DNA from: Planctomycetota bacterium
Lineage (GTDB): Bacteria > Planctomycetota > Phycisphaerae > Tepidisphaerales > Tepidisphaeraceae
Assembly: GCA_039182125.1 (NCBI GenBank)
Contig: JBCDCH010000016.1
Span: 1-64,000 of the forward strand
DNA length: 64,000 nucleotides
Reading direction: 5' to 3'
The position numbers were made by a program, and so were the translations under genes. The notes beneath the pieces were generated by a model. That model saw nothing but the letters and a program-made list of their open reading frames with translations, did not search any database and was not told the origin of the DNA. This document shows, one piece after another, positions 1 through 64,000 of this stretch (the stretch's first letter is position 1; every line of letters begins with the position of its first letter).

Positions 1-2
1 CG

Positions 3-509
3 CTTGCGTGTGTCGGCTGTTGGCCGTTCCGAGTGGAGGACATCGACGAAGCCATCGCGGGCCGAAAGGTCGTCTCCGTCGGCGACGGGCGGGTGATGCT
101 CAACTGCTGGGTCGGCGGGACGGGGTTTCTGATGAAGCAGGAAGCCGTCGAGGCGGCCGGGCTGCTCGATGAGGGCGAATCGTTCCCCGCGTACTGCGTG
201 CGATTGTGCAAGCTCGGCTTCCGTCACGGTTGGCGTTGGCCGGTGATCGCGATGGGGAACTTCGACGACCCGCGCGACGAGAACGCCGGCATCCGCACCG
301 ACGCCGACTTCGCGGCACGCCCGTCCCTCTCGATGAAGTCGCACGGCGTTCACGGCGTCGCCGACCTGATCGCCTACACCAGGAAACTCGCGCTGGACGT
401 GCAGAAAGCCGACCCGGACTGGCGTCGGCACGTCGGTTGGCGCGGGAAGTTACACAACGTCGGTCGCCGGGTTCGCCGGGCCCGAGCGAGGTTACTCAGC
501 CATGCCTGA
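3..509 (+). CDS. GT2-type glycosyltransferase, 3' part
   Basis: The reading frame is open from the first bases of the window, so the gene begins upstream and only its last ~168 residues are visible. The segment WVGGTGFLMK followed by EAVEAAGLLDE resembles the acceptor-side region of GT-A family 2 sugar transferases, where an aromatic/GG.G..m+re pattern precedes a 'daughter strand' statement about the residue's position. The nucleotide-binding N-terminus with its DxD motif lies outside the window, so the donor sugar cannot be guessed. The C-terminus is very basic (RRVRRARARLLSHA). It overlaps the next glycosyltransferase by 8 bp, consistent with co-transcription in the polysaccharide cluster. 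Family call moderate, substrate unknown. Confidence 0.6.
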   Translation, partial: LACVGCWPFRVEDIDEAIAGRKVVSVGDGRVMLNCWVGGTGFLMKQEAVEAAGLLDEGESFPAYCVRLCKLGFRHGWRWPVIAMGNFDDPRDENAGIRTDADFAARPSLSMKSHGVHGVADLIAYTRKLALDVQKADPDWRRHVGWRGKLHNVGRRVRRARARLLSHA

Positions 510-1476
510 CACGCCGCTGGTTTCCATTCTGATGTGCGCGTACAACGCCGGCGACTACCTGAGCCCGGCGCTGCAGAGCGTGCTGTCGCAGTCGTGGCCG
601 AACTTCGAGGTGGTCGTGATCGACGACGGCAGCACCGACGGCTCGATCGGTACCGCCCCGGAACTGTCCGATAAACGCGTCCGGCTCGTCCGCCAGGAAA
701 ACACCGGCCGACCGATCGCGCTCAACCGGGGGCTCGCACTCTGTCGGGGTGAGTTGATCGCATTCCAGGACGCCGATGATCTGGCCGAGCCGACGCGGAT
801 CGCCAATCAGGCCGCGGTGATGCGTGACGAGCCGGACTTGGTCGCGGCCTTCTGCGGGCACTATCTGCTCATCGGTGACCGGCGGGTCGCGCCGCGCTAT
901 CCGGCCAAGGACCGGGTGGCCTGCGCCACCGATATCGAGGCATTCCACATGCCCGCCCACGACCCGACCGGCATGTGGCGGAAATCGCTCATTGCCGGCG
1001 AGACTTATGACCCGGACCTGCGCATCGCTCACGCGGTGGACTACATCACCCGGCTCGGCGAACGTTATCCGATGCGGGTCGTCGGCGAACCGCTCTACGG
1101 GTATCGCGTGCATGTGAGCAGCTTGACGCAGACCGATCCCAAGCGGCGGATGCACGAACTCGACACGATCTTTCGTCGTGCTTGTGCCAGACGCGGTGTC
1201 GATCCCGAAGCGCTCGGGGGTGAGGCCCGCAACGTCGGCAAGACTGGCAAACGTCGGAACAAGGACAACAACCTCGCCGGCCACTTCATCGAATCAGTCC
1301 ACGAGCAACGGGATCGCGGGCTGCGCGGGTCGGCGATCTGGTCGGCTTTGCGGTGCAGCCTGCTCGCACCGGTGGATGCCCATTACCAGAAAGCCCTCGC
1401 CTACGCGTTGATGCCGGAGTTCCTCCGCCAGCGTCTGCGTGGCCGTGCCGCCCGCAACAGCCTTGTAGCCCACTAA
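502..1476 (+). CDS. GT2 family glycosyltransferase
   Basis: This 324-aa cytoplasmic protein is a classic GT-A family 2 enzyme that transfers a nucleotide-activated sugar onto a growing polysaccharide. The N-terminus VSILMCAYNAGDYLSPAL is the canonical GT2 opening, followed by VVVIDDGSTDGS (nucleotide-binding Asp) near residue 40 and FQDADDLAEP (the DxD-type metal site) near residue 90. The ATG at 502 overlaps the preceding gene by 8 bp, and the next gene starts immediately after the stop. It is the second of a series of glycosyltransferases in an exopolysaccharide locus. Family assignment is firm; donor and acceptor are unknown. Confidence 0.9.
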   Translation: MPDTPLVSILMCAYNAGDYLSPALQSVLSQSWPNFEVVVIDDGSTDGSIGTAPELSDKRVRLVRQENTGRPIALNRGLALCRGELIAFQDADDLAEPTRIANQAAVMRDEPDLVAAFCGHYLLIGDRRVAPRYPAKDRVACATDIEAFHMPAHDPTGMWRKSLIAGETYDPDLRIAHAVDYITRLGERYPMRVVGEPLYGYRVHVSSLTQTDPKRRMHELDTIFRRACARRGVDPEALGGEARNVGKTGKRRNKDNNLAGHFIESVHEQRDRGLRGSAIWSALRCSLLAPVDAHYQKALAYALMPEFLRQRLRGRAARNSLVAH

Positions 1477-2838
1477 ATGGACGACGTCTTTTACCAATCG
1501 TGGTCGAACACCAACAACCTCCACCCGGTCGGGGCGGCGGTGACGTTGGTGTTGGCGACGTTGCTGGTGTTGGTGCCGAGGCGATGGATGTTCGCGCCGT
1601 TGTTCGCGGCGTGTCTGATCCCGGCGGGCCAGCGGATCGTGGTCGGCGGGTTCGACTTCGACGTGCTGCGGATCATGTTGGCCGTGGGCTGGGCGCGGGC
1701 GATGTGGACGCCGGGGATCGTGTTGCGGCTGGGCCGGCTCGATTTGGCGTTCATCGCGTGGTGCCTGGTATCGCTCATCGCCGCGGCGTACAGCGACCGG
1801 CCCGGCGGCGTGGTTCGGCAACTCGGCAGCGCCTACGACGCACTCGGCAGCTACTTCCTGTTGCGCATGATCCTGCCCGACCGCAAGGCGCTGCTCACGG
1901 CCGGGATCGCGTTGGCCGTGCTCGCGCTACCGACGGTGGTGGCCATGCTCATCGAGAACCGAAACGGCATGAACCCGTTCGCGTTTCTGGGCGGTGTCCC
2001 GCAGTACACGCCATGGCGCGACGGCCGACTGCGGGCGCAGGGACCGTTCAGTCATCCGATCCTCGCCGGCTGTTTCTGGGCGGCGGCGTTGGGCGTGATC
2101 GTGCCGGTGATCTTCCATCGGGCGCACTTGCGGAACTGGATGATCCTCGGTGCGGTTGCGTCGGTGATGATCGTCGTGTTCTGCGCGAGCAGCACGCCGG
2201 TGATGGCGGTGTTCGTCGGGTTCGTGTTCGCATGCACGTTCTACTGGCGGCACTTCGCACCGATGGCGAAGGTCGTGCTACCGGTAGGCCTGATCAGCCT
2301 GCACTTCCTGATGGACAAGCCGGTCTGGCATCTGATGGGCCGGATGAACATCGTCGGCGGTTCGACCGGTTGGCACCGCTACGTGCTGTTCGATCAGTTC
2401 GTCAAGCACGCCGACGAGTGGTTCTGGGCCGGCTCGGACTTGGGCACGCTCCACTGGGACGGCTACCTCATCGACGTGACCAACCTCTACGTCGTCCAAG
2501 GCCTGCACGGCGGGATCGTGGTGATCCTCACGTTCTGTGCGATCATTCTGTTCGCGTTCTTCGATGTCGGCGAGGGCTTGCGGCAGGAAAACCGTTCGGA
2601 CCCGGCCTCTCGGCGCGAGTCGATCATCGTTTGGGGCGTCGCGGCGATGCTCGCGATGCACACGCTCAACTACATGGCCATCACGTACTTCGGCCAGACG
2701 CAGCTTATGTGGCATTTCGCCCTTGCGGCGGCGGCGGCGTGCCGAGTCGGCGACATCACACAAACGGTTGCCGAGCCGAGGCCGGCGTTGCCCGTCGGTC
2801 TGATCCGGCCGGTTTGGGAAGGGGTTCGTGCCCAGTGA
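1477..2838 (+). CDS. O-antigen ligase/polymerase-like membrane protein
   Basis: This 453-aa protein is rich in hydrophobic segments (roughly ten to twelve membrane helices, starting with AAVTLVLATLLVLVP near residue 20). A central loop carries RLRAQGPFSHPILAG near residue 188, which matches the R..G.f.hp...g pattern of the Wzy_C/WaaL O-antigen ligase superfamily; a second periplasmic loop follows with DWDGY-like residues. Such proteins polymerise or transfer lipid-linked glycans on the outer face of the inner membrane. It directly follows a GT2 gene with no gap and overlaps the next GT4 gene by 4 bp (GTGA), so it is probably the polymerase of this polysaccharide locus. Ligase versus polymerase cannot be decided from sequence. 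Confidence 0.75.
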   Translation: MDDVFYQSWSNTNNLHPVGAAVTLVLATLLVLVPRRWMFAPLFAACLIPAGQRIVVGGFDFDVLRIMLAVGWARAMWTPGIVLRLGRLDLAFIAWCLVSLIAAAYSDRPGGVVRQLGSAYDALGSYFLLRMILPDRKALLTAGIALAVLALPTVVAMLIENRNGMNPFAFLGGVPQYTPWRDGRLRAQGPFSHPILAGCFWAAALGVIVPVIFHRAHLRNWMILGAVASVMIVVFCASSTPVMAVFVGFVFACTFYWRHFAPMAKVVLPVGLISLHFLMDKPVWHLMGRMNIVGGSTGWHRYVLFDQFVKHADEWFWAGSDLGTLHWDGYLIDVTNLYVVQGLHGGIVVILTFCAIILFAFFDVGEGLRQENRSDPASRRESIIVWGVAAMLAMHTLNYMAITYFGQTQLMWHFALAAAAACRVGDITQTVAEPRPALPVGLIRPVWEGVRAQ

Positions 2839-4031
2839 AGCAGCACGTCCTGTTCAGCTTCCCGCGTCGGCTCGGCGTTCCGGGGATCGGCCACACCGCA
2901 TGGTGTCAAGTATCGCAGCTCGTGCGGCAGGGCTTTGCGGTGCATCTGGTTTGCGGTTCGCTGGAGCGGCCGGTCAAGGGGCTCGCGTCCTTGCGGCAGA
3001 CGATGAAGTTGCGACTGGCGGGCGGGCTCATCGGGCATGTGAAGCTGTCGTACCGATTGCTCGGGCCGCGTGCTTTGCAGCGTCATGATCAGATCGCGGC
3101 GGGAGTGTTGCGGCAGATCAGTCGTCGACATGCCGTGGTCGTTCACGCCTGGCCCGGCGGTGCGTTGCACACGATGCAGGTCGCCCGTGACCTCGGCGCG
3201 GCTTCGTTGCTCGAACGGCCCAACGCCCACACGGCGTATGCGTTCGAGGCCGTCGCGTCGGAGTACGACCGACTGGGCATGTCGTCGCCGGCCGGGCACA
3301 GCCACACCGCCGACCCGGTCCGGCTCGAACAGGAAGAGGCCGAGTTCGCCGCCGCCGATCGGATTGCCTGCCCGTCGCCGTTTGTTCGCAAGACGTTTCT
3401 CGATCGCGGGTTCACCCCCGAACGCCTCGCACTCACCAGCTACGGCTACGACCCCGAGCGTTTGCCCAAACACCGCGAACCACGGGGCGAATCGATGCGT
3501 TTCGCGTTCATCGGCAGCGCCGAGCCGCGTAAGGGTTTGCACTTCGCCCTCCGTGCTTGGCGGGCGATCGAAGACAAGCGCGGTGCGACGTTCACCATCG
3601 TCGGCGGGATGCTGCCGGGGTACGAGCAAGCCCTGGGTGACCTGCTCACCCAACCGGGCGTGAAGTACCTCGGCCATCAGAACGACGTCGCGGTGGTGCT
3701 GGGCCGCACGGACTTTCTGGTGTTGCCGAGCATCGAGGAGGGCAGCGCGATCGTGACCTACGAAGCGCGGGCGGCGGGTTGCGGGCTGGTGGTTTCCGAG
3801 GCGGCGGGGGCGCGGTGTGACCACGAAGTTCACGGCTTGGTGCATCCGGTCGGTGACGTCGACGCACTCACGGCGCACCTGCGGATGTTGATCAATCAGC
3901 CCGACACTGCTGACGCGCTCATTGCCGAGAGCACACGAACGGGGCATCGGTGGAACTGGTTCAACGCCGGCACGGAACTCGCCGCGGTCCTGCGGTCGAT
4001 GTCCACCGAACTGACGGAGGTGTTCGCATGA
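2835..4031 (+). CDS. GT4 family glycosyltransferase
   Basis: The start chosen is the GTG at 2835, which overlaps the upstream stop in a GTGA arrangement; the open frame extends far upstream but that part is only a shadow of the preceding gene. The 398-aa product has GT-B features: an N-terminal HTAWCQVSQL segment, then in the C-terminal half RFAFIGSAEPRKGL (donor-domain start), FTIVGG, and LPSIEEGSAIVTYEARAAG, which is the GT4 E-x7-E motif that binds the nucleotide sugar. These enzymes are retaining sugar transferases. Sugar specificity is not evident. It overlaps the next gene by 4 bp (ATGA). Confidence 0.85.
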   Translation: MKQHVLFSFPRRLGVPGIGHTAWCQVSQLVRQGFAVHLVCGSLERPVKGLASLRQTMKLRLAGGLIGHVKLSYRLLGPRALQRHDQIAAGVLRQISRRHAVVVHAWPGGALHTMQVARDLGAASLLERPNAHTAYAFEAVASEYDRLGMSSPAGHSHTADPVRLEQEEAEFAAADRIACPSPFVRKTFLDRGFTPERLALTSYGYDPERLPKHREPRGESMRFAFIGSAEPRKGLHFALRAWRAIEDKRGATFTIVGGMLPGYEQALGDLLTQPGVKYLGHQNDVAVVLGRTDFLVLPSIEEGSAIVTYEARAAGCGLVVSEAAGARCDHEVHGLVHPVGDVDALTAHLRMLINQPDTADALIAESTRTGHRWNWFNAGTELAAVLRSMSTELTEVFA

Positions 4032-6091
4032 GACAACGCAACGGCGCAAAACGTCATGACATCGTCGTCGTGAGCTGCATCGAGTCCGGCTCACTCGAGG
4101 CCAAGACCGTGCGGCTGTTCGCGGCACTGCGCAAGTGGGGCGGCGAACTCGGCGGTGCCCGTTTGCTCGCCGCGAAGTGTCGCAAGGGCAGCCCGCTCCG
4201 GCGTGAGACGATCGCCGCGCTCGGCGAGGTCGACGCGACATTCGTCGACCTGCCACGCTCGCCGGCCGACGGCGGAAACGCCTGGTACCAGTTCACCAAC
4301 AAGATGGTCGCGCTCGAACATGCCGAGCAGCTTCCCGGTGTGGAGCAGATCGTGTTCCTCGACGCCGACGTGCTGCCGATGTCGTCCCCGGCGGGCATCC
4401 CGCTGCCCGACGACATCGACTTCACCGCGGCCGCCCCGGACGAGGGGATCATCGGCAGCCACGGCCCGGACCATCCCGCCGACGCACGTTGGGCAACCGC
4501 TTGTCATCTCGCAGGGATCGACTTGGCCGACCTCCCGATGATTCGACACTGGGCCGGCGACACGCCGATTCGTTTTTACATCAACACCGGCGTGTTCGCG
4601 TACAGGGCCCGGTTCGAGTTGGGCCGCAAGTGGGGCACGTTGGTCCGTGCGATGCTCGACGCGAAGCTCAGCTTCGGCCGCAGTGGTGAGCAATGGCTCG
4701 AGCAATCGTCGTTGGGTCTGCTGGTGATCCGCGACGGACTGCGTTGGCGGTTGCTGGGCGAGGGCGACAACTGCTGTGCGTTCGGCCATGCCCCCGACAG
4801 TTTCCTGCCCGAACGTCTGCGGACGGCGCGGTTGTTGCATTACCACGACCTGCTCAACGAGCCGGCGTCGTCGCCGTTGCTGCCGGTGATGCGAGAGATC
4901 GGACGCGGCGACGTGGCCGACTGGCTTTCGACTCAGACGCCCACGCCTTCCGCTGGGATGTCGAGCAGGACACGCAAAGCGGCCCGCGCGTTGCAGCGTC
5001 GTCGTTATCGCAAGTCGGCACGGCGGCAAGAGCGCCGGCACGGTGCGACGACCGGGGCGCTTGGCCGGACGGACGCGCCGACGACGGTGGTGTCGTGCGT
5101 CGAAGCGGGGCCGTTGGAACAGCAGGCGGTCCGTCTAGCGCGAAGCCTGCGTCGGCACGGCGGCGCGTTGGCCGACCTGCCGTTGGTGATGGTTCGGCCC
5201 CGGGCGGGCGCGCCGTTGTTGAAGTCGACGACCGAGCAGTTGGCTGCGGAATCGGTCACATTGATCGATCGACCGCGAATCGGCCGGTGGGATTGGTACG
5301 ACACTTACAACAAACTCGTCGCACTTCAGACGGTGGAGCGTTACGCGGCGACGCCGACGGTGACACTGGTCGACACGGACATCCTGTTCTGCCGAGAGCC
5401 GAGGGAAATTCTGCTCGGCGATGGCGAGGACATCCGCATGTGCGCCCCGGACGACGGCATGATCGGCTCGGCCGGGTCGGGCCATCCGCACGATCACACT
5501 TGGCGTCGGCTCTGCGAGGTGCTTGGCGTCGAGTTCGATTCGCTCGGTTTCGTCGAACCCGAGGACGGTACCCAGGCGATCCGCACCTACTACAACTCCG
5601 GCGTCATCACCTGCCGCACGGCGTTGCGGTTCTCACAGGCGTGGCGTGAGGCGGTTGATGCGGTGCTTGCGGCTCGGGTCGGCTTTGCCGGGTGGGGCGA
5701 GTGGTTCACCGACCAGGCGGTGCTCGCGCCGCTGGCGACGAAGCTCGGTCTGCGCGTCGGCGCGTTGCCAATGTCGGCGAACTTTTGTTTCGGCACCGAC
5801 TGGCCGGCCGACCGCCACGCCGCGCAGGCCGATGCGGCGTTGTTGCACTACCACAAGTGGCAGCATCGTTCGAAGTGGGATCGTTTCGCGGCGGTCATCA
5901 GCGAGCAGCACCCGGAGATCGCCGAGTGGCTGGTGCCGATGGGGCCGGTCGATGCGGGCCGGCGTATGGGCTTGATCGGGACGGCCCTGCGGTACAGCCG
6001 CGCGGTGCGGCGCCGCCGGTATCGACGGGTGTTTGCCGAACCCGTCGATCCACCCACGCCCACGCAGCCGGTCCTGCCGACCACCGCGTAA
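4028..6091 (+). CDS. Tandem double-domain GT-A-like glycosyltransferase
   Basis: This 687-aa protein starts at ATG 4028, overlapping the previous stop. It consists of two homologous halves joined by a basic linker (about residues 325-350). Each half opens with the same phrase (VVVSCIESGSLEAKTVRL and TVVSCVEAGPLEQQAVRL), followed by a W-Y..tNK+vaLe segment, a DxD-type motif in a hydrophobic strand (VFLDADVLP, TLVDTDILF), an APDeG(M/I)IGS motif, a Y-(I/N)N(T/S)GV motif, a W(F/L).(D/E)Q acceptor motif and a C-terminal LLHYHk histidine pair. This is the layout of a GT-A fold glycosyltransferase related to GT8-like enzymes. A third, single-domain copy is the next gene. Substrate unknown; both halves appear to keep the DxD motif. 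Confidence 0.7.
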   Translation: MRQRNGAKRHDIVVVSCIESGSLEAKTVRLFAALRKWGGELGGARLLAAKCRKGSPLRRETIAALGEVDATFVDLPRSPADGGNAWYQFTNKMVALEHAEQLPGVEQIVFLDADVLPMSSPAGIPLPDDIDFTAAAPDEGIIGSHGPDHPADARWATACHLAGIDLADLPMIRHWAGDTPIRFYINTGVFAYRARFELGRKWGTLVRAMLDAKLSFGRSGEQWLEQSSLGLLVIRDGLRWRLLGEGDNCCAFGHAPDSFLPERLRTARLLHYHDLLNEPASSPLLPVMREIGRGDVADWLSTQTPTPSAGMSSRTRKAARALQRRRYRKSARRQERRHGATTGALGRTDAPTTVVSCVEAGPLEQQAVRLARSLRRHGGALADLPLVMVRPRAGAPLLKSTTEQLAAESVTLIDRPRIGRWDWYDTYNKLVALQTVERYAATPTVTLVDTDILFCREPREILLGDGEDIRMCAPDDGMIGSAGSGHPHDHTWRRLCEVLGVEFDSLGFVEPEDGTQAIRTYYNSGVITCRTALRFSQAWREAVDAVLAARVGFAGWGEWFTDQAVLAPLATKLGLRVGALPMSANFCFGTDWPADRHAAQADAALLHYHKWQHRSKWDRFAAVISEQHPEIAEWLVPMGPVDAGRRMGLIGTALRYSRAVRRRRYRRVFAEPVDPPTPTQPVLPTTA

Positions 6092-6116
6092 CCACGAGTC
6101 AGACCAGGGAAAGCGA

Positions 6117-7163
6117 ATGCAACACGACACCACCCTCATCGCCTGCATCGAAGCCGGCCCGCTCGAAGCGAACACGCTGCGATTGTTTCAAAGTGTGCGC
6201 CGACACGGCGGGACGCTCGCCAACGCGCCGGCCGTCGCCGTGATCCCGCGACTGGGGTTGCCATTGTCCGGGCGTACCCGTCGGATGCTCGACGAGTTGG
6301 ACGTCGACGTCGTCCAGTGCGGTACGTACCGCCGGTACGGCTGGTATCACCTGCTCAACAAAGTCGTCGGCCTCGCCACGCTGGAGCGGACGCTCAAGAC
6401 CGATCAACTCACGTTCCTCGACAGCGACACGCTGATGTGTCGCGAGGGCGGCGGGCTGCTCCTGCGGGAAGGGGCGGACGTGGCGGCGTGTTGTCCGGAT
6501 GATGGGGTGGTCGGTTCGAGCCGGGAGGGCGACCCGTATCACCCGGCCTGGCGGCAAGCGTGTGAGGTGCTCGGCGTCGACGTCAACGAATTGCCGATGA
6601 TCCCTCGGTGTGACGGCGGGCCTGACATCTGCCTCTATCTCAACACCGGCGTGTTCAGCTACCGCCGCGAGACCCAACTCGCCAACGCCTGGCTAGGGGA
6701 TTGCATCAAACTTCTCGACGCCCACGTCGGCTTCGGTCGGTTCGGAGAGCATTGGCTGGAGCAGGCGTGCTTCGGACTGACCTTGCACCGCCTCGGGCTC
6801 AAGCTCACGCTCCTCGACGAGTCGGCCAACTACGCCTTGCGCGATGCCGACGGTTGCTACACGGCGTCCGGCCGTGTGCCGGCCGACGCGGTGACGATGC
6901 TTCACTATCACAAGGCGATGCACGCCGCGCATTGGCCGCGGCTGCTCGATCTGCTCGAAGCCGATTGGCCGCAACTCGCGTCGTGGCTCGCGCCGTTGGG
7001 GCCCGTGGTGGCCGACCACCGTTCGCTGCCGACGCGGATGCTCGGCGAGGGTTTGCGAGCGGTTCGTGGCGTGCCCCGCAAACGTTGGCGGACCCGCGCG
7101 GCCAAGATCGCCACGCGATCGGTCGGCTTCGATTCGGGCCTCTACCCGAGGTGGGCCACATGA
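6117..7163 (+). CDS. Single-domain GT-A-like glycosyltransferase, third paralogue
   Basis: The ATG at 6117 follows a purine-rich stretch (CCAGGGAAAG) and gives a 348-aa protein; the upstream in-frame extension has no support. It repeats the block order of both halves of the preceding double-domain protein: LIACIEAGPLEANTLRL, YGWYHLLNKVVGL, TFLDSDTLM (DxD-type), CPDDGVVGS, YLNTGVFSY, HWLEQACFG and MLHYHKAMH. This identifies a local gene triplication followed by fusion of two copies. Probable role is sugar transfer onto the same polysaccharide. It overlaps the next gene by 4 bp. Confidence 0.7.
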   Translation: MQHDTTLIACIEAGPLEANTLRLFQSVRRHGGTLANAPAVAVIPRLGLPLSGRTRRMLDELDVDVVQCGTYRRYGWYHLLNKVVGLATLERTLKTDQLTFLDSDTLMCREGGGLLLREGADVAACCPDDGVVGSSREGDPYHPAWRQACEVLGVDVNELPMIPRCDGGPDICLYLNTGVFSYRRETQLANAWLGDCIKLLDAHVGFGRFGEHWLEQACFGLTLHRLGLKLTLLDESANYALRDADGCYTASGRVPADAVTMLHYHKAMHAAHWPRLLDLLEADWPQLASWLAPLGPVVADHRSLPTRMLGEGLRAVRGVPRKRWRTRAAKIATRSVGFDSGLYPRWAT

Positions 7164-8050
7164 CTCGGTTCAGCGTCATCATCCCCGCCCACAACGAGGC
7201 GGCCGTCATCGGTCGGTGCCTGCGCGTGCTATGCCTCGACGCCGACGGCAATCGCATCGATCGGGCCGACGACATGGAGGTCATCGTCGCGTGCAACGGC
7301 TGCTCCGACGACACGGCCGCCATCGTGCGACGCTTTGCACGGGACACCGGTGCGAACGTCCGCGTGGTCGAAACGACCTCGGCCGGCAAGGTGTTGGCCT
7401 TGAACCTCGGCGATGCGGCGGCGAGCCACCTGCCACGCCTTTACGTTGACGCCGACGTCCGGTTGCCGTGGGCCGACGCGCGGGCGTTGGCCGAGGCGCT
7501 GCACGACGAAGTCGCACCGGTGATGGCCCCGTCGGTGCGTTTCGATTGCACGGGTCGGCCCTGGGCGGTGCGTGCGTTCTACCGGGTCTGGTCGGGTTTG
7601 CCGTACTGCCGAAATCTGATCGGTTCGGGCGTGTATGGGCTCAGTGCCGAGGGGCGGCGTCGGTTCGACACATTCCCGCGGATTACGGCCGACGACGCGT
7701 TCGTTCGGCTCACGTTTCCGCCGGCCGAGCGTGAGACGTTGCGGTCGGCGACGTTCGTGGTCGAGGTGCCGCGCACGTTCTGGGCGCTGATCCAGATCAA
7801 GGCACGGGCACACTTCGGCAACCGCGAAGTGGCGGCACGCTACGCGGAGACGCATGCCGGTGCGGGTCGGGAGCCGGGGCAACGGCAGGCGTTGATGCGG
7901 CTCGCGCGTTCGGCCCGTCGTTGGCCCGACATCGCCGCTTACCTGACCGTGCGCATCGCCGCGCGGTTGCTGGCGGCGCGGCGCTGGCACTTCGGCGATC
8001 ACCAAGCCTGGGAGCGTGACGAGAGCACCCGCATGGAGGCCGTCACATGA
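7160..8050 (+). CDS. GT2 family glycosyltransferase
   Basis: Starting at ATG 7160, which overlaps the upstream stop, this 296-aa protein begins FSVIIPAHNEAAVIGRCL, the GT2 hallmark, with VIVACNGCSDDTA at the nucleotide site and LYVDADVRLP as the DxD motif near residue 95. The end of the catalytic domain shows RITADDAFVRL, resembling the (E/D)D...r base motif. The C-terminus is basic and aromatic, possibly membrane-associated, but no clear transmembrane helix is visible. The stop overlaps the next ATG by 4 bp. Function: polysaccharide sugar transfer; substrate unknown. Confidence 0.85.
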   Translation: MTRFSVIIPAHNEAAVIGRCLRVLCLDADGNRIDRADDMEVIVACNGCSDDTAAIVRRFARDTGANVRVVETTSAGKVLALNLGDAAASHLPRLYVDADVRLPWADARALAEALHDEVAPVMAPSVRFDCTGRPWAVRAFYRVWSGLPYCRNLIGSGVYGLSAEGRRRFDTFPRITADDAFVRLTFPPAERETLRSATFVVEVPRTFWALIQIKARAHFGNREVAARYAETHAGAGREPGQRQALMRLARSARRWPDIAAYLTVRIAARLLAARRWHFGDHQAWERDESTRMEAVT

Positions 8051-8985
8051 ACACACCCGACGTGTCCATCCTGATCGTTTCGTTCAACACGAAACAGCTC
8101 ACGCTCGAGTGTCTCGACTCGGTCTACGAGCAGACGCGCGGCGTGAGTTTCGAGGTCATCGTTGTCGACAACGCGTCGGCCGACGGCTCCGCCGACGCGA
8201 TCGAAGCGACATACCCGCAAGCCCGGCTGATCCGTTCGGAGACGAACGTCGGCTTCGCCGTCGCGAACAACATCGCCGCCGAGGTGGCGACCGGACGCCG
8301 GCTGTTGTTGCTCAATTCCGACACACGCCTGCTCAACGACGCGGTGTCGGCGGTCGTCGCGTTAGCGGATAAGGATCCCAACCCCGCGATCGTTGGCGGC
8401 CGAACGTTCTTCGATGACGGCCGGCTGAATCCCAACTCGTGCCACGGCGCCCCCACGCCATGGAGCATGTTCTGCCTCGGCACCGGGCTGGCCTCGCTCA
8501 TGCGTCGGTCGGCGTTGTTCCACCCGGAAGGACTCGGCAAATGGGAACGTGACAGCCGCCGCGTCGTCGATGCGATCACCGGCTGCTTCCTGCTCATCGA
8601 CGCCGATGTGTGGCGGACGCTCGGCGGGTTCGACGCGGACTTTTTCATGTACGGCGAGGACACCGATCTGTGCCTGCGGGCCGGAAAGCTCGACGTGGCG
8701 TCGGTGATCTGTCCCGACGCAAGGCTGGTCCACCACGGCGGGGCGAGCGACACGGTCCGTGCCGACAAACTCGTTCGGCTCTTTCGTGCCAAGGCGCAGC
8801 TCGTGCGTCGGCACTGGTCGCCGCCGACGCGGCTGTTCGGTATCGCCGCACTTGTGGCATGGGCCGGTACTCGTGCCGGGGCGCACGGGTTGCTGCGGGC
8901 AATGCGGCCGGGCAAGTCGCGGCGGTCGTTCGACGTGTGGTGGGAAGTCTGGAATCGCCGCGGGGAGTTCACGCGGGTCGCCTGA
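8047..8985 (+). CDS. GT2 family glycosyltransferase, rhamnosyltransferase-like
   Basis: The 312-aa product starts VSILIVSFNTKQLTLECL and carries VIVVDNASADGSAD, NVGFAVANNIAAEV and LLLLNSDTRL, the successive motifs of WbbL-type GT2 enzymes that are often rhamnosyltransferases. Near residue 195 GGFDADFFMYGEDTDLCLR matches the conserved F.yyeDvDLc.R catalytic segment of the same group. The C-terminal 60 residues contain a short hydrophobic stretch (LFGIAALVAWAGTRAGAHGL) that could be a membrane anchor. It overlaps the preceding GT2 gene by 4 bp. The WbbL-like subfamily is well supported; the actual sugar is not. Confidence 0.85.
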   Translation: MNTPDVSILIVSFNTKQLTLECLDSVYEQTRGVSFEVIVVDNASADGSADAIEATYPQARLIRSETNVGFAVANNIAAEVATGRRLLLLNSDTRLLNDAVSAVVALADKDPNPAIVGGRTFFDDGRLNPNSCHGAPTPWSMFCLGTGLASLMRRSALFHPEGLGKWERDSRRVVDAITGCFLLIDADVWRTLGGFDADFFMYGEDTDLCLRAGKLDVASVICPDARLVHHGGASDTVRADKLVRLFRAKAQLVRRHWSPPTRLFGIAALVAWAGTRAGAHGLLRAMRPGKSRRSFDVWWEVWNRRGEFTRVA

Positions 8986-8994
8986 GAATTTGCG

Positions 8995-9519
8995 ATGTCG
9001 GAAGCAATCAAGAACAACCCGCGCCCGATCCGCGTCCTGGTCGCCGCCAGCGGCGGGGGGCATTGGCAACAGCTCTGCCGGATCGTGCGGCCGATCGTCG
9101 ATGATCCGTCGGCGTTCGCCCGATTTGCCGGCAATGACCAGCACCGCCCGATCGAACTCCATGCCGCCACGACGCTGGCGTCCTTGCGGGATCAGCTGCC
9201 GGCCCACCGGTTCCACCTCGTTCCCGAGGCCAACCGCACCTGCTTGTTCAAGTGCGCTTGGGCGATGGTGCGGATCGGCTGGCTCATCCTCAGGATTCGC
9301 CCGGACGTGGTCATCACCACCGGCGCCGCGCCAGGGTTGATCGCGCTGCGGATCGGTCGTTGGTTCGGCTCGCGCACGGTGTGGATCGACTCGATGGCCA
9401 ACGTCGACAAGCTCTCGCTCTCGGGCAGACGCGCCGGGCCGTACGCCGATCTTTGGATCACGCAATGGGAACACTTGGCCCGTTCGGAGGGGCCGCACTA
9501 CATGGGAATGCTCTTATGA
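8995..9519 (+). CDS. Alg14/PssD-like glycosyltransferase subunit
   Basis: This 174-aa protein opens IRVLVAASGGGHWQQL, the Alg14/PssD signature (sGGH) that forms the membrane-anchored half of a two-part GT28-type enzyme. A hydrophobic region (FKCAWAMVRIGWLILRI) near residue 83 could place it at the membrane, followed by PDVVITTGAAPGLIAL and RTVWIDSMANVDKLSLSGR, typical for the family. In eukaryotes Alg14 recruits Alg13; in bacteria PssD/PssE work the same way. The next gene overlaps by 4 bp and encodes the Alg13/PssE partner, so the pair probably acts as one enzyme on a lipid-linked sugar. Confidence 0.85.
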   Translation: MSEAIKNNPRPIRVLVAASGGGHWQQLCRIVRPIVDDPSAFARFAGNDQHRPIELHAATTLASLRDQLPAHRFHLVPEANRTCLFKCAWAMVRIGWLILRIRPDVVITTGAAPGLIALRIGRWFGSRTVWIDSMANVDKLSLSGRRAGPYADLWITQWEHLARSEGPHYMGMLL

Positions 9520-10226
9520 CACGAATGGCACCAAGACCGGTCGCCGCTGATCCGCTGAAAGTGGGCTTGCCGTTCAGCGACGCCGAGCGCGGCGCGCTGA
9601 TCGAACAACTCACGCACCACGACGTCTCGCCCAGTCCGCTGATCCTCGCGACGGTCGGCACGCAGTTTCCGTTCGACCGCATGCTCCGCGCCGTTGACCG
9701 GTGGGCACTCGATCATCGGGCGGCGCGGATCGTTGCGCAGACCCACGACACCGATGCCGAGTTCGGCGCGTTGCGCTGCCGGCCTTTCCTCGACGCGCGA
9801 GCCGTCGATCGGCTCGCCCGGCGGGCCGACCTCATCGTCGCCCACGCGGGGATGGGGTCGCTGATAACCGCCCTCGAGTCGCGCACGCCGATCATCGTCA
9901 TGCCGCGCTCGGCGATGTTGGGCGAACACCGCAACGAACACCAACGCGGCAGCGCCCGCGTCATTGATCAGCAGGGACTCGCCCACGTTGCCGCCGACGA
10001 AGACGCCCTATACGAAAAGCTGTCCGATCCGGCGACGTGGACGCCGCGATTCGTCGGTACCACCGAAGGACTGTCGATCGAACACCCGTTGGTGAGCGGC
10101 ATTGCGTCGTTCATCGCCGACGTGCCGCCGGGCCGTCGCAAGAAGCGTCTGCCGAAGTTCTGGCGTTCACGTCCGCCCGAATCCGTTTTGCCCGTTTGCT
10201 CCCGTCCCGTTCAGAAAGTGCGTTGA
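9516..10226 (+). CDS. Alg13/PssE-like glycosyltransferase catalytic subunit
   Basis: The ATG at 9516 overlaps the Alg14-like stop by 4 bp, giving 236 aa; the family usually starts nearer the LATVGTQFPFDRML motif (residue ~45), so a later start is possible. Downstream features are ARIVAQTHDTDAEF, a strongly conserved VAHAGMGSLITALESRTPIIVMPR (the GT28 donor-site HAG.gS...a motif) and EHRNEHQ, which is the usual H(r)..H end of PssE/Alg13/MurG-like proteins. It would supply the nucleotide-sugar-binding half that pairs with the preceding Alg14-like subunit. Confidence 0.85.
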   Translation: MTRMAPRPVAADPLKVGLPFSDAERGALIEQLTHHDVSPSPLILATVGTQFPFDRMLRAVDRWALDHRAARIVAQTHDTDAEFGALRCRPFLDARAVDRLARRADLIVAHAGMGSLITALESRTPIIVMPRSAMLGEHRNEHQRGSARVIDQQGLAHVAADEDALYEKLSDPATWTPRFVGTTEGLSIEHPLVSGIASFIADVPPGRRKKRLPKFWRSRPPESVLPVCSRPVQKVR

Positions 10227-10229
10227 TTC

Positions 10230-12605
10230 ATGACCAATTTGCCTTCCGTCCAACGTTCGCCGTCTTCGGCACCGATCCAGCGCCGGTCGATGCAGACGGC
10301 TTCCGCACACACGCCGACCACACCGGCGATGGCGCAACCGTTGCCGCCGTCGCCGATGGCACGGCTGCACGGTCTGCTTCGCGGCCGGTACCCGTTCGCG
10401 ATCACGCTGGGCCTCGTGCTGGGTGTGGCCGGTGCCGCGGCGGCGTTCTTCGGCACGCCGATCGAGTACGAGTCCGTCGGTTCACTACGCATCCGTCCGG
10501 CACTCGAGCGGGTGGTGTACGAATCGGACGGCACGCAGATCATGCCGAACTTCAACTCGTACATGGACCTGCAGGTCACGCTCATCGGCGGGTCGCGCGT
10601 GTTGCGTGAAGCGGCCAAGGCCGAAGGCATCGCCCAACTGTTTCCGCAGGCGGGCGATGATCCCGACGCCGTCGCGATGGCGTTGGCCGGCGGGCTTCAT
10701 GTCGATCACCCGCGTCGTTCGGAACTGCTCAACGTGCGCTACACCCACGCCGAGGCCAAGGTGCCCGCCGCGGCGGTCAACGCGATCACCGAGGCTTACG
10801 TTCGTGTGTACCACGATGAACGCGAGACCGAGCAACAGGAAACGCTCCAAAGACTCGACGAGCGCGCTGTCGAACTCAACGACGCGCTTGCCGAGGCCGA
10901 GGCCAAACTCGCGCACGCCATCACCAAGGCCGGCAGCGGCGATCTCAACTACGCCCAGCACAGCACTTCGATTCGCATCGACGAACTCGACGAGCAGATC
11001 GAAGCGATCGACCGGCTCATCGCCAACACCCGACCGGGTGATGCCGAGCCCGATTCGGAAGTGTCGCGGGATCAACTTGCGCTGCAGGACGGTCAGCTTT
11101 CACAGATGCTCTGGCGGCTCGACGAACTCAAGCAGGCGCAGGTCGACGCCGAGAGCCGGTTCGGCGTGCGGCACCCGACTTACCTCAAGGCCGAGCAGGC
11201 CGTGGTGCAACTCGAACGTTCGATCGAGAAGCGCATCGCCGCGTGGAACCAGATCAATCGCGCCACCACGGCAACCGCACTCATGGGCGGAGACCTTGAA
11301 ACGCTCCAGCGACAACGCGAGGCGATGCTCAACACCCGCGCCGATCAGCAGGCCAAGCTCACCGAGTTGACCGAAGCGCTGCGGGTTGTCGAGTCCACGC
11401 GTGGTCGGGTGAAAATTCTCAAGGAACAACTCGCCCAGGTGGAAGTTCGCAAGGACCAGCTGATTACCGAGCGGCCGGACACCGAGCGGATCGAGATTCT
11501 GGAAGTGGCCGACGAGCCGTTCAGTCCGAAGGTCGACAAGCGGCGTTCGATGGCGGCCGTTGCGGGCGTCGGCGGGATGGGGCTGGGCGTCGGCGTGGTT
11601 GCGTTGCTCGGTCTTGTCCGGCCGCGGCTGCTCAGTTCGTCAACGGCGGCGGCGGGCGTGCCGGTGCTCGGGTCGGTGCCGTTGGTAAACAAGCAGGCGA
11701 ACGCCGACGAGTTGGCAGCGCTGGACCGCGCACTGCATCGCGTACGGACCAAGCTCGATCTTGGCGCGAGCCAAATCGAAGGCGGTCGCGTGATCGTCGT
11801 CGTGAGCCCGCTCCCGGGTGACGGCAAGACGAGCATCGCGTCGGGGTTGGCGGGGCGGTTTGCCGCGACGGGGCGCCGGACGCTGCTCGTCGACGGCGAC
11901 ATCGAGTGCGGCACGCTCAGCCGTCGCTTGCACATGAACCGTCAGCCGCTGGGACAAATTCTCAAGGGCAACAATCGTCTGGATGATCTCGACATGCACG
12001 CGGCAGTCCGTGATGCGGGCCGCGCCGGCAAGCGGATCGGTGAGCACCTGATCGACACCGGACTGGTCAGCCACAGTGACGTGGACCGTGCGTTACGAAT
12101 CCAGTCCACGCCCGGCGGTCTGGAGGCCGTGCTCGACGGCGGTCCGCTCGCGGCCCATGTCCGGCGGAGCCGTCAGCGTGAGTTGGAACTGTTGCCGCGA
12201 ACGGACATCGAAGCCGACGGCACGTCGCGTGGCGCTTTGCCGCGCTTCACGCCATCAGCGGCGGCTCGTATTCTGGCCGAGGCGCGAGCGCAGTTCGACG
12301 TGACCATCATCGACACGGGTCCGCTGCTCGGTGCGCCCGATGCGTTACTTCTTGCGGCACAAGCGGACCAGACCGTGCTGGTCGTGATGCACGGTGGCCA
12401 GGTCACGCCGGCGAAGCTTGCCATCGAAGAGCTGTCCGACATCGGTGCGCCTTTGGCGGGCATTGTCTACAACCGCGTTGCGTCTGCTTCGGCCAACGCC
12501 AGCTACGCCGTGTCCGTGTCCCGCCGTGACGGGGTGGGCGAGAGCAACGGCGTCCGCCGGGGCCTGGGAATCAACGAATCCCTCGAGCCGGCCGACACGC
12601 ACTGA
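10230..12605 (+). CDS. Wzz/BY-kinase fusion (polysaccharide co-polymerase)
   Basis: This 791-aa protein has a Wzz-type periplasmic domain between two membrane helices (about residues 55-75 and 441-463), with coiled coil at about 190-420, then a cytoplasmic P-loop kinase domain. Walker A is SPLPGDGKTS near residue 525, the A' segment TLLVDGDIECG near 551 and the Walker B strand VTIIDTGPLLGAPDALLLA near 690. Between A' and B lies an insert with RIGEHLIDTGLVSHSDVDRAL near residue 603, which looks like the N-terminal motif of type II secretion/pilus ATPases. The tail contains a single Tyr instead of the usual Tyr cluster, so classical autophosphorylation is doubtful. It closes the polysaccharide operon and probably controls chain length or export. 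Confidence 0.85.
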   Translation: MTNLPSVQRSPSSAPIQRRSMQTASAHTPTTPAMAQPLPPSPMARLHGLLRGRYPFAITLGLVLGVAGAAAAFFGTPIEYESVGSLRIRPALERVVYESDGTQIMPNFNSYMDLQVTLIGGSRVLREAAKAEGIAQLFPQAGDDPDAVAMALAGGLHVDHPRRSELLNVRYTHAEAKVPAAAVNAITEAYVRVYHDERETEQQETLQRLDERAVELNDALAEAEAKLAHAITKAGSGDLNYAQHSTSIRIDELDEQIEAIDRLIANTRPGDAEPDSEVSRDQLALQDGQLSQMLWRLDELKQAQVDAESRFGVRHPTYLKAEQAVVQLERSIEKRIAAWNQINRATTATALMGGDLETLQRQREAMLNTRADQQAKLTELTEALRVVESTRGRVKILKEQLAQVEVRKDQLITERPDTERIEILEVADEPFSPKVDKRRSMAAVAGVGGMGLGVGVVALLGLVRPRLLSSSTAAAGVPVLGSVPLVNKQANADELAALDRALHRVRTKLDLGASQIEGGRVIVVVSPLPGDGKTSIASGLAGRFAATGRRTLLVDGDIECGTLSRRLHMNRQPLGQILKGNNRLDDLDMHAAVRDAGRAGKRIGEHLIDTGLVSHSDVDRALRIQSTPGGLEAVLDGGPLAAHVRRSRQRELELLPRTDIEADGTSRGALPRFTPSAAARILAEARAQFDVTIIDTGPLLGAPDALLLAAQADQTVLVVMHGGQVTPAKLAIEELSDIGAPLAGIVYNRVASASANASYAVSVSRRDGVGESNGVRRGLGINESLEPADTH

Positions 12606-12665
12606 ACCTTTTTGGAACAACCACTCGTCGTTACGGGGTCGTCATCAACCCGAAAGAAGTACGTC

Positions 12666-15600
12666 ATGACGGATCGAACTCGCACCCATCGTCGGCCCGG
12701 CGCCCAATCGCCCGCCGCAACACTCGCCGAACCCCTCATCAGCGCCGGTCGCTCGGTCGTTGAACAGCTCGAAGCCCGCCGGTTGCTCGCGGCGACCTAT
12801 CGCGTCAACGCTGGCGGCGATGGTTTCACCGACGCGCTCGGCCAAGTCTGGCAGGCCGACACGGCCGCCGCCCCCGCGCCCGAATCCAACGCCTTTGTCG
12901 CACAAAGTCAGGCATTCACCACCGGTGCGGCGATCGATCTCTCCGACCCGAGCATCCCTGCCGGCACCGATCCGCGTATCTTCCAATCCGAACGGTGGGA
13001 CCCGGGCAATGCCGCGGAGATGGAGTGGGACATCCCCGTCGATCCGGGCGACTACGTCGTGCGGCTCTACTTCGCCGAGATCAGCAACAACCAAATGTCG
13101 GTCGGCGGTCGGCTCTTCGACGTGGCGATCGAAGGACAGACCGTCGTCGACGACGTCGACGTCTTCGCTGAGGTCGGTGCCAACGCGGGGCTGGTGCGCA
13201 CTTTCACCGTGCAGTCCGACGCGAACCTCGACATCGACTTCGACCACGTCTTCCAGAACCCGGCGATCAAGGGCATCGAGGTCATCCCGCTCAGCACCGC
13301 CGGACAACTCTCGGCCGACCCTGGGCAGCTCGACTTCGGCTCGGTCGAAGCAGGGCAAACCCTCACGCAGAACATCACCGTCGAAAACCTCGGCGGCCCT
13401 GGCGATCAGGACATCGAGGTCACGGCGGCCACGCTGTCGGGCGGCGGGGCGGCGGCGTACTCGGTTGATCTCACGACGCCCTTGGTGCTTGCGGCGGGTG
13501 AGTCGGCGGTGGTGCCGGTGACGTTCGCGCCGACCGATGCCGGCAGCTTCGATGCGGAGGTGACGTTCACGCACGACGGCAGCAACGTCGCGGCCGTGGC
13601 GCTGTCAGGGTTGGCGACCGATCCGCCACCGCCGGCCGAGGTGCTTTACCGCGTCAACGCCGGCTACTTCGAAGACGTGGCCGACCCGACCGGCGGCCCC
13701 GACTGGGAGGCCGACCCGCAGGAAGGCGGCTCGCCCTACACCAACGACGACGAAGCGTTCAGCAACTCGTTCATCACGTCCGCCAGCGTCGACCTGACGC
13801 ACCCGTCGGTGCCGGACAACCTTGCGTCGACGTTCCAGGGTTTGAGCCAGTCGCAGCGCTGGGACAAGTTCGGCGGCGAGCCGATGCGCTGGTCATTCCC
13901 GACCGGGCCCGGCACCTACGAAGTCGTGCTGTACTTCGCGGAGATCGGCCAGCAGGAAAACGCGCCGGGCGCGCGTGTCTTCGACGTCTCGGCCGAGGGC
14001 GTGGTTCGGCTCGACGACTACGACACGTTCGTCGAGGCCGGCGGTGGGTTCAAGCTCGTCGCCGAGCGGTTCGAAGTCGTCGTCACTGACGCGTCATTGG
14101 ACCTGCAATGGGACCTGGTCGCGGGCACGCCGATGGTGATGGCGTTGGAAGTGCTCGGCACGCCGGACGTGTCCGATCCGTTCGTGCTGGGTGCGAGCAA
14201 TCTCGACTTCGGCGATGTGGAGGTCGGACAGTCGGCGTCGCTGCCGGTGACGCTAACCAACAATGGCGCGTCGGCGTTGCAGATCACCGGGCTGCCGACC
14301 ACGGGGCCGGGTGCCGCGCTGTTCGGGCTGGACACGGCCGCACCGTTCTCGCTGCTCTCGGGCGAGACGCGCACGATCAACGTCACCTACACACCGACCA
14401 CCGTCGCGGCGGCCAACGCCACGCTCACCGTCGAGCGCGGCGGCCTGTCCGACACGGTCTCGCTCAGCGGCACCGGCGTCGCCGCGCCGACGGGCACATC
14501 GACCTACCGCATCAACGCCGGCGGCTCGTTGATCGCAGCCGCGGGAGGCGACTGGCAGCCCGACACCGATGCCGACCCGTCGCCGTTCTCCAACTTCTCC
14601 ACCGCGTTCAGCAGCGACTACGTCCAGGGCAACCCGATCGACCTGTCCGACCCGAGCATCCCCGCCGGGACGCCCGAGGCGCTGTTCCGCAGCGAACGCT
14701 GGGACCCGGGCAGCGGCGAGGAGATGCAGTGGAGCTTCCCGGTCGAGCCTGGCGAGTACGACGTGTTGCTCTACTTCGCGGAGATCAGCACGAACCAGTC
14801 GTCGGTCGGCGGCCGCATCTTCGACGTGTCGATCGAAGGCCAACTTGTGCTCGACAACTACGACATCTTCGCCGAGGTCGGTGCGAACGCCGGCGTGGTT
14901 AAGACGTTCAACGTCGACAGCGACGGCATCCTGAACATCGACTTCGACCACGTCTTCCAGAATCCCGCGATCAAGGCGATCGAGATCATCCGCGCCGACA
15001 CGGCCGGCCAGCTTTCGGTCAGTCCGACGGCGCTCGATTTCGGCACGGTCGATGTCGGTGAGTCCGGCGTGGCATCGTTCACCGTGACCAACCTCGGCGA
15101 GGCCGGCGATCCGGACATCACCGTCAACGGGCTCTCGTTCAGCAGCACCGCGTTCGCGTCCGGCTCGATCCTGCCGGTGACGCTGCCGGCCGGGGCGTCG
15201 ACGACGATCAACGTTTCGTTCAATCCGCTGGCCGACGGGCCGGTCGCGGGGACGGTCACGGTCCTGCACGACGGCGACTCGACCAACACCATCGCACTCA
15301 GCGGCGTGGGCTTCGACGCGTCGGCACCGAACGAAGCGCCGACGGTCAACCCCGGGACCGCGCCGGCCGCACTGGTCACGGTTCCGGTCGCGCTCGGCGG
15401 AAGTGTCAGCGACGACGGCCGACCCGTCGACGGTGCGCTCACGTCCACCTGGACCAAGGTCAGCGGCCCCGGCGATGTCATCTTCTCCGACCCGGCCGAC
15501 CCGGGCACCGATGTCACCTTCGACCAGGTCGGCCTGTACACGCTGCGCCTCACCGCCACCGACGGCGAGCTCACCAGCTTTGCCGACCTCACCGTCAATG

Positions 15601-18600
15601 TCGTCGAGAACATCGTGCCCGTCGGCTTCGGCAAGAGCACCGTCGCCGGGGTCGACCTCGACGCGCCGACCTCGCTGCAGTTCGGCCCGGACGGCAACGT
15701 CTACGTCGCCCAGCAGAGCGGCAACATCAAGGCGTACTCCATCACCCGCAACGGGCCCAACGACTACTCCAGCACGCTCGTTCACGACATCAACCTCGTG
15801 AAGGACATGCCCAACCGAAACGACGACGGCGAGCTCAACCCGAGCATCAAGAACCGTCTCGTCACCGGCATCGTCGTCACCGGCACCGAGGCCAACCCGG
15901 TGATCTACGTCGTGAGCTCCGATCCGCGCATCGGCGGTGGGCCCGGCGCGTCGCTGACCGACATCGACACCAACTCCGGCGTGCTCTCACGCCTGACCTG
16001 GACCGGCACGGAGTGGGTCAAGCTCGACCTCGTCAACGGCTTGCCGCGGTCGAAGGAGAATCACACCGGCAACGGTCTCGTCTTCAGCCAGGCCGAGAAC
16101 GCGCTCTACATCGGCTACGGCGGCAACACCAACGCCGGCGCGCCGTCGGCCAACTTCGAACTGCTGCCGGAGTTCGCGCTTTCGGCCGCAGTGCTGCGGA
16201 TCGACCTCACCGCCATCGGTGAGACGACGTACAACCTGCCGACGCTCGACGACGAAGACCGCCCCGGCGTCAACGACGAGCACGACCCGTTCGGCGGCAA
16301 CGAAGGCAAGAACCAAGCCGTCATCGTCCCCGGCGGCCCGGTGCAGGTCTACGCCCCCGGCTTCCGCAACCCGTACGACTTGGTGCTGACCCGCAACGGC
16401 AACCTGTACGTCGTCGACAACGGTGCGAACGCCGACTGGGGTGCGGCGCCGCTGGACTCCAACGGCAACATCACCACCGCCGCCACCGCCGGCGACGCGA
16501 CCAACGCTCAGTCCGAACCCGGCCAGACCTGGCAGGACGGTTTGCACCTGATCACCGGCGAGGGCTACTACGGCGGCCACGCCAACCCGACCCGCGCCAA
16601 CCGCGCCAACACCTTCAACGACAGCAACCCGCAGTCGCCGGTGCCGGCCGGTTTCGAGAATCCGGTCGAGGGACACTTCCTCCCGTCCGGCCAGAACGGC
16701 TCGCTCTGGGAGAACCCCGCGAGCACCAACGGCCTGACCGAGTACACCGGCAACAACTTCGGTGGCGCGCTCGACGGCGACCTGTTGGCCGTCGCGTTCG
16801 ACAACACGGTCTGGCACATCCCGCTGAGTCCCGACGGCCAGCTCGATGGCACGCCAGCGCCGCTGTTCCAGAACGTCGGCATCGTGCCGTTGGACGTCAC
16901 CACGCAAGGCGTGTCCGGCGAGTTCCCCGGCACCATCTGGGTCGCCGAATATCTCAACGATCAGATCGTCGTCTTCGAGCCCAACGACTTCGACGGCTCG
17001 GGTACCGGCGGCACCGGTGCGTACGACCCGAACCTCGACGAAGACAACGACGGCTACAACAACGCCGACGAAATCGACAACGGCACCAACCCGCTCAGCG
17101 CCGGCGACATCCCGCCCGACTTCGACGGCGACTTCACGTCCGACCTCAACGACATCGACGACGATAACGACACGACTCCCGATGAGGATGATCCGTTCGC
17201 GATCGACCCGGACGACGGTGCGTCAACGCCGTTGCCGGTCCGGTACGGCTGGGAGAACGAAGGCCTGGACAACCCCGGCGGTCTGCTCGAGCTCGGCTGG
17301 ACCGGGCTGATGACCAACGGCCTCGACAACTACCGCGATTTGTTCTTCCCGGATCAGATGACCGCCGGCGGGGCGGCGGGGGTGATGACCTTCGACAACG
17401 TCACCGCCGGCACCGCGTGGGGGAGCAACAACGATCAGGAGCAGGCGCTGCAGTTCGGCACCGCCGTCACCAGCGCGACCGGATCTTTCTACGCCCACAC
17501 GAAGATCCAGAATCCGTTCAGCGGGATCACGCCGCAAGCCGGTCAGGAAGCCGGCATGCAGATCGGCACCGGCGATCAGGACAACTACCTCTCGATCGTC
17601 ACCGCCGGCAACAACGGCGGGGAGCTGCGGGCTTACCTCGAAATTGCCGGCTCGCCGCAGTTGCTCGGCAGCGTGTCGTTGCCGATGGGCGCGGGGACGA
17701 ACGTGCAGGCGATCGACCTGTACATCCGCATGGACGCCGCGACCGGTGCGGCGATCCTGTCCTTCGCCGCAACGATCAGCGGCATCACCGGCGCGGTGCA
17801 AACGGTTGCGACGACCAACGTCCCGACGAGCTGGTTCGCCGGCCCGGCGGGTCTGGCGGTCGGCGTGATCTCGACGACCCGCGGCGCGGGGCAAGCCACC
17901 GCAGCGCCGGCATTCCCGGTGACATATGACTTCATCGACGTGTTGCCGGTTCAGCCGTCGGTGCTGGCGTTGGAGTCGGAGCCGGACTTCACCAACGTCG
18001 CGCCCGGCAGCTCGTCGACGCAGAACGTGATCCTGGCCAACCTCGGCGGGCCGGGCGATCCGGCGATCACCGTGTCGGCGCTTGACCTCCTTGGTGTCGG
18101 CGCTTCGGCGTACAGCCTCGGCATCGCTGCGCCGTTCGTGCTCGAAGCCGGGCAGAGTGTGGCGATTCCGGTGACGTTCACGCCTACCACCGACGAGACG
18201 CCGGCCGCCACGCTGCGTGTCACCCACGACGGCAACGGCGGTCTGCTCGACGTCGAACTGCCCGCGATCAGCACCAACTACGCTCCCGGCCTGGTCGGCT
18301 CGTATTACAACACGCGCTTCCTCACCGAACTGGTCGAGACACGCATCGATCCGACGATCGACTTCATCGGCTGGAACCTCCACCCGCCCGACACCAGCGT
18401 CTTGCCGGATAAGCAGTACTCGGTCCGCTGGGAAGGCGCGGTGCTCATCGACCAGCCCGGCGCGTGGGAGTTCGAGACGTTCTCCGACGACGGCGTGCGG
18501 CTCTGGATCGATGGCCAGCTGATCATCGATAACTGGACCAACCATCCCGGCACCTACGACGTCGCGACGATCAACCTTGACGCCGGCTGGCACGAGCTGC

Positions 18601-20066
18601 GGCTCGAGTACTACCAGAACTTCGGCGGCTCGGTGATGATGCTCTCGTTCGAAGGCCCGGGCCAACCGAAGACGATCATCCCCGCAACGCACCTCGGCCA
18701 TGCAACCCAAGGCTCGGGCAGCGGAGAGTTGGCGGCCGACGTGTCGCTGTTGAACTTCGGCCCGACCGACATCGGCAGCTCGTCGACGCAGCAACTCACG
18801 CTGACCCACACCGGCGGTCCCGGCGCGGACCCGATCACGATCACGGACCTCTTCACCGACGCCAACGGCTACAGCACCAACTTCGACGTGCTGGCCATCG
18901 GTGGTTCGTTGACGCTCAGCGCCGGGGAGTCGGTGACTGTCGACGTGACCTTCGCGCCCGACGACATCGGTGACGCCAGCGGTTCGCTGACGGTGACGAC
19001 GTCGGCGGGTTCGTTGTCGGTGTCGATCTCTGGCGTCGGTGTCGCGTTCTGGACGGTCGAGAACGACCTGCCGGCCGCGCTGGGCGAAGTCGGCAACGCG
19101 GTCATCGGCGACACCATCTACGTCGTCGGCGACGGTGATGCGACGACCTTCGCGCTCGACACCAACACCGGTGCGTGGACCTCACTGCCGGCCCGGCCAC
19201 ACCCGGCCAAGGACCAGATCGCCCACGCCATCGACGGCAAGCTCTACGTCATCGGCGGCGTCGTCGGGCCTTCGTCGAACAAGGAAGCGCTCGACTACGT
19301 GCAAGTCTTCGACCCGGCGACCAATACGTGGAGCCTCGACACCGCGATGCCCTACGGCAGCTTCGCGGCCAACACCGCGGTCATCGGCGGCAAGCTCTAC
19401 GTCGCCGGCGGTCTGACCAACGTCGGCTTCGGCAGCGGGGTGCAGACGCACGGTCTGGTCAGCGTGTTCGATCCGGTCACGCATGTCTGGACGACGGGGC
19501 TGGCCGAGATGCCGTTGGCCGCGGACTCCGCCGCCACCGGGACCAACGGCAGCAGCCTTTTCGTCTTCGGCGGGCGCTCCGGCGGCGATGCGGTTTCCAA
19601 CGGCTTCGACACCGTGCAGATCTACGACCCGGCGACCGACACCTGGATCACCAGCAGCAATCCCGGCGGCCCGGCGGCGTTGCCCCAGGCGCGCGGTGGC
19701 ATCGTCTCGGCACCGTTCATCGGCGGGAAGTTCTACGTCATCGGCGGCGAGACCCAGACCGGCGGCGGGGCGACGTCCGACAACGTCTACGACCGTGTCG
19801 ACATCTACGACACGCTCACCGACACGTGGACCACCGGCCCGTCGATGATCACCCCACGCCACGGCATGTCGCCGATCGTGGCCGGCGGTCGGATCTACGT
19901 CATCGGTGGCGGCGAGCAAAGCGGCCGGAGCTTCTCCGACGCCGTCGAGTACCTCACGATCACCGTTTCGGGCAACAGCCTGCGGAACATCGACGACCCC
20001 GAAAGTCTGTTCGCGGGCAGGTCCGGCGGCAGAAGTTCGATCGCGTCCCGCATCTTCGCCGGGTAG
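12666..20066 (+). CDS. Giant LEPR-XLL multidomain secreted surface protein
   Basis: The ATG at 12666 follows GAAAGAAG and yields 2466 aa. Residues ~30-41 read VVEQLEARRLLA, the planctomycete LEPR-XLL motif. Domains read in order: three malectin-like units beginning Y-R-(V/I)-N-A-G (about residues 44, 327, 612) alternating with ASH/choice-of-anchor-D type beta-sandwiches (about 212-315, 502-605, 780-882); a PKD-like domain (894-980); an NHL/sorbosone-dehydrogenase-like propeller (982-1442); an Asp-rich TSP3-like calcium segment (1452-1517); a ConA-like domain (1520-1760); another choice-of-anchor-D; a PA14 domain (1874-2009) with FSDDGVRLWIDG; another choice-of-anchor-D; and Kelch repeats (2129-2435) with YVIGG. 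Probably extracellular carbohydrate binding; it follows the polysaccharide operon directly. Confidence 0.85.
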   Translation: MTDRTRTHRRPGAQSPAATLAEPLISAGRSVVEQLEARRLLAATYRVNAGGDGFTDALGQVWQADTAAAPAPESNAFVAQSQAFTTGAAIDLSDPSIPAGTDPRIFQSERWDPGNAAEMEWDIPVDPGDYVVRLYFAEISNNQMSVGGRLFDVAIEGQTVVDDVDVFAEVGANAGLVRTFTVQSDANLDIDFDHVFQNPAIKGIEVIPLSTAGQLSADPGQLDFGSVEAGQTLTQNITVENLGGPGDQDIEVTAATLSGGGAAAYSVDLTTPLVLAAGESAVVPVTFAPTDAGSFDAEVTFTHDGSNVAAVALSGLATDPPPPAEVLYRVNAGYFEDVADPTGGPDWEADPQEGGSPYTNDDEAFSNSFITSASVDLTHPSVPDNLASTFQGLSQSQRWDKFGGEPMRWSFPTGPGTYEVVLYFAEIGQQENAPGARVFDVSAEGVVRLDDYDTFVEAGGGFKLVAERFEVVVTDASLDLQWDLVAGTPMVMALEVLGTPDVSDPFVLGASNLDFGDVEVGQSASLPVTLTNNGASALQITGLPTTGPGAALFGLDTAAPFSLLSGETRTINVTYTPTTVAAANATLTVERGGLSDTVSLSGTGVAAPTGTSTYRINAGGSLIAAAGGDWQPDTDADPSPFSNFSTAFSSDYVQGNPIDLSDPSIPAGTPEALFRSERWDPGSGEEMQWSFPVEPGEYDVLLYFAEISTNQSSVGGRIFDVSIEGQLVLDNYDIFAEVGANAGVVKTFNVDSDGILNIDFDHVFQNPAIKAIEIIRADTAGQLSVSPTALDFGTVDVGESGVASFTVTNLGEAGDPDITVNGLSFSSTAFASGSILPVTLPAGASTTINVSFNPLADGPVAGTVTVLHDGDSTNTIALSGVGFDASAPNEAPTVNPGTAPAALVTVPVALGGSVSDDGRPVDGALTSTWTKVSGPGDVIFSDPADPGTDVTFDQVGLYTLRLTATDGELTSFADLTVNVVENIVPVGFGKSTVAGVDLDAPTSLQFGPDGNVYVAQQSGNIKAYSITRNGPNDYSSTLVHDINLVKDMPNRNDDGELNPSIKNRLVTGIVVTGTEANPVIYVVSSDPRIGGGPGASLTDIDTNSGVLSRLTWTGTEWVKLDLVNGLPRSKENHTGNGLVFSQAENALYIGYGGNTNAGAPSANFELLPEFALSAAVLRIDLTAIGETTYNLPTLDDEDRPGVNDEHDPFGGNEGKNQAVIVPGGPVQVYAPGFRNPYDLVLTRNGNLYVVDNGANADWGAAPLDSNGNITTAATAGDATNAQSEPGQTWQDGLHLITGEGYYGGHANPTRANRANTFNDSNPQSPVPAGFENPVEGHFLPSGQNGSLWENPASTNGLTEYTGNNFGGALDGDLLAVAFDNTVWHIPLSPDGQLDGTPAPLFQNVGIVPLDVTTQGVSGEFPGTIWVAEYLNDQIVVFEPNDFDGSGTGGTGAYDPNLDEDNDGYNNADEIDNGTNPLSAGDIPPDFDGDFTSDLNDIDDDNDTTPDEDDPFAIDPDDGASTPLPVRYGWENEGLDNPGGLLELGWTGLMTNGLDNYRDLFFPDQMTAGGAAGVMTFDNVTAGTAWGSNNDQEQALQFGTAVTSATGSFYAHTKIQNPFSGITPQAGQEAGMQIGTGDQDNYLSIVTAGNNGGELRAYLEIAGSPQLLGSVSLPMGAGTNVQAIDLYIRMDAATGAAILSFAATISGITGAVQTVATTNVPTSWFAGPAGLAVGVISTTRGAGQATAAPAFPVTYDFIDVLPVQPSVLALESEPDFTNVAPGSSSTQNVILANLGGPGDPAITVSALDLLGVGASAYSLGIAAPFVLEAGQSVAIPVTFTPTTDETPAATLRVTHDGNGGLLDVELPAISTNYAPGLVGSYYNTRFLTELVETRIDPTIDFIGWNLHPPDTSVLPDKQYSVRWEGAVLIDQPGAWEFETFSDDGVRLWIDGQLIIDNWTNHPGTYDVATINLDAGWHELRLEYYQNFGGSVMMLSFEGPGQPKTIIPATHLGHATQGSGSGELAADVSLLNFGPTDIGSSSTQQLTLTHTGGPGADPITITDLFTDANGYSTNFDVLAIGGSLTLSAGESVTVDVTFAPDDIGDASGSLTVTTSAGSLSVSISGVGVAFWTVENDLPAALGEVGNAVIGDTIYVVGDGDATTFALDTNTGAWTSLPARPHPAKDQIAHAIDGKLYVIGGVVGPSSNKEALDYVQVFDPATNTWSLDTAMPYGSFAANTAVIGGKLYVAGGLTNVGFGSGVQTHGLVSVFDPVTHVWTTGLAEMPLAADSAATGTNGSSLFVFGGRSGGDAVSNGFDTVQIYDPATDTWITSSNPGGPAALPQARGGIVSAPFIGGKFYVIGGETQTGGGATSDNVYDRVDIYDTLTDTWTTGPSMITPRHGMSPIVAGGRIYVIGGGEQSGRSFSDAVEYLTITVSGNSLRNIDDPESLFAGRSGGRSSIASRIFAG

Positions 20067-20091
20067 CTTTAACCCGCTGGTTTCACGAACG

Positions 20092-20129
20092 GCACCGCCG
20101 AGTCCGACCGGACTCGGTGGTGCTTTTTT
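20092..20129 (+). terminator. Rho-independent terminator of the giant surface protein gene
   Basis: A 14-bp stem (GCACCGCCGAGTCC paired with GGACTCGGTGGTGC, one G-T wobble) with a 4-nt loop is followed by six T residues, 25 bp after the stop codon. It is a strong intrinsic terminator and ends the large gene's transcript. Confidence 0.9.
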
Positions 20130-20620
20130 GATGCGCTCTTTGAGTCGAAATGTGCAAATCGCTCTGAAATGTCGAAGTCCGATATACGCGACTTTGCCAA
20201 GTTTCGTCGGCCTGTTTGGGTCAGTTGTCGGCGGATTCCTCGCGGACAACCCGCCCAAATGGCCCAGAACGCAAGATTTACCAACACCAGCCAAAGCGCT
20301 CAATCTGGCTTTCACGAAAGCCGAATCAGAGGTTGGGGAGGCGGCAGTGGATCGGGCCTAGCGTGGCCCCACTCCGCCGGGTGCCACCAGAGGCACCCGC
20401 AGCCAGCAGGCACGGTCAGGCAGTTCCCGACCGCGTCCGCCCGGCACCGCCGGTGTCCGCCAGTCGATCCCAGGTCGCGTCGGGCATCACCAATCTCCGT
20501 GGGCAACACGTCGGTGTGTGAGCACGACGTGCACAACTGGACCGAGGCCGCGCGGCGTATGTCCGCGTCGACATCGACGCAATGTCGGTCGTCGCCAACC
20601 CGATCTTCGTGAGTTTGACC
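20130..20620. other. 490-bp non-coding stretch with interrupted inverted repeats
   Basis: No convincing gene is present. Two structures stand out: an interrupted dyad at 20215-20259 (TTTGGG, 3 nt, GTTGTC, 15 nt, GACAAC, 3 nt, CCCAAA), and a hairpin at 20378-20399 (CGGGTGCC / GGCACCCG, 6-nt loop) without a T run. The stretch lies upstream of the second LEPR-XLL gene and must contain its promoter and leader, but I cannot point to -35/-10 boxes with confidence. Confidence 0.5.
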
Positions 20621-22969
20621 ATGCAGCAGTTCCGTCTCCACCCCATGACGTCGGCATCTTCAAAGCCGGCGCTTCTCGATCGCACCGATCCCCGTCTCGC
20701 TTTCGCCGCTCAGCCGGTGTTGGAAAACCTCGAGCGTCGGCAGATGCTCTCGGCCAACACCGCTGATGTCGTGACGCTGACCCTCGTCAATGCCGACACC
20801 GACCAAGACGTGGTCACCGTCGCGGCGGGGCAGGACATCGACCTCGCGGCGTTCGACACCGACAACTTCAACATCCGCGCCGACGTCCCCGATGGCGTCG
20901 AGGGTGTGCTCTTCGACATCGACGGTGAGCCGACGCGATTCGAAAAAGTCGAGCCGTTCGCCCTGGCCGGTGATCGCAACGGCGACTACTACAACTGGAC
21001 GCCGTCGCTCGGCACCCTCCGCATCGGCGTCACCATGTACGGCGGCGATGTCAACGGCCAACGCGTCGAGATCCCCGTCACGTTCGTCGAAACCACCACC
21101 GTCGCGCCGGTCCAAAACCTCACGGCCCAACCCAACGCCGATGGTGTCGTCTTGAACTGGAGCCTTCCGGAAGGTGATGCGTTCGAGGATCTCGAACGGA
21201 TAAATGTCTTGCGTTCGACCGACAACGGCGTCACCTTCACACAGGTGGCAGCGCTGGACGCCAACACGACCCAATGGCTCGATGCGGCGGTGCAGCCGGC
21301 GTCGGCCTACGTCTATGTCGTCACCGCATCCGATGGCCAGGGCAACACCAGCACGCCGGCCACGGTGTCGGTCGTTACCGGCATGTCCGACGATGGCACC
21401 GGCCTCGATGTCGAACTGTACCTCGTCGATGCGAGAACCAACCAGGACATCTACCAGCTCGCCGACGGCTCGGTCATCGACCTGAGCACGCTCAACACCG
21501 ACTCGCTCAACATCTACACGAACGTCGCCAACGCGACCGGCGTTGAACTCGTACTCGATCATCTCGATGGCGACAACGACTATCGGCGGTTCGAGCAAGT
21601 GGCGCCGTATGCGCTCTTCGGGGATCGCAACGGCGACTTTTACGGGGCGACTCTCGAGCCGGGCGACTATCAGTTGACGTTGAACGTTTATGACGGCAGT
21701 GCCGTCGTGGCGACACACAAGATGGCGTTCGCGGTTGTCGCCCAAGCCGTTCAGCCGCCGGCACCGTTGCCGCCGACCCCGCCGCCCGCAGGTCCTCCGG
21801 CTCCCGCGCCCGCTCCAGCCCCGGCGGTCGCCGGCATCTCGGCCGAAGTCATCGAACTCGACGACGGTGTCACCGTGGTCGCGACGCCGGAGAACGCCGA
21901 CGACATCGAAGGCGTGGTCTTCAGCGTCAACGGCGTCGATGTTCGGATCGAACGCGCCGCGCCGTATGCATTGGGCGGAGACACCGGTGGCGACCTGCGG
22001 CCTTGGGACATGCCGGCCGGCAGTTACGAGGTCACCGCATCGCTGCTTTACGCTGATGGTTCTCGCGGTGCATCGGTGACCGTAACGGTGATGATCGAGA
22101 TCGACGAGCAGGACACGCCGACCGCGATGCCGGACACCGTGCCGCCGGCCGATCCGACCACGGGTCCCGGCACCAACGACGGTGACCCGACCGACGGCGA
22201 AATCACCGCCGCCCCCGCGGTCAACGATCCGTCCCGTCCCGGTCCGAACAACACCGGCCCGACCGACGTCGATGCGCTCGTCGTTCACAACGGTCAACTC
22301 ATCATCGACCGGCCCGGCGTCTACGAGAACATTCACGTCATCGGTGGCGATGCGTCGTTCGCGATCATCATCTCCGCAGACAACGACAACTTCGGTCCCG
22401 GCGACACGGTCGTGCTCCGCAACTTCAAGGTCGAGGGCGGGAAATACGGCAACATCCGCATCTACGCCGACACCAACAACGTCACCCTCGAGGACGGCGA
22501 ACTCGTCGGCCGCGGCGAAGGGTCCACCGGTGTCACCGGCTCGGCCTACACCGCACGCCGGCTCAACATCTTCGCTGGCAACGACGGCTTCCGCGTCTTC
22601 GGCGAAGGCCCGTACCTCATCGAAAACAACTGGGTCCACAACCTTTCGGGCAGCCACACCGACGCCATCCAGGCGTACCCGTCAGCCTTTAATGTCCACG
22701 TCCGTGGCAACCACTTCCAGGGTGGTCAGAACACCGCGGTCATCAACGGCATCAACACCGGCTGGGTCGTCGAGGGCAACTGGATCTACGGCTCGATGTT
22801 TGCCCTGCACGTCGCCCCGGCCGAGTTCTACGGTGACGAGGCCCAGCCGATCATCCGCTTCAACCGCATCGACGACTTCGTCGGCGGGGCGCAGCGGTGG
22901 GGTGATATCGGTCAGTTCGTTTGGGAGGGTAATGTCGATGACGACGGCAACGAGGTGCTGCCCGAGTGA
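20621..22969 (+). CDS. LEPR-XLL protein with FN3 and right-handed beta-helix domains
   Basis: The start is ambiguous (ATG at 20582, 20621 or 20645); 20621 places the VLENLERRQMLSA motif at residues ~33-45, the same position as in the previous giant protein. The 782-aa product has two repeats of an unnamed ~100-residue module ending in (Y/F)ALxGDRNGD (about residues 50-150 and 255-360), an FN3-like domain between them (about 160-255), a Pro/Ala-rich linker (~380), a third related module, and a C-terminal parallel beta-helix (about 560-780) with successive N(N/D)-W/F turns such as YLIENNWVHNL and VVEGNWIYGS. Beta-helices of this kind are common in pectate-lyase-like carbohydrate-active proteins. 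No catalytic residues can be assigned. Probably secreted. Confidence 0.75.
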   Translation: MQQFRLHPMTSASSKPALLDRTDPRLAFAAQPVLENLERRQMLSANTADVVTLTLVNADTDQDVVTVAAGQDIDLAAFDTDNFNIRADVPDGVEGVLFDIDGEPTRFEKVEPFALAGDRNGDYYNWTPSLGTLRIGVTMYGGDVNGQRVEIPVTFVETTTVAPVQNLTAQPNADGVVLNWSLPEGDAFEDLERINVLRSTDNGVTFTQVAALDANTTQWLDAAVQPASAYVYVVTASDGQGNTSTPATVSVVTGMSDDGTGLDVELYLVDARTNQDIYQLADGSVIDLSTLNTDSLNIYTNVANATGVELVLDHLDGDNDYRRFEQVAPYALFGDRNGDFYGATLEPGDYQLTLNVYDGSAVVATHKMAFAVVAQAVQPPAPLPPTPPPAGPPAPAPAPAPAVAGISAEVIELDDGVTVVATPENADDIEGVVFSVNGVDVRIERAAPYALGGDTGGDLRPWDMPAGSYEVTASLLYADGSRGASVTVTVMIEIDEQDTPTAMPDTVPPADPTTGPGTNDGDPTDGEITAAPAVNDPSRPGPNNTGPTDVDALVVHNGQLIIDRPGVYENIHVIGGDASFAIIISADNDNFGPGDTVVLRNFKVEGGKYGNIRIYADTNNVTLEDGELVGRGEGSTGVTGSAYTARRLNIFAGNDGFRVFGEGPYLIENNWVHNLSGSHTDAIQAYPSAFNVHVRGNHFQGGQNTAVINGINTGWVVEGNWIYGSMFALHVAPAEFYGDEAQPIIRFNRIDDFVGGAQRWGDIGQFVWEGNVDDDGNEVLPE

Positions 22970-23000
22970 CAACCGGCGGTGACCGGACAAGTCGATAAGC

Positions 23001-23032
23001 ACGGCCGGCAACGCGAGTTGCCGGCCGTTTTC
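23001..23032 (+). terminator. Intrinsic terminator after the beta-helix protein gene
   Basis: A perfect 12-bp stem ACGGCCGGCAAC / GTTGCCGGCCGT with a GCGA tetraloop is followed by a short T-rich tract, 32 bp after the stop codon. It separates this transcript from the following PEP-CTERM gene. Confidence 0.85.
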
Positions 23033-23173
23033 CGTTCATGCGTGACACATTTCCCCCAAATAACTGTTTGGCCGATCGGCGGGATGTCGTTACGATTGTG
23101 ACGGACAGCACGGCGGGTCTGCCGGCTCTTTGGTCCACACCAACTGAACGTCATCTTGGGAAGCGGAGATTCC

Positions 23174-23974
23174 ATGCGCACACATTTCAACTACCTCACC
23201 GCGTTCGCGGTCACGGCCAGCGTCACTGCGGCCGCCGTGGCCGTGCCTGCTTACGAACCTTTCGACTACGCCGTCGGCGACACAGTCGTCGGCAACGATG
23301 GCGGCTTTGGCTTCGACGGCCCCTGGTTCAACGTCCTCGGCTCACAGGGCGAGATTATCGAGGGCTCGCTCGTCGATCCGACGGGCTTGCTCCTGACCGA
23401 GGGTAACACCGGCTCCGAGATCGACGAGGGCCGGGTGTACCGACTCGTTGACGAGCCCCAGCCGAGCGCCGGTGGCGACGGTCCTTTTGAGCAAACGATC
23501 TTCCTCAGCTTCTTGATGCAGACCACCAACGACGAAGCCTACTACGGCTTCGAGTTGTTCGACGGTGGCAACAACGATTCGAACCGAACCGTGCAGATCG
23601 CCAACGAGGGCGGGGTCTTCCAGGTCCGACTCAACAACGACGACGCGCTCTCGGCACCGCTTCCGTCGCCCGGTACCGACACGCATCTGTACGTCTTGCG
23701 GCTCGACTTCTCCGACGCGCTTGACAACATCACCGTCTACGTTGATCCCGATCCGAGCCAGCCGGAGCCGGCCGTGGCCGACGCTTCGGTGCTCGGTGAT
23801 ATCAGCTACGACCGCGTCGCCTTCGCGATGTTCCAAGGCCCACGTGAGGAGTCGCTGCTCGTCGATGAGCTTCGCATCGGTGATTCGTTCGATGACGTGA
23901 CGCCGTTCCCCGAGCCGGCCTCGCTCGGCCTCCTCGCCATGGCCGGCCTCGGGCTCATGCGTCGCCGCCGCTAA
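23174..23974 (+). CDS. PEP-CTERM sorting-domain exported protein
   Basis: The ATG at 23174 is preceded by GGAAGCGGAG, a good ribosome-binding site, and gives 266 aa. A signal peptide (FAVTASVTAAAVAVPA) is followed by a ConA-like beta-sandwich ectodomain and ends in FPEPASLGLLAMAGLGLMRRRR, the PEP motif, transmembrane stretch and Arg cluster that direct exosortase processing. Such proteins are exported and often linked to exopolysaccharide production, which fits the nearby glycosyltransferase cluster. It is a close paralogue of the gene that follows (shared YYGFELFDGGNNDSNR). No exosortase gene is seen in the window. Confidence 0.9.
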   Translation: MRTHFNYLTAFAVTASVTAAAVAVPAYEPFDYAVGDTVVGNDGGFGFDGPWFNVLGSQGEIIEGSLVDPTGLLLTEGNTGSEIDEGRVYRLVDEPQPSAGGDGPFEQTIFLSFLMQTTNDEAYYGFELFDGGNNDSNRTVQIANEGGVFQVRLNNDDALSAPLPSPGTDTHLYVLRLDFSDALDNITVYVDPDPSQPEPAVADASVLGDISYDRVAFAMFQGPREESLLVDELRIGDSFDDVTPFPEPASLGLLAMAGLGLMRRRR

Positions 23975-23984
23975 GCCCACCAAT

Positions 23985-24045
23985 CGCCATCTTCGGCCTG
24001 GCCATCGGCCGTGCTCTCGCACGCCGGTCCAGGCCGAAGGTGGCG
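23985..24045 (+). terminator. Long hairpin between the PEP-CTERM paralogues
   Basis: Seventeen-base arms at 23985-24001 and 24029-24045 (CGCCATCTTCGGCCTGG and its complement with one G-T wobble) flank a 27-nt loop just after the first PEP-CTERM stop. There is no T run, so it may act as a transcript-end stabiliser or factor-dependent terminator rather than an intrinsic one. It covers the alternative GTG at 24040, which argues against that codon being a start. Confidence 0.6.
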
Positions 24046-24099
24046 AACGCTTCTGTTCCGAGACCCACTTTGTTTCATCTGTCCGTGAAGATATTCGCC

Positions 24100-24927
24100 G
24101 TGAGTAAGACAACCTTCGTGACCGCATGGTTGGCGACTTTCGCCGCCGGCACGGCCGCCGTCGCCGATGTACTTCCGTCATTCGCCTATGAAGGGTTTGA
24201 TTACACGCCCGGTACCGCCGTCGACGAAAGCAACGGCGGGGCGGGTTTTGTAGGTCCGTGGTTCAACGCCGTCGGCTCGGAGGGCGTGGTCGTCGAAGGG
24301 TCGCTCGCCGAACCGACCGGGACGCTTTTGACCAACGGCAATGCCGGAGCCGAGATCGATGAAGGTCGCCTCAACCGCCAACTCCAGTTCGCTCTGCCCG
24401 ACCTCGTCGCACCCGAAGGGCCTGCACCCGCCGGCGATCTCTACATCAGCTTCCTGATGCAGACGACCAACGACCAGGCCTACTACGGCTTCGAGCTGTT
24501 CGACGGCGGCAACAACGATTCCAACCGCGTGCTCCAGGTCGCCAACGAAGGCGGGGAGTTTCAGCTCCGCCTCAAGAACGATCCACTGTCCTCGGTCGCG
24601 CTGCCCACGTCCGGCACCGAGACGCATCTCTATGTGCTGCGGTTCGAGCTCATCAACAACGACGCGGTCGTGAGCGCCTACGTCGACCCTGATCCGGCGG
24701 CACCGGAGAATGTGAGCGATGCGTTCATCGCATCGACCGACTTCCTGTCGTTCGATCGCGTGGAGTTCGCGATCTTCCAAGGCGGCACCGGCGACAGCCA
24801 ACTGCTCGTCGACGAGATTCGCATCGGCAGCACTTACGCTTCGGTCTTGCCGTTGATCCCTGAACCGGGCACACTCGGTCTGCTCGGCGCTGCAGGTCTT
24901 GGCCTGTTTCGTCGCCGACATGCATGA
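24100..24927 (+). CDS. PEP-CTERM sorting-domain exported protein, paralogue
   Basis: The GTG at 24100 is favoured because it opens a normal signal peptide (SKTTFVTAWLATFAAGTAAVA); the GTG at 24085 is possible, and the one at 24040 lies inside a strong hairpin. The 275-aa product mirrors the preceding gene along its length (YEGFDYTPGT, GGAGFVGPWFNAVGS, YYGFELFDGGNNDSNR) and ends [23 protein letters not shown], a PEP-CTERM signal. It is a tandem duplicate. Its stop overlaps the following GT8 gene by 4 bp, an odd translational coupling between a surface protein and a glycosyltransferase. Confidence 0.85.
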   Translation: MSKTTFVTAWLATFAAGTAAVADVLPSFAYEGFDYTPGTAVDESNGGAGFVGPWFNAVGSEGVVVEGSLAEPTGTLLTNGNAGAEIDEGRLNRQLQFALPDLVAPEGPAPAGDLYISFLMQTTNDQAYYGFELFDGGNNDSNRVLQVANEGGEFQLRLKNDPLSSVALPTSGTETHLYVLRFELINNDAVVSAYVDPDPAAPENVSDAFIASTDFLSFDRVEFAIFQGGTGDSQLLVDEIRIGSTYASVLPLIPEPGTLGLLGAAGLGLFRRRHA

Positions 24928-25889
24928 CTGACCCCCGTGACATCGTCGTTGTCTTTTGCGTCGATGCCGCGTTCGCACTGCCGCTCGCGGTCGCACTCAG
25001 CTCCGCCGCCGATCATCTTGCCGATGGTCGGCGGCTTTGCGTTCACATCCTCCACAACGACATCCCGCCCGACACGCAAGCACGCATCGAGCGTGCCGCG
25101 CCCGATGCCGTTGTGCAATGGCACACCTTGCGCCTCGCCGATCATCTGGCCGACCTGCGCGGCGGCGGGGGTGCTGACCTGCCGACCACGTCGCACCTGA
25201 ACGAAACGGTGTATTGGCGCTTGCTGTTGCCGCGCCTTTTGCCCGCCGCCGACCGCGCGATCTACCTCGACTGCGACATCCTCGTCGCCGGCGATCTCGC
25301 GGAGCTGTGGGACACGGATCTGGGCGGCAAGTCCCTCGCGGCGGTGCCGGACTTCGTGTTCTCGACCGTCCGCCTCGCGTTCAACGACCTGACCAGCTGG
25401 GCCGACTACGGCGTCGACGGCGACGGCCCGTACTTCAACGGCGGCGTGCAACTGCTCGACCTTGCGGCTTGGCGCGAACGCAAGATCGCCGAGCAGACCG
25501 TCGCATTCCTCGACGAATATCCCGTGCGCTTGCTCGAGCAGGACGCGATGAACTGCGTTTGCGCCGGCGACTGGCACCGGCTCGATCTGGCGTGGAACGT
25601 GCAGCTGTTTCCGATCATGCGGCCCGAGAAGTTCAAGGACACCGACGTCGCCGCCGAAGTGCGACAGCGCCCGATGCTGGTTGACGATGCGAAGATCCTG
25701 CACTTCACCGGCCCCAAGCCGTGGTGGCCGATCCTGCGTCACCCTCTGCGCGGCCGGTACCTGCGCGAGCTGAGTGCGAGCAGTTTTCAAAGCAAGACGG
25801 AGCATGTCGCCTGGCGCGCGAAGCTCGAAGCACGCCGCGCGGGTGCGGCCGTGGGCAAGCTGGTAGGCTTCGGCCATGCCAACCGATGA
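24924..25889 (+). CDS. GT8 family glycosyltransferase
   Basis: This 321-aa protein has the GT8 plan: [19 protein letters not shown] at the N-terminus, [15 protein letters not shown] near residue 95, the DxD metal motif in [14 protein letters not shown] near 115, a [11 protein letters not shown] motif near 170, LEQDAMNCV near 205, and the closing histidine motif [11 protein letters not shown] near 260. GT8 enzymes transfer galactose or glucose in LPS and glycan synthesis. It overlaps the PEP-CTERM gene by 4 bp upstream and the dehydratase gene by 14 bp downstream. The specific sugar is unknown. Confidence 0.9.
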
Positions 25890-27780
25890 TCCGCTTTTCG
25901 GCCCCGCCGACTTCGACGTGCCGACCACCGCGCCCGGCCCGACCGGCAGCCTGCCGCTGACCGACGAGATGCTCCGCCAGCGCCCGAGCGGTGACCTGTT
26001 CGGCCTCTCGCAGAACGCCGGCATGGGCTGGAGCCCCGACGCGATGCTCGGGCCCGAGGTGCTTTTGCTCAGCACCCAAGGCGGCATCCGCGCGCCCGAC
26101 GGCAAGCCGATCGCGCTCGGCTATCACACCGGCCACTGGGAGGTCGGCCTGCTCATGCACGAAGCCGCCGACGTCGTCCGCAGCGCCGGCGGGACGCCGT
26201 TCGCCGGCTTCGTCTCCGACCCTTGCGACGGGCGAACCCAAGGCACCGTCGGCATGTTCGACAGCCTGCCGTATCGCAACGACGCGGCGATGGTCCTGCG
26301 TCGGTTGATTCGATCACTGCCGACGCGCAAGGGCGTCGTCGGTGTCGCGACCTGCGACAAGGGTCTGCCGGCGATGATGATCGCGCTGGCTGGCTGCGGC
26401 GACCTGCCCGGCGTGATCGTCCCCGGCGGCGTGACGCTACCGCCGGCGGTCGGCGAAGACGCGGGCAAGGTACAGACCATCGGCGCACGCTACAGCGTCG
26501 GCGAGCTGTCGCTCGAAGAGGCTGCCGAGCTCGGCTGCCGAGCGTGTGCGACGCCCGGCGGTGGCTGCCAGTTTCTCGGCACTGCGGCCACCGCGCAGGT
26601 CGTCGCCGAAGCGCTGGGCATGGCCGTCCCGCACAGTGCGCTCGCCCCGAGCGGCCAACCGATCTGGCGTGACGTCGCCCGCCGCTCCGCCTCGGCCGTG
26701 CTGCGGATGACTCGCAAGGGCGTGGCGATGCGCGACGTGCTGAGCGACGCCGCCGTGCGAAACGCGATGACCGTCCACGCCGCGTTCGGCGGATCGACGA
26801 ACTTGTTGCTGCACATCCCGGCCGTCGCCCACGCGGCGAAGCTGGCCCGACCGAGCGTCGACGACTGGACCAACGTGAATCGCCGCACGCCGCGCTTGGT
26901 CGATGCGTTGCCGAACGGGCCGATCGGCCATCCGACCGTCCGTGTCTTCCTCGCCGGCGGCGTGCCGGAGGTGCTTGTGTATCTGCGCGAACTGGGCTTG
27001 CTGGAACTCGACGTGCCGACCGCGACGGGTCGGACGTTGGACGAAGTCATTGACGGCTGGCAACGCAGCGAACGCCGCAAGAGGCTTCGCGATCAACTGC
27101 ATCAACGTGACCGCGTCGATCCCGACGACGTGATCCTGCTGCCGGCCCGGGCGAAGCAACGCGGCCTCACGCCCACAGTCTGCTTCCCGCGCGGCAATCT
27201 CTGCCCCGACGGCGCCGTCGTGAAGTCCACTGCGATCGACCCGAGCGTCATCGACGACGACGGCGTCTACCGCCACGAGGGACCGGCGAAGGTCTTCACC
27301 ACCGAGCCCGCCGCGATCGCCGCGATCAAGAACGGCGGCGTCGTCGCGGGCGATGTCATCGCGCTCATCGGCCGCGGGCCCATCGGCTGCGGCATGGAAG
27401 AGTGCTATCAAGTCACGGGCGCGCTAAAGCACGTCTCCTTCGGCAAGCACGTCGCGCTGATTACTGACGCGCGGTTCAGCGGCGTGAGCACTGGCGCGTG
27501 CATCGGCCACGTCGGCCCCGAAGCACTCGCTGGCGGGCCGGTCGGACGACTGCGCGACGGCGACCGCGTCCGCATCGAAATCGACACGAAGAACCTCACC
27601 GGCAGCGTGGACGCCGTTGACGCGTCGGTCGTGCACCGCGAGCCGCACCCGGACTTGCGCGCCGACGTGAACATCCCCGATGACACGCGGCTGTGGGCCG
27701 CACTGCAACAAGTCGGCGGCGGTACGTGGGGCGGTTGCGTCTACGACGTCGACTCGATTGTCGATAAGCTCCGGTCATGA
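25876..27780 (+). CDS. xylD: D-xylonate dehydratase (IlvD/Edd family, YjhG/YagF type)
   Basis: This 634-aa enzyme dehydrates a C5 sugar acid to 2-keto-3-deoxypentonate in the cytoplasm. Length and the phrases [51 protein letters not shown] and the C-terminal [12 protein letters not shown] (IlvD/Edd signature) place it in the YjhG/YagF xylonate dehydratase branch rather than in IlvD itself. The Cys residues in SDPCDG and ATCDKG are the expected Fe-S ligands. The next two genes complete the Weimberg pathway to alpha-ketoglutarate, which strongly supports a pentonate substrate. D-xylonate versus L-arabinonate cannot be separated by reading. Confidence 0.85.
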
Positions 27781-28937
27781 ACGCACTGCCCGAGGACGGA
27801 ACGCTGGTCGGCCGCGTGTGGAACGGCGAGGGGCCGCTGATTGTCGTCCGCCGCGGTGACGATCTGATCGACGTCACCGACACGTTTCCAACGATGTCGC
27901 GTTTGATCAACGACGCCGACCCGCTGCGCGTCTACGAAGTCGATGGACCGGTCGCTGGAGAGGTGCGGGAGATTCTCAGGAACTCCGAAGCCGGGGCGCA
28001 GCCCCGGGTACCCGGGGCTGCGCCCCGGCTTCATCACCCGCACCTGCTCGCTCCCAACGACTTGCTCGCGACCAAGGCTTGCGGCGTCACGTTCATCCGC
28101 TCGCTGCTCGAACGCGTTGTCGAAGAGAAAGCCAAGGGCGACCCCGCCGTCGCCCAGCAGGTCCGCGGCATGATCACCGAAGCGCTTGGCGACGACCTAT
28201 CCAAAGTCGCCCCCGGCTCGCCGGAGACGCAAGCGCTCAAGAAGAAGTTCATCGCCGCCGGCGTTTGGAGCCAGTACCTCGAAGTCGGCATCGGCCCGGA
28301 CCCAGAGGTGTTCACCAAGGCCCAGCCGATGGCGTCGGTCGGCTACGGTGCGGAGGTCGGCGTGCTGCCAGACTCGTCGTGGAACAACCCGGAGCCGGAG
28401 GTCGTGCTCACGGTGAGCCGACGCGGCGAGATACGTGGGGCGACGCTTGGCAACGACGTGAACCTACGCGACTACGAAGGGCGCAGCGCACTGCTGCTGG
28501 GCGAGGCGAAGGACCAGAACGGCTCGTGTGCGATTGGGCCGATGATCCGATTGTTCGATGAGTCGTTCACGCTCGCCGATGTCGAAGCTTGTGAGGTTGA
28601 ACTTCACATCACCGGCGTTGATGGCTTCGAGACGCGCGGCCGCAACCGTATGGCCGAGATCAGCCGCAAGCCCGCCGACCTCGTCGCCGCGGCGCTCGGG
28701 CCGCACCACCAGTACCCCGACGGCATGATGCTTTTCCTCGGCACGATGTTCGCCCCGACCGACGATCGCGATGGCACGGGCGGCGGCTTCACGCACAAGC
28801 TCGGCGACCGCGTCGAGATCAGCACACCAAGCCTCGGCACGCTCGTCAACACCGTCAACCACACCGACAAGATCCCGCCGTGGACGTTTGGCGCCGGCGA
28901 GCTCTTCGACTTTCTCCAACAACGTCGCAAAGGTTAA
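27777..28937 (+). CDS. xylX: 2-keto-3-deoxyxylonate dehydratase (FAH family, XylX-like)
   Basis: The ATG at 27777 overlaps the previous stop. The 386-aa product matches the Caulobacter XylX plan in order: [69 protein letters not shown] and [13 protein letters not shown]. This fumarylacetoacetate-hydrolase-fold enzyme converts 2-keto-3-deoxypentonate to alpha-ketoglutarate semialdehyde. Oddity: residues 71-86 are encoded by a perfect 46-bp palindrome (27987-28032), which looks like an inserted repeat carried in frame. It lies N-terminal to the conserved catalytic segments, so the protein is probably active. Confidence 0.85.
27987..28032. repeat. Perfect 46-bp palindrome inside xylX
   Basis: The two 23-bp halves are exact reverse complements, centred on GGGTACCC between 28009 and 28010, with outer arms GAAGCCGGGGCGCAGCCCC. 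It lies inside the coding frame and encodes a low-complexity stretch ([15 protein letters not shown]). It resembles a REP/BIME-like mobile palindrome. I found no second copy in the window. Confidence 0.9.
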
Positions 28938-28939
28938 CC

Positions 28940-30355
28940 ATGCACGGACACTCGATTATCGAAGGCCAGCCGACCAGCGCCGGCGGCGACACGTTCACCG
29001 CGACGAACCCCGCGACCGGTGACGCGCTGCCGACCACGTTCGTGTATGCGACGGCGGACGATGTGGATCGCGCCTGCATGTCGGCGGCCGACGTGTTTGC
29101 GGCGTTCCAGCGGGCCGAGCGTGCGCCGTTCCTGCGTGCGATCGCGGACAAGATCGAAGCATTGGGCGACGAACTGCTCGAACGATTCACCGCCGAGACG
29201 GCATTGCCGCGCGGACGGGCCGAGGGCGAGTGCGCACGCACCTGCGGACAGCTGCGGAACTTCGCCGACCAGATCGAACGCGATGATTGGAACTCGCCGA
29301 TCAAGCAGGGCAATCTTTCCCGGCGTTACGTTGGCATCGGGCCGGTGGCGGTGTTCGGGCCGGCGAACTTTCCGCTGGCCTACGGCGTCGCGGGCGGGGA
29401 CACCGCCAGCGCACTCGCCGCCGGTTGCCCGGTCATCGTCAAAACGCACCCGAGTCACCCCGGCGTGTGCGAGCTTGTCGCCGGCGCAATCGTCGATGCT
29501 GCCGCCGAGACCGGCATGCCTGCGGGCGTCTTCGCGTTGCTCGTCGGTGGCGTCGAGGTGGGCGAGCGGATCGTGAAGCACGCGGACGTGCGTGGCGTCG
29601 GGTTCACTGGCAGCGAGAATGGCGGCCGCGCGATCTTCGACGCCGCGGCCGCGCGACCCACGCCGATCCCCGCGTTCGCGGAGATGAGCAGCTTGAACCC
29701 GATCGTCGTCTTGCCAGGGCATTACACGGATGAGTTTGTCGATGGCTTGGTCGGTTCGGTGACGCTGGGCGTGGGGCAGTTCTGCACGAAACCGGGGCTG
29801 ATTTTCGTGCCGAGCGGGACGGATCTGAGCGGGTTAAAGGACAAGCTCGCGGCGGTCGGGTCGCAGACAATGCTCAACGCGTCGATGCGGAAGTCGTACG
29901 TCGAAGGCACCGCGAAGCTTGCCAGTGTGCCCGGCACCGAAGCACTACTCATGCCGGAGGACGACGCCGGGTCGGGCGGGGCGAACGCGACGCCGGCGTT
30001 GCTGCGCGTCGCCGCCACTCACTTCGGGCAGAGCAAAGTGCTGCACCGCGAAGTATTCGGCCCCGGCACGCTCGTGGTCGAGTACGACGATCTCGCCGAT
30101 GTCCGCATCGCCTCGGCCCACCTCGGTGGCCAACTCACCGCGAGCGTCCATGGCGAACCCGACGACGACCTGTTGCACCTGCTGACCACGCTTGCGGGCC
30201 GGGTGATCTTTGGCGGCTATCCGACGGGCGTGGAAGTCACCGCCGCGATGGTCCACGGCGGCCCGTACCCAGCGACGACCGACGCCCGGTTCACCGCCGT
30301 TGGCGACCGCGCGATCGACCGCTGGCTGCGGCCGGTGTGCTTGCAGGGGGCGTGA
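28940..30355 (+). CDS. Alpha-ketoglutarate semialdehyde (2,5-dioxovalerate) dehydrogenase
   Basis: The ATG at 28940, 2 bp after the xylX stop, gives a 471-aa NAD(P)-dependent aldehyde dehydrogenase that oxidises alpha-ketoglutarate semialdehyde to alpha-ketoglutarate, the last Weimberg step. Visible features are the cofactor/active-site region FGPANFPLAYGVAGGD, GFTGSENGGR, the general base E248 in FAEMSSLNP and the nucleophile C282 in GQFCTKPG, all in the form typical of the KGSADH group. C-terminal GGYPTGVEV and MVHGGPYPATTD also match that group. Its position directly after xylD-xylX confirms the pathway. Confidence 0.9.
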   Translation: MHGHSIIEGQPTSAGGDTFTATNPATGDALPTTFVYATADDVDRACMSAADVFAAFQRAERAPFLRAIADKIEALGDELLERFTAETALPRGRAEGECARTCGQLRNFADQIERDDWNSPIKQGNLSRRYVGIGPVAVFGPANFPLAYGVAGGDTASALAAGCPVIVKTHPSHPGVCELVAGAIVDAAAETGMPAGVFALLVGGVEVGERIVKHADVRGVGFTGSENGGRAIFDAAAARPTPIPAFAEMSSLNPIVVLPGHYTDEFVDGLVGSVTLGVGQFCTKPGLIFVPSGTDLSGLKDKLAAVGSQTMLNASMRKSYVEGTAKLASVPGTEALLMPEDDAGSGGANATPALLRVAATHFGQSKVLHREVFGPGTLVVEYDDLADVRIASAHLGGQLTASVHGEPDDDLLHLLTTLAGRVIFGGYPTGVEVTAAMVHGGPYPATTDARFTAVGDRAIDRWLRPVCLQGA

Positions 30356-30359
30356 GTCG

Positions 30360-31316
30360 TCAGTCGTTGAAGCGTGCGGTGGTCTGCCGCTCACGGTTGA
30401 CGTGCAACTGCGTCACATCCGGTCGGCTGTAGTGGCCGACGGGGTCGAAGTTCTGGCGTTCCTCGCGCACCTTCGCGTGGTCGATGTTGACGACGAACAG
30501 GCTCTCGTTGCCGACCTGCGGCTCCAAGACGAACTCGCCGTTCGGGCCCGCGACGCATGAGCCGCCGTCGTGGAGGAGGTCAGGCATGCCGTCGACGATT
30601 GCGGCGCGGTTGGGCGTGTCGTCGGGGAAGTCGTCGGGGCGAAGCAGCGCGCTGACGGAGACGACATAGCTGCGCGACTCGCGGGCGATGAAGCGGGTGA
30701 TGTCCTGGGTGTTGCGTTGCGAGCCGGGCCAGACGGCGATGTGCAGGTCTTCGCCGAGCGCGTAGAGCGCGGCGCGGGGCAGGGGCATCCAGTTCTCCCA
30801 GCAGTTCAAGCCGCCGACGGTGAACGCGCCGAGCGGATGGACGCGCAGCCCGTGCCCGTCGCCGGGGGACCAGGTGAGGCGTTCCTCGTAGGTGGGCATG
30901 AGCTTTCGGTGCACCGAGCCGATCTCGCCGGCCTTGTTGATGTAGACGAGCGAGGCGTAGAGGCTGTGGCCGCCGCGGTCGGCGGGGCGTTCGATGAGGC
31001 CGAGGTAGACGGCGGTGGCGTTGCGTTTCGCCGCGGCCCGGACGTCGTCGAGATCGCCGGCGTCGATGTCGATCGCGTTGGCCATGTAGTGCGCGTGCAG
31101 TTGTTTTTGCGGCGGTGAGTCGAAGACCGCGCCGCCGGTGCGGTCGAGCCAGACGGGATAGCCGGGCACGAGGGCTTCGCCGAAGGCGACGAGGTCGCAC
31201 TTGCTGCGGCCCGCCTCGTCGAGCGACCGCACGACCTTCGCCAGCGTCGCGGTGCGGTCGAGCCAGACGGGGGCGATCTGGGCAAGGCCAATCGTGAGCG
31301 TGTCGGCGTGGGACAT
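30360..31316 (-). CDS. Nitrilase (carbon-nitrogen hydrolase)
   Basis: This 318-aa cytoplasmic enzyme is convergent with the dehydrogenase (4-bp gap). The catalytic triad of the nitrilase superfamily is visible: E47 in FGEALVPGYP, K138 in HRKLMPTYEERL and C172 in GLNCWENWMPL. The CWENWMP context and HRKLMPTYEERL match true nitrilases (nitrile to acid plus ammonia) rather than amidases or ureidopropionases. No signal peptide. Its substrate is unknown; aliphatic or aromatic nitriles are both possible. Confidence 0.85.
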   Translation of the reverse strand: MSHADTLTIGLAQIAPVWLDRTATLAKVVRSLDEAGRSKCDLVAFGEALVPGYPVWLDRTGGAVFDSPPQKQLHAHYMANAIDIDAGDLDDVRAAAKRNATAVYLGLIERPADRGGHSLYASLVYINKAGEIGSVHRKLMPTYEERLTWSPGDGHGLRVHPLGAFTVGGLNCWENWMPLPRAALYALGEDLHIAVWPGSQRNTQDITRFIARESRSYVVSVSALLRPDDFPDDTPNRAAIVDGMPDLLHDGGSCVAGPNGEFVLEPQVGNESLFVVNIDHAKVREERQNFDPVGHYSRPDVTQLHVNRERQTTARFND

Positions 31317-31340
31317 GGCGATAGGTTACGCTCGGACGGC

Positions 31341-32072
31341 GTGTCGTTTCCGGTTTACATCCCGTTGCCGATCGTCGGCGAGGTGCATCCGCACCTGTTG
31401 TCCGAAGTGCTAGCGTACTCGCTCGGGTTTCAGTTGTATCTGTTGCTCAAGCGACGCGGTGGCGGGCCGGCGTTGTCGGTGGAGCAGTCGTTGTGGCTGC
31501 TGGCGGGCGCGATCCTCGGGGCGGCGGTCGGGGCGAAGATGCTCAACTTCGCGGAGTGGCGCACGCTCGAAGGTCTGCTCGGCAAGACCGTGGTCGGCGG
31601 CATCCTCGGCGGGTGGGCCGGCGTGGAGATCATCAAAAAGTTCCAGCACATCCCCGGCAGCACCGGCGGGCTGGTGACGCTGCCGTTGTGTGTCGGTATC
31701 GCACTCGGCCGCGTCGGCTGTTTCCTCACCGGCCTCGACGATCGCACGTTTGGCGTCGCGACGACCTTGCCGTGGGGCATCGACTTTGGCGACGGCATTA
31801 CACGCCATCCAACCCAGCTCTACGACATCGCCGTGGTGACAGTGATTGCGATTGTCTTGTCAGCCCTGTTGCCACGCAACCGGAGGCCGACCGACGGCGC
31901 GCTTGACTTCCGCCTCTTCATCATCGGCTACCTCGGCTGGCGCTTCGTCGCCGAGTTCATCAAACCGACCGAGCGCGTGTACGTCGGCCTGAGCGCGATC
32001 CAATGGGCGTGCGCGCTCGGCGTGGCCATTGCTTTGTGGAACATTTTGCGGCCGCGCCGCAGCCGCCTGTGA
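31341..32072 (+). CDS. Divergent Lgt-like (prolipoprotein diacylglyceryl transferase family) membrane protein
   Basis: The GTG at 31341 gives 243 aa with about seven hydrophobic helices. It keeps the Lgt ordering: GGILGGWAGVEI, then ALGRVGCFLTGLDDRTFG where classical Lgt has a GR.GNF.NGE motif, and RHPTQLYD where Lgt has HP.QLYE. The His preceding GG in canonical Lgt (HGGL) and the Asn of GNF are replaced (VGG, GCF). It therefore looks like a paralogue with changed chemistry rather than the housekeeping enzyme. The next gene is a radical SAM protein related to lipid-modifying enzymes, which hints at a membrane-lipid role; this is inference. Confidence 0.65.
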   Translation: MSFPVYIPLPIVGEVHPHLLSEVLAYSLGFQLYLLLKRRGGGPALSVEQSLWLLAGAILGAAVGAKMLNFAEWRTLEGLLGKTVVGGILGGWAGVEIIKKFQHIPGSTGGLVTLPLCVGIALGRVGCFLTGLDDRTFGVATTLPWGIDFGDGITRHPTQLYDIAVVTVIAIVLSALLPRNRRPTDGALDFRLFIIGYLGWRFVAEFIKPTERVYVGLSAIQWACALGVAIALWNILRPRRSRL

Positions 32073-32090
32073 GCCGCCCCACGGGCGGCT
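32072..32090 (+). other. Hairpin directly after the Lgt-like stop codon
   Basis: Eight-base arms AGCCGCCC and GGGCGGCT with a 3-nt loop start on the last base of the TGA. No T run follows, so intrinsic termination is not indicated; it may be a transcript-stabilising or weak attenuating structure between two genes of one operon. Confidence 0.5.
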
Positions 32091-32126
32091 GCGCCGCACC
32101 GCTACACTTGATGCCGGTTCACCGCC

Positions 32127-33560
32127 ATGCCCGATCGTCCGTATCTCTTCCACGACCTCACCATCGCGCTCTGCTCGACGTGCCTCACTCGGGTCGAGGC
32201 GAAGGTGGTGGAGCAGGACGGGCGGATCTACATGCACAAGCGTTGTCCGACACACGGGTTTGAGAAGGTGTTGATCTCGTCGGATGCCGAGTACTGGAAG
32301 CGGTCGCGGCAGACGATCAAGGCGGGGCAGATGCCGTTGAAGTTCAACACGCCGATCAAGTACGGCTGTCCGTACGACTGCGGCCTGTGCCCGGATCACG
32401 AACAACACTCGTGCCTGACGCTGATCGAGGTGACCGACGGGTGCAACCTGCGTTGTCCGATTTGCTACGCCGACAGCGGGCCGGAGCGGGTCGAGTCGCA
32501 TCGGAGCCTTGAGGTGATCGAGGGGATGCTGGATGCGGTGGTGCGGAACGAGGGTGAGCCGGACGTGGTGCAAATCAGCGGCGGCGAGCCGACGATCCAC
32601 CCGCGGTTCTGGGACATCCTCGATGCGGCGAAGGCCAGGCCCATCAAGCACCTGATGGTCAATTCCAACGGCGTGCTCATCGCGAGCAAACCCGACTTCG
32701 CCAAGCGCCTCGCCGAATACATGCCGGGCTTCGAGATCTACCTGCAGTGGGACTCGTTCAAGCCCGACGCGTTGCGGGAGCTACGCGGGCAGGATCTGGC
32801 CGATGTACGCATGCGCGCCTTGGAAAATCTCAACGACGCCGGTGTGTCGACAACGCTTGTCTCGACACTCAAGCGTGGGCTCAACGACGACGAGATCGGC
32901 AAGACGATCGACTTCGCGCTACAACAGCCATGCGTGCGCGGCGTGAGTTTCCAACCCGTGCAGGACGCCGGGCGGACCGAGCAGTTCGACCATGCGAAAG
33001 ACCGCCTCACCCTCGCGGATGTCCGCACCGGCATCCTTGAACAGACCGACGTGTTCGAGCCGAATGACGTGATCCCGGTGCCGTGCCACCCGGACTGTTT
33101 GGCGATGGCGTATGCGCTCAAAGTCGGCGGTTGCGTCACACCCCTGACCGGCCTCATCGACCCGCAAACGCTTCTGCAGGACGAAGGCTCGACCATTATC
33201 TACGAGAAGAACCCGCGTTTGCGTGACGAACTGCTCAAACTCTTCTCCACCGCCGCGAGCCCGACCGGCAGCGCGACGTCGCTCAAGCAATTGCTCTGCT
33301 GCCTGCCCCTCGCGGCCGTTCCCGGCGACATCGGCTACGAAAACGTCTTCCGCGTCATCATCATGAAGTTCATGGACGCCCACGACATGGACATCCGCAG
33401 CGTCAAGAAAACCTGCGTCCACATCGCCCAGCCCGACGGCAAGATCATCCCGTTCGATACCTTCAACCTCCTGTACCGCGACCGGGCGGCCCAGCGGTTG
33501 GCCGAGCTGCGCGGGGAGCGACGGGGTGAAAATCCACGCTCGCTGGCGGTGCTGCGATGA
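32127..33560 (+). CDS. Radical SAM protein, MJ0619/tetraether-synthase-like family
   Basis: The 477-aa protein has the radical SAM motif C106-x3-C110-x2-C113 in CNLRCPICYA. Just before it lies GCPYDCGLCPDHEQHSC (C81, C85, C88, C96), which can bind an additional cluster, and an N-terminal CSTC...CPTHG (C16, C19, C40) that looks like a rubredoxin-type metal site. This three-site pattern is the hallmark of the MJ0619/Tes family, whose archaeal members couple lipid chains or methylate. QISGGEPTIHP is the GGE motif of the SAM barrel. It overlaps the next small membrane-protein gene by 4 bp and follows an Lgt paralogue, so a lipid substrate is plausible but unproven. Confidence 0.75.
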   Translation: MPDRPYLFHDLTIALCSTCLTRVEAKVVEQDGRIYMHKRCPTHGFEKVLISSDAEYWKRSRQTIKAGQMPLKFNTPIKYGCPYDCGLCPDHEQHSCLTLIEVTDGCNLRCPICYADSGPERVESHRSLEVIEGMLDAVVRNEGEPDVVQISGGEPTIHPRFWDILDAAKARPIKHLMVNSNGVLIASKPDFAKRLAEYMPGFEIYLQWDSFKPDALRELRGQDLADVRMRALENLNDAGVSTTLVSTLKRGLNDDEIGKTIDFALQQPCVRGVSFQPVQDAGRTEQFDHAKDRLTLADVRTGILEQTDVFEPNDVIPVPCHPDCLAMAYALKVGGCVTPLTGLIDPQTLLQDEGSTIIYEKNPRLRDELLKLFSTAASPTGSATSLKQLLCCLPLAAVPGDIGYENVFRVIIMKFMDAHDMDIRSVKKTCVHIAQPDGKIIPFDTFNLLYRDRAAQRLAELRGERRGENPRSLAVLR

Positions 33561-33997
33561 CGGAAAAGGACAACGAGCCGACGCGGGTGGAGCCGATTGA
33601 TGTCGAGCCGGACCCGAATGATATCGGGCCGATTTTGCCATTGACGCCGGACTATTCGTCGCCGCGACGGGGGTATTTAGGGATCAATCCTTGGATGGCG
33701 AACGTCATCTTTTTCGGTGGCTTGGTCGCGAGCGTGATCGGGTTTGTGGTGCTGGGCCGATGGATGGTCGGTGCGGCCAACATGGGTAGTGAGTTTGCCT
33801 TGATACTGATCGTGAGTGTCCCGGTGGCGCTCGCCGTGGTTGGGGTTTTGTGGGCGCGTTCGCGGACGGAAGGACGAACGGTTGGCGGTTCGCTGGCGGC
33901 GGGGTTGGTCTCGGGCGGGTGTGCGTTGGTGTGTTTGGCGATCGGTTTGGCGTTGCTGATCGCGGGCTTTTGCTTCGTGGCGCTAGCGCGAAACTGA
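33557..33997 (+). CDS. Small membrane protein of unknown function
   Basis: The ATG at 33557 overlaps the radical SAM stop by 4 bp. The 146-aa product has an acidic, Pro-rich N-terminus (VEPIDVEPDPNDIGPILPLTPD) and three hydrophobic helices (FFGGLVASVIGFVVLGRW, FALILIVSVPVALAVVGVLW, GGSLAAGLVSGGCALVCLAIGLALLIAGF, written here as overlapping segments). No recognised domain. Translational coupling suggests it serves the radical SAM enzyme, perhaps as a membrane anchor or partner. Confidence 0.7.
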   Translation: MTEKDNEPTRVEPIDVEPDPNDIGPILPLTPDYSSPRRGYLGINPWMANVIFFGGLVASVIGFVVLGRWMVGAANMGSEFALILIVSVPVALAVVGVLWARSRTEGRTVGGSLAAGLVSGGCALVCLAIGLALLIAGFCFVALARN

Positions 33998-34078
33998 TGG
34001 CTGAAAATTTCTCGCCGGCAGATCGGTCGGCGTTCTTGACTCATTGCCAAGCAGGTATAACGTCACGACCCCGTCAAA

Positions 34079-34152
34079 GGGGCCGTAGCTCAATTGGTTA
34101 GAGCACCGGACTGTCGATCCGGAGGTTGCGGGTTCGATCCCCGTCGGCCTCG
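34079..34152 (+). tRNA. tRNA-Asp (anticodon GTC)
   Basis: The 74-nt sequence folds as a complete cloverleaf: acceptor GGGGCCG paired with CGGCCTC (one G-T pair), D arm GCTC/GAGC, anticodon stem CCGGA/TCCGG around loop CTGTCGA with anticodon GTC, and T arm GCGGG/CCCGT with loop TTCGATC. Discriminator G73; CCA is not encoded. Confidence 0.97.
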
Positions 34153-34173
34153 CTGCGAAAGCGACGATGAAGA

Positions 34174-34198
34174 CCCCCGCGACAACGCGGGGGTTTTT
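34174..34198 (+). terminator. Intrinsic terminator of tRNA-Asp
   Basis: An 8-bp stem CCCCCGCG / CGCGGGGG with an ACAA loop is followed by five T residues, 21 bp after the tRNA. It could also serve the convergent sulfatase gene, whose stop is 5 bp away. Confidence 0.92.
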
Positions 34199-34202
34199 GC
34201 GT

Positions 34203-35603
34203 TTAGGTCGTGGGTCGTTCGATCAACCCGCAGCGTCCGGGCGGTTGTCTATCCGGTGGCAGGGCAGCGAGCTTCTCGGCGTACTCGGTCAGGCGGTCGT
34301 CGACGAGGCCGCGTCTGACGAGCTCGCGCTCGGGGACTCGGCCCAGGTCGCCGGTATCGTCGCGCCAGCCTTCGACCGCCGCTGACAGCTCGGCGAGCTT
34401 GGCCGTGTGGGCCGGGTCGTCGGCGAGATTGCGGACCGCGTGCGGGTCGGCGTCGAGGTCGTACAACTCCTCGGCCGTCCGCAGCCTGAACCACACATCC
34501 GCCGGCGACTCGAGTGCCCCCTCGGCGAGCATGCGGCGCATGACCTGCGTCGTGGCCATGTACTCCATGTATTGGTTGCGCTGTCCACGAGCGATGTCGG
34601 GGAAGTCGTTGCGGAGGTAGAACCAACGGCCGTCGGTGCAGCCGCGCACGCAGTCGTACGCCTCGTCCATCCGGTCACGTCCGAAGAAGGCCAACGTCCG
34701 TGGCTCTCCGGCGAACACCGAGCGCCCGTCGCCCATCGGTCCGGCACCCGCGAGGTCGAGAATCGTCGCGGGGATGTCGACCATGGACACCGGCTTGTGT
34801 CGAATCGTGCCGGCTTCGATGCCGGGCCCGGCGGTGATCATCGGGACACGCAGGCCCGCCGGGTAGCACCATCGCTTTTCCCGCGCAAGACCTCGGCCGT
34901 GATCGGCGATGACCATCACGCACGTCGAGTCAGCCCGCCCGCTGGCTTCCAAAGCTTCGAGCACGCCGCCGACCTGTGCGTCGACGTACTCGAGATTGCG
35001 GTAGTGGCGAGCGATGTCGGTACGAACCTCCGGCGTGTCGGGCAGGTACGGCGGCACCGGTACGTCGCGCGGGTCGGGCACGAGCGGCCGGCCGTCTCCC
35101 GTCCAACCCGCCGGTCCCGGCCGATCGTCCGGCCCCGGCATCGACCACATCCCGCTCTCGTGCGTGCCGTTGAAGTTGATATACAGAAACGTCGGCCGGT
35201 CGTTGAGCGTGCCCGTGGCAAGACGCTGTTCCCAGCGTTGGTCGTCGTCACGCCAAGCCACACCGTCAGCGGTGGCAGGGTCGAGATTGAAGTCGGTCTT
35301 GGTCGGCCATGAGACGAAGTACCCGGCCTCACGCAAGCGCTGCGTGAACAACGGCGGGGATTTCCGCAGCGTCGAGCGCATGTGGTGCGTTCCGACGCGC
35401 TGCGGATATCGCCCGGTGATCAGCGACGACCGCGCCGGTGCGCAGACGGGGGCGGTGGAGAACAGGTTCATCCAACGACAGCCTCGTGCCGCGAGTGCGT
35501 CGAGGTTGGGCGTCCGCGCGACCGGATCGCCGCTGCATCCGAGCAGCAGGCCCGAGTCCTCGAGAACGATCAAAACGATGTGCGGCCGGTCGTGCGTCTC
35601 CAT
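34203..35603 (-). CDS. Type I sulfatase (arylsulfatase/heparan N-sulfatase-like)
   Basis: The ATG at 35603 (METHDRP...) opens directly at the IVLIVLEDSG metal-binding strand; the longer in-frame N-terminus is unsupported. The 466-aa enzyme has the formylglycine signature C54-A-P-A-R58 in PVCAPARSSLITGRYP (C-x-P-x-R type), the downstream FLYINFNGTHE segment and VMVIADHGRG, the usual D-H metal ligands. It hydrolyses sulfate esters or N-sulfates. Planctomycetes carry many sulfatases for sulfated polysaccharides. Unlike most, this one shows no signal peptide, so a cytoplasmic site is likely unless the start is wrong. Substrate unknown. Confidence 0.88.
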   Translation of the reverse strand: METHDRPHIVLIVLEDSGLLLGCSGDPVARTPNLDALAARGCRWMNLFSTAPVCAPARSSLITGRYPQRVGTHHMRSTLRKSPPLFTQRLREAGYFVSWPTKTDFNLDPATADGVAWRDDDQRWEQRLATGTLNDRPTFLYINFNGTHESGMWSMPGPDDRPGPAGWTGDGRPLVPDPRDVPVPPYLPDTPEVRTDIARHYRNLEYVDAQVGGVLEALEASGRADSTCVMVIADHGRGLAREKRWCYPAGLRVPMITAGPGIEAGTIRHKPVSMVDIPATILDLAGAGPMGDGRSVFAGEPRTLAFFGRDRMDEAYDCVRGCTDGRWFYLRNDFPDIARGQRNQYMEYMATTQVMRRMLAEGALESPADVWFRLRTAEELYDLDADPHAVRNLADDPAHTAKLAELSAAVEGWRDDTGDLGRVPERELVRRGLVDDRLTEYAEKLAALPPDRQPPGRCGLIERPTT

Positions 35604-35632
35604 GAGCAGCCGCCGATGGTAACGCCGGGTTC

Positions 35633-37339
35633 TTACCGGTGCGTCGCTTGTTCGGCCAAGACGTTGTGGACGTCCTGGATGCAAACCGATCCTTCACCAA
35701 CGGCGGACGCAACCCGCTTAACGGAGGCGTCGCGGATGTCTCCGACGGCGAACACGCCGGGCAGGCTTGTTTCGAGTGCGTGTGGCGGCCGGTTACCGGT
35801 GGGTGATGTGATGGCCGAGCCGGTCTTGATGAAGCCGCGGTCGTCCCGCTCGATGACGCCGTCGAGCCAGTCGCTGTTGGGCATGGCCCCGATCATCGGA
35901 AAGAGGTGTTGGATGTCGTGGGTGGTTGGTGTGTCGTCGCCGGTTTGCCAGGTGATGCGTTCGAGCCGGTCGTCGCCCTCGAGCCCGGTGACCCGCGTGT
36001 TGCAAAGCAGGTTGATTTTGTCGGATGCTTCGATGCGCTGGACGAGGTAGTCACTCATGGACGCGGCGAGTCCCTCGCGGCGGACGAGCATGTGAACGCA
36101 GCTCGCCCGTCCCGACAGGAACACGGCGGCTTGGCCGGCGGAGTTGCCGCCGCCGATCACGACGACCTTCTTGTCACGACACGCGTCGGCCTCGATGGCG
36201 GTCGCCGCGTAGTGAATGCCGTTGTTCTCGAACTTCTCGTAGTCTTGCAGATCCAGTGTCCGCCAGCGTGCCCCGCAAGCGATGACGATGGTGCGTGCCC
36301 GGACCGGTGCCCCTCGGTCGAGGTGCAACAGGTAGCCGCCGGCGTCGGATCGTTCCAAGCGCTCGGCCCGCCGCGGGACGAGCAGCGTCGCGCCGAACTT
36401 CTGGGCTTGGTGTTCCGCACGCGCGGCCAGTTCCCACCCGCTCACGCCGGTGGGAAAGCCGAGGTAGTTCTCGATCCGGCTGCTCGTTCCCGCCTGCCCG
36501 CCGGGTGCTTCACCCTCAATCACGAGCGTTCGCAAACCTTCGCTCGCGGCGTACACCGACGCGGCCAGTCCGGCCGGACCCGCGCCGACAACCGCGACGT
36601 CGTACGTCAACCCCGGCTCGGGCGATTCGGTCAGGCCGAGGCATTCGCCGACCTGCGCGATGCTCGGACGCGAGAGGGTGTGCGTCTCGGAGCAGACGAG
36701 GACCGGCAACGCCGCGTCGGTCATGTCGCGCTCGGCCAGCACCTCGTTGGCCTCGGCCTTGGTGTCCGCGTCATCGATGTGGAGGACGCGTAGCGGATAG
36801 CCGTTACGGCGAAGAAAACGCTCGAGCCGCAGCGTTTCGCCGGCACCGCGTAATCCGATGAGCAACACGCCGCCCTGTGCGTTGTCGATCAGGCCTAGCC
36901 GACGCAGGATGAACGCCCGCAGCACCACGTCGCCCACGTCGGGCTCGGCGGACATGAGCCGGGCGAACACCTGCCGTGGCACGCGTAGCACTTGGCCCGG
37001 TTGGCCGTCGTCGGTCGCGAGCCGGCCGCTCACGAGAATCTTGCGACCGCTGAACAGGTCGAGTTCGCCGGTGAAACCGTGCTCGCGATGCACGTGGATC
37101 ACCGTCGGCGTGCCGTCTTCATCGCAGACGCCATCGTCGTAGATCTCGACCCGGCCGCGTAGCACGATGAAGAAGTCGACCTTCGTTTCGCCACGCTGGA
37201 AGATGACGGTGCCGCTCGGGAGCGTTTCGACCTCGCCGAACCTGGCGGCGCGGGCGACCTGATCGTCGGTCAGTCGCGGAAACGCTTTGCCATCGTCGCG
37301 GGTTGCGTGAATCGCGGGCTCGGATGCGTTGGTGTTCAC
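35633..37339 (-). CDS. cNMP-binding domain plus thioredoxin-reductase-like FAD/NAD(P) oxidoreductase
   Basis: This 568-aa fusion has an N-terminal Crp-type cyclic-nucleotide-binding fold (about residues 25-140; VIFQRGETKVDFFIVLRGRV), a short thioredoxin-like linker domain, and a TrxR-type flavoprotein from about residue 248 with VAVVGAGPAGLAASVYAASEG (FAD), GGQAGTSSRIENYLGFP, KKVVVIGGGNSAGQAAVFL (NADPH) and the terminal GVFAVGDIRDASVKRVASAVGEG. The redox CxxC of true thioredoxin reductases is absent: the equivalent position reads HYAATAIEA. It therefore uses another electron acceptor or another Cys. The cNMP domain may gate activity. Confidence 0.85.
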   Translation of the reverse strand: MNTNASEPAIHATRDDGKAFPRLTDDQVARAARFGEVETLPSGTVIFQRGETKVDFFIVLRGRVEIYDDGVCDEDGTPTVIHVHREHGFTGELDLFSGRKILVSGRLATDDGQPGQVLRVPRQVFARLMSAEPDVGDVVLRAFILRRLGLIDNAQGGVLLIGLRGAGETLRLERFLRRNGYPLRVLHIDDADTKAEANEVLAERDMTDAALPVLVCSETHTLSRPSIAQVGECLGLTESPEPGLTYDVAVVGAGPAGLAASVYAASEGLRTLVIEGEAPGGQAGTSSRIENYLGFPTGVSGWELAARAEHQAQKFGATLLVPRRAERLERSDAGGYLLHLDRGAPVRARTIVIACGARWRTLDLQDYEKFENNGIHYAATAIEADACRDKKVVVIGGGNSAGQAAVFLSGRASCVHMLVRREGLAASMSDYLVQRIEASDKINLLCNTRVTGLEGDDRLERITWQTGDDTPTTHDIQHLFPMIGAMPNSDWLDGVIERDDRGFIKTGSAITSPTGNRPPHALETSLPGVFAVGDIRDASVKRVASAVGEGSVCIQDVHNVLAEQATHR

Positions 37340-37360
37340 GGTGCGGAGCGTATGGCCCGA

Positions 37361-40210
37361 TCAGTCCGGCGCGAACCCGCGACGCATGGCGTTTTCGGTC
37401 GTGACGCGCGGCACGACGAACTGCTTGAGATAATCGCGGCCACCGGCCTTGGTGCCGAGCCCGCTGCTGCCGAAGCCGCCGAAAGGTTGGCGGGCGACGA
37501 GTGCGCCGGTGATGCCGCGATTGAGATAGAGATTGCCGACGGCGAAGCGCTCGGCGGCGACGGTGAGATGCTCGGGCGTTCGGCTGAACACGCCGCCGGT
37601 GAGGCGATAGGGCACGTCCAACGCGAGTCGCAAGGCGTGGTCGAAGTCGTCGACACGGATCACCGCGAGCACCGGACCGAATATCTCGTCGGTGAGGATC
37701 GGATGATCGGCGGGAAGGTCGGTGAAGATGTGTGGGCCGACGACGTTGTCACCATCGGTGTCGATGGCAAGCGCGCAGTGATCACGGCCGAGGTTGATGT
37801 AGCGCCGTGCCTTGGCGGCGGCGTCGGTGTCGATCATCGGGCCTACGTCGGTGCCGGGATCACGTGGGTCGCCGACGATGAGTGACCGGGTTGATTCGAT
37901 GAGCCGTTCGAGGAATGGCTCGTACGCATCCCCCACGACGATCGCCCGGCTGCACGCGCTGCACTTTTGCCCCTGAAAGCCGAACGCCGAATCGCGGACG
38001 CCGACAACGGCTTCGTCGAGATCGGCCGAGGCGTCGACGATCAGCGCGTTCTTCCCGCCGGTCTCGCAGACGACGTGACGGGCCAGCGCACCGGCCGGCG
38101 GGTGCTCGACGGCGGCGCGGAGGATGTCGCGGCCGACCTCGGCACTGCCGGTGAACGCGACCATGTCCACCCGTGGGTGTCGGGCGAGGGCGGCACCCAC
38201 GGTTTCGCCAGCGCCGGGGGCAAGGTGCAACACGTCACGCGGCACACCCGCCTCCCAAAGCAGCTCGCACATCACCGCCGCGATGCATGGTGTTTGCTCG
38301 GCGGGTTTGACGATGACCGTGTTGCCGGTGACCAGCGCGGCCACCGTCATGCCGCAGGTGATCGCGAGCGGAAAGTTCCACGGGCTGATGACGGCGACGA
38401 AGCCGCGCGGCTCGTGGGTCAGCTCGTTGATCTCCCCGGTGAAGCTCGGTAGGCGCTCTCGCTTGAACAGGGCGGTGGCTTCCGCCGCGTAGAATTCGCA
38501 GAAGTCGATCGCCTCGCAGACTTCCGCGTCGGCGTCGTGCCAACCCTTGTGATTCTCGGCGATGATCGCGGCGGCGAGTTGGTCGCGGCGCTGACGCATC
38601 GTCGCAGCTGCTTCGTGGAGGCACTTTGCCCGCTCCGCCACGGGACACTCGCGCCAATCGGCGGAGGATCGGGCGGCGGTGCCGACGATCTCGTCGACCT
38701 CGCGAACGTTCGTCGGCGGACTTGGGGAGTCTGTCCGGTTGGCGGCTTGAGCGAAAGCCTCGCGTTGTCGCTCGTCGGCGAAGTCACGGGGCGGCTCGTT
38801 GGTGAAACCGACTTGCTCGGGCGTCTTGCCGGACCGCGAGGCTTCCGGTGCGGCGAGCAGGGCGTCGATATCGGCGCCTTTCGCGTTGCTCGCGAGAAGC
38901 CAACTCTCGTTGCTCGTGTTCTCCAACAGCCGTCGAACCAGATATGCCATGCCGGGGATCAGTTCGCCGACCGGGACATACTCTCTCACCCGCAAGCCGC
39001 GCTCGACGGCGGCGGCTTTCAGGCTGTCGGCCATGCCGTGGAGCATCTGCAACTCGATCGCCTCGCTCGGCAGGTCGACTGTTTCGAGTTTGGCTAGCGC
39101 CGCCGCGATGGAGCGGACGTTGTGGCTGCCGAGCGCGAGCCTGATTCCGCCCTCACTGCCGCGCGGTGTTGCGTCGAGCAAGGCGACACTCATCCGCTCA
39201 AAGCACGCGTCGGTGTCCGGCTTCTCCGACCACACCGGGATCGGCCAACCCATCTGTTGGGCGTGGATCGTTTCGTAGTCCCAGTATGCGCCCTTGACCA
39301 GACGCACGGTGATTTGTCGGCCGATCCTCTTGGTCCAGTCGATGAGCTTCGCCGCGTCATCGTCACCGCTGCGCAGATAGGCCTGCAGCGCGATGCCGGC
39401 CTCGAAGTCGACCGCCTCGCAGCATCGTTGAAACAGGGCGATCGTCAGGTCCTTGGTCGCGTGGCTCTCCATGTCGAAGTTGACGAACACCCCACGCCGG
39501 CTCGCCGATTCGAGCACGGGAACCAGCCGCTCCATGCACCGGTCGATGCAGCCGTCGAAGTCGATCGGGTCGAGCTTTGCGACGAGGCTCGACGCCTTGA
39601 CGCTGACATTGACCCGCGGGATCGTGCCGAGGTGATCGCGTTCGAGCAGCGGCTGATCGGGCCAATCGCCGACCGCGCTGGGCAAGCCTTCGATCAGGTC
39701 GAGGTAACGTTGCTGATACACGTCGGCTTCGGCATCGGAGATGCACGCCTCGCCGAGCAGGTCGACGCTGAACGCGAGCTTGCGATCCCAGAGCTTGCGG
39801 AGTTTCGGTAGCGCGTCGGCCGCGTCGGTGCCGGCGATGAACGTCGACGCCATCTGCTCGATCCGACCGGTGACCGTCTTGACGAACGTGCCCTGCGCGA
39901 GTCCGCCGGCCGCCATGCCAAGCCCGAGCCCCGGCGGCAGCTTTACGCCCGGCTGGCTCAGATAATCGGTCAGGTGCCGATGCACCGCGTCCTTGTTACG
40001 TAGGTTGGGGAAGACGTCGACGAAACGGAAGAGCTGGGTCTTGAACGCCGGGTCCTTCATCGACCAGGCCATCAGCTTGTCGTTCCAGAACTTGCCCGAA
40101 AGAAAGGATGATTCGTGAGCGCGGGCTCGTTCGAGCAACTCGCGGCCGATGGCGTGGATGCGGTCGGACGGTGCGGAGGTGTCACGACCGAACCAGTTGA
40201 GCAACGCCAT
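37361..40210 (-). CDS. putA: Bifunctional proline dehydrogenase / P5C dehydrogenase
   Basis: The ATG at 40210 (MALLNWFGRD) gives 949 aa; the longer open frame upstream is unrelated to the family. The N-terminal half is the FAD-dependent proline dehydrogenase barrel (VNVSVKASSLVAKLDP, FVNFDMESHATKDLT, VRLVKGAYWDYE, LGSHNVRS, EYVPVGELIPGMAYLVRRLLENTSNES written in overlapping pieces), and the C-terminal half is an aldehyde dehydrogenase that oxidises glutamate semialdehyde (ISPWNFPLAI, AFTGSAEVG, CETGGKNALIV, and nucleophile Cys in GQKCSACSR). It lacks the ribbon-helix-helix DNA-binding domain of enteric PutA, so it is not autoregulatory. Together the halves convert proline to glutamate. Confidence 0.95.
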   Translation of the reverse strand: MALLNWFGRDTSAPSDRIHAIGRELLERARAHESSFLSGKFWNDKLMAWSMKDPAFKTQLFRFVDVFPNLRNKDAVHRHLTDYLSQPGVKLPPGLGLGMAAGGLAQGTFVKTVTGRIEQMASTFIAGTDAADALPKLRKLWDRKLAFSVDLLGEACISDAEADVYQQRYLDLIEGLPSAVGDWPDQPLLERDHLGTIPRVNVSVKASSLVAKLDPIDFDGCIDRCMERLVPVLESASRRGVFVNFDMESHATKDLTIALFQRCCEAVDFEAGIALQAYLRSGDDDAAKLIDWTKRIGRQITVRLVKGAYWDYETIHAQQMGWPIPVWSEKPDTDACFERMSVALLDATPRGSEGGIRLALGSHNVRSIAAALAKLETVDLPSEAIELQMLHGMADSLKAAAVERGLRVREYVPVGELIPGMAYLVRRLLENTSNESWLLASNAKGADIDALLAAPEASRSGKTPEQVGFTNEPPRDFADERQREAFAQAANRTDSPSPPTNVREVDEIVGTAARSSADWRECPVAERAKCLHEAAATMRQRRDQLAAAIIAENHKGWHDADAEVCEAIDFCEFYAAEATALFKRERLPSFTGEINELTHEPRGFVAVISPWNFPLAITCGMTVAALVTGNTVIVKPAEQTPCIAAVMCELLWEAGVPRDVLHLAPGAGETVGAALARHPRVDMVAFTGSAEVGRDILRAAVEHPPAGALARHVVCETGGKNALIVDASADLDEAVVGVRDSAFGFQGQKCSACSRAIVVGDAYEPFLERLIESTRSLIVGDPRDPGTDVGPMIDTDAAAKARRYINLGRDHCALAIDTDGDNVVGPHIFTDLPADHPILTDEIFGPVLAVIRVDDFDHALRLALDVPYRLTGGVFSRTPEHLTVAAERFAVGNLYLNRGITGALVARQPFGGFGSSGLGTKAGGRDYLKQFVVPRVTTENAMRRGFAPD

Positions 40211-40253
40211 GTCATGAAGTGTAACTGGGCCTCGACGTTTTGCCGACGTACGT

Positions 40254-41123
40254 TTACTGGAACAGACGCCGCAGGACATCGGCGGCGAACGTTGCTTCGG
40301 CCGAGCGGGGACGCGTCTTGGGCCAAGCGAGCGCGATCTCACGGCGGGGCTTGTCGCGGGCGATCTCAACGAAGCGAACACCGTCGCCCTCGGCACACAT
40401 GTCCGGCACCAACGCATGACCGAAGCCGAGCCGAACCAAGCCGATAACCGTGGAGATCTGCGTGCTGCGGCAGATGACATGCGAGCCGATGTCGCGGTTG
40501 GTGCAGTAGTCGGAGATTTGCTGGCCGAGGCAATGCACGTCGTCGAGCACGACGGCCGGCTCGTTCTTGAGTTGGTGCAGCGTCACGTGCTTTCGCTTAG
40601 CCAGGCGGTGTCCGGCGGGCAGCGCGACCAGAAGCGGCTCGTTGCCGATGACCTCGATCTCCAGCCGGTCGTGCCGGACGGGTGTGCTGAGGATGGCGAA
40701 GTCGAGCGTGCCACCGGCGACGTCGGCCACGAGGTGCTGCGTGAGATTTTCGTGGAGGCGGATGGGCAGTTGCCGGAACCGACCGCGGGTGCCGCGCACG
40801 AGCTTGGGCAGCAACGGGGCCATGGTCGGGATCGCGCCGGCGGCCAGTGAGAGCGGTCGCTGGCCGACCTCGCAACGCACCGAGTCCGCGACCGTATCGA
40901 CGTCGGCCAGGATGGCCCGGGCCCTGGGCAGCAGCGCTTCGCCGGCGGGCGTGAGCACGGCCCCGAGGCTTGATCGCTCGAAGAGCCGTTGGCCCAACTC
41001 ATTCTCGAGCTTTTTGATCTGCTTGCTCAGGCTGGGTTGCGTGACGTGGGCCGACCGGGCGGCTTCGCGCATGCCGCCACGCTCGGCGACGGCGAGAAAG
41101 TAGCGCAGTTGGTGAATTTCCAT
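40254..41123 (-). CDS. oxyR: LysR-type peroxide sensor OxyR
   Basis: The ATG at 41123 (MEIHQLRYFL) gives 289 aa with a LysR winged helix at residues 1-60 (SAHVTQPSLSKQIKKLE). In the sensor domain VHCLGQQISDYC contains C198 and C207, the same nine-residue spacing and almost the same numbering as the redox pair C199/C208 of E. coli OxyR. It lies divergently next to katG, a classic OxyR target. Hydrogen peroxide would form the C198-C207 disulfide and activate katG. Confidence 0.92.
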   Translation of the reverse strand: MEIHQLRYFLAVAERGGMREAARSAHVTQPSLSKQIKKLENELGQRLFERSSLGAVLTPAGEALLPRARAILADVDTVADSVRCEVGQRPLSLAAGAIPTMAPLLPKLVRGTRGRFRQLPIRLHENLTQHLVADVAGGTLDFAILSTPVRHDRLEIEVIGNEPLLVALPAGHRLAKRKHVTLHQLKNEPAVVLDDVHCLGQQISDYCTNRDIGSHVICRSTQISTVIGLVRLGFGHALVPDMCAEGDGVRFVEIARDKPRREIALAWPKTRPRSAEATFAADVLRRLFQ

Positions 41124-43453
<2,330 letters not shown>

Positions 43454-43467
43454 CGGGGCGTTGCGGT

Positions 43468-43950
43468 ATGCTGGCGATCATGCCGGACATGCTCGTGAAA
43501 CTGCTCGAACTCCCGCCGGTCCCGGTGATTGATGGCGTGACCATCCGTCGGCCACGAGCGTATGAGCGGTCAGCGGTGGCCCGGTTCGTCAACGCGTTCG
43601 GCGGCGGGTGGGCCGACGAATTTGATACCGGCTTCGGACACTTCCCGCCGAGCGTTTTCATCGCCACGATCGGCGGCACGCCCGGTGCGAAGACGGCCGA
43701 GATCGTCGGCTTCGCCGCATACGACTGCACCGCCCGAGGTTTCTTCGGTCCCACCGGCGTGAGCGAGTCACAACGCGGTCGGGGCGTCGGTAAAGCGCTG
43801 CTCATCGCCGCCCTGCACGCGATGCGCGAAGTGGGATACGTCTACGCGATCATCGGCGGTGTCGGGCCGGCGGACTTCTACGCCAAGACGGTCGGCGCGG
43901 TGATTATCGACGACGGCCCGGGGCTGTACTCCGATTTGCTCAAACCGTGA
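43468..43950 (+). CDS. GNAT family N-acetyltransferase
   Basis: The 160-aa protein (ATG 43468; ATG 43480 equally possible) has the GNAT core: VGFAAYDCTARGFFGPTGV (beta strands 4-5 region), followed by ESQRGRGVGKALLIAAL, the acetyl-CoA pyrophosphate loop (R/Q-x-x-G-x-G/A), and a C-terminal YVYAIIGGVGPADFYAKTVGA strand-helix. It lies 15 bp after katG on the same strand and may share its transcript. Substrate unknown. Confidence 0.85.
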   Translation: MLAIMPDMLVKLLELPPVPVIDGVTIRRPRAYERSAVARFVNAFGGGWADEFDTGFGHFPPSVFIATIGGTPGAKTAEIVGFAAYDCTARGFFGPTGVSESQRGRGVGKALLIAALHAMREVGYVYAIIGGVGPADFYAKTVGAVIIDDGPGLYSDLLKP

Positions 43951-43962
43951 TACCTTGCGGGG

Positions 43963-45867
43963 ATGTCTCGTCCCTTCGCGCCCGCGACGCCGTTGATCGC
44001 ACACAATCCGTACTTCTCGGTGTGGAGCTTCGCCGAGCTGCCACACGCGGAGCCGACGGTACATTGGACCGGTCGTCCACACCCGGTGTCGGTGTGCGTC
44101 CGCGTCGATGGCCAGACGTACCGCATCGTGGGTTCGATGCCCTTCAACGGTGTGCCCGTCGAGATTGGCCAGACCAGGGTCAGCGCAACGGCGACGACCT
44201 TCGTTTGCGACGCCGGTCCGTTGGCGGTGGAGCTGACGTTCTGCAGCCCGTTGATTCCGAACGACATCGATTCGCTCGGCCGGGCGGCGTCGGTGATCGA
44301 GTGCAAGGTGCGTTGCCGGGACGGCCAGCCGCGCCGAGTGGAAGTGCTGGTCGTCATCTCGCCGTTGCTGGCGGTCAACAGTGGCGAGGAGCACGTGGCC
44401 CTCGACGAAAGCCACGCGACCGATGCGCTGCCGTTCGTCACCGCCCGGCATGTCGAACAGCCGATCCTGGCCAAGGACGGCGACGACCTGCGGATCGACT
44501 GGGGTTCGCTGATCTTCGCGATGCGCGAGGCGACCGCCGTCGTCGCGGCCAACGAATGGCCCACGATCAACCACTGGCCCAAGGACGCCAAGCTGACCGG
44601 CGGCGTCGCCGGACGCGACGCGTTGGGCAGCAGCCTCGCTGCCGAGCGGCATCTCGATGTCGGTGGCGAATCGGTCTCGGTCGAGGCGATCGTGGCGTAC
44701 GACGAGGAGTTCGCCGCCGAGTACATGGGCCGGCACCTGCGACCGGTGGGGCGGTCTGACGACGACACGCCGGCGACGATCCTTTCGCGTGTCACGCGTG
44801 ACGGTGCGGCCGAGGTGGACGAGCGTGTCGACTCCGAGGCCCGCGCGATCGGCGGTGATGAGTTCGCGCTGTTGTGCAACCTCGCATACCGCCAGTGCCT
44901 CGCCGCCCACGGCACCGTGCGCGACACCAACGGCAATCTGCTCATGTTCAGCAAGGAGAACTACTCCAACGGGAGCATGGGTACGGTCGATGTGACCTAT
45001 CCGGGCTCGCCGTTCTTCCTGCACTTCAACCCCGAGCTGCTCGAAGCCCAGATCCGTCCGGTGCTCGACTACGCCGCCAGCGATGCCTGGCCCCACGACT
45101 TCGCGCCCCACGACGTCGGGCGCTACCCGAAGGCCAACGGTCAGTTCTACGCCGGCGGACCATCGGGCATCGAAGATCAGATGCCCGTCGAGGAGTGCGC
45201 GAACCTGTTGATCCTCGCTGCGGCACTGCGGAAGAAGGGCGCCGCCGCCGAGCTTCTTGCCGGGCACGACGCGCTACTGAATCAATGGGCCGATTACCTC
45301 GAAGCCAACGGGCTCGACCCGGAACTGCAGCTTTGTACCGACGACTTCGCCGGCCATATGCCGCGCAACGTCAATCTCGCGTTCAAGGCGATCGTCGCGC
45401 TGGGTGCGTGGGGACGCAACGACGTTGCAAAGTCGATGGCCGACCGCGCCTTGGCGATGGCCGACGACGGCAATTGGCTACGCCTCGCTTACGACGCGGT
45501 GGGCAGCTGGTCGCTTAAGTACAATCTCGCGTGGCAGAAGTACTTCGGCCTCGAACTCGTTCCCGACGCGATCGTCCGACGGGAGCTGGAGCACTACGTG
45601 GACATGGCGTTGCCGTTCGGCACGCCGCTCGACAGTCGCCGACCCTACACGAAGCTCGACTGGGAGGTTTGGGTCGCCGCGATGGCGCTGCCGGACCGTG
45701 ATCTCTTCGATCGGCTCATGCGGCCGATCTACCACTGGCTTCGTCATGCCCCGACGCACAACCCGATGACGGATTTCTACTGGTGCCACACCGGTCAGCA
45801 GGCCGGCTTCCAGGCTCGTAGCGTCGTGGGCGGGGTGTTCATGCCGCAGTTGCTCGGCGGGACTTAA
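43963..45867 (+). CDS. Glutaminase A-like protein (DUF5127/DUF4965/DUF1793)
   Basis: This 634-aa protein has an N-terminal beta-sandwich opening PLIAHNPYFSVWSFAE, typical of the DUF4964/DUF5127 part of GtaA-like proteins, and an (alpha/alpha)-barrel C-terminal half with LMFSKENYSNGSMGTVDVTYP, DFAPHDVGRYPKANGQ, DFAGHMPRNVNLAFKAIVALG and YTKLDWEVWVAAMAL. Fungal GtaA members are secreted; this copy lacks a signal peptide. Many bacterial members are now viewed as glycosidase-like, so glutaminase activity is uncertain. Starts 12 bp after the GNAT gene. Confidence 0.75.
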   Translation: MSRPFAPATPLIAHNPYFSVWSFAELPHAEPTVHWTGRPHPVSVCVRVDGQTYRIVGSMPFNGVPVEIGQTRVSATATTFVCDAGPLAVELTFCSPLIPNDIDSLGRAASVIECKVRCRDGQPRRVEVLVVISPLLAVNSGEEHVALDESHATDALPFVTARHVEQPILAKDGDDLRIDWGSLIFAMREATAVVAANEWPTINHWPKDAKLTGGVAGRDALGSSLAAERHLDVGGESVSVEAIVAYDEEFAAEYMGRHLRPVGRSDDDTPATILSRVTRDGAAEVDERVDSEARAIGGDEFALLCNLAYRQCLAAHGTVRDTNGNLLMFSKENYSNGSMGTVDVTYPGSPFFLHFNPELLEAQIRPVLDYAASDAWPHDFAPHDVGRYPKANGQFYAGGPSGIEDQMPVEECANLLILAAALRKKGAAAELLAGHDALLNQWADYLEANGLDPELQLCTDDFAGHMPRNVNLAFKAIVALGAWGRNDVAKSMADRALAMADDGNWLRLAYDAVGSWSLKYNLAWQKYFGLELVPDAIVRRELEHYVDMALPFGTPLDSRRPYTKLDWEVWVAAMALPDRDLFDRLMRPIYHWLRHAPTHNPMTDFYWCHTGQQAGFQARSVVGGVFMPQLLGGT

Positions 45868-45907
45868 CGTTGCGTTGGCTCAATGTGTGGCGTAATATCG
45901 CATCCGA

Positions 45908-46360
45908 ATGTCTGTTATTTACTCCTCCACCTGTGGCTACGCCATCCATGCCGTTTGCCGAATCGCCGAGTTGCAGCCCGAGGGGAAGGGCAACGTGGGC
46001 GTCAACGAGATTTGTGAGGGTTCGGAACTGTCACCCCCGTTCGTCAGCAAAATCCTCCACGGCGTCGCCAAGGCCGGCCTTGTGAAAAGCACCAAGGGCC
46101 GCGGCGGCGGATTTCGGCTCAACAGGGCACCGGAGAAGATCACGCTGCTCGACATCGTCGACGTCATCGACGGCACCGACACCTACCGCCGCTGTGCGGT
46201 CGGGAGCTTCGAGCGGTGCAACGACAAGCAACCGTGTCCGCAGCACGACTCGTTCAAGCCGCTGCGCGAGAACATCATCCGCTACCTCAAGGACACGACC
46301 ATCGCCGATCTCGCCGAAGCGCTCGAGTCCAAGAAGGACAGCAAGAAGGTTACCAAGTAG
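45908..46360 (+). CDS. Rrf2 family Fe-S-type transcriptional regulator
   Basis: The 150-aa protein has the Rrf2 winged helix (YAIHAVCRIAEL, SPPFVSKILHGVAKAGLVKSTKG split here) at residues 5-70, then a wing ending in GRGGGFRL. Three cysteines in the canonical region (RRCAVGSFERCNDKQPCPQH, spacing Cx7Cx5C) can bind a 2Fe-2S cluster as in IscR/NsrR. It would respond to Fe-S status, NO or redox. Target genes are not evident nearby. Confidence 0.88.
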   Translation: MSVIYSSTCGYAIHAVCRIAELQPEGKGNVGVNEICEGSELSPPFVSKILHGVAKAGLVKSTKGRGGGFRLNRAPEKITLLDIVDVIDGTDTYRRCAVGSFERCNDKQPCPQHDSFKPLRENIIRYLKDTTIADLAEALESKKDSKKVTK

Positions 46361-46378
46361 CCGGTGCGGTGGGGGCGT

Positions 46379-46762
46379 TTAGCCGGCGAGGTTGAGGTCG
46401 ACCGACCGGCTGCCCACGCCGATGCGGACCACGCCGTTCTTGAGGGCCGACACTTCCTCGGCAAGCGTGTAAAACACTTGCTTACCGTCGCGGCGGTTGT
46501 CGATCAGCCGGTTGATCCGCATCAGCCCGAGGTGGTGGCTGACGGTCGGCTGTGGCAGCGAAAGCTCTTCGCAAAGGGCCCCGACGTTGCGTTCACCTTT
46601 GGCGAGGATCAGGAGAATACCCAGCCGGGTTCGGTCGCCCAGGACTTTGAACAGGCGGACGATGGTTTCGACGTCCGCGTCAGGGATCGGGTTGTTGTCA
46701 GGGGTCGAAGATCGGTCGGAAGCGCGTTGGACCGCAGACACTGAACTGCTCGTATCGTGCAT
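46379..46762 (-). CDS. ArsR family transcriptional regulator
   Basis: The 127-aa protein has an ArsR/SmtB winged helix at about residues 30-105: FKVLGDRTRLGILLIL, GALCEELSLPQPTVSHHLGLM, and NRRDGKQVFYTL as the wing. The N-terminal 25 residues are Ser-rich and disordered. No CxC metal-binding motif is present in helix 3, so metal sensing by the ArsR site is unlikely. Convergent with the Rrf2 gene. Confidence 0.88.
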   Translation of the reverse strand: MHDTSSSVSAVQRASDRSSTPDNNPIPDADVETIVRLFKVLGDRTRLGILLILAKGERNVGALCEELSLPQPTVSHHLGLMRINRLIDNRRDGKQVFYTLAEEVSALKNGVVRIGVGSRSVDLNLAG

Positions 46763-46970
46763 GAAGCAAGCTTATGCGTGGGGGCATGCCTTTGTGGGGC
46801 TCGCGTACAACATGACGCACGGAAACCCCTCGCCAATGTGTCTGGTACCACATAATGCGGCCTCTAGCAGGTGCGAATGACACATCTTGGTCATGCCCAC
46901 GATTGCCGCCGAACGGATGAAGCGTCGTCTTGACCCGATGCTGATCCCACCTAGCATGCCTCTCCCCGCC

Positions 46971-47041
46971 GGGGCCATGGTCTAATGGGATGACGGTTGA
47001 ATCGCATTCAACAAATCGGGGTTCGACTCCCCGTGGCTCCA
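46971..47041 (+). tRNA. tRNA-Ala (anticodon CGC), integration target
   Basis: The 71-nt cloverleaf has acceptor GGGGCCA paired with TGGCTCC, including the G3-T70 (G3:U70) pair that specifies alanine, anticodon stem GTTGA/TCAAC around ATCGCAT with anticodon CGC, and T arm CGGGG/CCCCG with loop TTCGACT. Discriminator A; no encoded CCA. Its 3' end from 47017 is duplicated at 63934-63962, marking it as the attachment site of the element to the right. Confidence 0.95.
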
Positions 47042-47045
47042 CTAC
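47017..47045 (+). repeat. attL core (29-bp direct repeat)
   Basis: The 29 bp starting CGGGGTTCGACTCCCCG and ending in CTAC are identical to 63934-63962. They cover the tRNA-Ala T arm, acceptor 3' strand and four bases beyond, the standard target of tyrosine integrases. Confidence 0.95.
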
Positions 47046-47095
47046 TTTTGCCTAACCTGCACCGAAGCGCATAGCACTGCATAAAGCTGCATAAG

Positions 47096-47116
47096 CCCCC
47101 GCAACCGCGGGGGTTT
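47096..47116 (+). terminator. Terminator-like hairpin just inside attL
   Basis: A 7-bp stem CCCCCGC / GCGGGGG with loop AACC followed by TTT lies 55 bp downstream of the tRNA. Because it lies inside the element, the element brings a replacement terminator for the tRNA it disrupts. Confidence 0.75.
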
Positions 47117-47182
47117 ATGTGTTTCCGGGCCGAGCCGCCAAAATGCATCGGGCTGCACGGGGCTGCATAGTTTCGCACGGGG

Positions 47183-47215
47183 TTGATGTCCGTTTTGATG
47201 TCCGTTTTGATGTCC
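47183..47215 (+). repeat. Three direct repeats TTGATGTCC, candidate integrase arm sites (left)
   Basis: TTGATGTCC occurs at 47183, 47195 and 47207, spaced exactly 12 bp and separated by GTT. The same 12-bp-spaced motif recurs twice near attR (63868-63887). Short repeats at both ends of an integrated element, at fixed helical spacing, are typical of arm-type integrase sites. A weak upstream in-frame ATG reads through these repeats (MSVLMSVLM), but coding there is unlikely. Confidence 0.7.
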
Positions 47216-47263
47216 AGTAGGGTCTTCGCTACTTGGGGTCGCGTTCAACGGGGACACATCGAC

Positions 47264-48337
47264 ATGCCGACAGAGCAAGCAACGATTCAGACGTACCGAA
47301 TTCACCGATGCGGTTTCTACCGACGCGGGGCCAAGTCGCCAGAGTTCGGCGAACTAGACGAAGTCCTGACAGAAGCCCGATCGTGGGCGATTGATGGCAA
47401 GTTGCAACTGGGCGACACCTGCACCTTCACGGAAGACGCGAAGAAGTCGTGGCTCGGCGTCTACGCATGGGAGATGAGACGAGACGCTTCGACGGGAACC
47501 TGGGCGATTACATTGTGGAACCGGACGCCGAAAAGTGCGGGCGGGGTGATGTTTGCGGACGCGGCGGGCACGCCGTCCGCTCGCAAGGCTCGAACTTCGG
47601 CCCCTAAGAAGAACGACCTACCCGGCTATCCCACACACTTTTGGTTGGACCCTGCGTCGTCGTCGCTCGTCACCGTTCAACTCGATGAGTTCCCGAACGG
47701 GCATCAGAACCTTATTCGATGGCTAACCGGTTTCCTGCGGAATGTCTCGCCTTACCGCGTCAAACAAACGCATGTAGACGAAGACGGGCAAGAGTCGGTA
47801 GAAAGCGTCACCTGGAGGGAGTTGGGAGCAAGTGACGAAGACGAAACCCCGGCGGTTCAGCCATCGTTCGTATCGAAGCCCGTCGTGCTTCCTGGCAAGA
47901 TCAAGACGGTCCAGGACAATCGAGCGAAGATCAAGCGTGTGTTGATCCGAGAGCAGTTGGTGTCTTCGGTAGTGGATGACCGAGGATTGATTGAGCGGCT
48001 GCTGAGTCGTGTGGACCTCGACTTCCAAGACTACACGCCGAGCAGTGTCAGGGTTGAGGCCAAAATTCCCGTCGTCCCGTCGCAGGAGGACTTGGACGAG
48101 ATGCTTTCAGGCTCTGAGTCGGCCGGGCCATCCGGATTTGGTTTTGAGATCGAAGGCGTCGACAAGCCCGTGTGGATTGACCACGCATCGACACGTGAAT
48201 CACGGAAGTTGGACATTGTCAGAGACAAAAACAATGTCCCCGCAGCGGAGTCGATTTTGCGTACCATGAAGACGCTCCGTAAAACGATCACCAACCGCGT
48301 CAAGCAAGATCTGAGTGTGCATCATGCCATCGACTGA
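47264..48337 (+). CDS. RexA-like candidate abortive-infection sensor
   Basis: The ATG at 47264 (MPTEQATIQTYR) gives 357 aa; the longer frame runs through integrase arm repeats. No named domain was recognised with certainty, but the order of short motifs recalls lambda RexA: an LQLG segment (RexA LQVG) near residue 47, PGYPTHFWLD (RexA LGFPSFLFVE) near 125 and VRVEAKIPV (RexA VKVEAKLPV) near 263. The RexA comparison is from memory. The next gene encodes a four-helix membrane protein overlapping by 14 bp, the same architecture as rexA-rexB. Base composition looks less GC-rich than the neighbours. It could alternatively be an unrelated unknown. Confidence 0.55.
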   Translation: MPTEQATIQTYRIHRCGFYRRGAKSPEFGELDEVLTEARSWAIDGKLQLGDTCTFTEDAKKSWLGVYAWEMRRDASTGTWAITLWNRTPKSAGGVMFADAAGTPSARKARTSAPKKNDLPGYPTHFWLDPASSSLVTVQLDEFPNGHQNLIRWLTGFLRNVSPYRVKQTHVDEDGQESVESVTWRELGASDEDETPAVQPSFVSKPVVLPGKIKTVQDNRAKIKRVLIREQLVSSVVDDRGLIERLLSRVDLDFQDYTPSSVRVEAKIPVVPSQEDLDEMLSGSESAGPSGFGFEIEGVDKPVWIDHASTRESRKLDIVRDKNNVPAAESILRTMKTLRKTITNRVKQDLSVHHAID

Positions 48338-48914
48338 GCGAAAAATCCCGTTTGGCGGAACGGTCTTTGTCGTTGTGGCCGCGGGGGTCATCTTTGGAGC
48401 GCTTGGGTTTTGGCGAGGCGATAAAGTCCCGGGCGATACGATCCGCTCACTCTTCGGCGGGCTAGTAACGATCGCTGGATTCGTTCTAGCGGTGGCGGGA
48501 ATTTGGTTCGCCGTCCTTTATCCGGCTGCACTCGCGTCGTTGGCGAATCGGTCGGGTGATGATGACCGGCAGGTTCGACGCGTGGGGCTGCTGATACTTC
48601 CTGTGCTTGTTTCGGTGGCCACTGTCATCGTGGCGATGGTCGGCGAGCCGTTGCACGCGTTGCTGGAAACGTTCACCGCAGTAGCCGCACACGACGAGCT
48701 CGTGCGTCGGATTGCTTTTTCGGTGCTCGTGTTTCTTACCACGGTCGAAGCTGCGGCGTTGGTAGTAGCGGTGTCTGCGATTCTGTCGATCCACGGCAAA
48801 GCCAAAACCCTGCAGCGGAAAAATCGACACGTCGAGGCTGTTACAGGGCAACCTGCTAAGCCCGTCTCGGGCCACGGACCCGAATCCACATTGCTCGCGG
48901 ACGTTGCAATCTAG
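48324..48914 (+). CDS. RexB-like four-helix membrane protein (candidate)
   Basis: The 196-aa product overlaps the upstream gene by 14 bp. Four hydrophobic helices are visible: GTVFVVVAAGVIFGALGF, LVTIAGFVLAVAGIWFAVLY, LLILPVLVSVATVIVAMV and AFSVLVFLTTVEAAALVVAV. The last contains VEaaAL, comparable to the VELgAL of lambda RexB, whose four-helix inner-membrane protein forms an ion channel when RexA is triggered. The C-terminal ~45 residues are soluble and basic. Order, coupling and topology match rexB; sequence identity is low, so the call stays tentative. Confidence 0.5.
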   Translation: MPSTERKIPFGGTVFVVVAAGVIFGALGFWRGDKVPGDTIRSLFGGLVTIAGFVLAVAGIWFAVLYPAALASLANRSGDDDRQVRRVGLLILPVLVSVATVIVAMVGEPLHALLETFTAVAAHDELVRRIAFSVLVFLTTVEAAALVVAVSAILSIHGKAKTLQRKNRHVEAVTGQPAKPVSGHGPESTLLADVAI

Positions 48915-49085
48915 GGTTCCAGTCGATGGTTGCTTTCAACCACGGGGTGCGGCACTTTTCGACGGGTTAATCGTCTCAAGCCCCGCGACCGAGCTCGATC
49001 TACGACTGGACCACGCAGGGGTGTCGGTTGTCGTCGAAGCCGATCGGCCGTCCGTCGCGCCTGCGTCTTCGGTAGGCTTGCGGCC

Positions 49086-49601
49086 ATGGGACAGTTCAAC
49101 GTCTACGGGGCCGACCGCAACACCGGCGAAGACAAAGCGTGGATCGTCGAAGCGAGTTCGGCCGAGTCGGCCGGCGCGAAGGCGGCCAAGCGGGGGCTCA
49201 TGGTGTCGAGTGTGGAGCCGGTCGAGTCTGACCCGTTGGCGGACTTGGCGACGTCGTCGGTCACGCCGGCGGCGGTGGGGTATTCGTCACGCACGACGCC
49301 ACGACGATCGGCTGCGGGCTACCCGGTGCTCATGGGCGCGTCCTACGGCCTGCTCGGCTGCGCTGGCCTGCTGCTGCTCGGCTTCGCGTGGGCGGTGTTC
49401 CGGCTGCTCCAGGCGATGGCCAGTGCATCGCCAGCACCAACGGTCAACGCCGGCCCGATGGACCCGTTCGCTCAGGCCGCGGCCGAGGCGGCGTTGTGGA
49501 CGTTCGGCATGATGTCGGTGTCACTGCTGGCCGGAGCGTTGTTCTTCGCGACCGTCGGCGGGATCGGTTTGGCCGTGCGCGACATCGCACGGCGGGGATG
49601 A
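49086..49601 (+). CDS. Two-helix membrane protein with N-terminal cytosolic domain
   Basis: The ATG at 49086 (MGQFNVYGADR) gives 171 aa. The first ~50 residues (GEDKAWIVEASSAESAGAKA...GLMVSSVEPV) resemble the small alpha/beta domain seen at the start of type II secretion-like and planctomycete unknown proteins. Two hydrophobic helices follow (VLMGASYGLLGCAGLLLLGF and MMSVSLLAGALFFATVGGIG). No function is evident. Its stop codon lies inside the first of the short palindromes at 49598-49613. Confidence 0.65.
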   Translation: MGQFNVYGADRNTGEDKAWIVEASSAESAGAKAAKRGLMVSSVEPVESDPLADLATSSVTPAAVGYSSRTTPRRSAAGYPVLMGASYGLLGCAGLLLLGFAWAVFRLLQAMASASPAPTVNAGPMDPFAQAAAEAALWTFGMMSVSLLAGALFFATVGGIGLAVRDIARRG

Positions 49602-49879
49602 CCATTTGGTCATGTTCTTCAGCCGGCAGTAAAAATAGGACCCCGGGGTCCCCCTCGCGGACCCATGGGTCCGGTCGAGAGGGGACCATTTGGTCCCCCG
49701 GTCCACAACGACGGTGACGTCCACCATGGTGGAGAGATTTCGGCAGCAACTGAAAAGTGTCTCCAATGGGAGACAGATTTCACCGACAACCGAAAAGTGT
49801 TGCCCATGGGCAACCGATTTCACCACCGGCCGAAATACCGGACACATGTGTCCGGCCGCGGAAGGGCAACGCCGCCGGC
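49598..49879. repeat. Array of eight short covarying palindromes, four at 40-bp period
   Basis: Eight dyads of 14-18 bp occur in 258 bp, centred near 49605, 49644, 49665, 49689, 49726, 49766, 49806 and 49846. The last four are spaced exactly 40 bp. Examples are GGACCCCGGGGTCC, CGGACCCATGGGTCCG, GTTGCCCATGGGCAAC and CCGGACACATGTGTCCGG. In the 40-bp units a variable 14-bp palindrome is followed by a conserved half (GATTTC...CCGAAAAGTG). The palindromes differ from each other yet both arms change together. A 40-bp unit shifts reading frame, so this is not a coding repeat. The region lies between convergent genes. Confidence 0.9.
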
Positions 49880-49977
49880 CCGGTGAAGGTGCCGACGGCG
49901 TTTCGGTCGGGCCGGTAGGCTGGTCGGTTCCCGGCCCGTTCCGCCACCGCCCCCAACGCCTGAGGGTCGGCCGTGGT

Positions 49978-50226
49978 TCAGGCGTCCTTCCACTCGTCGC
50001 CGTCGAGCGGCGTGACGAGCTCGTCAATCGTGACGCCAAGGGCCGCGGCGATACGCTGTATCGTCGAAACGGACGGGTCTGACCGCTTGCCTGACTCCAC
50101 GGCGTACCACTGTTGATGGCCGTGGAACCCGGCACGCTTTGCGGCTTCGGCTTGTGTGAGACCAAGGTCTTCGCGGAGCTGCCGGATTTTGTCGCGGTCG
50201 ACTGGCACCGCTGGCATCGTCGTCAT
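49978..50226 (-). CDS. XRE-family HTH repressor of the element
   Basis: Starting at MTTMPAVPVDRD (ATG 50226; 50256 is an alternative) gives 82 aa comprising one Cro/C1-type HTH: KIRQLREDLGLTQAEAAKRAG, FHGHQQWYAVESGKRSDPS, ALGVTIDELVTPL. The recognition helix region QQWYAVESGKR is typical. It is transcribed away from the early operon, with a near-perfect dyad operator in the shared control region, so it probably represses both promoters like a phage repressor. No peptidase or dimerisation domain is present. Confidence 0.85.
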   Translation of the reverse strand: MTTMPAVPVDRDKIRQLREDLGLTQAEAAKRAGFHGHQQWYAVESGKRSDPSVSTIQRIAAALGVTIDELVTPLDGDEWKDA

Positions 50227-50264
50227 CGCAGCCATCATTGCACGCACCGCCAGCATTTTCAATA

Positions 50265-50300
50265 CGATCGTGTTGACAATCAACACAATCGTGTTAGCGT
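50265..50300 (+). promoter_or_regulatory. Divergent promoter/operator between xre and early operon
   Basis: Arms CGATCGTGTTGA (50265-50276) and TCAACACAATCG (50280-50291) form a dyad with one mismatch and a 3-nt spacer; a further ATCGTGTT half-site follows at 50288-50295. The dyad overlaps a good -35 box TTGACA (50273-50278) with a weak -10 (TAGCGT, ~16 bp away). A repressor bound here would block the rightward promoter and probably its own leftward one. Confidence 0.75.
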
Positions 50301-50365
50301 CCGCCGCGACGCTGGCGGTGCCGTCGGCTCACCCCTCAACCCGTCCCGTGGCGGCGCATGAAAAA

Positions 50366-50398
50366 TGCCCCGCCGGTGCGACAACACCATGCGGGGCA
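50366..50398 (+). other. Leader hairpin before the first early gene
   Basis: Arms TGCCCCGC (50366-50373) and GCGGGGCA (50391-50398) enclose a second GGTG/CACC pairing. It ends 6 bp before the AGAAAGG ribosome-binding site of the next gene and could act as an attenuator or a leader stabiliser. A similar GGCCCCGC hairpin precedes the small gene at 55316. Confidence 0.6.
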
Positions 50399-50419
50399 AA
50401 ACCAGAAAGGTTCAGTTCA

Positions 50420-50773
50420 GTGGCCACAATACAGACTTCCGCCAGCGATGGCAACACCATCGCCCCCGACGTAGGTGCGTCCGCACCGTTCGCGCTCGAC
50501 TTCCTCGATCTTTCACATCCGATGCCTCGGCCAGTCGGTGGCAACTTTGCCACCGTCGACGTGGCCGACGTGCTGCCCGGCCAGTTCGTCCGCGTCAGCT
50601 TCAACGACCACGGGGCCGACCGGTCCATCGTCGGCATCTTCCAGTACCTCGCCGACCGCGTGGTGCGCGTCGTGGTGTCCATGCCCGACGCGGTGTTCCG
50701 CCGGGTCCGCTTGGCCAACATCACGCGTGTCGAGCTGCTCGTTTCCCTTCAGCCGGTGCGAGGTGAAGCATGA
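50420..50773 (+). CDS. Unknown early protein of the element
   Basis: The GTG at 50420 follows AGAAAGG at a 9-base spacing and gives 117 aa. The second half reads like a small beta-barrel binding domain (LPGQFVRVSFNDHGADRSIVGIFQYLADRVVRVVVSM in overlapping pieces); no family is recognised. A 20-bp palindrome with core GTGGCAACTTTGCCAC (50536-50555) lies inside the coding sequence. Overlaps the next gene by 4 bp; first gene of the rightward operon. Confidence 0.7.
   Translation: MATIQTSASDGNTIAPDVGASAPFALDFLDLSHPMPRPVGGNFATVDVADVLPGQFVRVSFNDHGADRSIVGIFQYLADRVVRVVVSMPDAVFRRVRLANITRVELLVSLQPVRGEA
50536..50555. repeat. Dispersed dyad copy 1 (GTGGCAACTTTGCCAC core)
   Basis: Nine-base arms CGGTGGCAA and TTGCCACCG with a CT centre. 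Sixteen bases (CGGTGGCAACTTTGCC) recur identically at 55761-55776, and the core recurs in inverse orientation at 60447-60462. Confidence 0.85.
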
Positions 50774-51633
50774 GCGACGCCACCACGAAGCCCACGCCGG
50801 CCGCTGACGCGAAGCTGGCCACCGACATGCGTACCGCCCGCGAATCTGTCGAGCGTGGCGACCACCTACGACCCCGCCGCGGTGCGTTGGTCGTCGACGA
50901 GATCGGCCGGATCATGCGGGTGAAACACGCCGACGGCGACGCGTTCATTTGCCGGGTTATCTACGACGCCAACGGTCCGACCGATGGCGAGGCCGACGGG
51001 GCCATCCCCGCCGAAACCGGCGAGCTGACCTTACTCGCCCAGGCCGACGGCATGCTGCAGCGTCGACACAACCGACTGCTCGCCATCGAGCATCGCGGCG
51101 ACCGCATCACGGTCTACCACGTTCACGACTTCGACATCGACCACGGCGGGCTTGTGCTCACGCTCGCACCGCGCTGGGACACTTTCGACGGCGAGGATGC
51201 CCGCCGCGGCAAGTTCAGTACCGCCCGGCCCGATGACGTGGTGCTGCTCAACACCATTGGCGTGGTCCGCATCCCCGAACGGATGATGCCGCCGGCACCG
51301 ACGCTGCCCGCCGACCTGAGCGATGAACCCGCCGATGAATGGGTCGACGAGGATCCGCACGACCTGAGCACGCCGGTGGGGCGGGCCGATGAAGCGTCGG
51401 CCATCCTCGAAATGTTCCAGCAGCTACAGCGTCGGCTCGAACGCATCGACCACGACGACGCGAGGGCTGCCATGGAGTGCCACGACATCGCCAACCACGT
51501 CGAAACCCTCGCGCTCAACACGCGAACCGCGGCGATGGATGCCGAGCTTGCCGAGCGGTTCCCCGATCGGCAGACGGACACGACCACGCCGACCGCCGGT
51601 GACGTGGTGGCCGACGATCGCGAGGTGGCGTGA
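50770..51633 (+). CDS. Unknown protein of the element
   Basis: The 287-aa acidic protein overlaps both neighbours. It has no recognised domain; the N-terminal ~190 residues alternate short beta strands (GALVVDEIGRIMRVKHADGD, LLAIEHRGDRITVYHVHDFD), and the C-terminal third (ASAILEMFQQLQRRLERIDHD) is helical and possibly coiled-coil. Together with the flanking genes it forms an early operon whose functions I cannot assign. Confidence 0.7.
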   Translation: MSDATTKPTPAADAKLATDMRTARESVERGDHLRPRRGALVVDEIGRIMRVKHADGDAFICRVIYDANGPTDGEADGAIPAETGELTLLAQADGMLQRRHNRLLAIEHRGDRITVYHVHDFDIDHGGLVLTLAPRWDTFDGEDARRGKFSTARPDDVVLLNTIGVVRIPERMMPPAPTLPADLSDEPADEWVDEDPHDLSTPVGRADEASAILEMFQQLQRRLERIDHDDARAAMECHDIANHVETLALNTRTAAMDAELAERFPDRQTDTTTPTAGDVVADDREVA

Positions 51634-52121
51634 TGTTCGTCATGGCACCGCCGGCGATTGCGGGCATGCGGGACCTGGCCGCCGTCGTCGCCGCCGATGA
51701 TGAGCTGGCGCGGCCGCCGCGCTGGCGACGTGGCGACACCGTGTTCGTGCACATGCCGTCGATGTTGCCGGTGGCCGTGCTCGAGTCTGGCGAGTTGCCC
51801 GCGCTCGATTTGCCGCCGCGAACCCACCGGATGGAACACGACGGCATCGGCCGCGTCCGCGTGCACCGCCTAATCTTCGACGTCGTCGACGGGAACGTGG
51901 TCGGCCCGCTGCCGGCTCGCATCGACTGGACGGGGCGGACGCTCACGCTCGCCGAATCGCTCGGCCCCGGGCAACGCGGTGAGATCCTCGCGGCCGTGGT
52001 GGAGCAGGTCCACGACCGGCTTTGCGTTCCGTTGCTCGGCACGGTGGCCGGGCTCGCGCTGGCCCGCGCGTCACCTGCGCGTCGTGATGGGTTGCGGGTG
52101 CTGCCGGACCTGGCAGCATGA
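51633..52121 (+). CDS. Unknown protein of the element
   Basis: The ATG at 51633 overlaps the previous stop and gives 162 aa (GTG 51630 is an alternative). The central part (FDVVDGNVVGPLPARIDWTG) looks like a small beta domain and the C-terminus is helical; it contains two hydrophobic patches but no clear membrane helix. Function unknown. A 117-bp gap follows before the next gene. Confidence 0.65.
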   Translation: MFVMAPPAIAGMRDLAAVVAADDELARPPRWRRGDTVFVHMPSMLPVAVLESGELPALDLPPRTHRMEHDGIGRVRVHRLIFDVVDGNVVGPLPARIDWTGRTLTLAESLGPGQRGEILAAVVEQVHDRLCVPLLGTVAGLALARASPARRDGLRVLPDLAA

Positions 52122-52238
52122 GTTACGATTCGTCCGGGTAGTCCGCCGGCCAGCGGACGTACGCCAGCGGCGGTGTGATGGTGTCCACCTCTCACCGTCC
52201 CCGCCGCGGCGGCCCGGCTTTCTTTCAGAGGTGACAGC

Positions 52239-52838
52239 ATGAGCGATTTTCTCACCGCGGCCGAGGCGGCTGCGCTAGCCAAACGCATTGAGAAGGTTTA
52301 CCCGGTCCTTTGCGAGGAGCTTTTGTTCGCGGTCGAAGTTGGCCGGGAAGCCGAAGTGCTGCGCTCTTGTGAGAAGTGGCTTGCCGAGGTGCATCGACTC
52401 GGCGAGTGGGCCGTCGTTGAGATCGAAGATTGGGGTGACGAGGCGGATTTCGTTATCCCCGCCGGCCAACCGTGGCACGGTGACCCCGAGAAGCCCGAGG
52501 ACGGGCCAAGCCGGCAATGGATCAACGAGTTTCCCCTGCTCGAGCTCAGCATCGTTCGGCGACATGCCGAGCGTTTGGCGGGGCCGTCTGTCACGCCCGC
52601 TGCGACGTCGACCGAACTGCCGAAGCCGACACCTGCAGTACCCGAAGGAGAATGGTCACGATGGGTTTCGAAGGGCGACGTGTGCGCAGCATGGGGCGTG
52701 GAACGGTTCCGCGATCTTCCATCCGATCTTCGCTTGCGCGGCATCGACGACGGCGGCAACAGTCGGTCGAAGAAAGTTCGCGTGCGACTCGACACATTGG
52801 ACGCGCACGCACGCCGAAAAATCGAGCAGATTCCCTGA
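52239..52838 (+). CDS. Unknown helical protein, possible HTH C-terminus
   Basis: The ATG at 52239 follows AGAGGTGA and gives 199 aa. The N-terminal ~60 residues are helical (LTAAEAAALAKRIEKVYPVL), the middle is linker, and the C-terminus (SKGDVCAAWGVERFRDLPSDLRLRG, then KKVRVRLDTLDAHARRKIEQ) resembles a MerR/excisionase-like winged helix. Such arrangement recurs in phage and satellite regulatory genes. No specific function. Confidence 0.6.
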   Translation: MSDFLTAAEAAALAKRIEKVYPVLCEELLFAVEVGREAEVLRSCEKWLAEVHRLGEWAVVEIEDWGDEADFVIPAGQPWHGDPEKPEDGPSRQWINEFPLLELSIVRRHAERLAGPSVTPAATSTELPKPTPAVPEGEWSRWVSKGDVCAAWGVERFRDLPSDLRLRGIDDGGNSRSKKVRVRLDTLDAHARRKIEQIP

Positions 52839-52843
52839 GTATC

Positions 52844-52899
52844 TGCCACGCAAATGCCACAAATGGCGAGGAAACGGGAGCAAATGCCACAAGTGCCAC
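52844..52899 (+). repeat. Iteron-like TGCCAC repeats before the recombination operon
   Basis: TGCCAC occurs at 52844, 52855, 52885 and 52894; the longer CAAATGCCACAA is repeated exactly at 52851 and 52881, 30 bp apart. The stretch is non-coding and lies just upstream of the genes for the HTH proteins, exonuclease and RecT. It may be an operator or origin iterons. Confidence 0.65.
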
Positions 52900-52940
52900 A
52901 AGTCCCGCGGCGGCCTGCTGAAACCGTCTAGGTTCGCGGC

Positions 52941-53156
52941 ATGCAGCCGGAAGAAAGATTCTGTCCACTTCAACGTGCCGCTCGGCTCCTTGGCGTTCCG
53001 GTCGGTTGGCTCGCCGCTGAGGCTGAGGCCGGGCGGGTTCCGTTTGTTCAGGCGGGACGACGCAAGCTCGTCGAACTGCCCAAAATCCGCGACGCACTCC
53101 GTGAGCGTGCGGAAGCCGAGGCGGCTGAGCGCCGGGGGGAGGCCGTCCATGCCTGA
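52941..53156 (+). CDS. Small HTH protein, excisionase-like
   Basis: This 71-aa protein reads as a MerR/AlpA-like winged helix: QRAARLLGVPVGWLAAEAEAG followed by RVPFVQAGRRKLVELPKIRDAL. Proteins of this size and shape next to another excisionase-like gene usually act as recombination directionality factors or regulators. It overlaps the next gene by 8 bp. Confidence 0.65.
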   Translation: MQPEERFCPLQRAARLLGVPVGWLAAEAEAGRVPFVQAGRRKLVELPKIRDALRERAEAEAAERRGEAVHA

Positions 53157-53367
53157 CGCGCCGACCAAGCCCGTGCGTGATTGGCCGGCCGCGATGTCGG
53201 CCGACACGCTGGCGGAATATCTCGATGTCAGCCCGCGGACCGTCGCGTCGCTTGCCGCCAGCGGAAAGCTGCCGGCGTCGATCGCAGTACCAGGCACGCG
53301 CTGCCGGCGATGGCGTCGGGTCGACGTCGACGAAGCCGTCGCGTCGTGGACCGGGGGTGTGCGATGA
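53149..53367 (+). CDS. AlpA/excisionase-family HTH protein
   Basis: The ATG at 53149 overlaps the previous stop; 72 aa. SADTLAEYLDVSPRTVASLAASGKLPAS and the following CRRWRRVDVDEAVASW form the excisionase-type winged helix (HTH_17), with a W at the end as in Xis and AlpA. It probably promotes excision together with the integrase or controls element transcription. It overlaps the exonuclease gene by 4 bp. Confidence 0.8.
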   Translation: MPDAPTKPVRDWPAAMSADTLAEYLDVSPRTVASLAASGKLPASIAVPGTRCRRWRRVDVDEAVASWTGGVR

Positions 53368-54287
53368 AAGTCACCACCGCAGCCAACCCCGCCGACCGCA
53401 CGACGTTCATCGGCGCTTCCGACACCGCGGCCGTGCTCGGCATGTCCCCGTGGCGATCGCCCGGCGACGTGTACCTCGAAAAATCCGGCCGGCTTGAGCC
53501 GCGCGACACCGGCAACGTTGCCACCACGCGCGGCAACTTGCTCGAGCCCGCCGTGCTGGCGTGGGCCGAGGCCGAGCTCGGAACGCCGATCACCAACCGC
53601 CAGCGGTTCGTCACCTGCCCCGATCACCCGCACATCGCGGCGACGCTCGATGGCATCACCGGTGACGCGCTGGTCGAGGTGAAGACGTCGGCCAAGCCGA
53701 GCGAGTGGGGCGACGCCGGCACCGACGAGATTCCCGACCACTACAAGCTGCAGGTGCAACATCAGCTCCGCGTCGCCGGCGCTCAACTGGCCTACGTGCC
53801 GGTGCTGCTCGCCGCCAGCGGCATCGGCTTCGACTTCCGCATGTATCGCGTGGAGCGTGACGATGAGCTGGCCGAGTACGTCGTCGCCGAAGCCGCTCGG
53901 TTCTGGCGTGAGCATGTCCAGGCCGACGTCGCACCCGACAACTTCGAACCGTCGCTCGATGTGGCCAAGCGGATGCGCCGGGAGCCCGGCAAAACCGTTG
54001 AGATGCCCGACCTGGCCGTCGCCGCATACCTGCAGGCCCAGCGCCGCGTGAAGTCGGCCAACGCCGACCTCGACCGGATCAAGGCTGAGCTGCTCGTCGC
54101 GCTCGACGACGGCGAGGCTGCCGACACCCCGGCCGGCCACCGCGTCACGTACATGGAACAGACCCGCAAGTCGCTCGATGCGAAAGCGATCGAGCGCGAT
54201 CACCCCGAACCCGCCGCGCGGTACCGCCGGCAATCGGCCTACCGCGTGCTGCGCGTGAAGGCTGGGAAGGACATTGGAGATGAGTGA
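53364..54287 (+). CDS. YqaJ/lambda Exo-type 5'-3' exonuclease
   Basis: The ATG at 53364 gives 307 aa. The YqaJ-like viral recombinase fold is visible: GASDTAAVLGMSPWRSPG near residue 12, a Glu in NLLEPAVLAWAE, the catalytic D-(x)n-E-x-K in ATLDGITGDALVEVKTS near 95, and HYKLQVQHQLRV near 130. It resects double-stranded ends to make 3' single strands for the RecT annealase encoded next (8-bp overlap). The C-terminal third is helical. Confidence 0.88.
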   Translation: MKVTTAANPADRTTFIGASDTAAVLGMSPWRSPGDVYLEKSGRLEPRDTGNVATTRGNLLEPAVLAWAEAELGTPITNRQRFVTCPDHPHIAATLDGITGDALVEVKTSAKPSEWGDAGTDEIPDHYKLQVQHQLRVAGAQLAYVPVLLAASGIGFDFRMYRVERDDELAEYVVAEAARFWREHVQADVAPDNFEPSLDVAKRMRREPGKTVEMPDLAVAAYLQAQRRVKSANADLDRIKAELLVALDDGEAADTPAGHRVTYMEQTRKSLDAKAIERDHPEPAARYRRQSAYRVLRVKAGKDIGDE

Positions 54288-55236
54288 ACAAACCACCGCC
54301 ATCACGAAGATCGACTGGAACCAGTCGGCCAACCAGAACCGCGGCTCCGCGCTGCGATCGCTGGCCGACAACGAAAGCGCCTTGGCCCGGCTCACGAACG
54401 TGCTGCCGGACGGGCTCGATGCGCGACGGGTGATGAACACCGCGGCCAACGTCGTGCTCCGCAACGACTACCTCGCGCAGTCGACGATGGTGAGCGTGTT
54501 CAACGCCGTCGTCGAAGCCGCCGAACTGGGGCTCATGGTCGGGTCGGGCGTCGCCGCTGAGGCGTACTTGGTGCCGTTCCGCAACCGCAACAACGGCAAC
54601 CGCCAAGAGGCCCAGCTCATTCCCGGCTACCGCGGGCTCATCAAGCTCGCCGAGCAGTCCGGCGTTGTCCGCGACGTCCAGGCGTTCGTCGTCTACGCCG
54701 GTGAAGACTTCGACTGGCAGCCGGGCGAGCTGCCCAACCACCGCCCCGACCTCACGCTCGACATCGAGAAAGCCGAGCTCGTCGCCGCCTACGCCATCGT
54801 CACCTTCCGCGACGGCGGCCATCGCCGCGCCGACGTGATGCGTGCGTCGGAGATCCTCAAGATCAAACGGGACGCGCTGCGCAAGACCAAGGGCAAAGGC
54901 CCGTGGGTCGACCACGAAGCGGAGATGTGGAAGAAGACCACGATCCGCCGGGCCTGCAAAACGCTGCCATTGTCCGCCGACGACAAGCTGCTCCGCGCAC
55001 TGGAGCTCGAGGATCGGCTGCACGACATCGAAGTTGCCACCCGCGACGTCGGCGGTGTGGCCGACCTCAAACGCCGGCTGCTGCCCGACCGACCCGGCGA
55101 CGTCATCGACGTCGACGATGCGGATGTCAACGCGGACCCGGATGGTGTCGTCGAAGGCGAAGAGGTTGACGAGCCCGGCGGCGAGGGCCTGGCCGGCACA
55201 GGTGGCGGCATCGGCAAGCCCGGCATTCCCGTCTGA
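54280..55236 (+). CDS. recT: RecT-family single-strand annealing protein
   Basis: The ATG at 54280 overlaps the exonuclease gene by 8 bp; 318 aa. Family features are STMVSVFNAVVEAAELGLMVG, AYLVPF, QLIPGYRGLIKLAEQSGVV, AYAIVTFRDGG, KKTTIRRACKTLPLS. RecT anneals complementary strands and works with the exonuclease in phage-type recombination. The acidic C-terminal tail (DVDDADVNADPDG) is typical and may bind SSB-like partners. Confidence 0.92.
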   Translation: MSEQTTAITKIDWNQSANQNRGSALRSLADNESALARLTNVLPDGLDARRVMNTAANVVLRNDYLAQSTMVSVFNAVVEAAELGLMVGSGVAAEAYLVPFRNRNNGNRQEAQLIPGYRGLIKLAEQSGVVRDVQAFVVYAGEDFDWQPGELPNHRPDLTLDIEKAELVAAYAIVTFRDGGHRRADVMRASEILKIKRDALRKTKGKGPWVDHEAEMWKKTTIRRACKTLPLSADDKLLRALELEDRLHDIEVATRDVGGVADLKRRLLPDRPGDVIDVDDADVNADPDGVVEGEEVDEPGGEGLAGTGGGIGKPGIPV

Positions 55237-55268
55237 ACCACCTTGACCTTCCCCGCCCGCGCAGCCAG

Positions 55269-55301
55269 AGGCCCCGCGGGACGCCAATCACCGCGGGGCC
55301 T
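55269..55301 (+). other. Strong leader hairpin before the small gene at 55316
   Basis: AGGCCCCGCGG (55269-55279) pairs with CCGCGGGGCCT (55291-55301), an 11-bp stem with an 11-nt loop, between the recT stop and the next start. No T run follows. It resembles the leader hairpin at 50366-50398. Confidence 0.65.
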
Positions 55302-55315
55302 GAACCACGAACACC

Positions 55316-55534
55316 ATGATCGTACCAACCAAAACGCCGAACGACGACACCGAAGCCGAAGCGCTGCGCCTGCTCGAGTTGCTGACCGGAGTCGAGTCGA
55401 TCACGTTTCGCCGAATGCAGCCGGCCCGGTGCATCGCCGCGGCTGAGCTGCTCATGCGGCAGGGCCACGCGCGGCTGATCCGCGACGACCTCGCCGGCAC
55501 GCTCACCGTTCAACGTCTGCGGGGTGCCCGATGA
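55316..55534 (+). CDS. Unknown small protein
   Basis: The 72-aa protein (EAEALRLLELLTGVESITFRR at its start) is mostly helical, with no family recognised. It overlaps the primase gene by 4 bp, suggesting it assists replication. Confidence 0.55.
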   Translation: MIVPTKTPNDDTEAEALRLLELLTGVESITFRRMQPARCIAAAELLMRQGHARLIRDDLAGTLTVQRLRGAR

Positions 55535-56490
55535 ACCCCGCCGACCTTCTCGACCGGCTTGAACACGTTCGGCGTGCTGCCGGCGGCGGATGGTCCGCGC
55601 GATGCCCGGCTCACAACGGCCGATCGAAGACATCGTTGTCCGTGAGCGTCGGCGCCGACGGCCGTCTGCTGATGCACTGCCACGGCGGGTGCTCGACCGA
55701 CGCCGTACTCGCCGCGCTGGAGCTGCGGCCCGCAGACCTGTTTCCCGATCGCGGATCCACCGGTGGCAACTTTGCCGGGTTCGTCGATGCCGCCAAGCGG
55801 ATGAAACGCGACCAACCCCGCCGACCGCAGCCGCCGGCCGTGAACTTCCTGCCCCTGGCGAAACAGTGGCACGCTGCCGCGGACCTGTCGGCGATTGCCG
55901 ACACGCTCGGTGTGTCGATCGACGCCATGACACGGATGCGGGCGGGACGGGTGACGCGTGAGCAGCTCGAGCAGCTCCGCACCGCCTGCCCCAACGGTTC
56001 GGGGGCGTGGGCCTTCCCGATGAGATGCCACGACGGCCGCATCATCGGCATCCGCACCCGCTTCGACGACGGCACCAAACGTGCGGTCACCGGCAGCCGG
56101 CAAGGCCTGTTCTTCGACCCGACACTCGCCGCGGCCGAGCTGCTCCACGTCGTGGAGGGCTGCAGCGACACCGCGGCCATGCTCACGCTCGGCTTCGACA
56201 ACGTCGTCGGCATGCCGTCGGCGGGGCAGGGGGCCGACCTGCTCGCGTTGCTCATCCAACGCATCGCGCCGCCGACCCCGCGGTGCATCCTGATCGCCGA
56301 CCGCGACGGCCCCGGGCTCGAGGGCATGCGTCGCGTGGCTCGCCAGCTCGCCCGGTGGGGCATCCGCTGCCGTGTGACCGAGCCGCCGGGGGTTTCCAAC
56401 GACGTTCGCGCTTACCTCAACGCTGGCGGCGATGCCGCGGGCGTGCACATGCTCGCCCAGGGCGAGGCCGAGGAGGAGATTGCCGCATGA
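55531..56490 (+). CDS. Phage-type primase (zinc finger plus TOPRIM)
   Basis: The 319-aa protein begins with a CHC2-like zinc finger (WSARCPAHNGRSKTSL, then HCHGGCS at residues ~45-52), matching the Toprim-Prim fold of plasmid and phage primases. The TOPRIM region shows HVVEGCSDTAAMLTLGF near residue 210 and LIADRDGPGLEGM near 255, the metal-binding acidic residues. The compact length resembles satellite primases that lack a helicase domain; the helicase is the next gene (4-bp overlap). A copy of the GTGGCAACTTTGCC dyad lies inside the gene. Confidence 0.85.
   Translation: MNPADLLDRLEHVRRAAGGGWSARCPAHNGRSKTSLSVSVGADGRLLMHCHGGCSTDAVLAALELRPADLFPDRGSTGGNFAGFVDAAKRMKRDQPRRPQPPAVNFLPLAKQWHAAADLSAIADTLGVSIDAMTRMRAGRVTREQLEQLRTACPNGSGAWAFPMRCHDGRIIGIRTRFDDGTKRAVTGSRQGLFFDPTLAAAELLHVVEGCSDTAAMLTLGFDNVVGMPSAGQGADLLALLIQRIAPPTPRCILIADRDGPGLEGMRRVARQLARWGIRCRVTEPPGVSNDVRAYLNAGGDAAGVHMLAQGEAEEEIAA
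55763..55776. repeat. Dispersed dyad copy 2 (GTGGCAACTTTGCC)
   Basis: Fourteen bases identical to the core at 50538-50551 and, in inverse orientation, at 60449-60462. Here the right arm is one pair shorter (GCCGGG instead of GCCACC). Confidence 0.8.
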
Positions 56491-57827
56491 GACTGCCGGC
56501 CGATTACATTCCCGACGACCGCCCCCATGGACTCAACGGCCACGCTCACCACGAGTGGGACCACGATCGCGTCGATGAGGAAATTGCGTCCCGCAGCTTC
56601 GACGAGATCGACGCCGAGCCGATCAAATGGCTTTGGAAGGGCAAGATCGCGCTCGGCAAGCTCACCGCGTTGGTATCCGTGCCGGGCATGGGCAAGTCGA
56701 TGCTCACGTGCGACCTCGCCGCCCGCGTGTCGACGGGTTCGATCATGCCCGACGGCAGCGAGGGCATTCAAGGTGACGTGATTCTGGCCAATGCCGAAGA
56801 TGACCCCGCTGACACGCTGCGCCCGCGGCTCGATGCCGCCGTGGCCGACGTCCGACGGGTCTACACGCTTGATGGGGTTCGCCCCACCAACGGCAAGCCC
56901 GAACGCGTGTTCACACTGGCCGACGTGCCGGTGCTGGCCCGAATGCTCGAGCAGAAGCCGTCGGTGCGATTGGTGATTCTCGACCCGATCGGTTCATTCC
57001 TCACCGGTGCCGACAGTCACCGCGACAACGAAGTCCGGTCGCTGCTCGCCCCGTTGGTGAAGATGGCCGCCGACCACGAAGTCGCCGTGCTGCTCGTCAT
57101 GCACCGTCGGAAGTCGATGAGCCGCAACGCCGACGACATGGTGCTCGGCTCCCGCGCGTTTACCGGCGTGGTCCGCCAGGTGTGGCACCTCAACCGCGAC
57201 CCGAACAATCCGCGGCAGCGGCTCATGTTGCCGGGCAAGTCGAACATCGCCGGGCTCGCCACGGGGATGAGCTTCACGATCGGCGGCGACGAGAACACCG
57301 CCCGGATCTTCTGGAACCGCGAGAGCATCACCATGACCGCCGACGAAGCGGCCAGCGCAGAGATCGACCACGTCGGTGAGTCGAAAGAAGACGCCAGCGC
57401 GCTCGAGATAGCGATGGACTTCTTGCGGTCCGAGCTTACCGGCGGACCTCGCAAAGCGAAGGACATTCAACGCGAAGCCCGTGAGGCTGACATCACCGCG
57501 GGCACCCTTCGACGTGCACGTGAGGAGGTGTGTGAGAAGCCGTACAAGGACGGCTTCGACGGCGGCACCGCGTGGTTCTGGAAGCTCACCCCGATCGAGC
57601 AGAACCACGCCGAAATGTCGGGGCGTCACGAAGGTGCGCACGAAGGTGCGCAAACCCCCCCAACTGATTCAGCTTGCGCACCTTCGGGGAACCTTGCGCA
57701 CCTTCGGCGTAATGACCCTCAAAACCTACATATGAAGGCCGTTGGGGAGACCCTCTACGACGAAGATGCGCAAGGTGAGAGTGCTGGGGATTCACGCGCA
57801 TCTATGGACGGGGAGGGCGAGGAATGA
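56487..57827 (+). CDS. RepA-like AAA helicase (AAA_25)
   Basis: The ATG at 56487 overlaps the primase stop; 446 aa. Walker A is VSVPGMGKSMLTCDLAARV near residue 70, Walker B LVILDPIGSFL near 165, and VLLVMHRRKS near 200 as the third motif, the pattern of RepA/RSF1010-type hexameric helicases (AAA_25). It would unwind the element's origin together with the primase. The C-terminal part (after ~residue 300) contains a winged-helix-like region and then a variable tail encoded by iteron-like inverted repeats at 57629-57706. Confidence 0.88.
   Translation: MRLPADYIPDDRPHGLNGHAHHEWDHDRVDEEIASRSFDEIDAEPIKWLWKGKIALGKLTALVSVPGMGKSMLTCDLAARVSTGSIMPDGSEGIQGDVILANAEDDPADTLRPRLDAAVADVRRVYTLDGVRPTNGKPERVFTLADVPVLARMLEQKPSVRLVILDPIGSFLTGADSHRDNEVRSLLAPLVKMAADHEVAVLLVMHRRKSMSRNADDMVLGSRAFTGVVRQVWHLNRDPNNPRQRLMLPGKSNIAGLATGMSFTIGGDENTARIFWNRESITMTADEAASAEIDHVGESKEDASALEIAMDFLRSELTGGPRKAKDIQREAREADITAGTLRRAREEVCEKPYKDGFDGGTAWFWKLTPIEQNHAEMSGRHEGAHEGAQTPPTDSACAPSGNLAHLRRNDPQNLHMKAVGETLYDEDAQGESAGDSRASMDGEGEE
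57629..57706. repeat. Iteron-like 2+2 inverted repeats, candidate origin
   Basis: CGAAGGTGCGCA occurs in tandem at 57629-57640 and 57641-57652; its complement TGCGCACCTTCG occurs twice at 57675-57686 and 57695-57706. The 22-bp centre is AC-rich. Two direct plus two inverted copies lie within the 3' end of the helicase gene. Origins located in or beside primase/helicase genes are common in phages and satellites. Confidence 0.75.
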
Positions 57828-58054
57828 TCCGCCAGAACCGCCACGTTCCACAACGTCGGTCCGAGCCCGATGACCTGGCCGACCACGTCCGCCTCACGAT
57901 CCGGCCGGACCCGTCCTACACCGGCAACACGCCCGCGGCCATTCGGCTTCGCCAAGTGCTCAAGCGGCTGCTCCGCACATACGGGTACCGGTGCACGTCC
58001 GCCGAGCCAATCGACCCGCCGACCGACAACGAACCAGGGGGCGGCCGTGACTGA
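57824..58054 (+). CDS. Unknown small basic protein
   Basis: The 76-aa protein overlaps the helicase gene by 4 bp and the next gene by 8 bp. It is Arg-rich (AIRLRQVLKRLLRTYGYR), suggesting nucleic-acid contact, but no family is recognised. Confidence 0.55.
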   Translation: MIRQNRHVPQRRSEPDDLADHVRLTIRPDPSYTGNTPAAIRLRQVLKRLLRTYGYRCTSAEPIDPPTDNEPGGGRD

Positions 58055-58265
58055 GACGTACCACTTGCCGATGCCGTTCTGCCCGCGCTGCAGGTCGACG
58101 GACCTGTACTGCCAGCGCTCGGCCCCGCAGGGCGACGGCTCGCGGCTTAAGTACTTCGTCTGCCTTGAGCTGCCGTGCGGCCACCGCTTCAAGGTCGTGC
58201 TCGAGCCGCCGGAGAAAATCGCTGATTTTCCACATGGTGGAAAGGACGCCCGACGTGCCGGCTAG
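58047..58265 (+). CDS. Ogr/Delta-like zinc-finger protein
   Basis: The GTG at 58047 gives 72 aa. FCPRCRSTDLYCQR followed by YFVCLELPCGHRFKV shows the CPxC ... CxxxxC pattern of the Ogr/Delta zinc finger, which in P2-like phages and satellites activates late transcription or borrows a helper's transcription. Its position immediately upstream of the structural genes fits such a role. The pattern is also compatible with other small zinc ribbons. Confidence 0.65.
   Translation: MTETYHLPMPFCPRCRSTDLYCQRSAPQGDGSRLKYFVCLELPCGHRFKVVLEPPEKIADFPHGGKDARRAG
58227..58243. repeat. Palindrome over a ribosome-binding site
   Basis: TTTCCAC and GTGGAAA flank a 3-nt centre. The right arm overlaps GGAAAGG, the likely ribosome-binding site of the gene starting at 58255, so hairpin formation would hide it. 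The centre resembles the palindrome CCACCATGGTGG in the array at 49720. Confidence 0.6.
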
Positions 58266-58560
58266 AACCTCGCCAGTGACCCATGCGGACGCCGACAACC
58301 TCGCCGCGGTCGACGACGCCGTCGACGCCGAGTTGAAAGTCCCGGCGATGCTGCTGCTCGAGGCCGACATCGCCGGTGGGATCAAGCTCAACGACTGCAG
58401 CAAGGCCCGCTGGAAGGCGGCGGTGCTGCTCGAGCAAACCGGTGCCGCCCGCATCTACCACCGCGACGACGGCGAGCTGATCCTCATGTGCCGCATGGAC
58501 CTGTCCGCTGCCCGCCAGATTCTCGCCGACACCCCGCCATTCCCAACCCCCGCGCCATGA
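58255..58560 (+). CDS. Unknown protein of the element
   Basis: The GTG at 58255 follows GGAAAGG at 9 bases, the same motif that precedes other genes of the element; ATG 58234 is an alternative. The 101-aa product is helical (AVDDAVDAELKVPAMLLLEAD, ARWKAAVLLEQTGAARI). No family recognised. It overlaps the coiled-coil gene by 4 bp. Confidence 0.55.
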   Translation: MPARTSPVTHADADNLAAVDDAVDAELKVPAMLLLEADIAGGIKLNDCSKARWKAAVLLEQTGAARIYHRDDGELILMCRMDLSAARQILADTPPFPTPAP

Positions 58561-59045
58561 ACCCCACGACCACCGCTACGAAGAACGCCACCGCCAACGC
58601 CCTGGCCAACGTCGCCAGGCGACGCGAGCAGGAACAGAACCGCCGCATCGACGACTTCGTCGAGCTGCTGCAGAAACTCGCCGCCGGCGACGAGCTGGCC
58701 CCCGACGAGATGGACCGCTTCGCGGAGCTGTCCAAGGCGGCCAATGTGAGCGACGGACAAGTCACCGCTTGGGTACAAGGGCTCGCTCAGGCGATGGCGT
58801 CAAACGTGACGGCCGAGCAGCTCGAGCAGGCCCGGCAGGAAGCGGAGGCCGCCAGCGAGGCCTACGAGAACGAAGGCCAGCGGATCAAGGACCGCATCGC
58901 CGAGTTGCGTGCGGAGGTTCAAAAACTCGCCGAGCGGGACGACGAAGCGACCGCTCGCTACGCCCATGTTCAGCAAGTCGCCGACGCACTTCCTGAGAAA
59001 CAGGCATCGCTTCGCGAGCAAATCGCCCAGCGTCTGTCCGCCTGA
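58557..59045 (+). CDS. Coiled-coil protein preceding the capsid gene
   Basis: The ATG at 58557 overlaps the previous stop; 162 aa. Almost entirely helical with heptads (EQLEQARQEAEAASEAYENE, DRIAELRAEVQKLAER). A helical, acidic protein immediately upstream of a major capsid gene often serves as a scaffolding protein, but no diagnostic motif is present, so this is positional inference. Confidence 0.6.
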   Translation: MNPTTTATKNATANALANVARRREQEQNRRIDDFVELLQKLAAGDELAPDEMDRFAELSKAANVSDGQVTAWVQGLAQAMASNVTAEQLEQARQEAEAASEAYENEGQRIKDRIAELRAEVQKLAERDDEATARYAHVQQVADALPEKQASLREQIAQRLSA

Positions 59046-59152
59046 TTGCCGGCCTCTTACCCATGCCCCGACCCACACGCCCGTTTCCGATCCGCGACGA
59101 CGTCGCGACCGTCCCCGGCTCATCCGAGCGACTCCACGTACGAAAGGCCACC

Positions 59153-60331
59153 ATGCCGATGCCCACCACCACACGACGCTCCGAAGATCAAACCCATGGG
59201 CTCGCCGCCGCGATCGCGCTGCGGGCCGGACTCGACTGGACGAAGCTTCCGGTCGGCAACGTCCGCGACCCCGACAAACGCCGCCAAGCTCAGGAACGCG
59301 CCGCCGACAAAGCCGACGCGATCCGCATTCGGAGCTTGGTCGACTTGTGCGAGCAGGCACTCCGCATGGAAGGCGGCCACGTCCCGGACAACATCGACGA
59401 CACGATCCGCTTCGCCGTCAGCACCGCCACCCTCGAGCACGCGTTCACCGACGCGATCGGCGCGATGGTTTCCGACGGCTACGACAACGCCCCGGACACC
59501 ACCGATTGGTGTGAGGAAGTCGACGTTCGGGACTTCCGCGAGCAGACGGACATCACGCTCGGTGCCTCAAATCGGCCGCAGAAACACGCCCGGGGCGGCA
59601 CGGCCAACCACGCGTCCATCAGCGACAACGCCGAGAAGTTCCGCATCGCCCGCTACTCGCAGCAGCTCGTCGTCGACGAGATGGACATCATCGACGACCG
59701 ATTCGAGCTGATCCAGGAACTGCCGCGCGAGATGGCCGAGGCGGCCCGGCAACTGCGGCCGGACCTCGTCTACGCGTTGCTGCTGGCCAACCCGTCGCTC
59801 ACTTCGGACTCGACCGCCATCTTCCACGCCGGCCATTCAAACCTTGGCACCGCCGTGCTCGGCGCCGAGGGGCTGCAGGCCGGCATCACGGCCATGGGCC
59901 TGCAGCGACTCGGTGAGCGCGCGTTGAACGTGCGAGCCCGCAACGTCATCGTCCCCCCGGACCTTTCGTTCACCGCCCGCCAGCTCATCAACTCGAGCGA
60001 GGTTCGCGGCGACGCGGCGGCCAACGGCACCCGCAACCCGCTGCAGGGCCAGGGGCTCAACGTCGTGGAGGAATCCCGCATCAGCACCGGCGGTGTCGTC
60101 GACCCCGACAGCGGCGTGAGCTACGCCGGCTCCGCGACCAACTGGTTCCTCGCGTCCGACCGCCGCACGGTTGCCGTGGCCTACCTCATCGGCAGCAACC
60201 GACGCCCGGTGGTCCGCTCAACGAACCTCACCGGCGGTCGCTGGGGGCTGGGTGTCGACATCAAGCTCGACATCGCGGCGTACGCCCGCGACTTCCGCGG
60301 GCTCTACAAGTCGACGGGTGCCGGTGCGTAA
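59153..60331 (+). CDS. Phage major capsid protein, HK97/Mu gpT-like
   Basis: The ATG at 59153 has GAAAGG six bases upstream; 392 aa (59063 is an in-frame alternative). The central pattern FRIARYSQQLVVDEMDIIDD, then LRPDLVYALLLANPSL and AIFHAGHSNLGTAVLGAEGL, matches major capsid proteins of the Mu gpT/HK97-fold group, and ASDRRTVAVAYLIGSNRRP near the C-terminus is typical of the same family. The N-terminal ~110 residues would be the delta/scaffold region. No maturation protease is encoded nearby, unlike in most HK97-type phages. Confidence 0.8.
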   Translation: MPMPTTTRRSEDQTHGLAAAIALRAGLDWTKLPVGNVRDPDKRRQAQERAADKADAIRIRSLVDLCEQALRMEGGHVPDNIDDTIRFAVSTATLEHAFTDAIGAMVSDGYDNAPDTTDWCEEVDVRDFREQTDITLGASNRPQKHARGGTANHASISDNAEKFRIARYSQQLVVDEMDIIDDRFELIQELPREMAEAARQLRPDLVYALLLANPSLTSDSTAIFHAGHSNLGTAVLGAEGLQAGITAMGLQRLGERALNVRARNVIVPPDLSFTARQLINSSEVRGDAAANGTRNPLQGQGLNVVEESRISTGGVVDPDSGVSYAGSATNWFLASDRRTVAVAYLIGSNRRPVVRSTNLTGGRWGLGVDIKLDIAAYARDFRGLYKSTGAGA

Positions 60332-60380
60332 CAGTCGTAGTTGGGTCGTCGCCGGTGCGTTACCGGCGGCGACTGGTTCG

Positions 60381-60435
60381 CGCCCGCCGGTGGTGGTTTT
60401 TCTCCGACCACGCGCCGATCGCCGGCGGGCGTTTT
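60381..60435 (+). terminator. Intrinsic terminator after the capsid gene
   Basis: CGCCCGCCGG (60381-60390) pairs with CCGGCGGGCG (60422-60431) across a 31-nt loop and is followed by TTTT, 50 bp after the capsid stop. A smaller hairpin with GTCGCCGGT/ACCGGCGGCGAC arms precedes it. Capsid and tape-measure genes therefore probably have separate transcripts. Confidence 0.75.
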
Positions 60436-60446
60436 GATACACCCTC

Positions 60447-60462
60447 GTGGCAAAGTTGCCAC
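60447..60462. repeat. Dispersed dyad copy 3 (inverse orientation)
   Basis: GTGGCAA and TTGCCAC flank AG; read on the other strand this is exactly GTGGCAACTTTGCCAC as at 50538-50553. It sits between the capsid terminator and the tape-measure start, a position suited to promoter control. Confidence 0.85.
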
Positions 60463-60486
60463 GTTCACCCGTAGGAACCGCCCACC

Positions 60487-62394
60487 ATGGCCAACGTCAC
60501 CCTCGTGATGGACTCGGACGAGCAGCGGCTGTGGAACAGCCTGCAGCGCGTCATCGGTCAGCAGGAGAAGATGGAGGGCAGCGCTCGCAGCGTTGGCCGG
60601 GCCTACCGCCAGCTCGAACGCGAGGGTCGTCGCGTGTTCGAGGCGACGCGGACGCCGGCGGAGAAGTACTCGGCGGAGCTGGTGCGACTGCAGACGCTGC
60701 TCCGCAGAGGCGTGATTGATCAGCAGACGTTCAACCGAGCCGTCGGCCAAGCGGACGAGGAACTCAAAGCCGCCGGTGCGGCGACGAAGAACGCGTTCGG
60801 CAGCGGAGCACTATCTGACCTCAAGGCGTATGCCGCCGGGATGCTCGGCGTCGGTGCAGCCATCGGTGCGGTCACGGCAGCGGTGCGTGAGCAGCGCCGA
60901 GCACGCGAGGAGGCTGGGCAGCGTGTCATGGACTCGGAAGGTCGGCGAAATCGCCGCCGCCAAGTCGCGGCGAACCAGGAAGAATACGAAGCATTAGGCT
61001 TCGCCGAAGATCGACTGCGGACCAATTTCGGCTTCACCGAGCAGGAAGCGAGCGACGTCGTCTACACGGCAAAGAGCTCGGGCGATCGCTACATGCAGAC
61101 GCTCGATTTCTTCGCGACCACCCGCCGGCTGGGTATCAACCCGAACACCGCCATCGGCGCGGATCAGAAGATCTCGTCCAACTTCCAGGATGTCGGCTCG
61201 CCGGAAGCGGTGATGAACAAGCTACTCGCCGCCGCCGGACCATCGCCGGTCCCGGTGGACGAGATCGCAAGTGCCGCCGCCAATGCCGCACCCGCCTTCT
61301 CCGCGATCGGCGCTACTGATGAAGAGCTGCTCGCCCTTGGCGGCGTCTACGCGGAGATCTTCAAGAATGCCGACGCCGGCTTCGAGCGTGCGAACTCGCT
61401 GGCAGCACAGGTCTATCAGAAGATGGAGCGTGGGCAGATCCGACTGCAGGGCGAAGACGCCAACCTCAAAGGCTTCGACCTGCTCGATGCACTCCCCCGC
61501 CTGGCCGAGGAGGGGAAGCTACTGAACGCAGGGGGCAAGGCGGTCGGCGTCACCCAGTTCCTCGAGGATCGTAATGCGGTCTTCGGCTTTGAGAAGTTCC
61601 GCGAGAAGCGAGACTTCATTCGGCAGCGCGTCAGCGAAGTCGAACAGGCCGGGCTAGATGCCGGGACGAGCGATAGCTTGCTGCGCGTGAAGCTCGGCTT
61701 TAGGGACACGCGGAGTGAGGTCGCCGAGCAGGCACGAATCTCCAAGCAGAAGATGGATGTCGATCGTGAGGAGAAGTACGGCAACGACGAGCTCATCATC
61801 CAAACCGCGTCCGAAGAGTTCTTGAAGGCGATCGACGACGAAGCTCAAGCGTCGGCCGTCCCGCTGCTCGGCAGTGCGAAGTATGCAACGTACAAGACGC
61901 TCAACGAGTCGAACCGCTACCTCTACTCGAACACCCGCAACCTGAAGTCGGCTTTCGACGATCAGATACTTCCGCTGCTCGCTGACAACGACCCGTCAAC
62001 CAATCCACGTTTCTCGCGATCAACCCAGCGTGCGATTGCTGAGCGGCTTGGCGGCGAACGTCTACGGAAGTTCAACCGCTTCGATGTACTTCGGCAGCAC
62101 CAAGACCGAACGGCGTTCGCACGCGATGTGTTGTTCCCCGAAGAAGACAACGACCCGAACACGTCATCGGTGTTACTGAAGTCGAGTGATGGTCGAAGGC
62201 AGGCGAGGAACCAGGCCGAGATGATCGGCGGTGACTTTCCTGAACGGCTGGAAAATGCCATTCAGAATCTCGATCGAGCAGCCGCGGCGATGTCGGCCGC
62301 TGCAGATCAACACAAGCAGGCAGCGTCTGAGCAGGCGGGGGCGGCCAAGCAGCAGCAGGATCGTCGCCAACCAACACCACCGGCGTCACCGTGA
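60487..62394 (+). CDS. Phage tape-measure-like protein
   Basis: The 635-aa protein shows tape-measure traits: long helical and coiled-coil stretches, an early EGRRVFEATRTPAEKYSAEL segment followed by a Gly/Ala-rich hydrophobic helix (AYAAGMLGVGAAIGAVTAAV, residues ~115-135) typical of the membrane-interacting part, and a Gln/Ala-rich C-terminus. It could form a tail-length ruler or a DNA-ejection protein. Curiously no tail-tube, sheath or connector gene is seen around it. Confidence 0.65.
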   Translation: MANVTLVMDSDEQRLWNSLQRVIGQQEKMEGSARSVGRAYRQLEREGRRVFEATRTPAEKYSAELVRLQTLLRRGVIDQQTFNRAVGQADEELKAAGAATKNAFGSGALSDLKAYAAGMLGVGAAIGAVTAAVREQRRAREEAGQRVMDSEGRRNRRRQVAANQEEYEALGFAEDRLRTNFGFTEQEASDVVYTAKSSGDRYMQTLDFFATTRRLGINPNTAIGADQKISSNFQDVGSPEAVMNKLLAAAGPSPVPVDEIASAAANAAPAFSAIGATDEELLALGGVYAEIFKNADAGFERANSLAAQVYQKMERGQIRLQGEDANLKGFDLLDALPRLAEEGKLLNAGGKAVGVTQFLEDRNAVFGFEKFREKRDFIRQRVSEVEQAGLDAGTSDSLLRVKLGFRDTRSEVAEQARISKQKMDVDREEKYGNDELIIQTASEEFLKAIDDEAQASAVPLLGSAKYATYKTLNESNRYLYSNTRNLKSAFDDQILPLLADNDPSTNPRFSRSTQRAIAERLGGERLRKFNRFDVLRQHQDRTAFARDVLFPEEDNDPNTSSVLLKSSDGRRQARNQAEMIGGDFPERLENAIQNLDRAAAAMSAAADQHKQAASEQAGAAKQQQDRRQPTPPASP

Positions 62395-62731
62395 TGCCGC
62401 CAGCTCATCCCAGGGTGTCCCCGGTGCTTTCAACTGGCGACGAAACCAGCGTTTGCAGGCCAGTAGCGGCCATCGGGGCCACCGCCCGACCCCGTCTGTT
62501 GGCTCAGAATCGCGGGTCCTTCCGAGCAAGCCGCGCGCAGGGGCGAAGCAAGTCATCGACGCACTTTTCTACACACGAAGGGCAATTTGTGGCTTCCACC
62601 ACCACCATCATCGGGATCCGTCCGCACGCCGTCGATGCCCGGCCGATTTGAGCCCGTCGAACCCGCGTGCATGATCGGCCCCGCTATGGCTTCGGCTGCC
62701 GGCGGCCGACTCGAACCAGAAAGGCGGTTCA
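62395..62731. other. Non-coding gap with a truncated gene start
   Basis: No convincing full gene lies in these 337 bp. The only coding-like signal is a 20-residue start with ribosome-binding site at 62589-62651. The remainder is non-repetitive and I see no promoter or terminator of note until the AGAAAGG site of the integrase gene. Confidence 0.5.
62589..62651 (+). pseudogene. Truncated gene start after tape measure (candidate remnant)
   Basis: A GTG with GAAGGG 6 bases upstream opens a 20-residue peptide (VASTTTIIGIRPHAVDARPI) that stops at 62651. Such an N-terminus with a good ribosome-binding site but no body suggests the beginning of a deleted gene, perhaps a tail gene lost when the element was reduced. 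It may also be chance. Confidence 0.35.
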
Positions 62732-63928
62732 ATGACCATCCTCAAACGCAAACGCAAGGTGACCCGGCCGGACGGGATCACCACAACCTCAGTCTCACGC
62801 TGCTGGTATATCCAGTGGCGTGACGCCTGCGGCAGGCTTCACCGTCGCAAGGGCTACACCGACAAGGCGGCCACCCGCCAGCTCGCCGCGAAGCTCGAGG
62901 CCGAGCAGGCCCGCGGTGAGCAAAGCATGGTGGACGTCTACCGCGACCATCGCGCGCGACCGATCGGCGAGCATCTCGATGACTACCTGGCCCACCTCGA
63001 GGCCCAACGTCGTGACGATGACTACCGCTACCACGTTGATCGCCGGTGCCGGCTCATCATCGACCAAGCTCATTGGCGAACGCTCGATGACGTCACGCTC
63101 GACTCGTTTCTCGCGTGGCGAAACCGGCGGGCAAAGACCGGCAGCCACAACGGCCACGGCATCGAGAAGGGCAAGCCGCTCACGGCCCGGACGCTCAACC
63201 ACTACCGGGACGCGGTCCGCGGTTTCCTCAACTGGTGTGTCGAAGTGAAACGCATGCCGGTGAACCCGCTGGCGAACGTGGCCAAGGTCACGGGCGAGAA
63301 GCGGATCAACCGACGCGCGCTCACCGTGGAGGAAGTGGGGCGGCTGCTCAACACCGCACCCGCCGATCGACGGTTCGCGTGGTTGTTCCTGCTCACCACC
63401 GGCCTGCGGTGCCAGGAAGCTGCCGACCTGCAGTGGCGTGACGTTCAGCTCATGGCGACGCGTCCGTACCTGCAGCTCCGCATGGAGGCGACGAAGGCCA
63501 AGCGCGCCGATCGCGTGTGGCTGCGGCCCGAAGTCGCCGACGAGCTGCGGGCGATGCGGCCGAGCAACTGCCGTGGCACCGATGCCGTGTTCGATCGGTT
63601 CCCGTCGCTCAAGTGGTGGAAGTCGGACCTGGCCGCCGCCGGTGTCGACTACCGCGACGACAGCGGACGCCAGGCCGACCGGCACGCCACGCGGATGACG
63701 CTCGGTACAATGCTGCAGCAGGCGGGCGTATCACCACGCGCTGCCCAGGACGTGCTGCGGCACGCGACGTTGCGGCAGACGCTCGAGCACTACACCGACG
63801 GCAGTGCCTTCGACACCGTCGCCGCGGTGGACTCGCTCCCGGCCCTCGATCGGGCCGCCGAAGCGGATGATGTCCGTTTTGATGTCCACTCCTCCGAAAA
63901 GCGGCCTGCACGGGCCGCGAACGCATGA
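62732..63928 (+). CDS. int: Tyrosine integrase of the element
   Basis: The ATG at 62732 follows AGAAAGG at 7 bases; 398 aa. The N-terminal part (YIQWRDACGRLHRRKGYTDK) is the arm-binding domain, a SAM-like core-binding domain follows (HLDDYLAHLEAQ...FLAWRNRR, written in part), and the catalytic domain has R in LTTGLRCQEAADL, K in ATKAKRADR, RHATRMT (H-x-x-R), LRHATLRQ and Y in LEHYTDG. The coding sequence ends 5 bp before the attR core and contains right arm-type repeats in its last codons. It catalyses integration into tRNA-Ala. Confidence 0.95.
   Translation: MTILKRKRKVTRPDGITTTSVSRCWYIQWRDACGRLHRRKGYTDKAATRQLAAKLEAEQARGEQSMVDVYRDHRARPIGEHLDDYLAHLEAQRRDDDYRYHVDRRCRLIIDQAHWRTLDDVTLDSFLAWRNRRAKTGSHNGHGIEKGKPLTARTLNHYRDAVRGFLNWCVEVKRMPVNPLANVAKVTGEKRINRRALTVEEVGRLLNTAPADRRFAWLFLLTTGLRCQEAADLQWRDVQLMATRPYLQLRMEATKAKRADRVWLRPEVADELRAMRPSNCRGTDAVFDRFPSLKWWKSDLAAAGVDYRDDSGRQADRHATRMTLGTMLQQAGVSPRAAQDVLRHATLRQTLEHYTDGSAFDTVAAVDSLPALDRAAEADDVRFDVHSSEKRPARAANA
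63868..63887 (+). repeat. Two direct repeats TGATGTCC, candidate integrase arm sites (right)
   Basis: TGATGTCC at 63868-63875 and 63880-63887 has the same 12-bp spacing and GTTT spacer as the three copies at 47183-47215. The copies lie within the integrase C-terminal codons, 46 bp before the attR core. Confidence 0.75.
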
Positions 63929-63933
63929 AAGAA

Positions 63934-63962
63934 CGGGGTTCGACTCCCCGTGGCTCCACTAC
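63934..63962 (+). repeat. attR core (29-bp direct repeat)
   Basis: The 29 bp are identical to 47017-47045. They carry only the T arm and acceptor strand of tRNA-Ala and therefore do not make a complete tRNA. The sequence diverges immediately outside the repeat on both sides. Confidence 0.95.
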
Positions 63963-64000
63963 AAACGCCTAGCCGGCACTTGCCCGCATATTCGCGCACC

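Follow-up and report, generated by a model that had tools for sequence, protein, structure and literature searches.

Does the two-gene unit at the attL end of an integrated element in a planctomycete represent a distant form of the lambda RexAB system? Lambda RexAB is among the oldest known abortive-infection systems, and the way in which RexA senses infection is unsettled. The unit lies in the window, by which we mean the whole 64,000-nt stretch of DNA analyzed, and consists of gene A (47264..48337, + strand, 357 aa) and gene B (48324..48914, + strand, 196 aa), which overlap by 14 bp. The gene A product is soluble, and gene B encodes a membrane protein with four predicted transmembrane (TM) segments, at about residues 10-28, 47-65, 87-105, and 130-148; its AF2 model contains four long helices (pLDDT 85). 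The GC content of the pair is 57.8%, compared to 65.8% for the window. A first-pass annotation had described this same arrangement, namely a soluble 357-aa gene overlapping a four-helix membrane protein gene by 14 bp, with a lower GC content and a cargo position beside attL. The gene coordinates proved exact, and four TM segments and a GC deficit were recovered.

The cargo position is borne out by the boundaries of the element. A 29-bp repeat, comprising the 3′ end of a tRNA-Ala(CGC) gene plus bases beyond it, forms attL (47017..47045, + strand) and recurs as an exact copy at attR (63934..63962, + strand); these two copies, at 47017 and 63934, are the only ones in the genome. A close match to the tRNA-Ala stretch is present in relatives of the same family. 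The 16.9 kb between the copies is thus an element integrated at tRNA-Ala(CGC), with a tyrosine integrase gene beside attR (62732..63928, + strand; Pfam Phage_integrase, 5.5e-14). Gene A starts 218 bp inside attL, and short tandem copies of GATGTCCGTTTT lie between the two at 47187-47217. A gene for a Cro/CI-type HTH regulator (49978..50286, - strand; Pfam HTH_3, 2.5e-13) follows the pair at a distance of about 1 kb, and the element further encodes a RecE-like exonuclease, RecT, a primase, an AAA_25 protein, a major capsid protein (phrog_4523, Phage_capsid_4), and a tape-measure-like protein. The ORFs scanned in the 16.9-kb element (47017-63962) included no terminase or portal gene, and the element may be a reduced prophage or resemble a satellite. 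The pair is cargo of this integrated phage-like element.

Both proteins have an entry in the PADLOC catalogue. Gene A matches the PDC-M18A HMM with an E value of 3e-64 (residues 2-344 on positions 2-336 of 339), and the adjacent gene B matches the PDC-M18B HMM at 2.7e-26. Both matches are near full length, and no difference in kind from the family was seen. On sequence grounds we confidently assign the pair to PDC-M18, a PADLOC-catalogued candidate phage-defense family, as a new member with proteins just about 25% identical to the nearest relatives found. Other resources say little about what the pair does. No Pfam family matched gene A even at E 10, and the PHROGs matches (phrog_24371 for gene A, 1.4e-24; phrog_37654 for gene B, 4.6e-6) are both function-unknown entries. 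Our literature search found no paper on any PDC-M18 member.

We then asked where relatives of gene A occur and whether they keep the membrane partner. Relatives were found on 5 viral and 47 genome contigs, chiefly from Proteobacteria, with other holders in Desulfobacterota, Cyanobacteria, Campylobacterales, and one Spirochaete MAG. They include proteins of phages Ps59, vB_Pae_U3, vB_HboP_4908, vB_BpuM-ZY1, PSTCR3, and 10N.222.45.E8_PE002, and some are encoded on plasmids. A scan of viral contigs with the single protein returned zero relatives, and an eight-member alignment was too divergent for use in scanning. Within the phylum of the window, the A and B models match the same 2 of 392 genomes, with the genes adjacent, and a third genome, from the same family as the host of the window, carries, at the edge of a contig, a fragment of A followed by B. 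The suggestion that the phylum has no described system of this kind therefore stands only in part: the pair is sporadic there, but relatives occur in the same phylum and widely elsewhere, mostly in Proteobacteria.

Rather than occurring alone, gene A retains its membrane partner in every relative with enough flanking DNA to judge (about 50). The partner lies 3′ of A at a spacing of about -60 to +11 bp in nearly all cases, and has four TM segments in most and three in some by a simple score. The contigs of the apparently partner-less relatives (L033, L056, and L073) end too soon. In L047 and L072 the partner is present and the A frame is broken; in L029 and L068 a recognizable partner with a broken frame could be read by eye in translation. 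Across 44 pairs, the divergences of A and B are correlated (Mantel r 0.73; the null distribution reached 0.31 at most), which is what joint inheritance of the two genes should produce. No dominant neighbor family emerged from a survey of the genes around the relatives, pointing to a varied genomic context.

Some of these contexts are of note in their own right. In Vibrio phage 10N.222.45.E8_PE002 (L016, 2321-6673), the PDC-M18 pair has a CI-like repressor gene on one side and Septu PtuA/PtuB and then a type IV restriction gene on the other, forming a compact phage-borne defense hotspot. A Halomonas phage (L004) and a phage whose recorded host is Bacillus pumilus (L005) encode near-identical PDC-M18 proteins in the same gene order, a likeness that is surprising for such distant hosts and perhaps reflects a mislabeled host.

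The RexAB proposal had originally been built on four short motifs. The lambda letters given for them were correct (LQVG at 37, LGFPSFL at 88, and VKVEAKLPV at 157 of RexA; VELGAL of RexB). Of the window motifs set against them, PGYPTHF is conserved in the family, its P and G being invariant among 52 sequences, but LQLG, VRVEAKIPV, and VEAAAL are not. In the profile alignment described below, the invariant PG of PGYPTHF does fall opposite LGFPSFL of RexA, whereas VRVEAKIPV falls opposite LDIVIKPKF and not VKVEAKLPV. With three of the four pairs not conserved and one of them out of register, we set the motif case aside as mostly coincidence.

Family-level comparisons likewise give no support for placing the window pair in the RexA or RexB sequence family. 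The PADLOC RexA and RexB HMMs match neither protein of the window pair, the RexA model not even at E 10, with gene A matching PDC-M18A models only, and lambda RexA and RexB match their own PADLOC models (RexA, 9e-110) and not those of PDC-M18. BLASTP of gene A against RexA gave a single 11-residue match (E 0.05), profile comparisons using our first alignments gave no signal on the RexAB question, and a search of PDB sequences with the family profile returned only chance matches such as calmodulin. With larger alignments (52 PDC-M18A and 23 RexA sequences), hhalign gave a score of 22 (20.2 on lambda columns) at a probability of about 1%. This score is weak and marginal; nevertheless, none of 60 column-shuffled controls reached 20.2 (mean 14.5, max 19.7), nor did the reversed control (16.9), and the alignment is collinear over most of the protein. 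For gene B against the RexB profile, the score of 18.0 stayed below that of the reversed control, 18.7, so homology to RexB was not detected.

Structure prediction gave a clearer result for gene A. Its AF2 model, built from 49 sequences, has a pLDDT of 91.1 and a pTM of 0.85. In a Foldseek search of this model against 350,542 PDB chains, ranks 1 and 2 were chains B and A of lambda RexA (8TWQ; E 9.4e-4 and 2.1e-3, probability 0.96 and 0.87), and the third-best match was at 0.068. RexA (8TWQ) is the sole PDB entry below E 0.001, so no PDB structure other than RexA significantly resembles the predicted fold. The yeast inner-kinetochore chain 8ow1_N ranked sixth in the PDB search, and RdgC ranked ninth (E 0.056) in a fold search of a viral library; neither is significant alone. 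Both agree with what has been described for the RexA fold, whose relatives are RdgC and the kinetochore proteins IML3/CHL4 (PMC11077077). The viral library also contains four unnamed phage proteins that share the gene A fold at E <0.001 (best 8e-11, TM 0.54/0.60). A fold search with the gene B model gave no significant match.

Whole-chain rigid superposition of the gene A model on 8TWQ was poor (TM 0.26/0.31, rmsd 18.5). RexA was crystallized in a closed form, and its domains are hinged and thought to open on DNA (PMC11077077); a model that is opened differently could thus misfit even if it were a true homolog. The low TM-scores, the silent RexA HMM, and the marginal profile score would also fit a PDC-M18A that is not homologous to RexA and resembles it by a chance likeness of alpha/beta folds, with a mechanism of its own. 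We consider this quite unlikely given that RexA takes ranks 1 and 2 among 350,542 chains with a clear E-value gap to the rest and that the profile alignment is collinear over most of the protein. Of the claim for a distant RexAB system, then, the strict pairing holds up and the fold match to RexA is significant but poorly superposed; a place within either Rex sequence family and homology of B to RexB are not supported. What is new here is the tie that the predicted model suggests between the candidate family PDC-M18 and the Rex fold, which plausibly makes the pair a relative of a classic defense system.

Taken together, we favor a reading in which the pair, a PDC-M18 system carried as cargo of a phage-like element, acts in the manner of RexAB, and we assign this reading a probability of about 0.64. 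As PDC-M18 has the same architecture as the Pseudomonas putida and lambda systems, their scheme is our best guess for how the pair would act. The gene A product, a soluble and probably dimeric protein of RexA-type fold, would be a putative infection sensor that binds DNA without sequence specificity. Once triggered by phage infection, it would activate B, the putative effector, a four-helix inner-membrane protein that would open or damage the membrane, so that the infected cell stops growing and the infection is aborted. Lambda RexA and the RexAB of P. putida are the models from which we take the dimer, the binding to DNA, the triggering of B by A, and the membrane damage with abortive infection. 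Positions that are basic across most of the family (R225, I228, R229, R311, R320, and R339 in the window protein) are candidate DNA contacts, which may act like R219/K221 of RexA.

The direction of control is one point at which this scheme could differ. A might instead be an antiviral effector that is held or inhibited by B, or B a toxin kept in check by A, as in a toxin-antitoxin system. A sensor and an inhibitor cannot be told apart by gene order, and mycobacteriophage Butters gp30/gp31 share the architecture of a soluble and a four-TM protein, with gp30 proposed as the active part (PMC7542560). The strict pairing in PDC-M18 is compatible with both models, but in P. putida RexAB and in the lambda model it is A that triggers B (PMC12894663), and we regard the inverted arrangement as unlikely.

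A further possibility would fit the presence of the regulator gene about 1 kb away within the element. The RexA-fold protein might chiefly tune the lysogeny switch or the DNA metabolism of the element, with exclusion as a side effect: lambda RexA alone biases the bistable switch, and its fold is common to RdgC, which modulates recombination (PMC11077077). Many family contexts, however, have no adjoining repressor, yet the membrane protein is always present, and a primary role in switch tuning seems very unlikely to us.

Under the favored reading of a RexAB-like defense system, placing PDC-M18 as a branch of Rex would give a catalogue entry that now has no mechanism a testable one. It would also provide about fifty diverse natural pairs in which to find the essential parts of sensor and effector.

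Among known systems, the actinobacteriophage pairs CarolAnn gp44/gp43, Sbash gp30/gp31, and Butters gp30/gp31 resemble the window pair as defense systems made of a soluble and a four-TM protein. CarolAnn gp44/gp43 match neither the PDC-M18 nor the RexA/B models, and we rejected them as a bridge to Rex as gp44 fails to align with PDC-M18A. Separately, the 3.3-kb ColRNAI-type Escherichia coli plasmid pLAO57 (L022, 1402-2683) carries a RexA homolog (PADLOC RexA, 2.6e-104) and, after it, a RexB-like gene, the two making up about 40% of the plasmid.

Another parallel is RexAB of P. putida prophage P1 (PP_5643/PP_5644), in which the likeness to RexA was recognized by HHpred and Dali, A binds DNA, defense needs both genes, and cells that overexpress A stop growing and leak through their membranes in a B-dependent manner (PMC12894663). 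Like the window pair, it combines a RexA-like protein recognized only by profile or structure with a four-TM partner whose homology to RexB is undetectable (PMC12894663). The PP_5644 residues named in that report were unmatched among PDC-M18B sequences in an ungapped test, suggesting that P. putida RexAB and PDC-M18 may be different branches; a search of 349 Pseudomonas genomes with the RexA profile found no PP_5643-like protein and was uninformative.

Compared to lambda, where current models have RexA sensing infection and opening RexB (PMC12894663), the window pair likewise places a soluble protein directly upstream of a four-TM protein, again within an integrated phage-like element, and the predicted fold of A best matches 8TWQ. 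It differs in that A is longer (357 aa, compared to 279 aa for RexA), with extra sequence between blocks, and B is both longer (196 aa, compared to 144 aa) and without detectable relation to RexB. Nor does it sit directly behind a repressor gene, the nearest HTH gene being about 1 kb off on the opposite strand; the PDC-M18 pairs of phages L004, L005, and L016, on the other hand, lie directly behind or near a CI/LexA-type repressor gene, as rexAB does. We give even odds to the hypothesis that PDC-M18 is a second major Rex-type branch, combining a DNA sensor of the RexA/RdgC fold with four-helix effectors that have no detectable relation to RexB, in which case a single sensor fold would have acquired different membrane effectors on several occasions.
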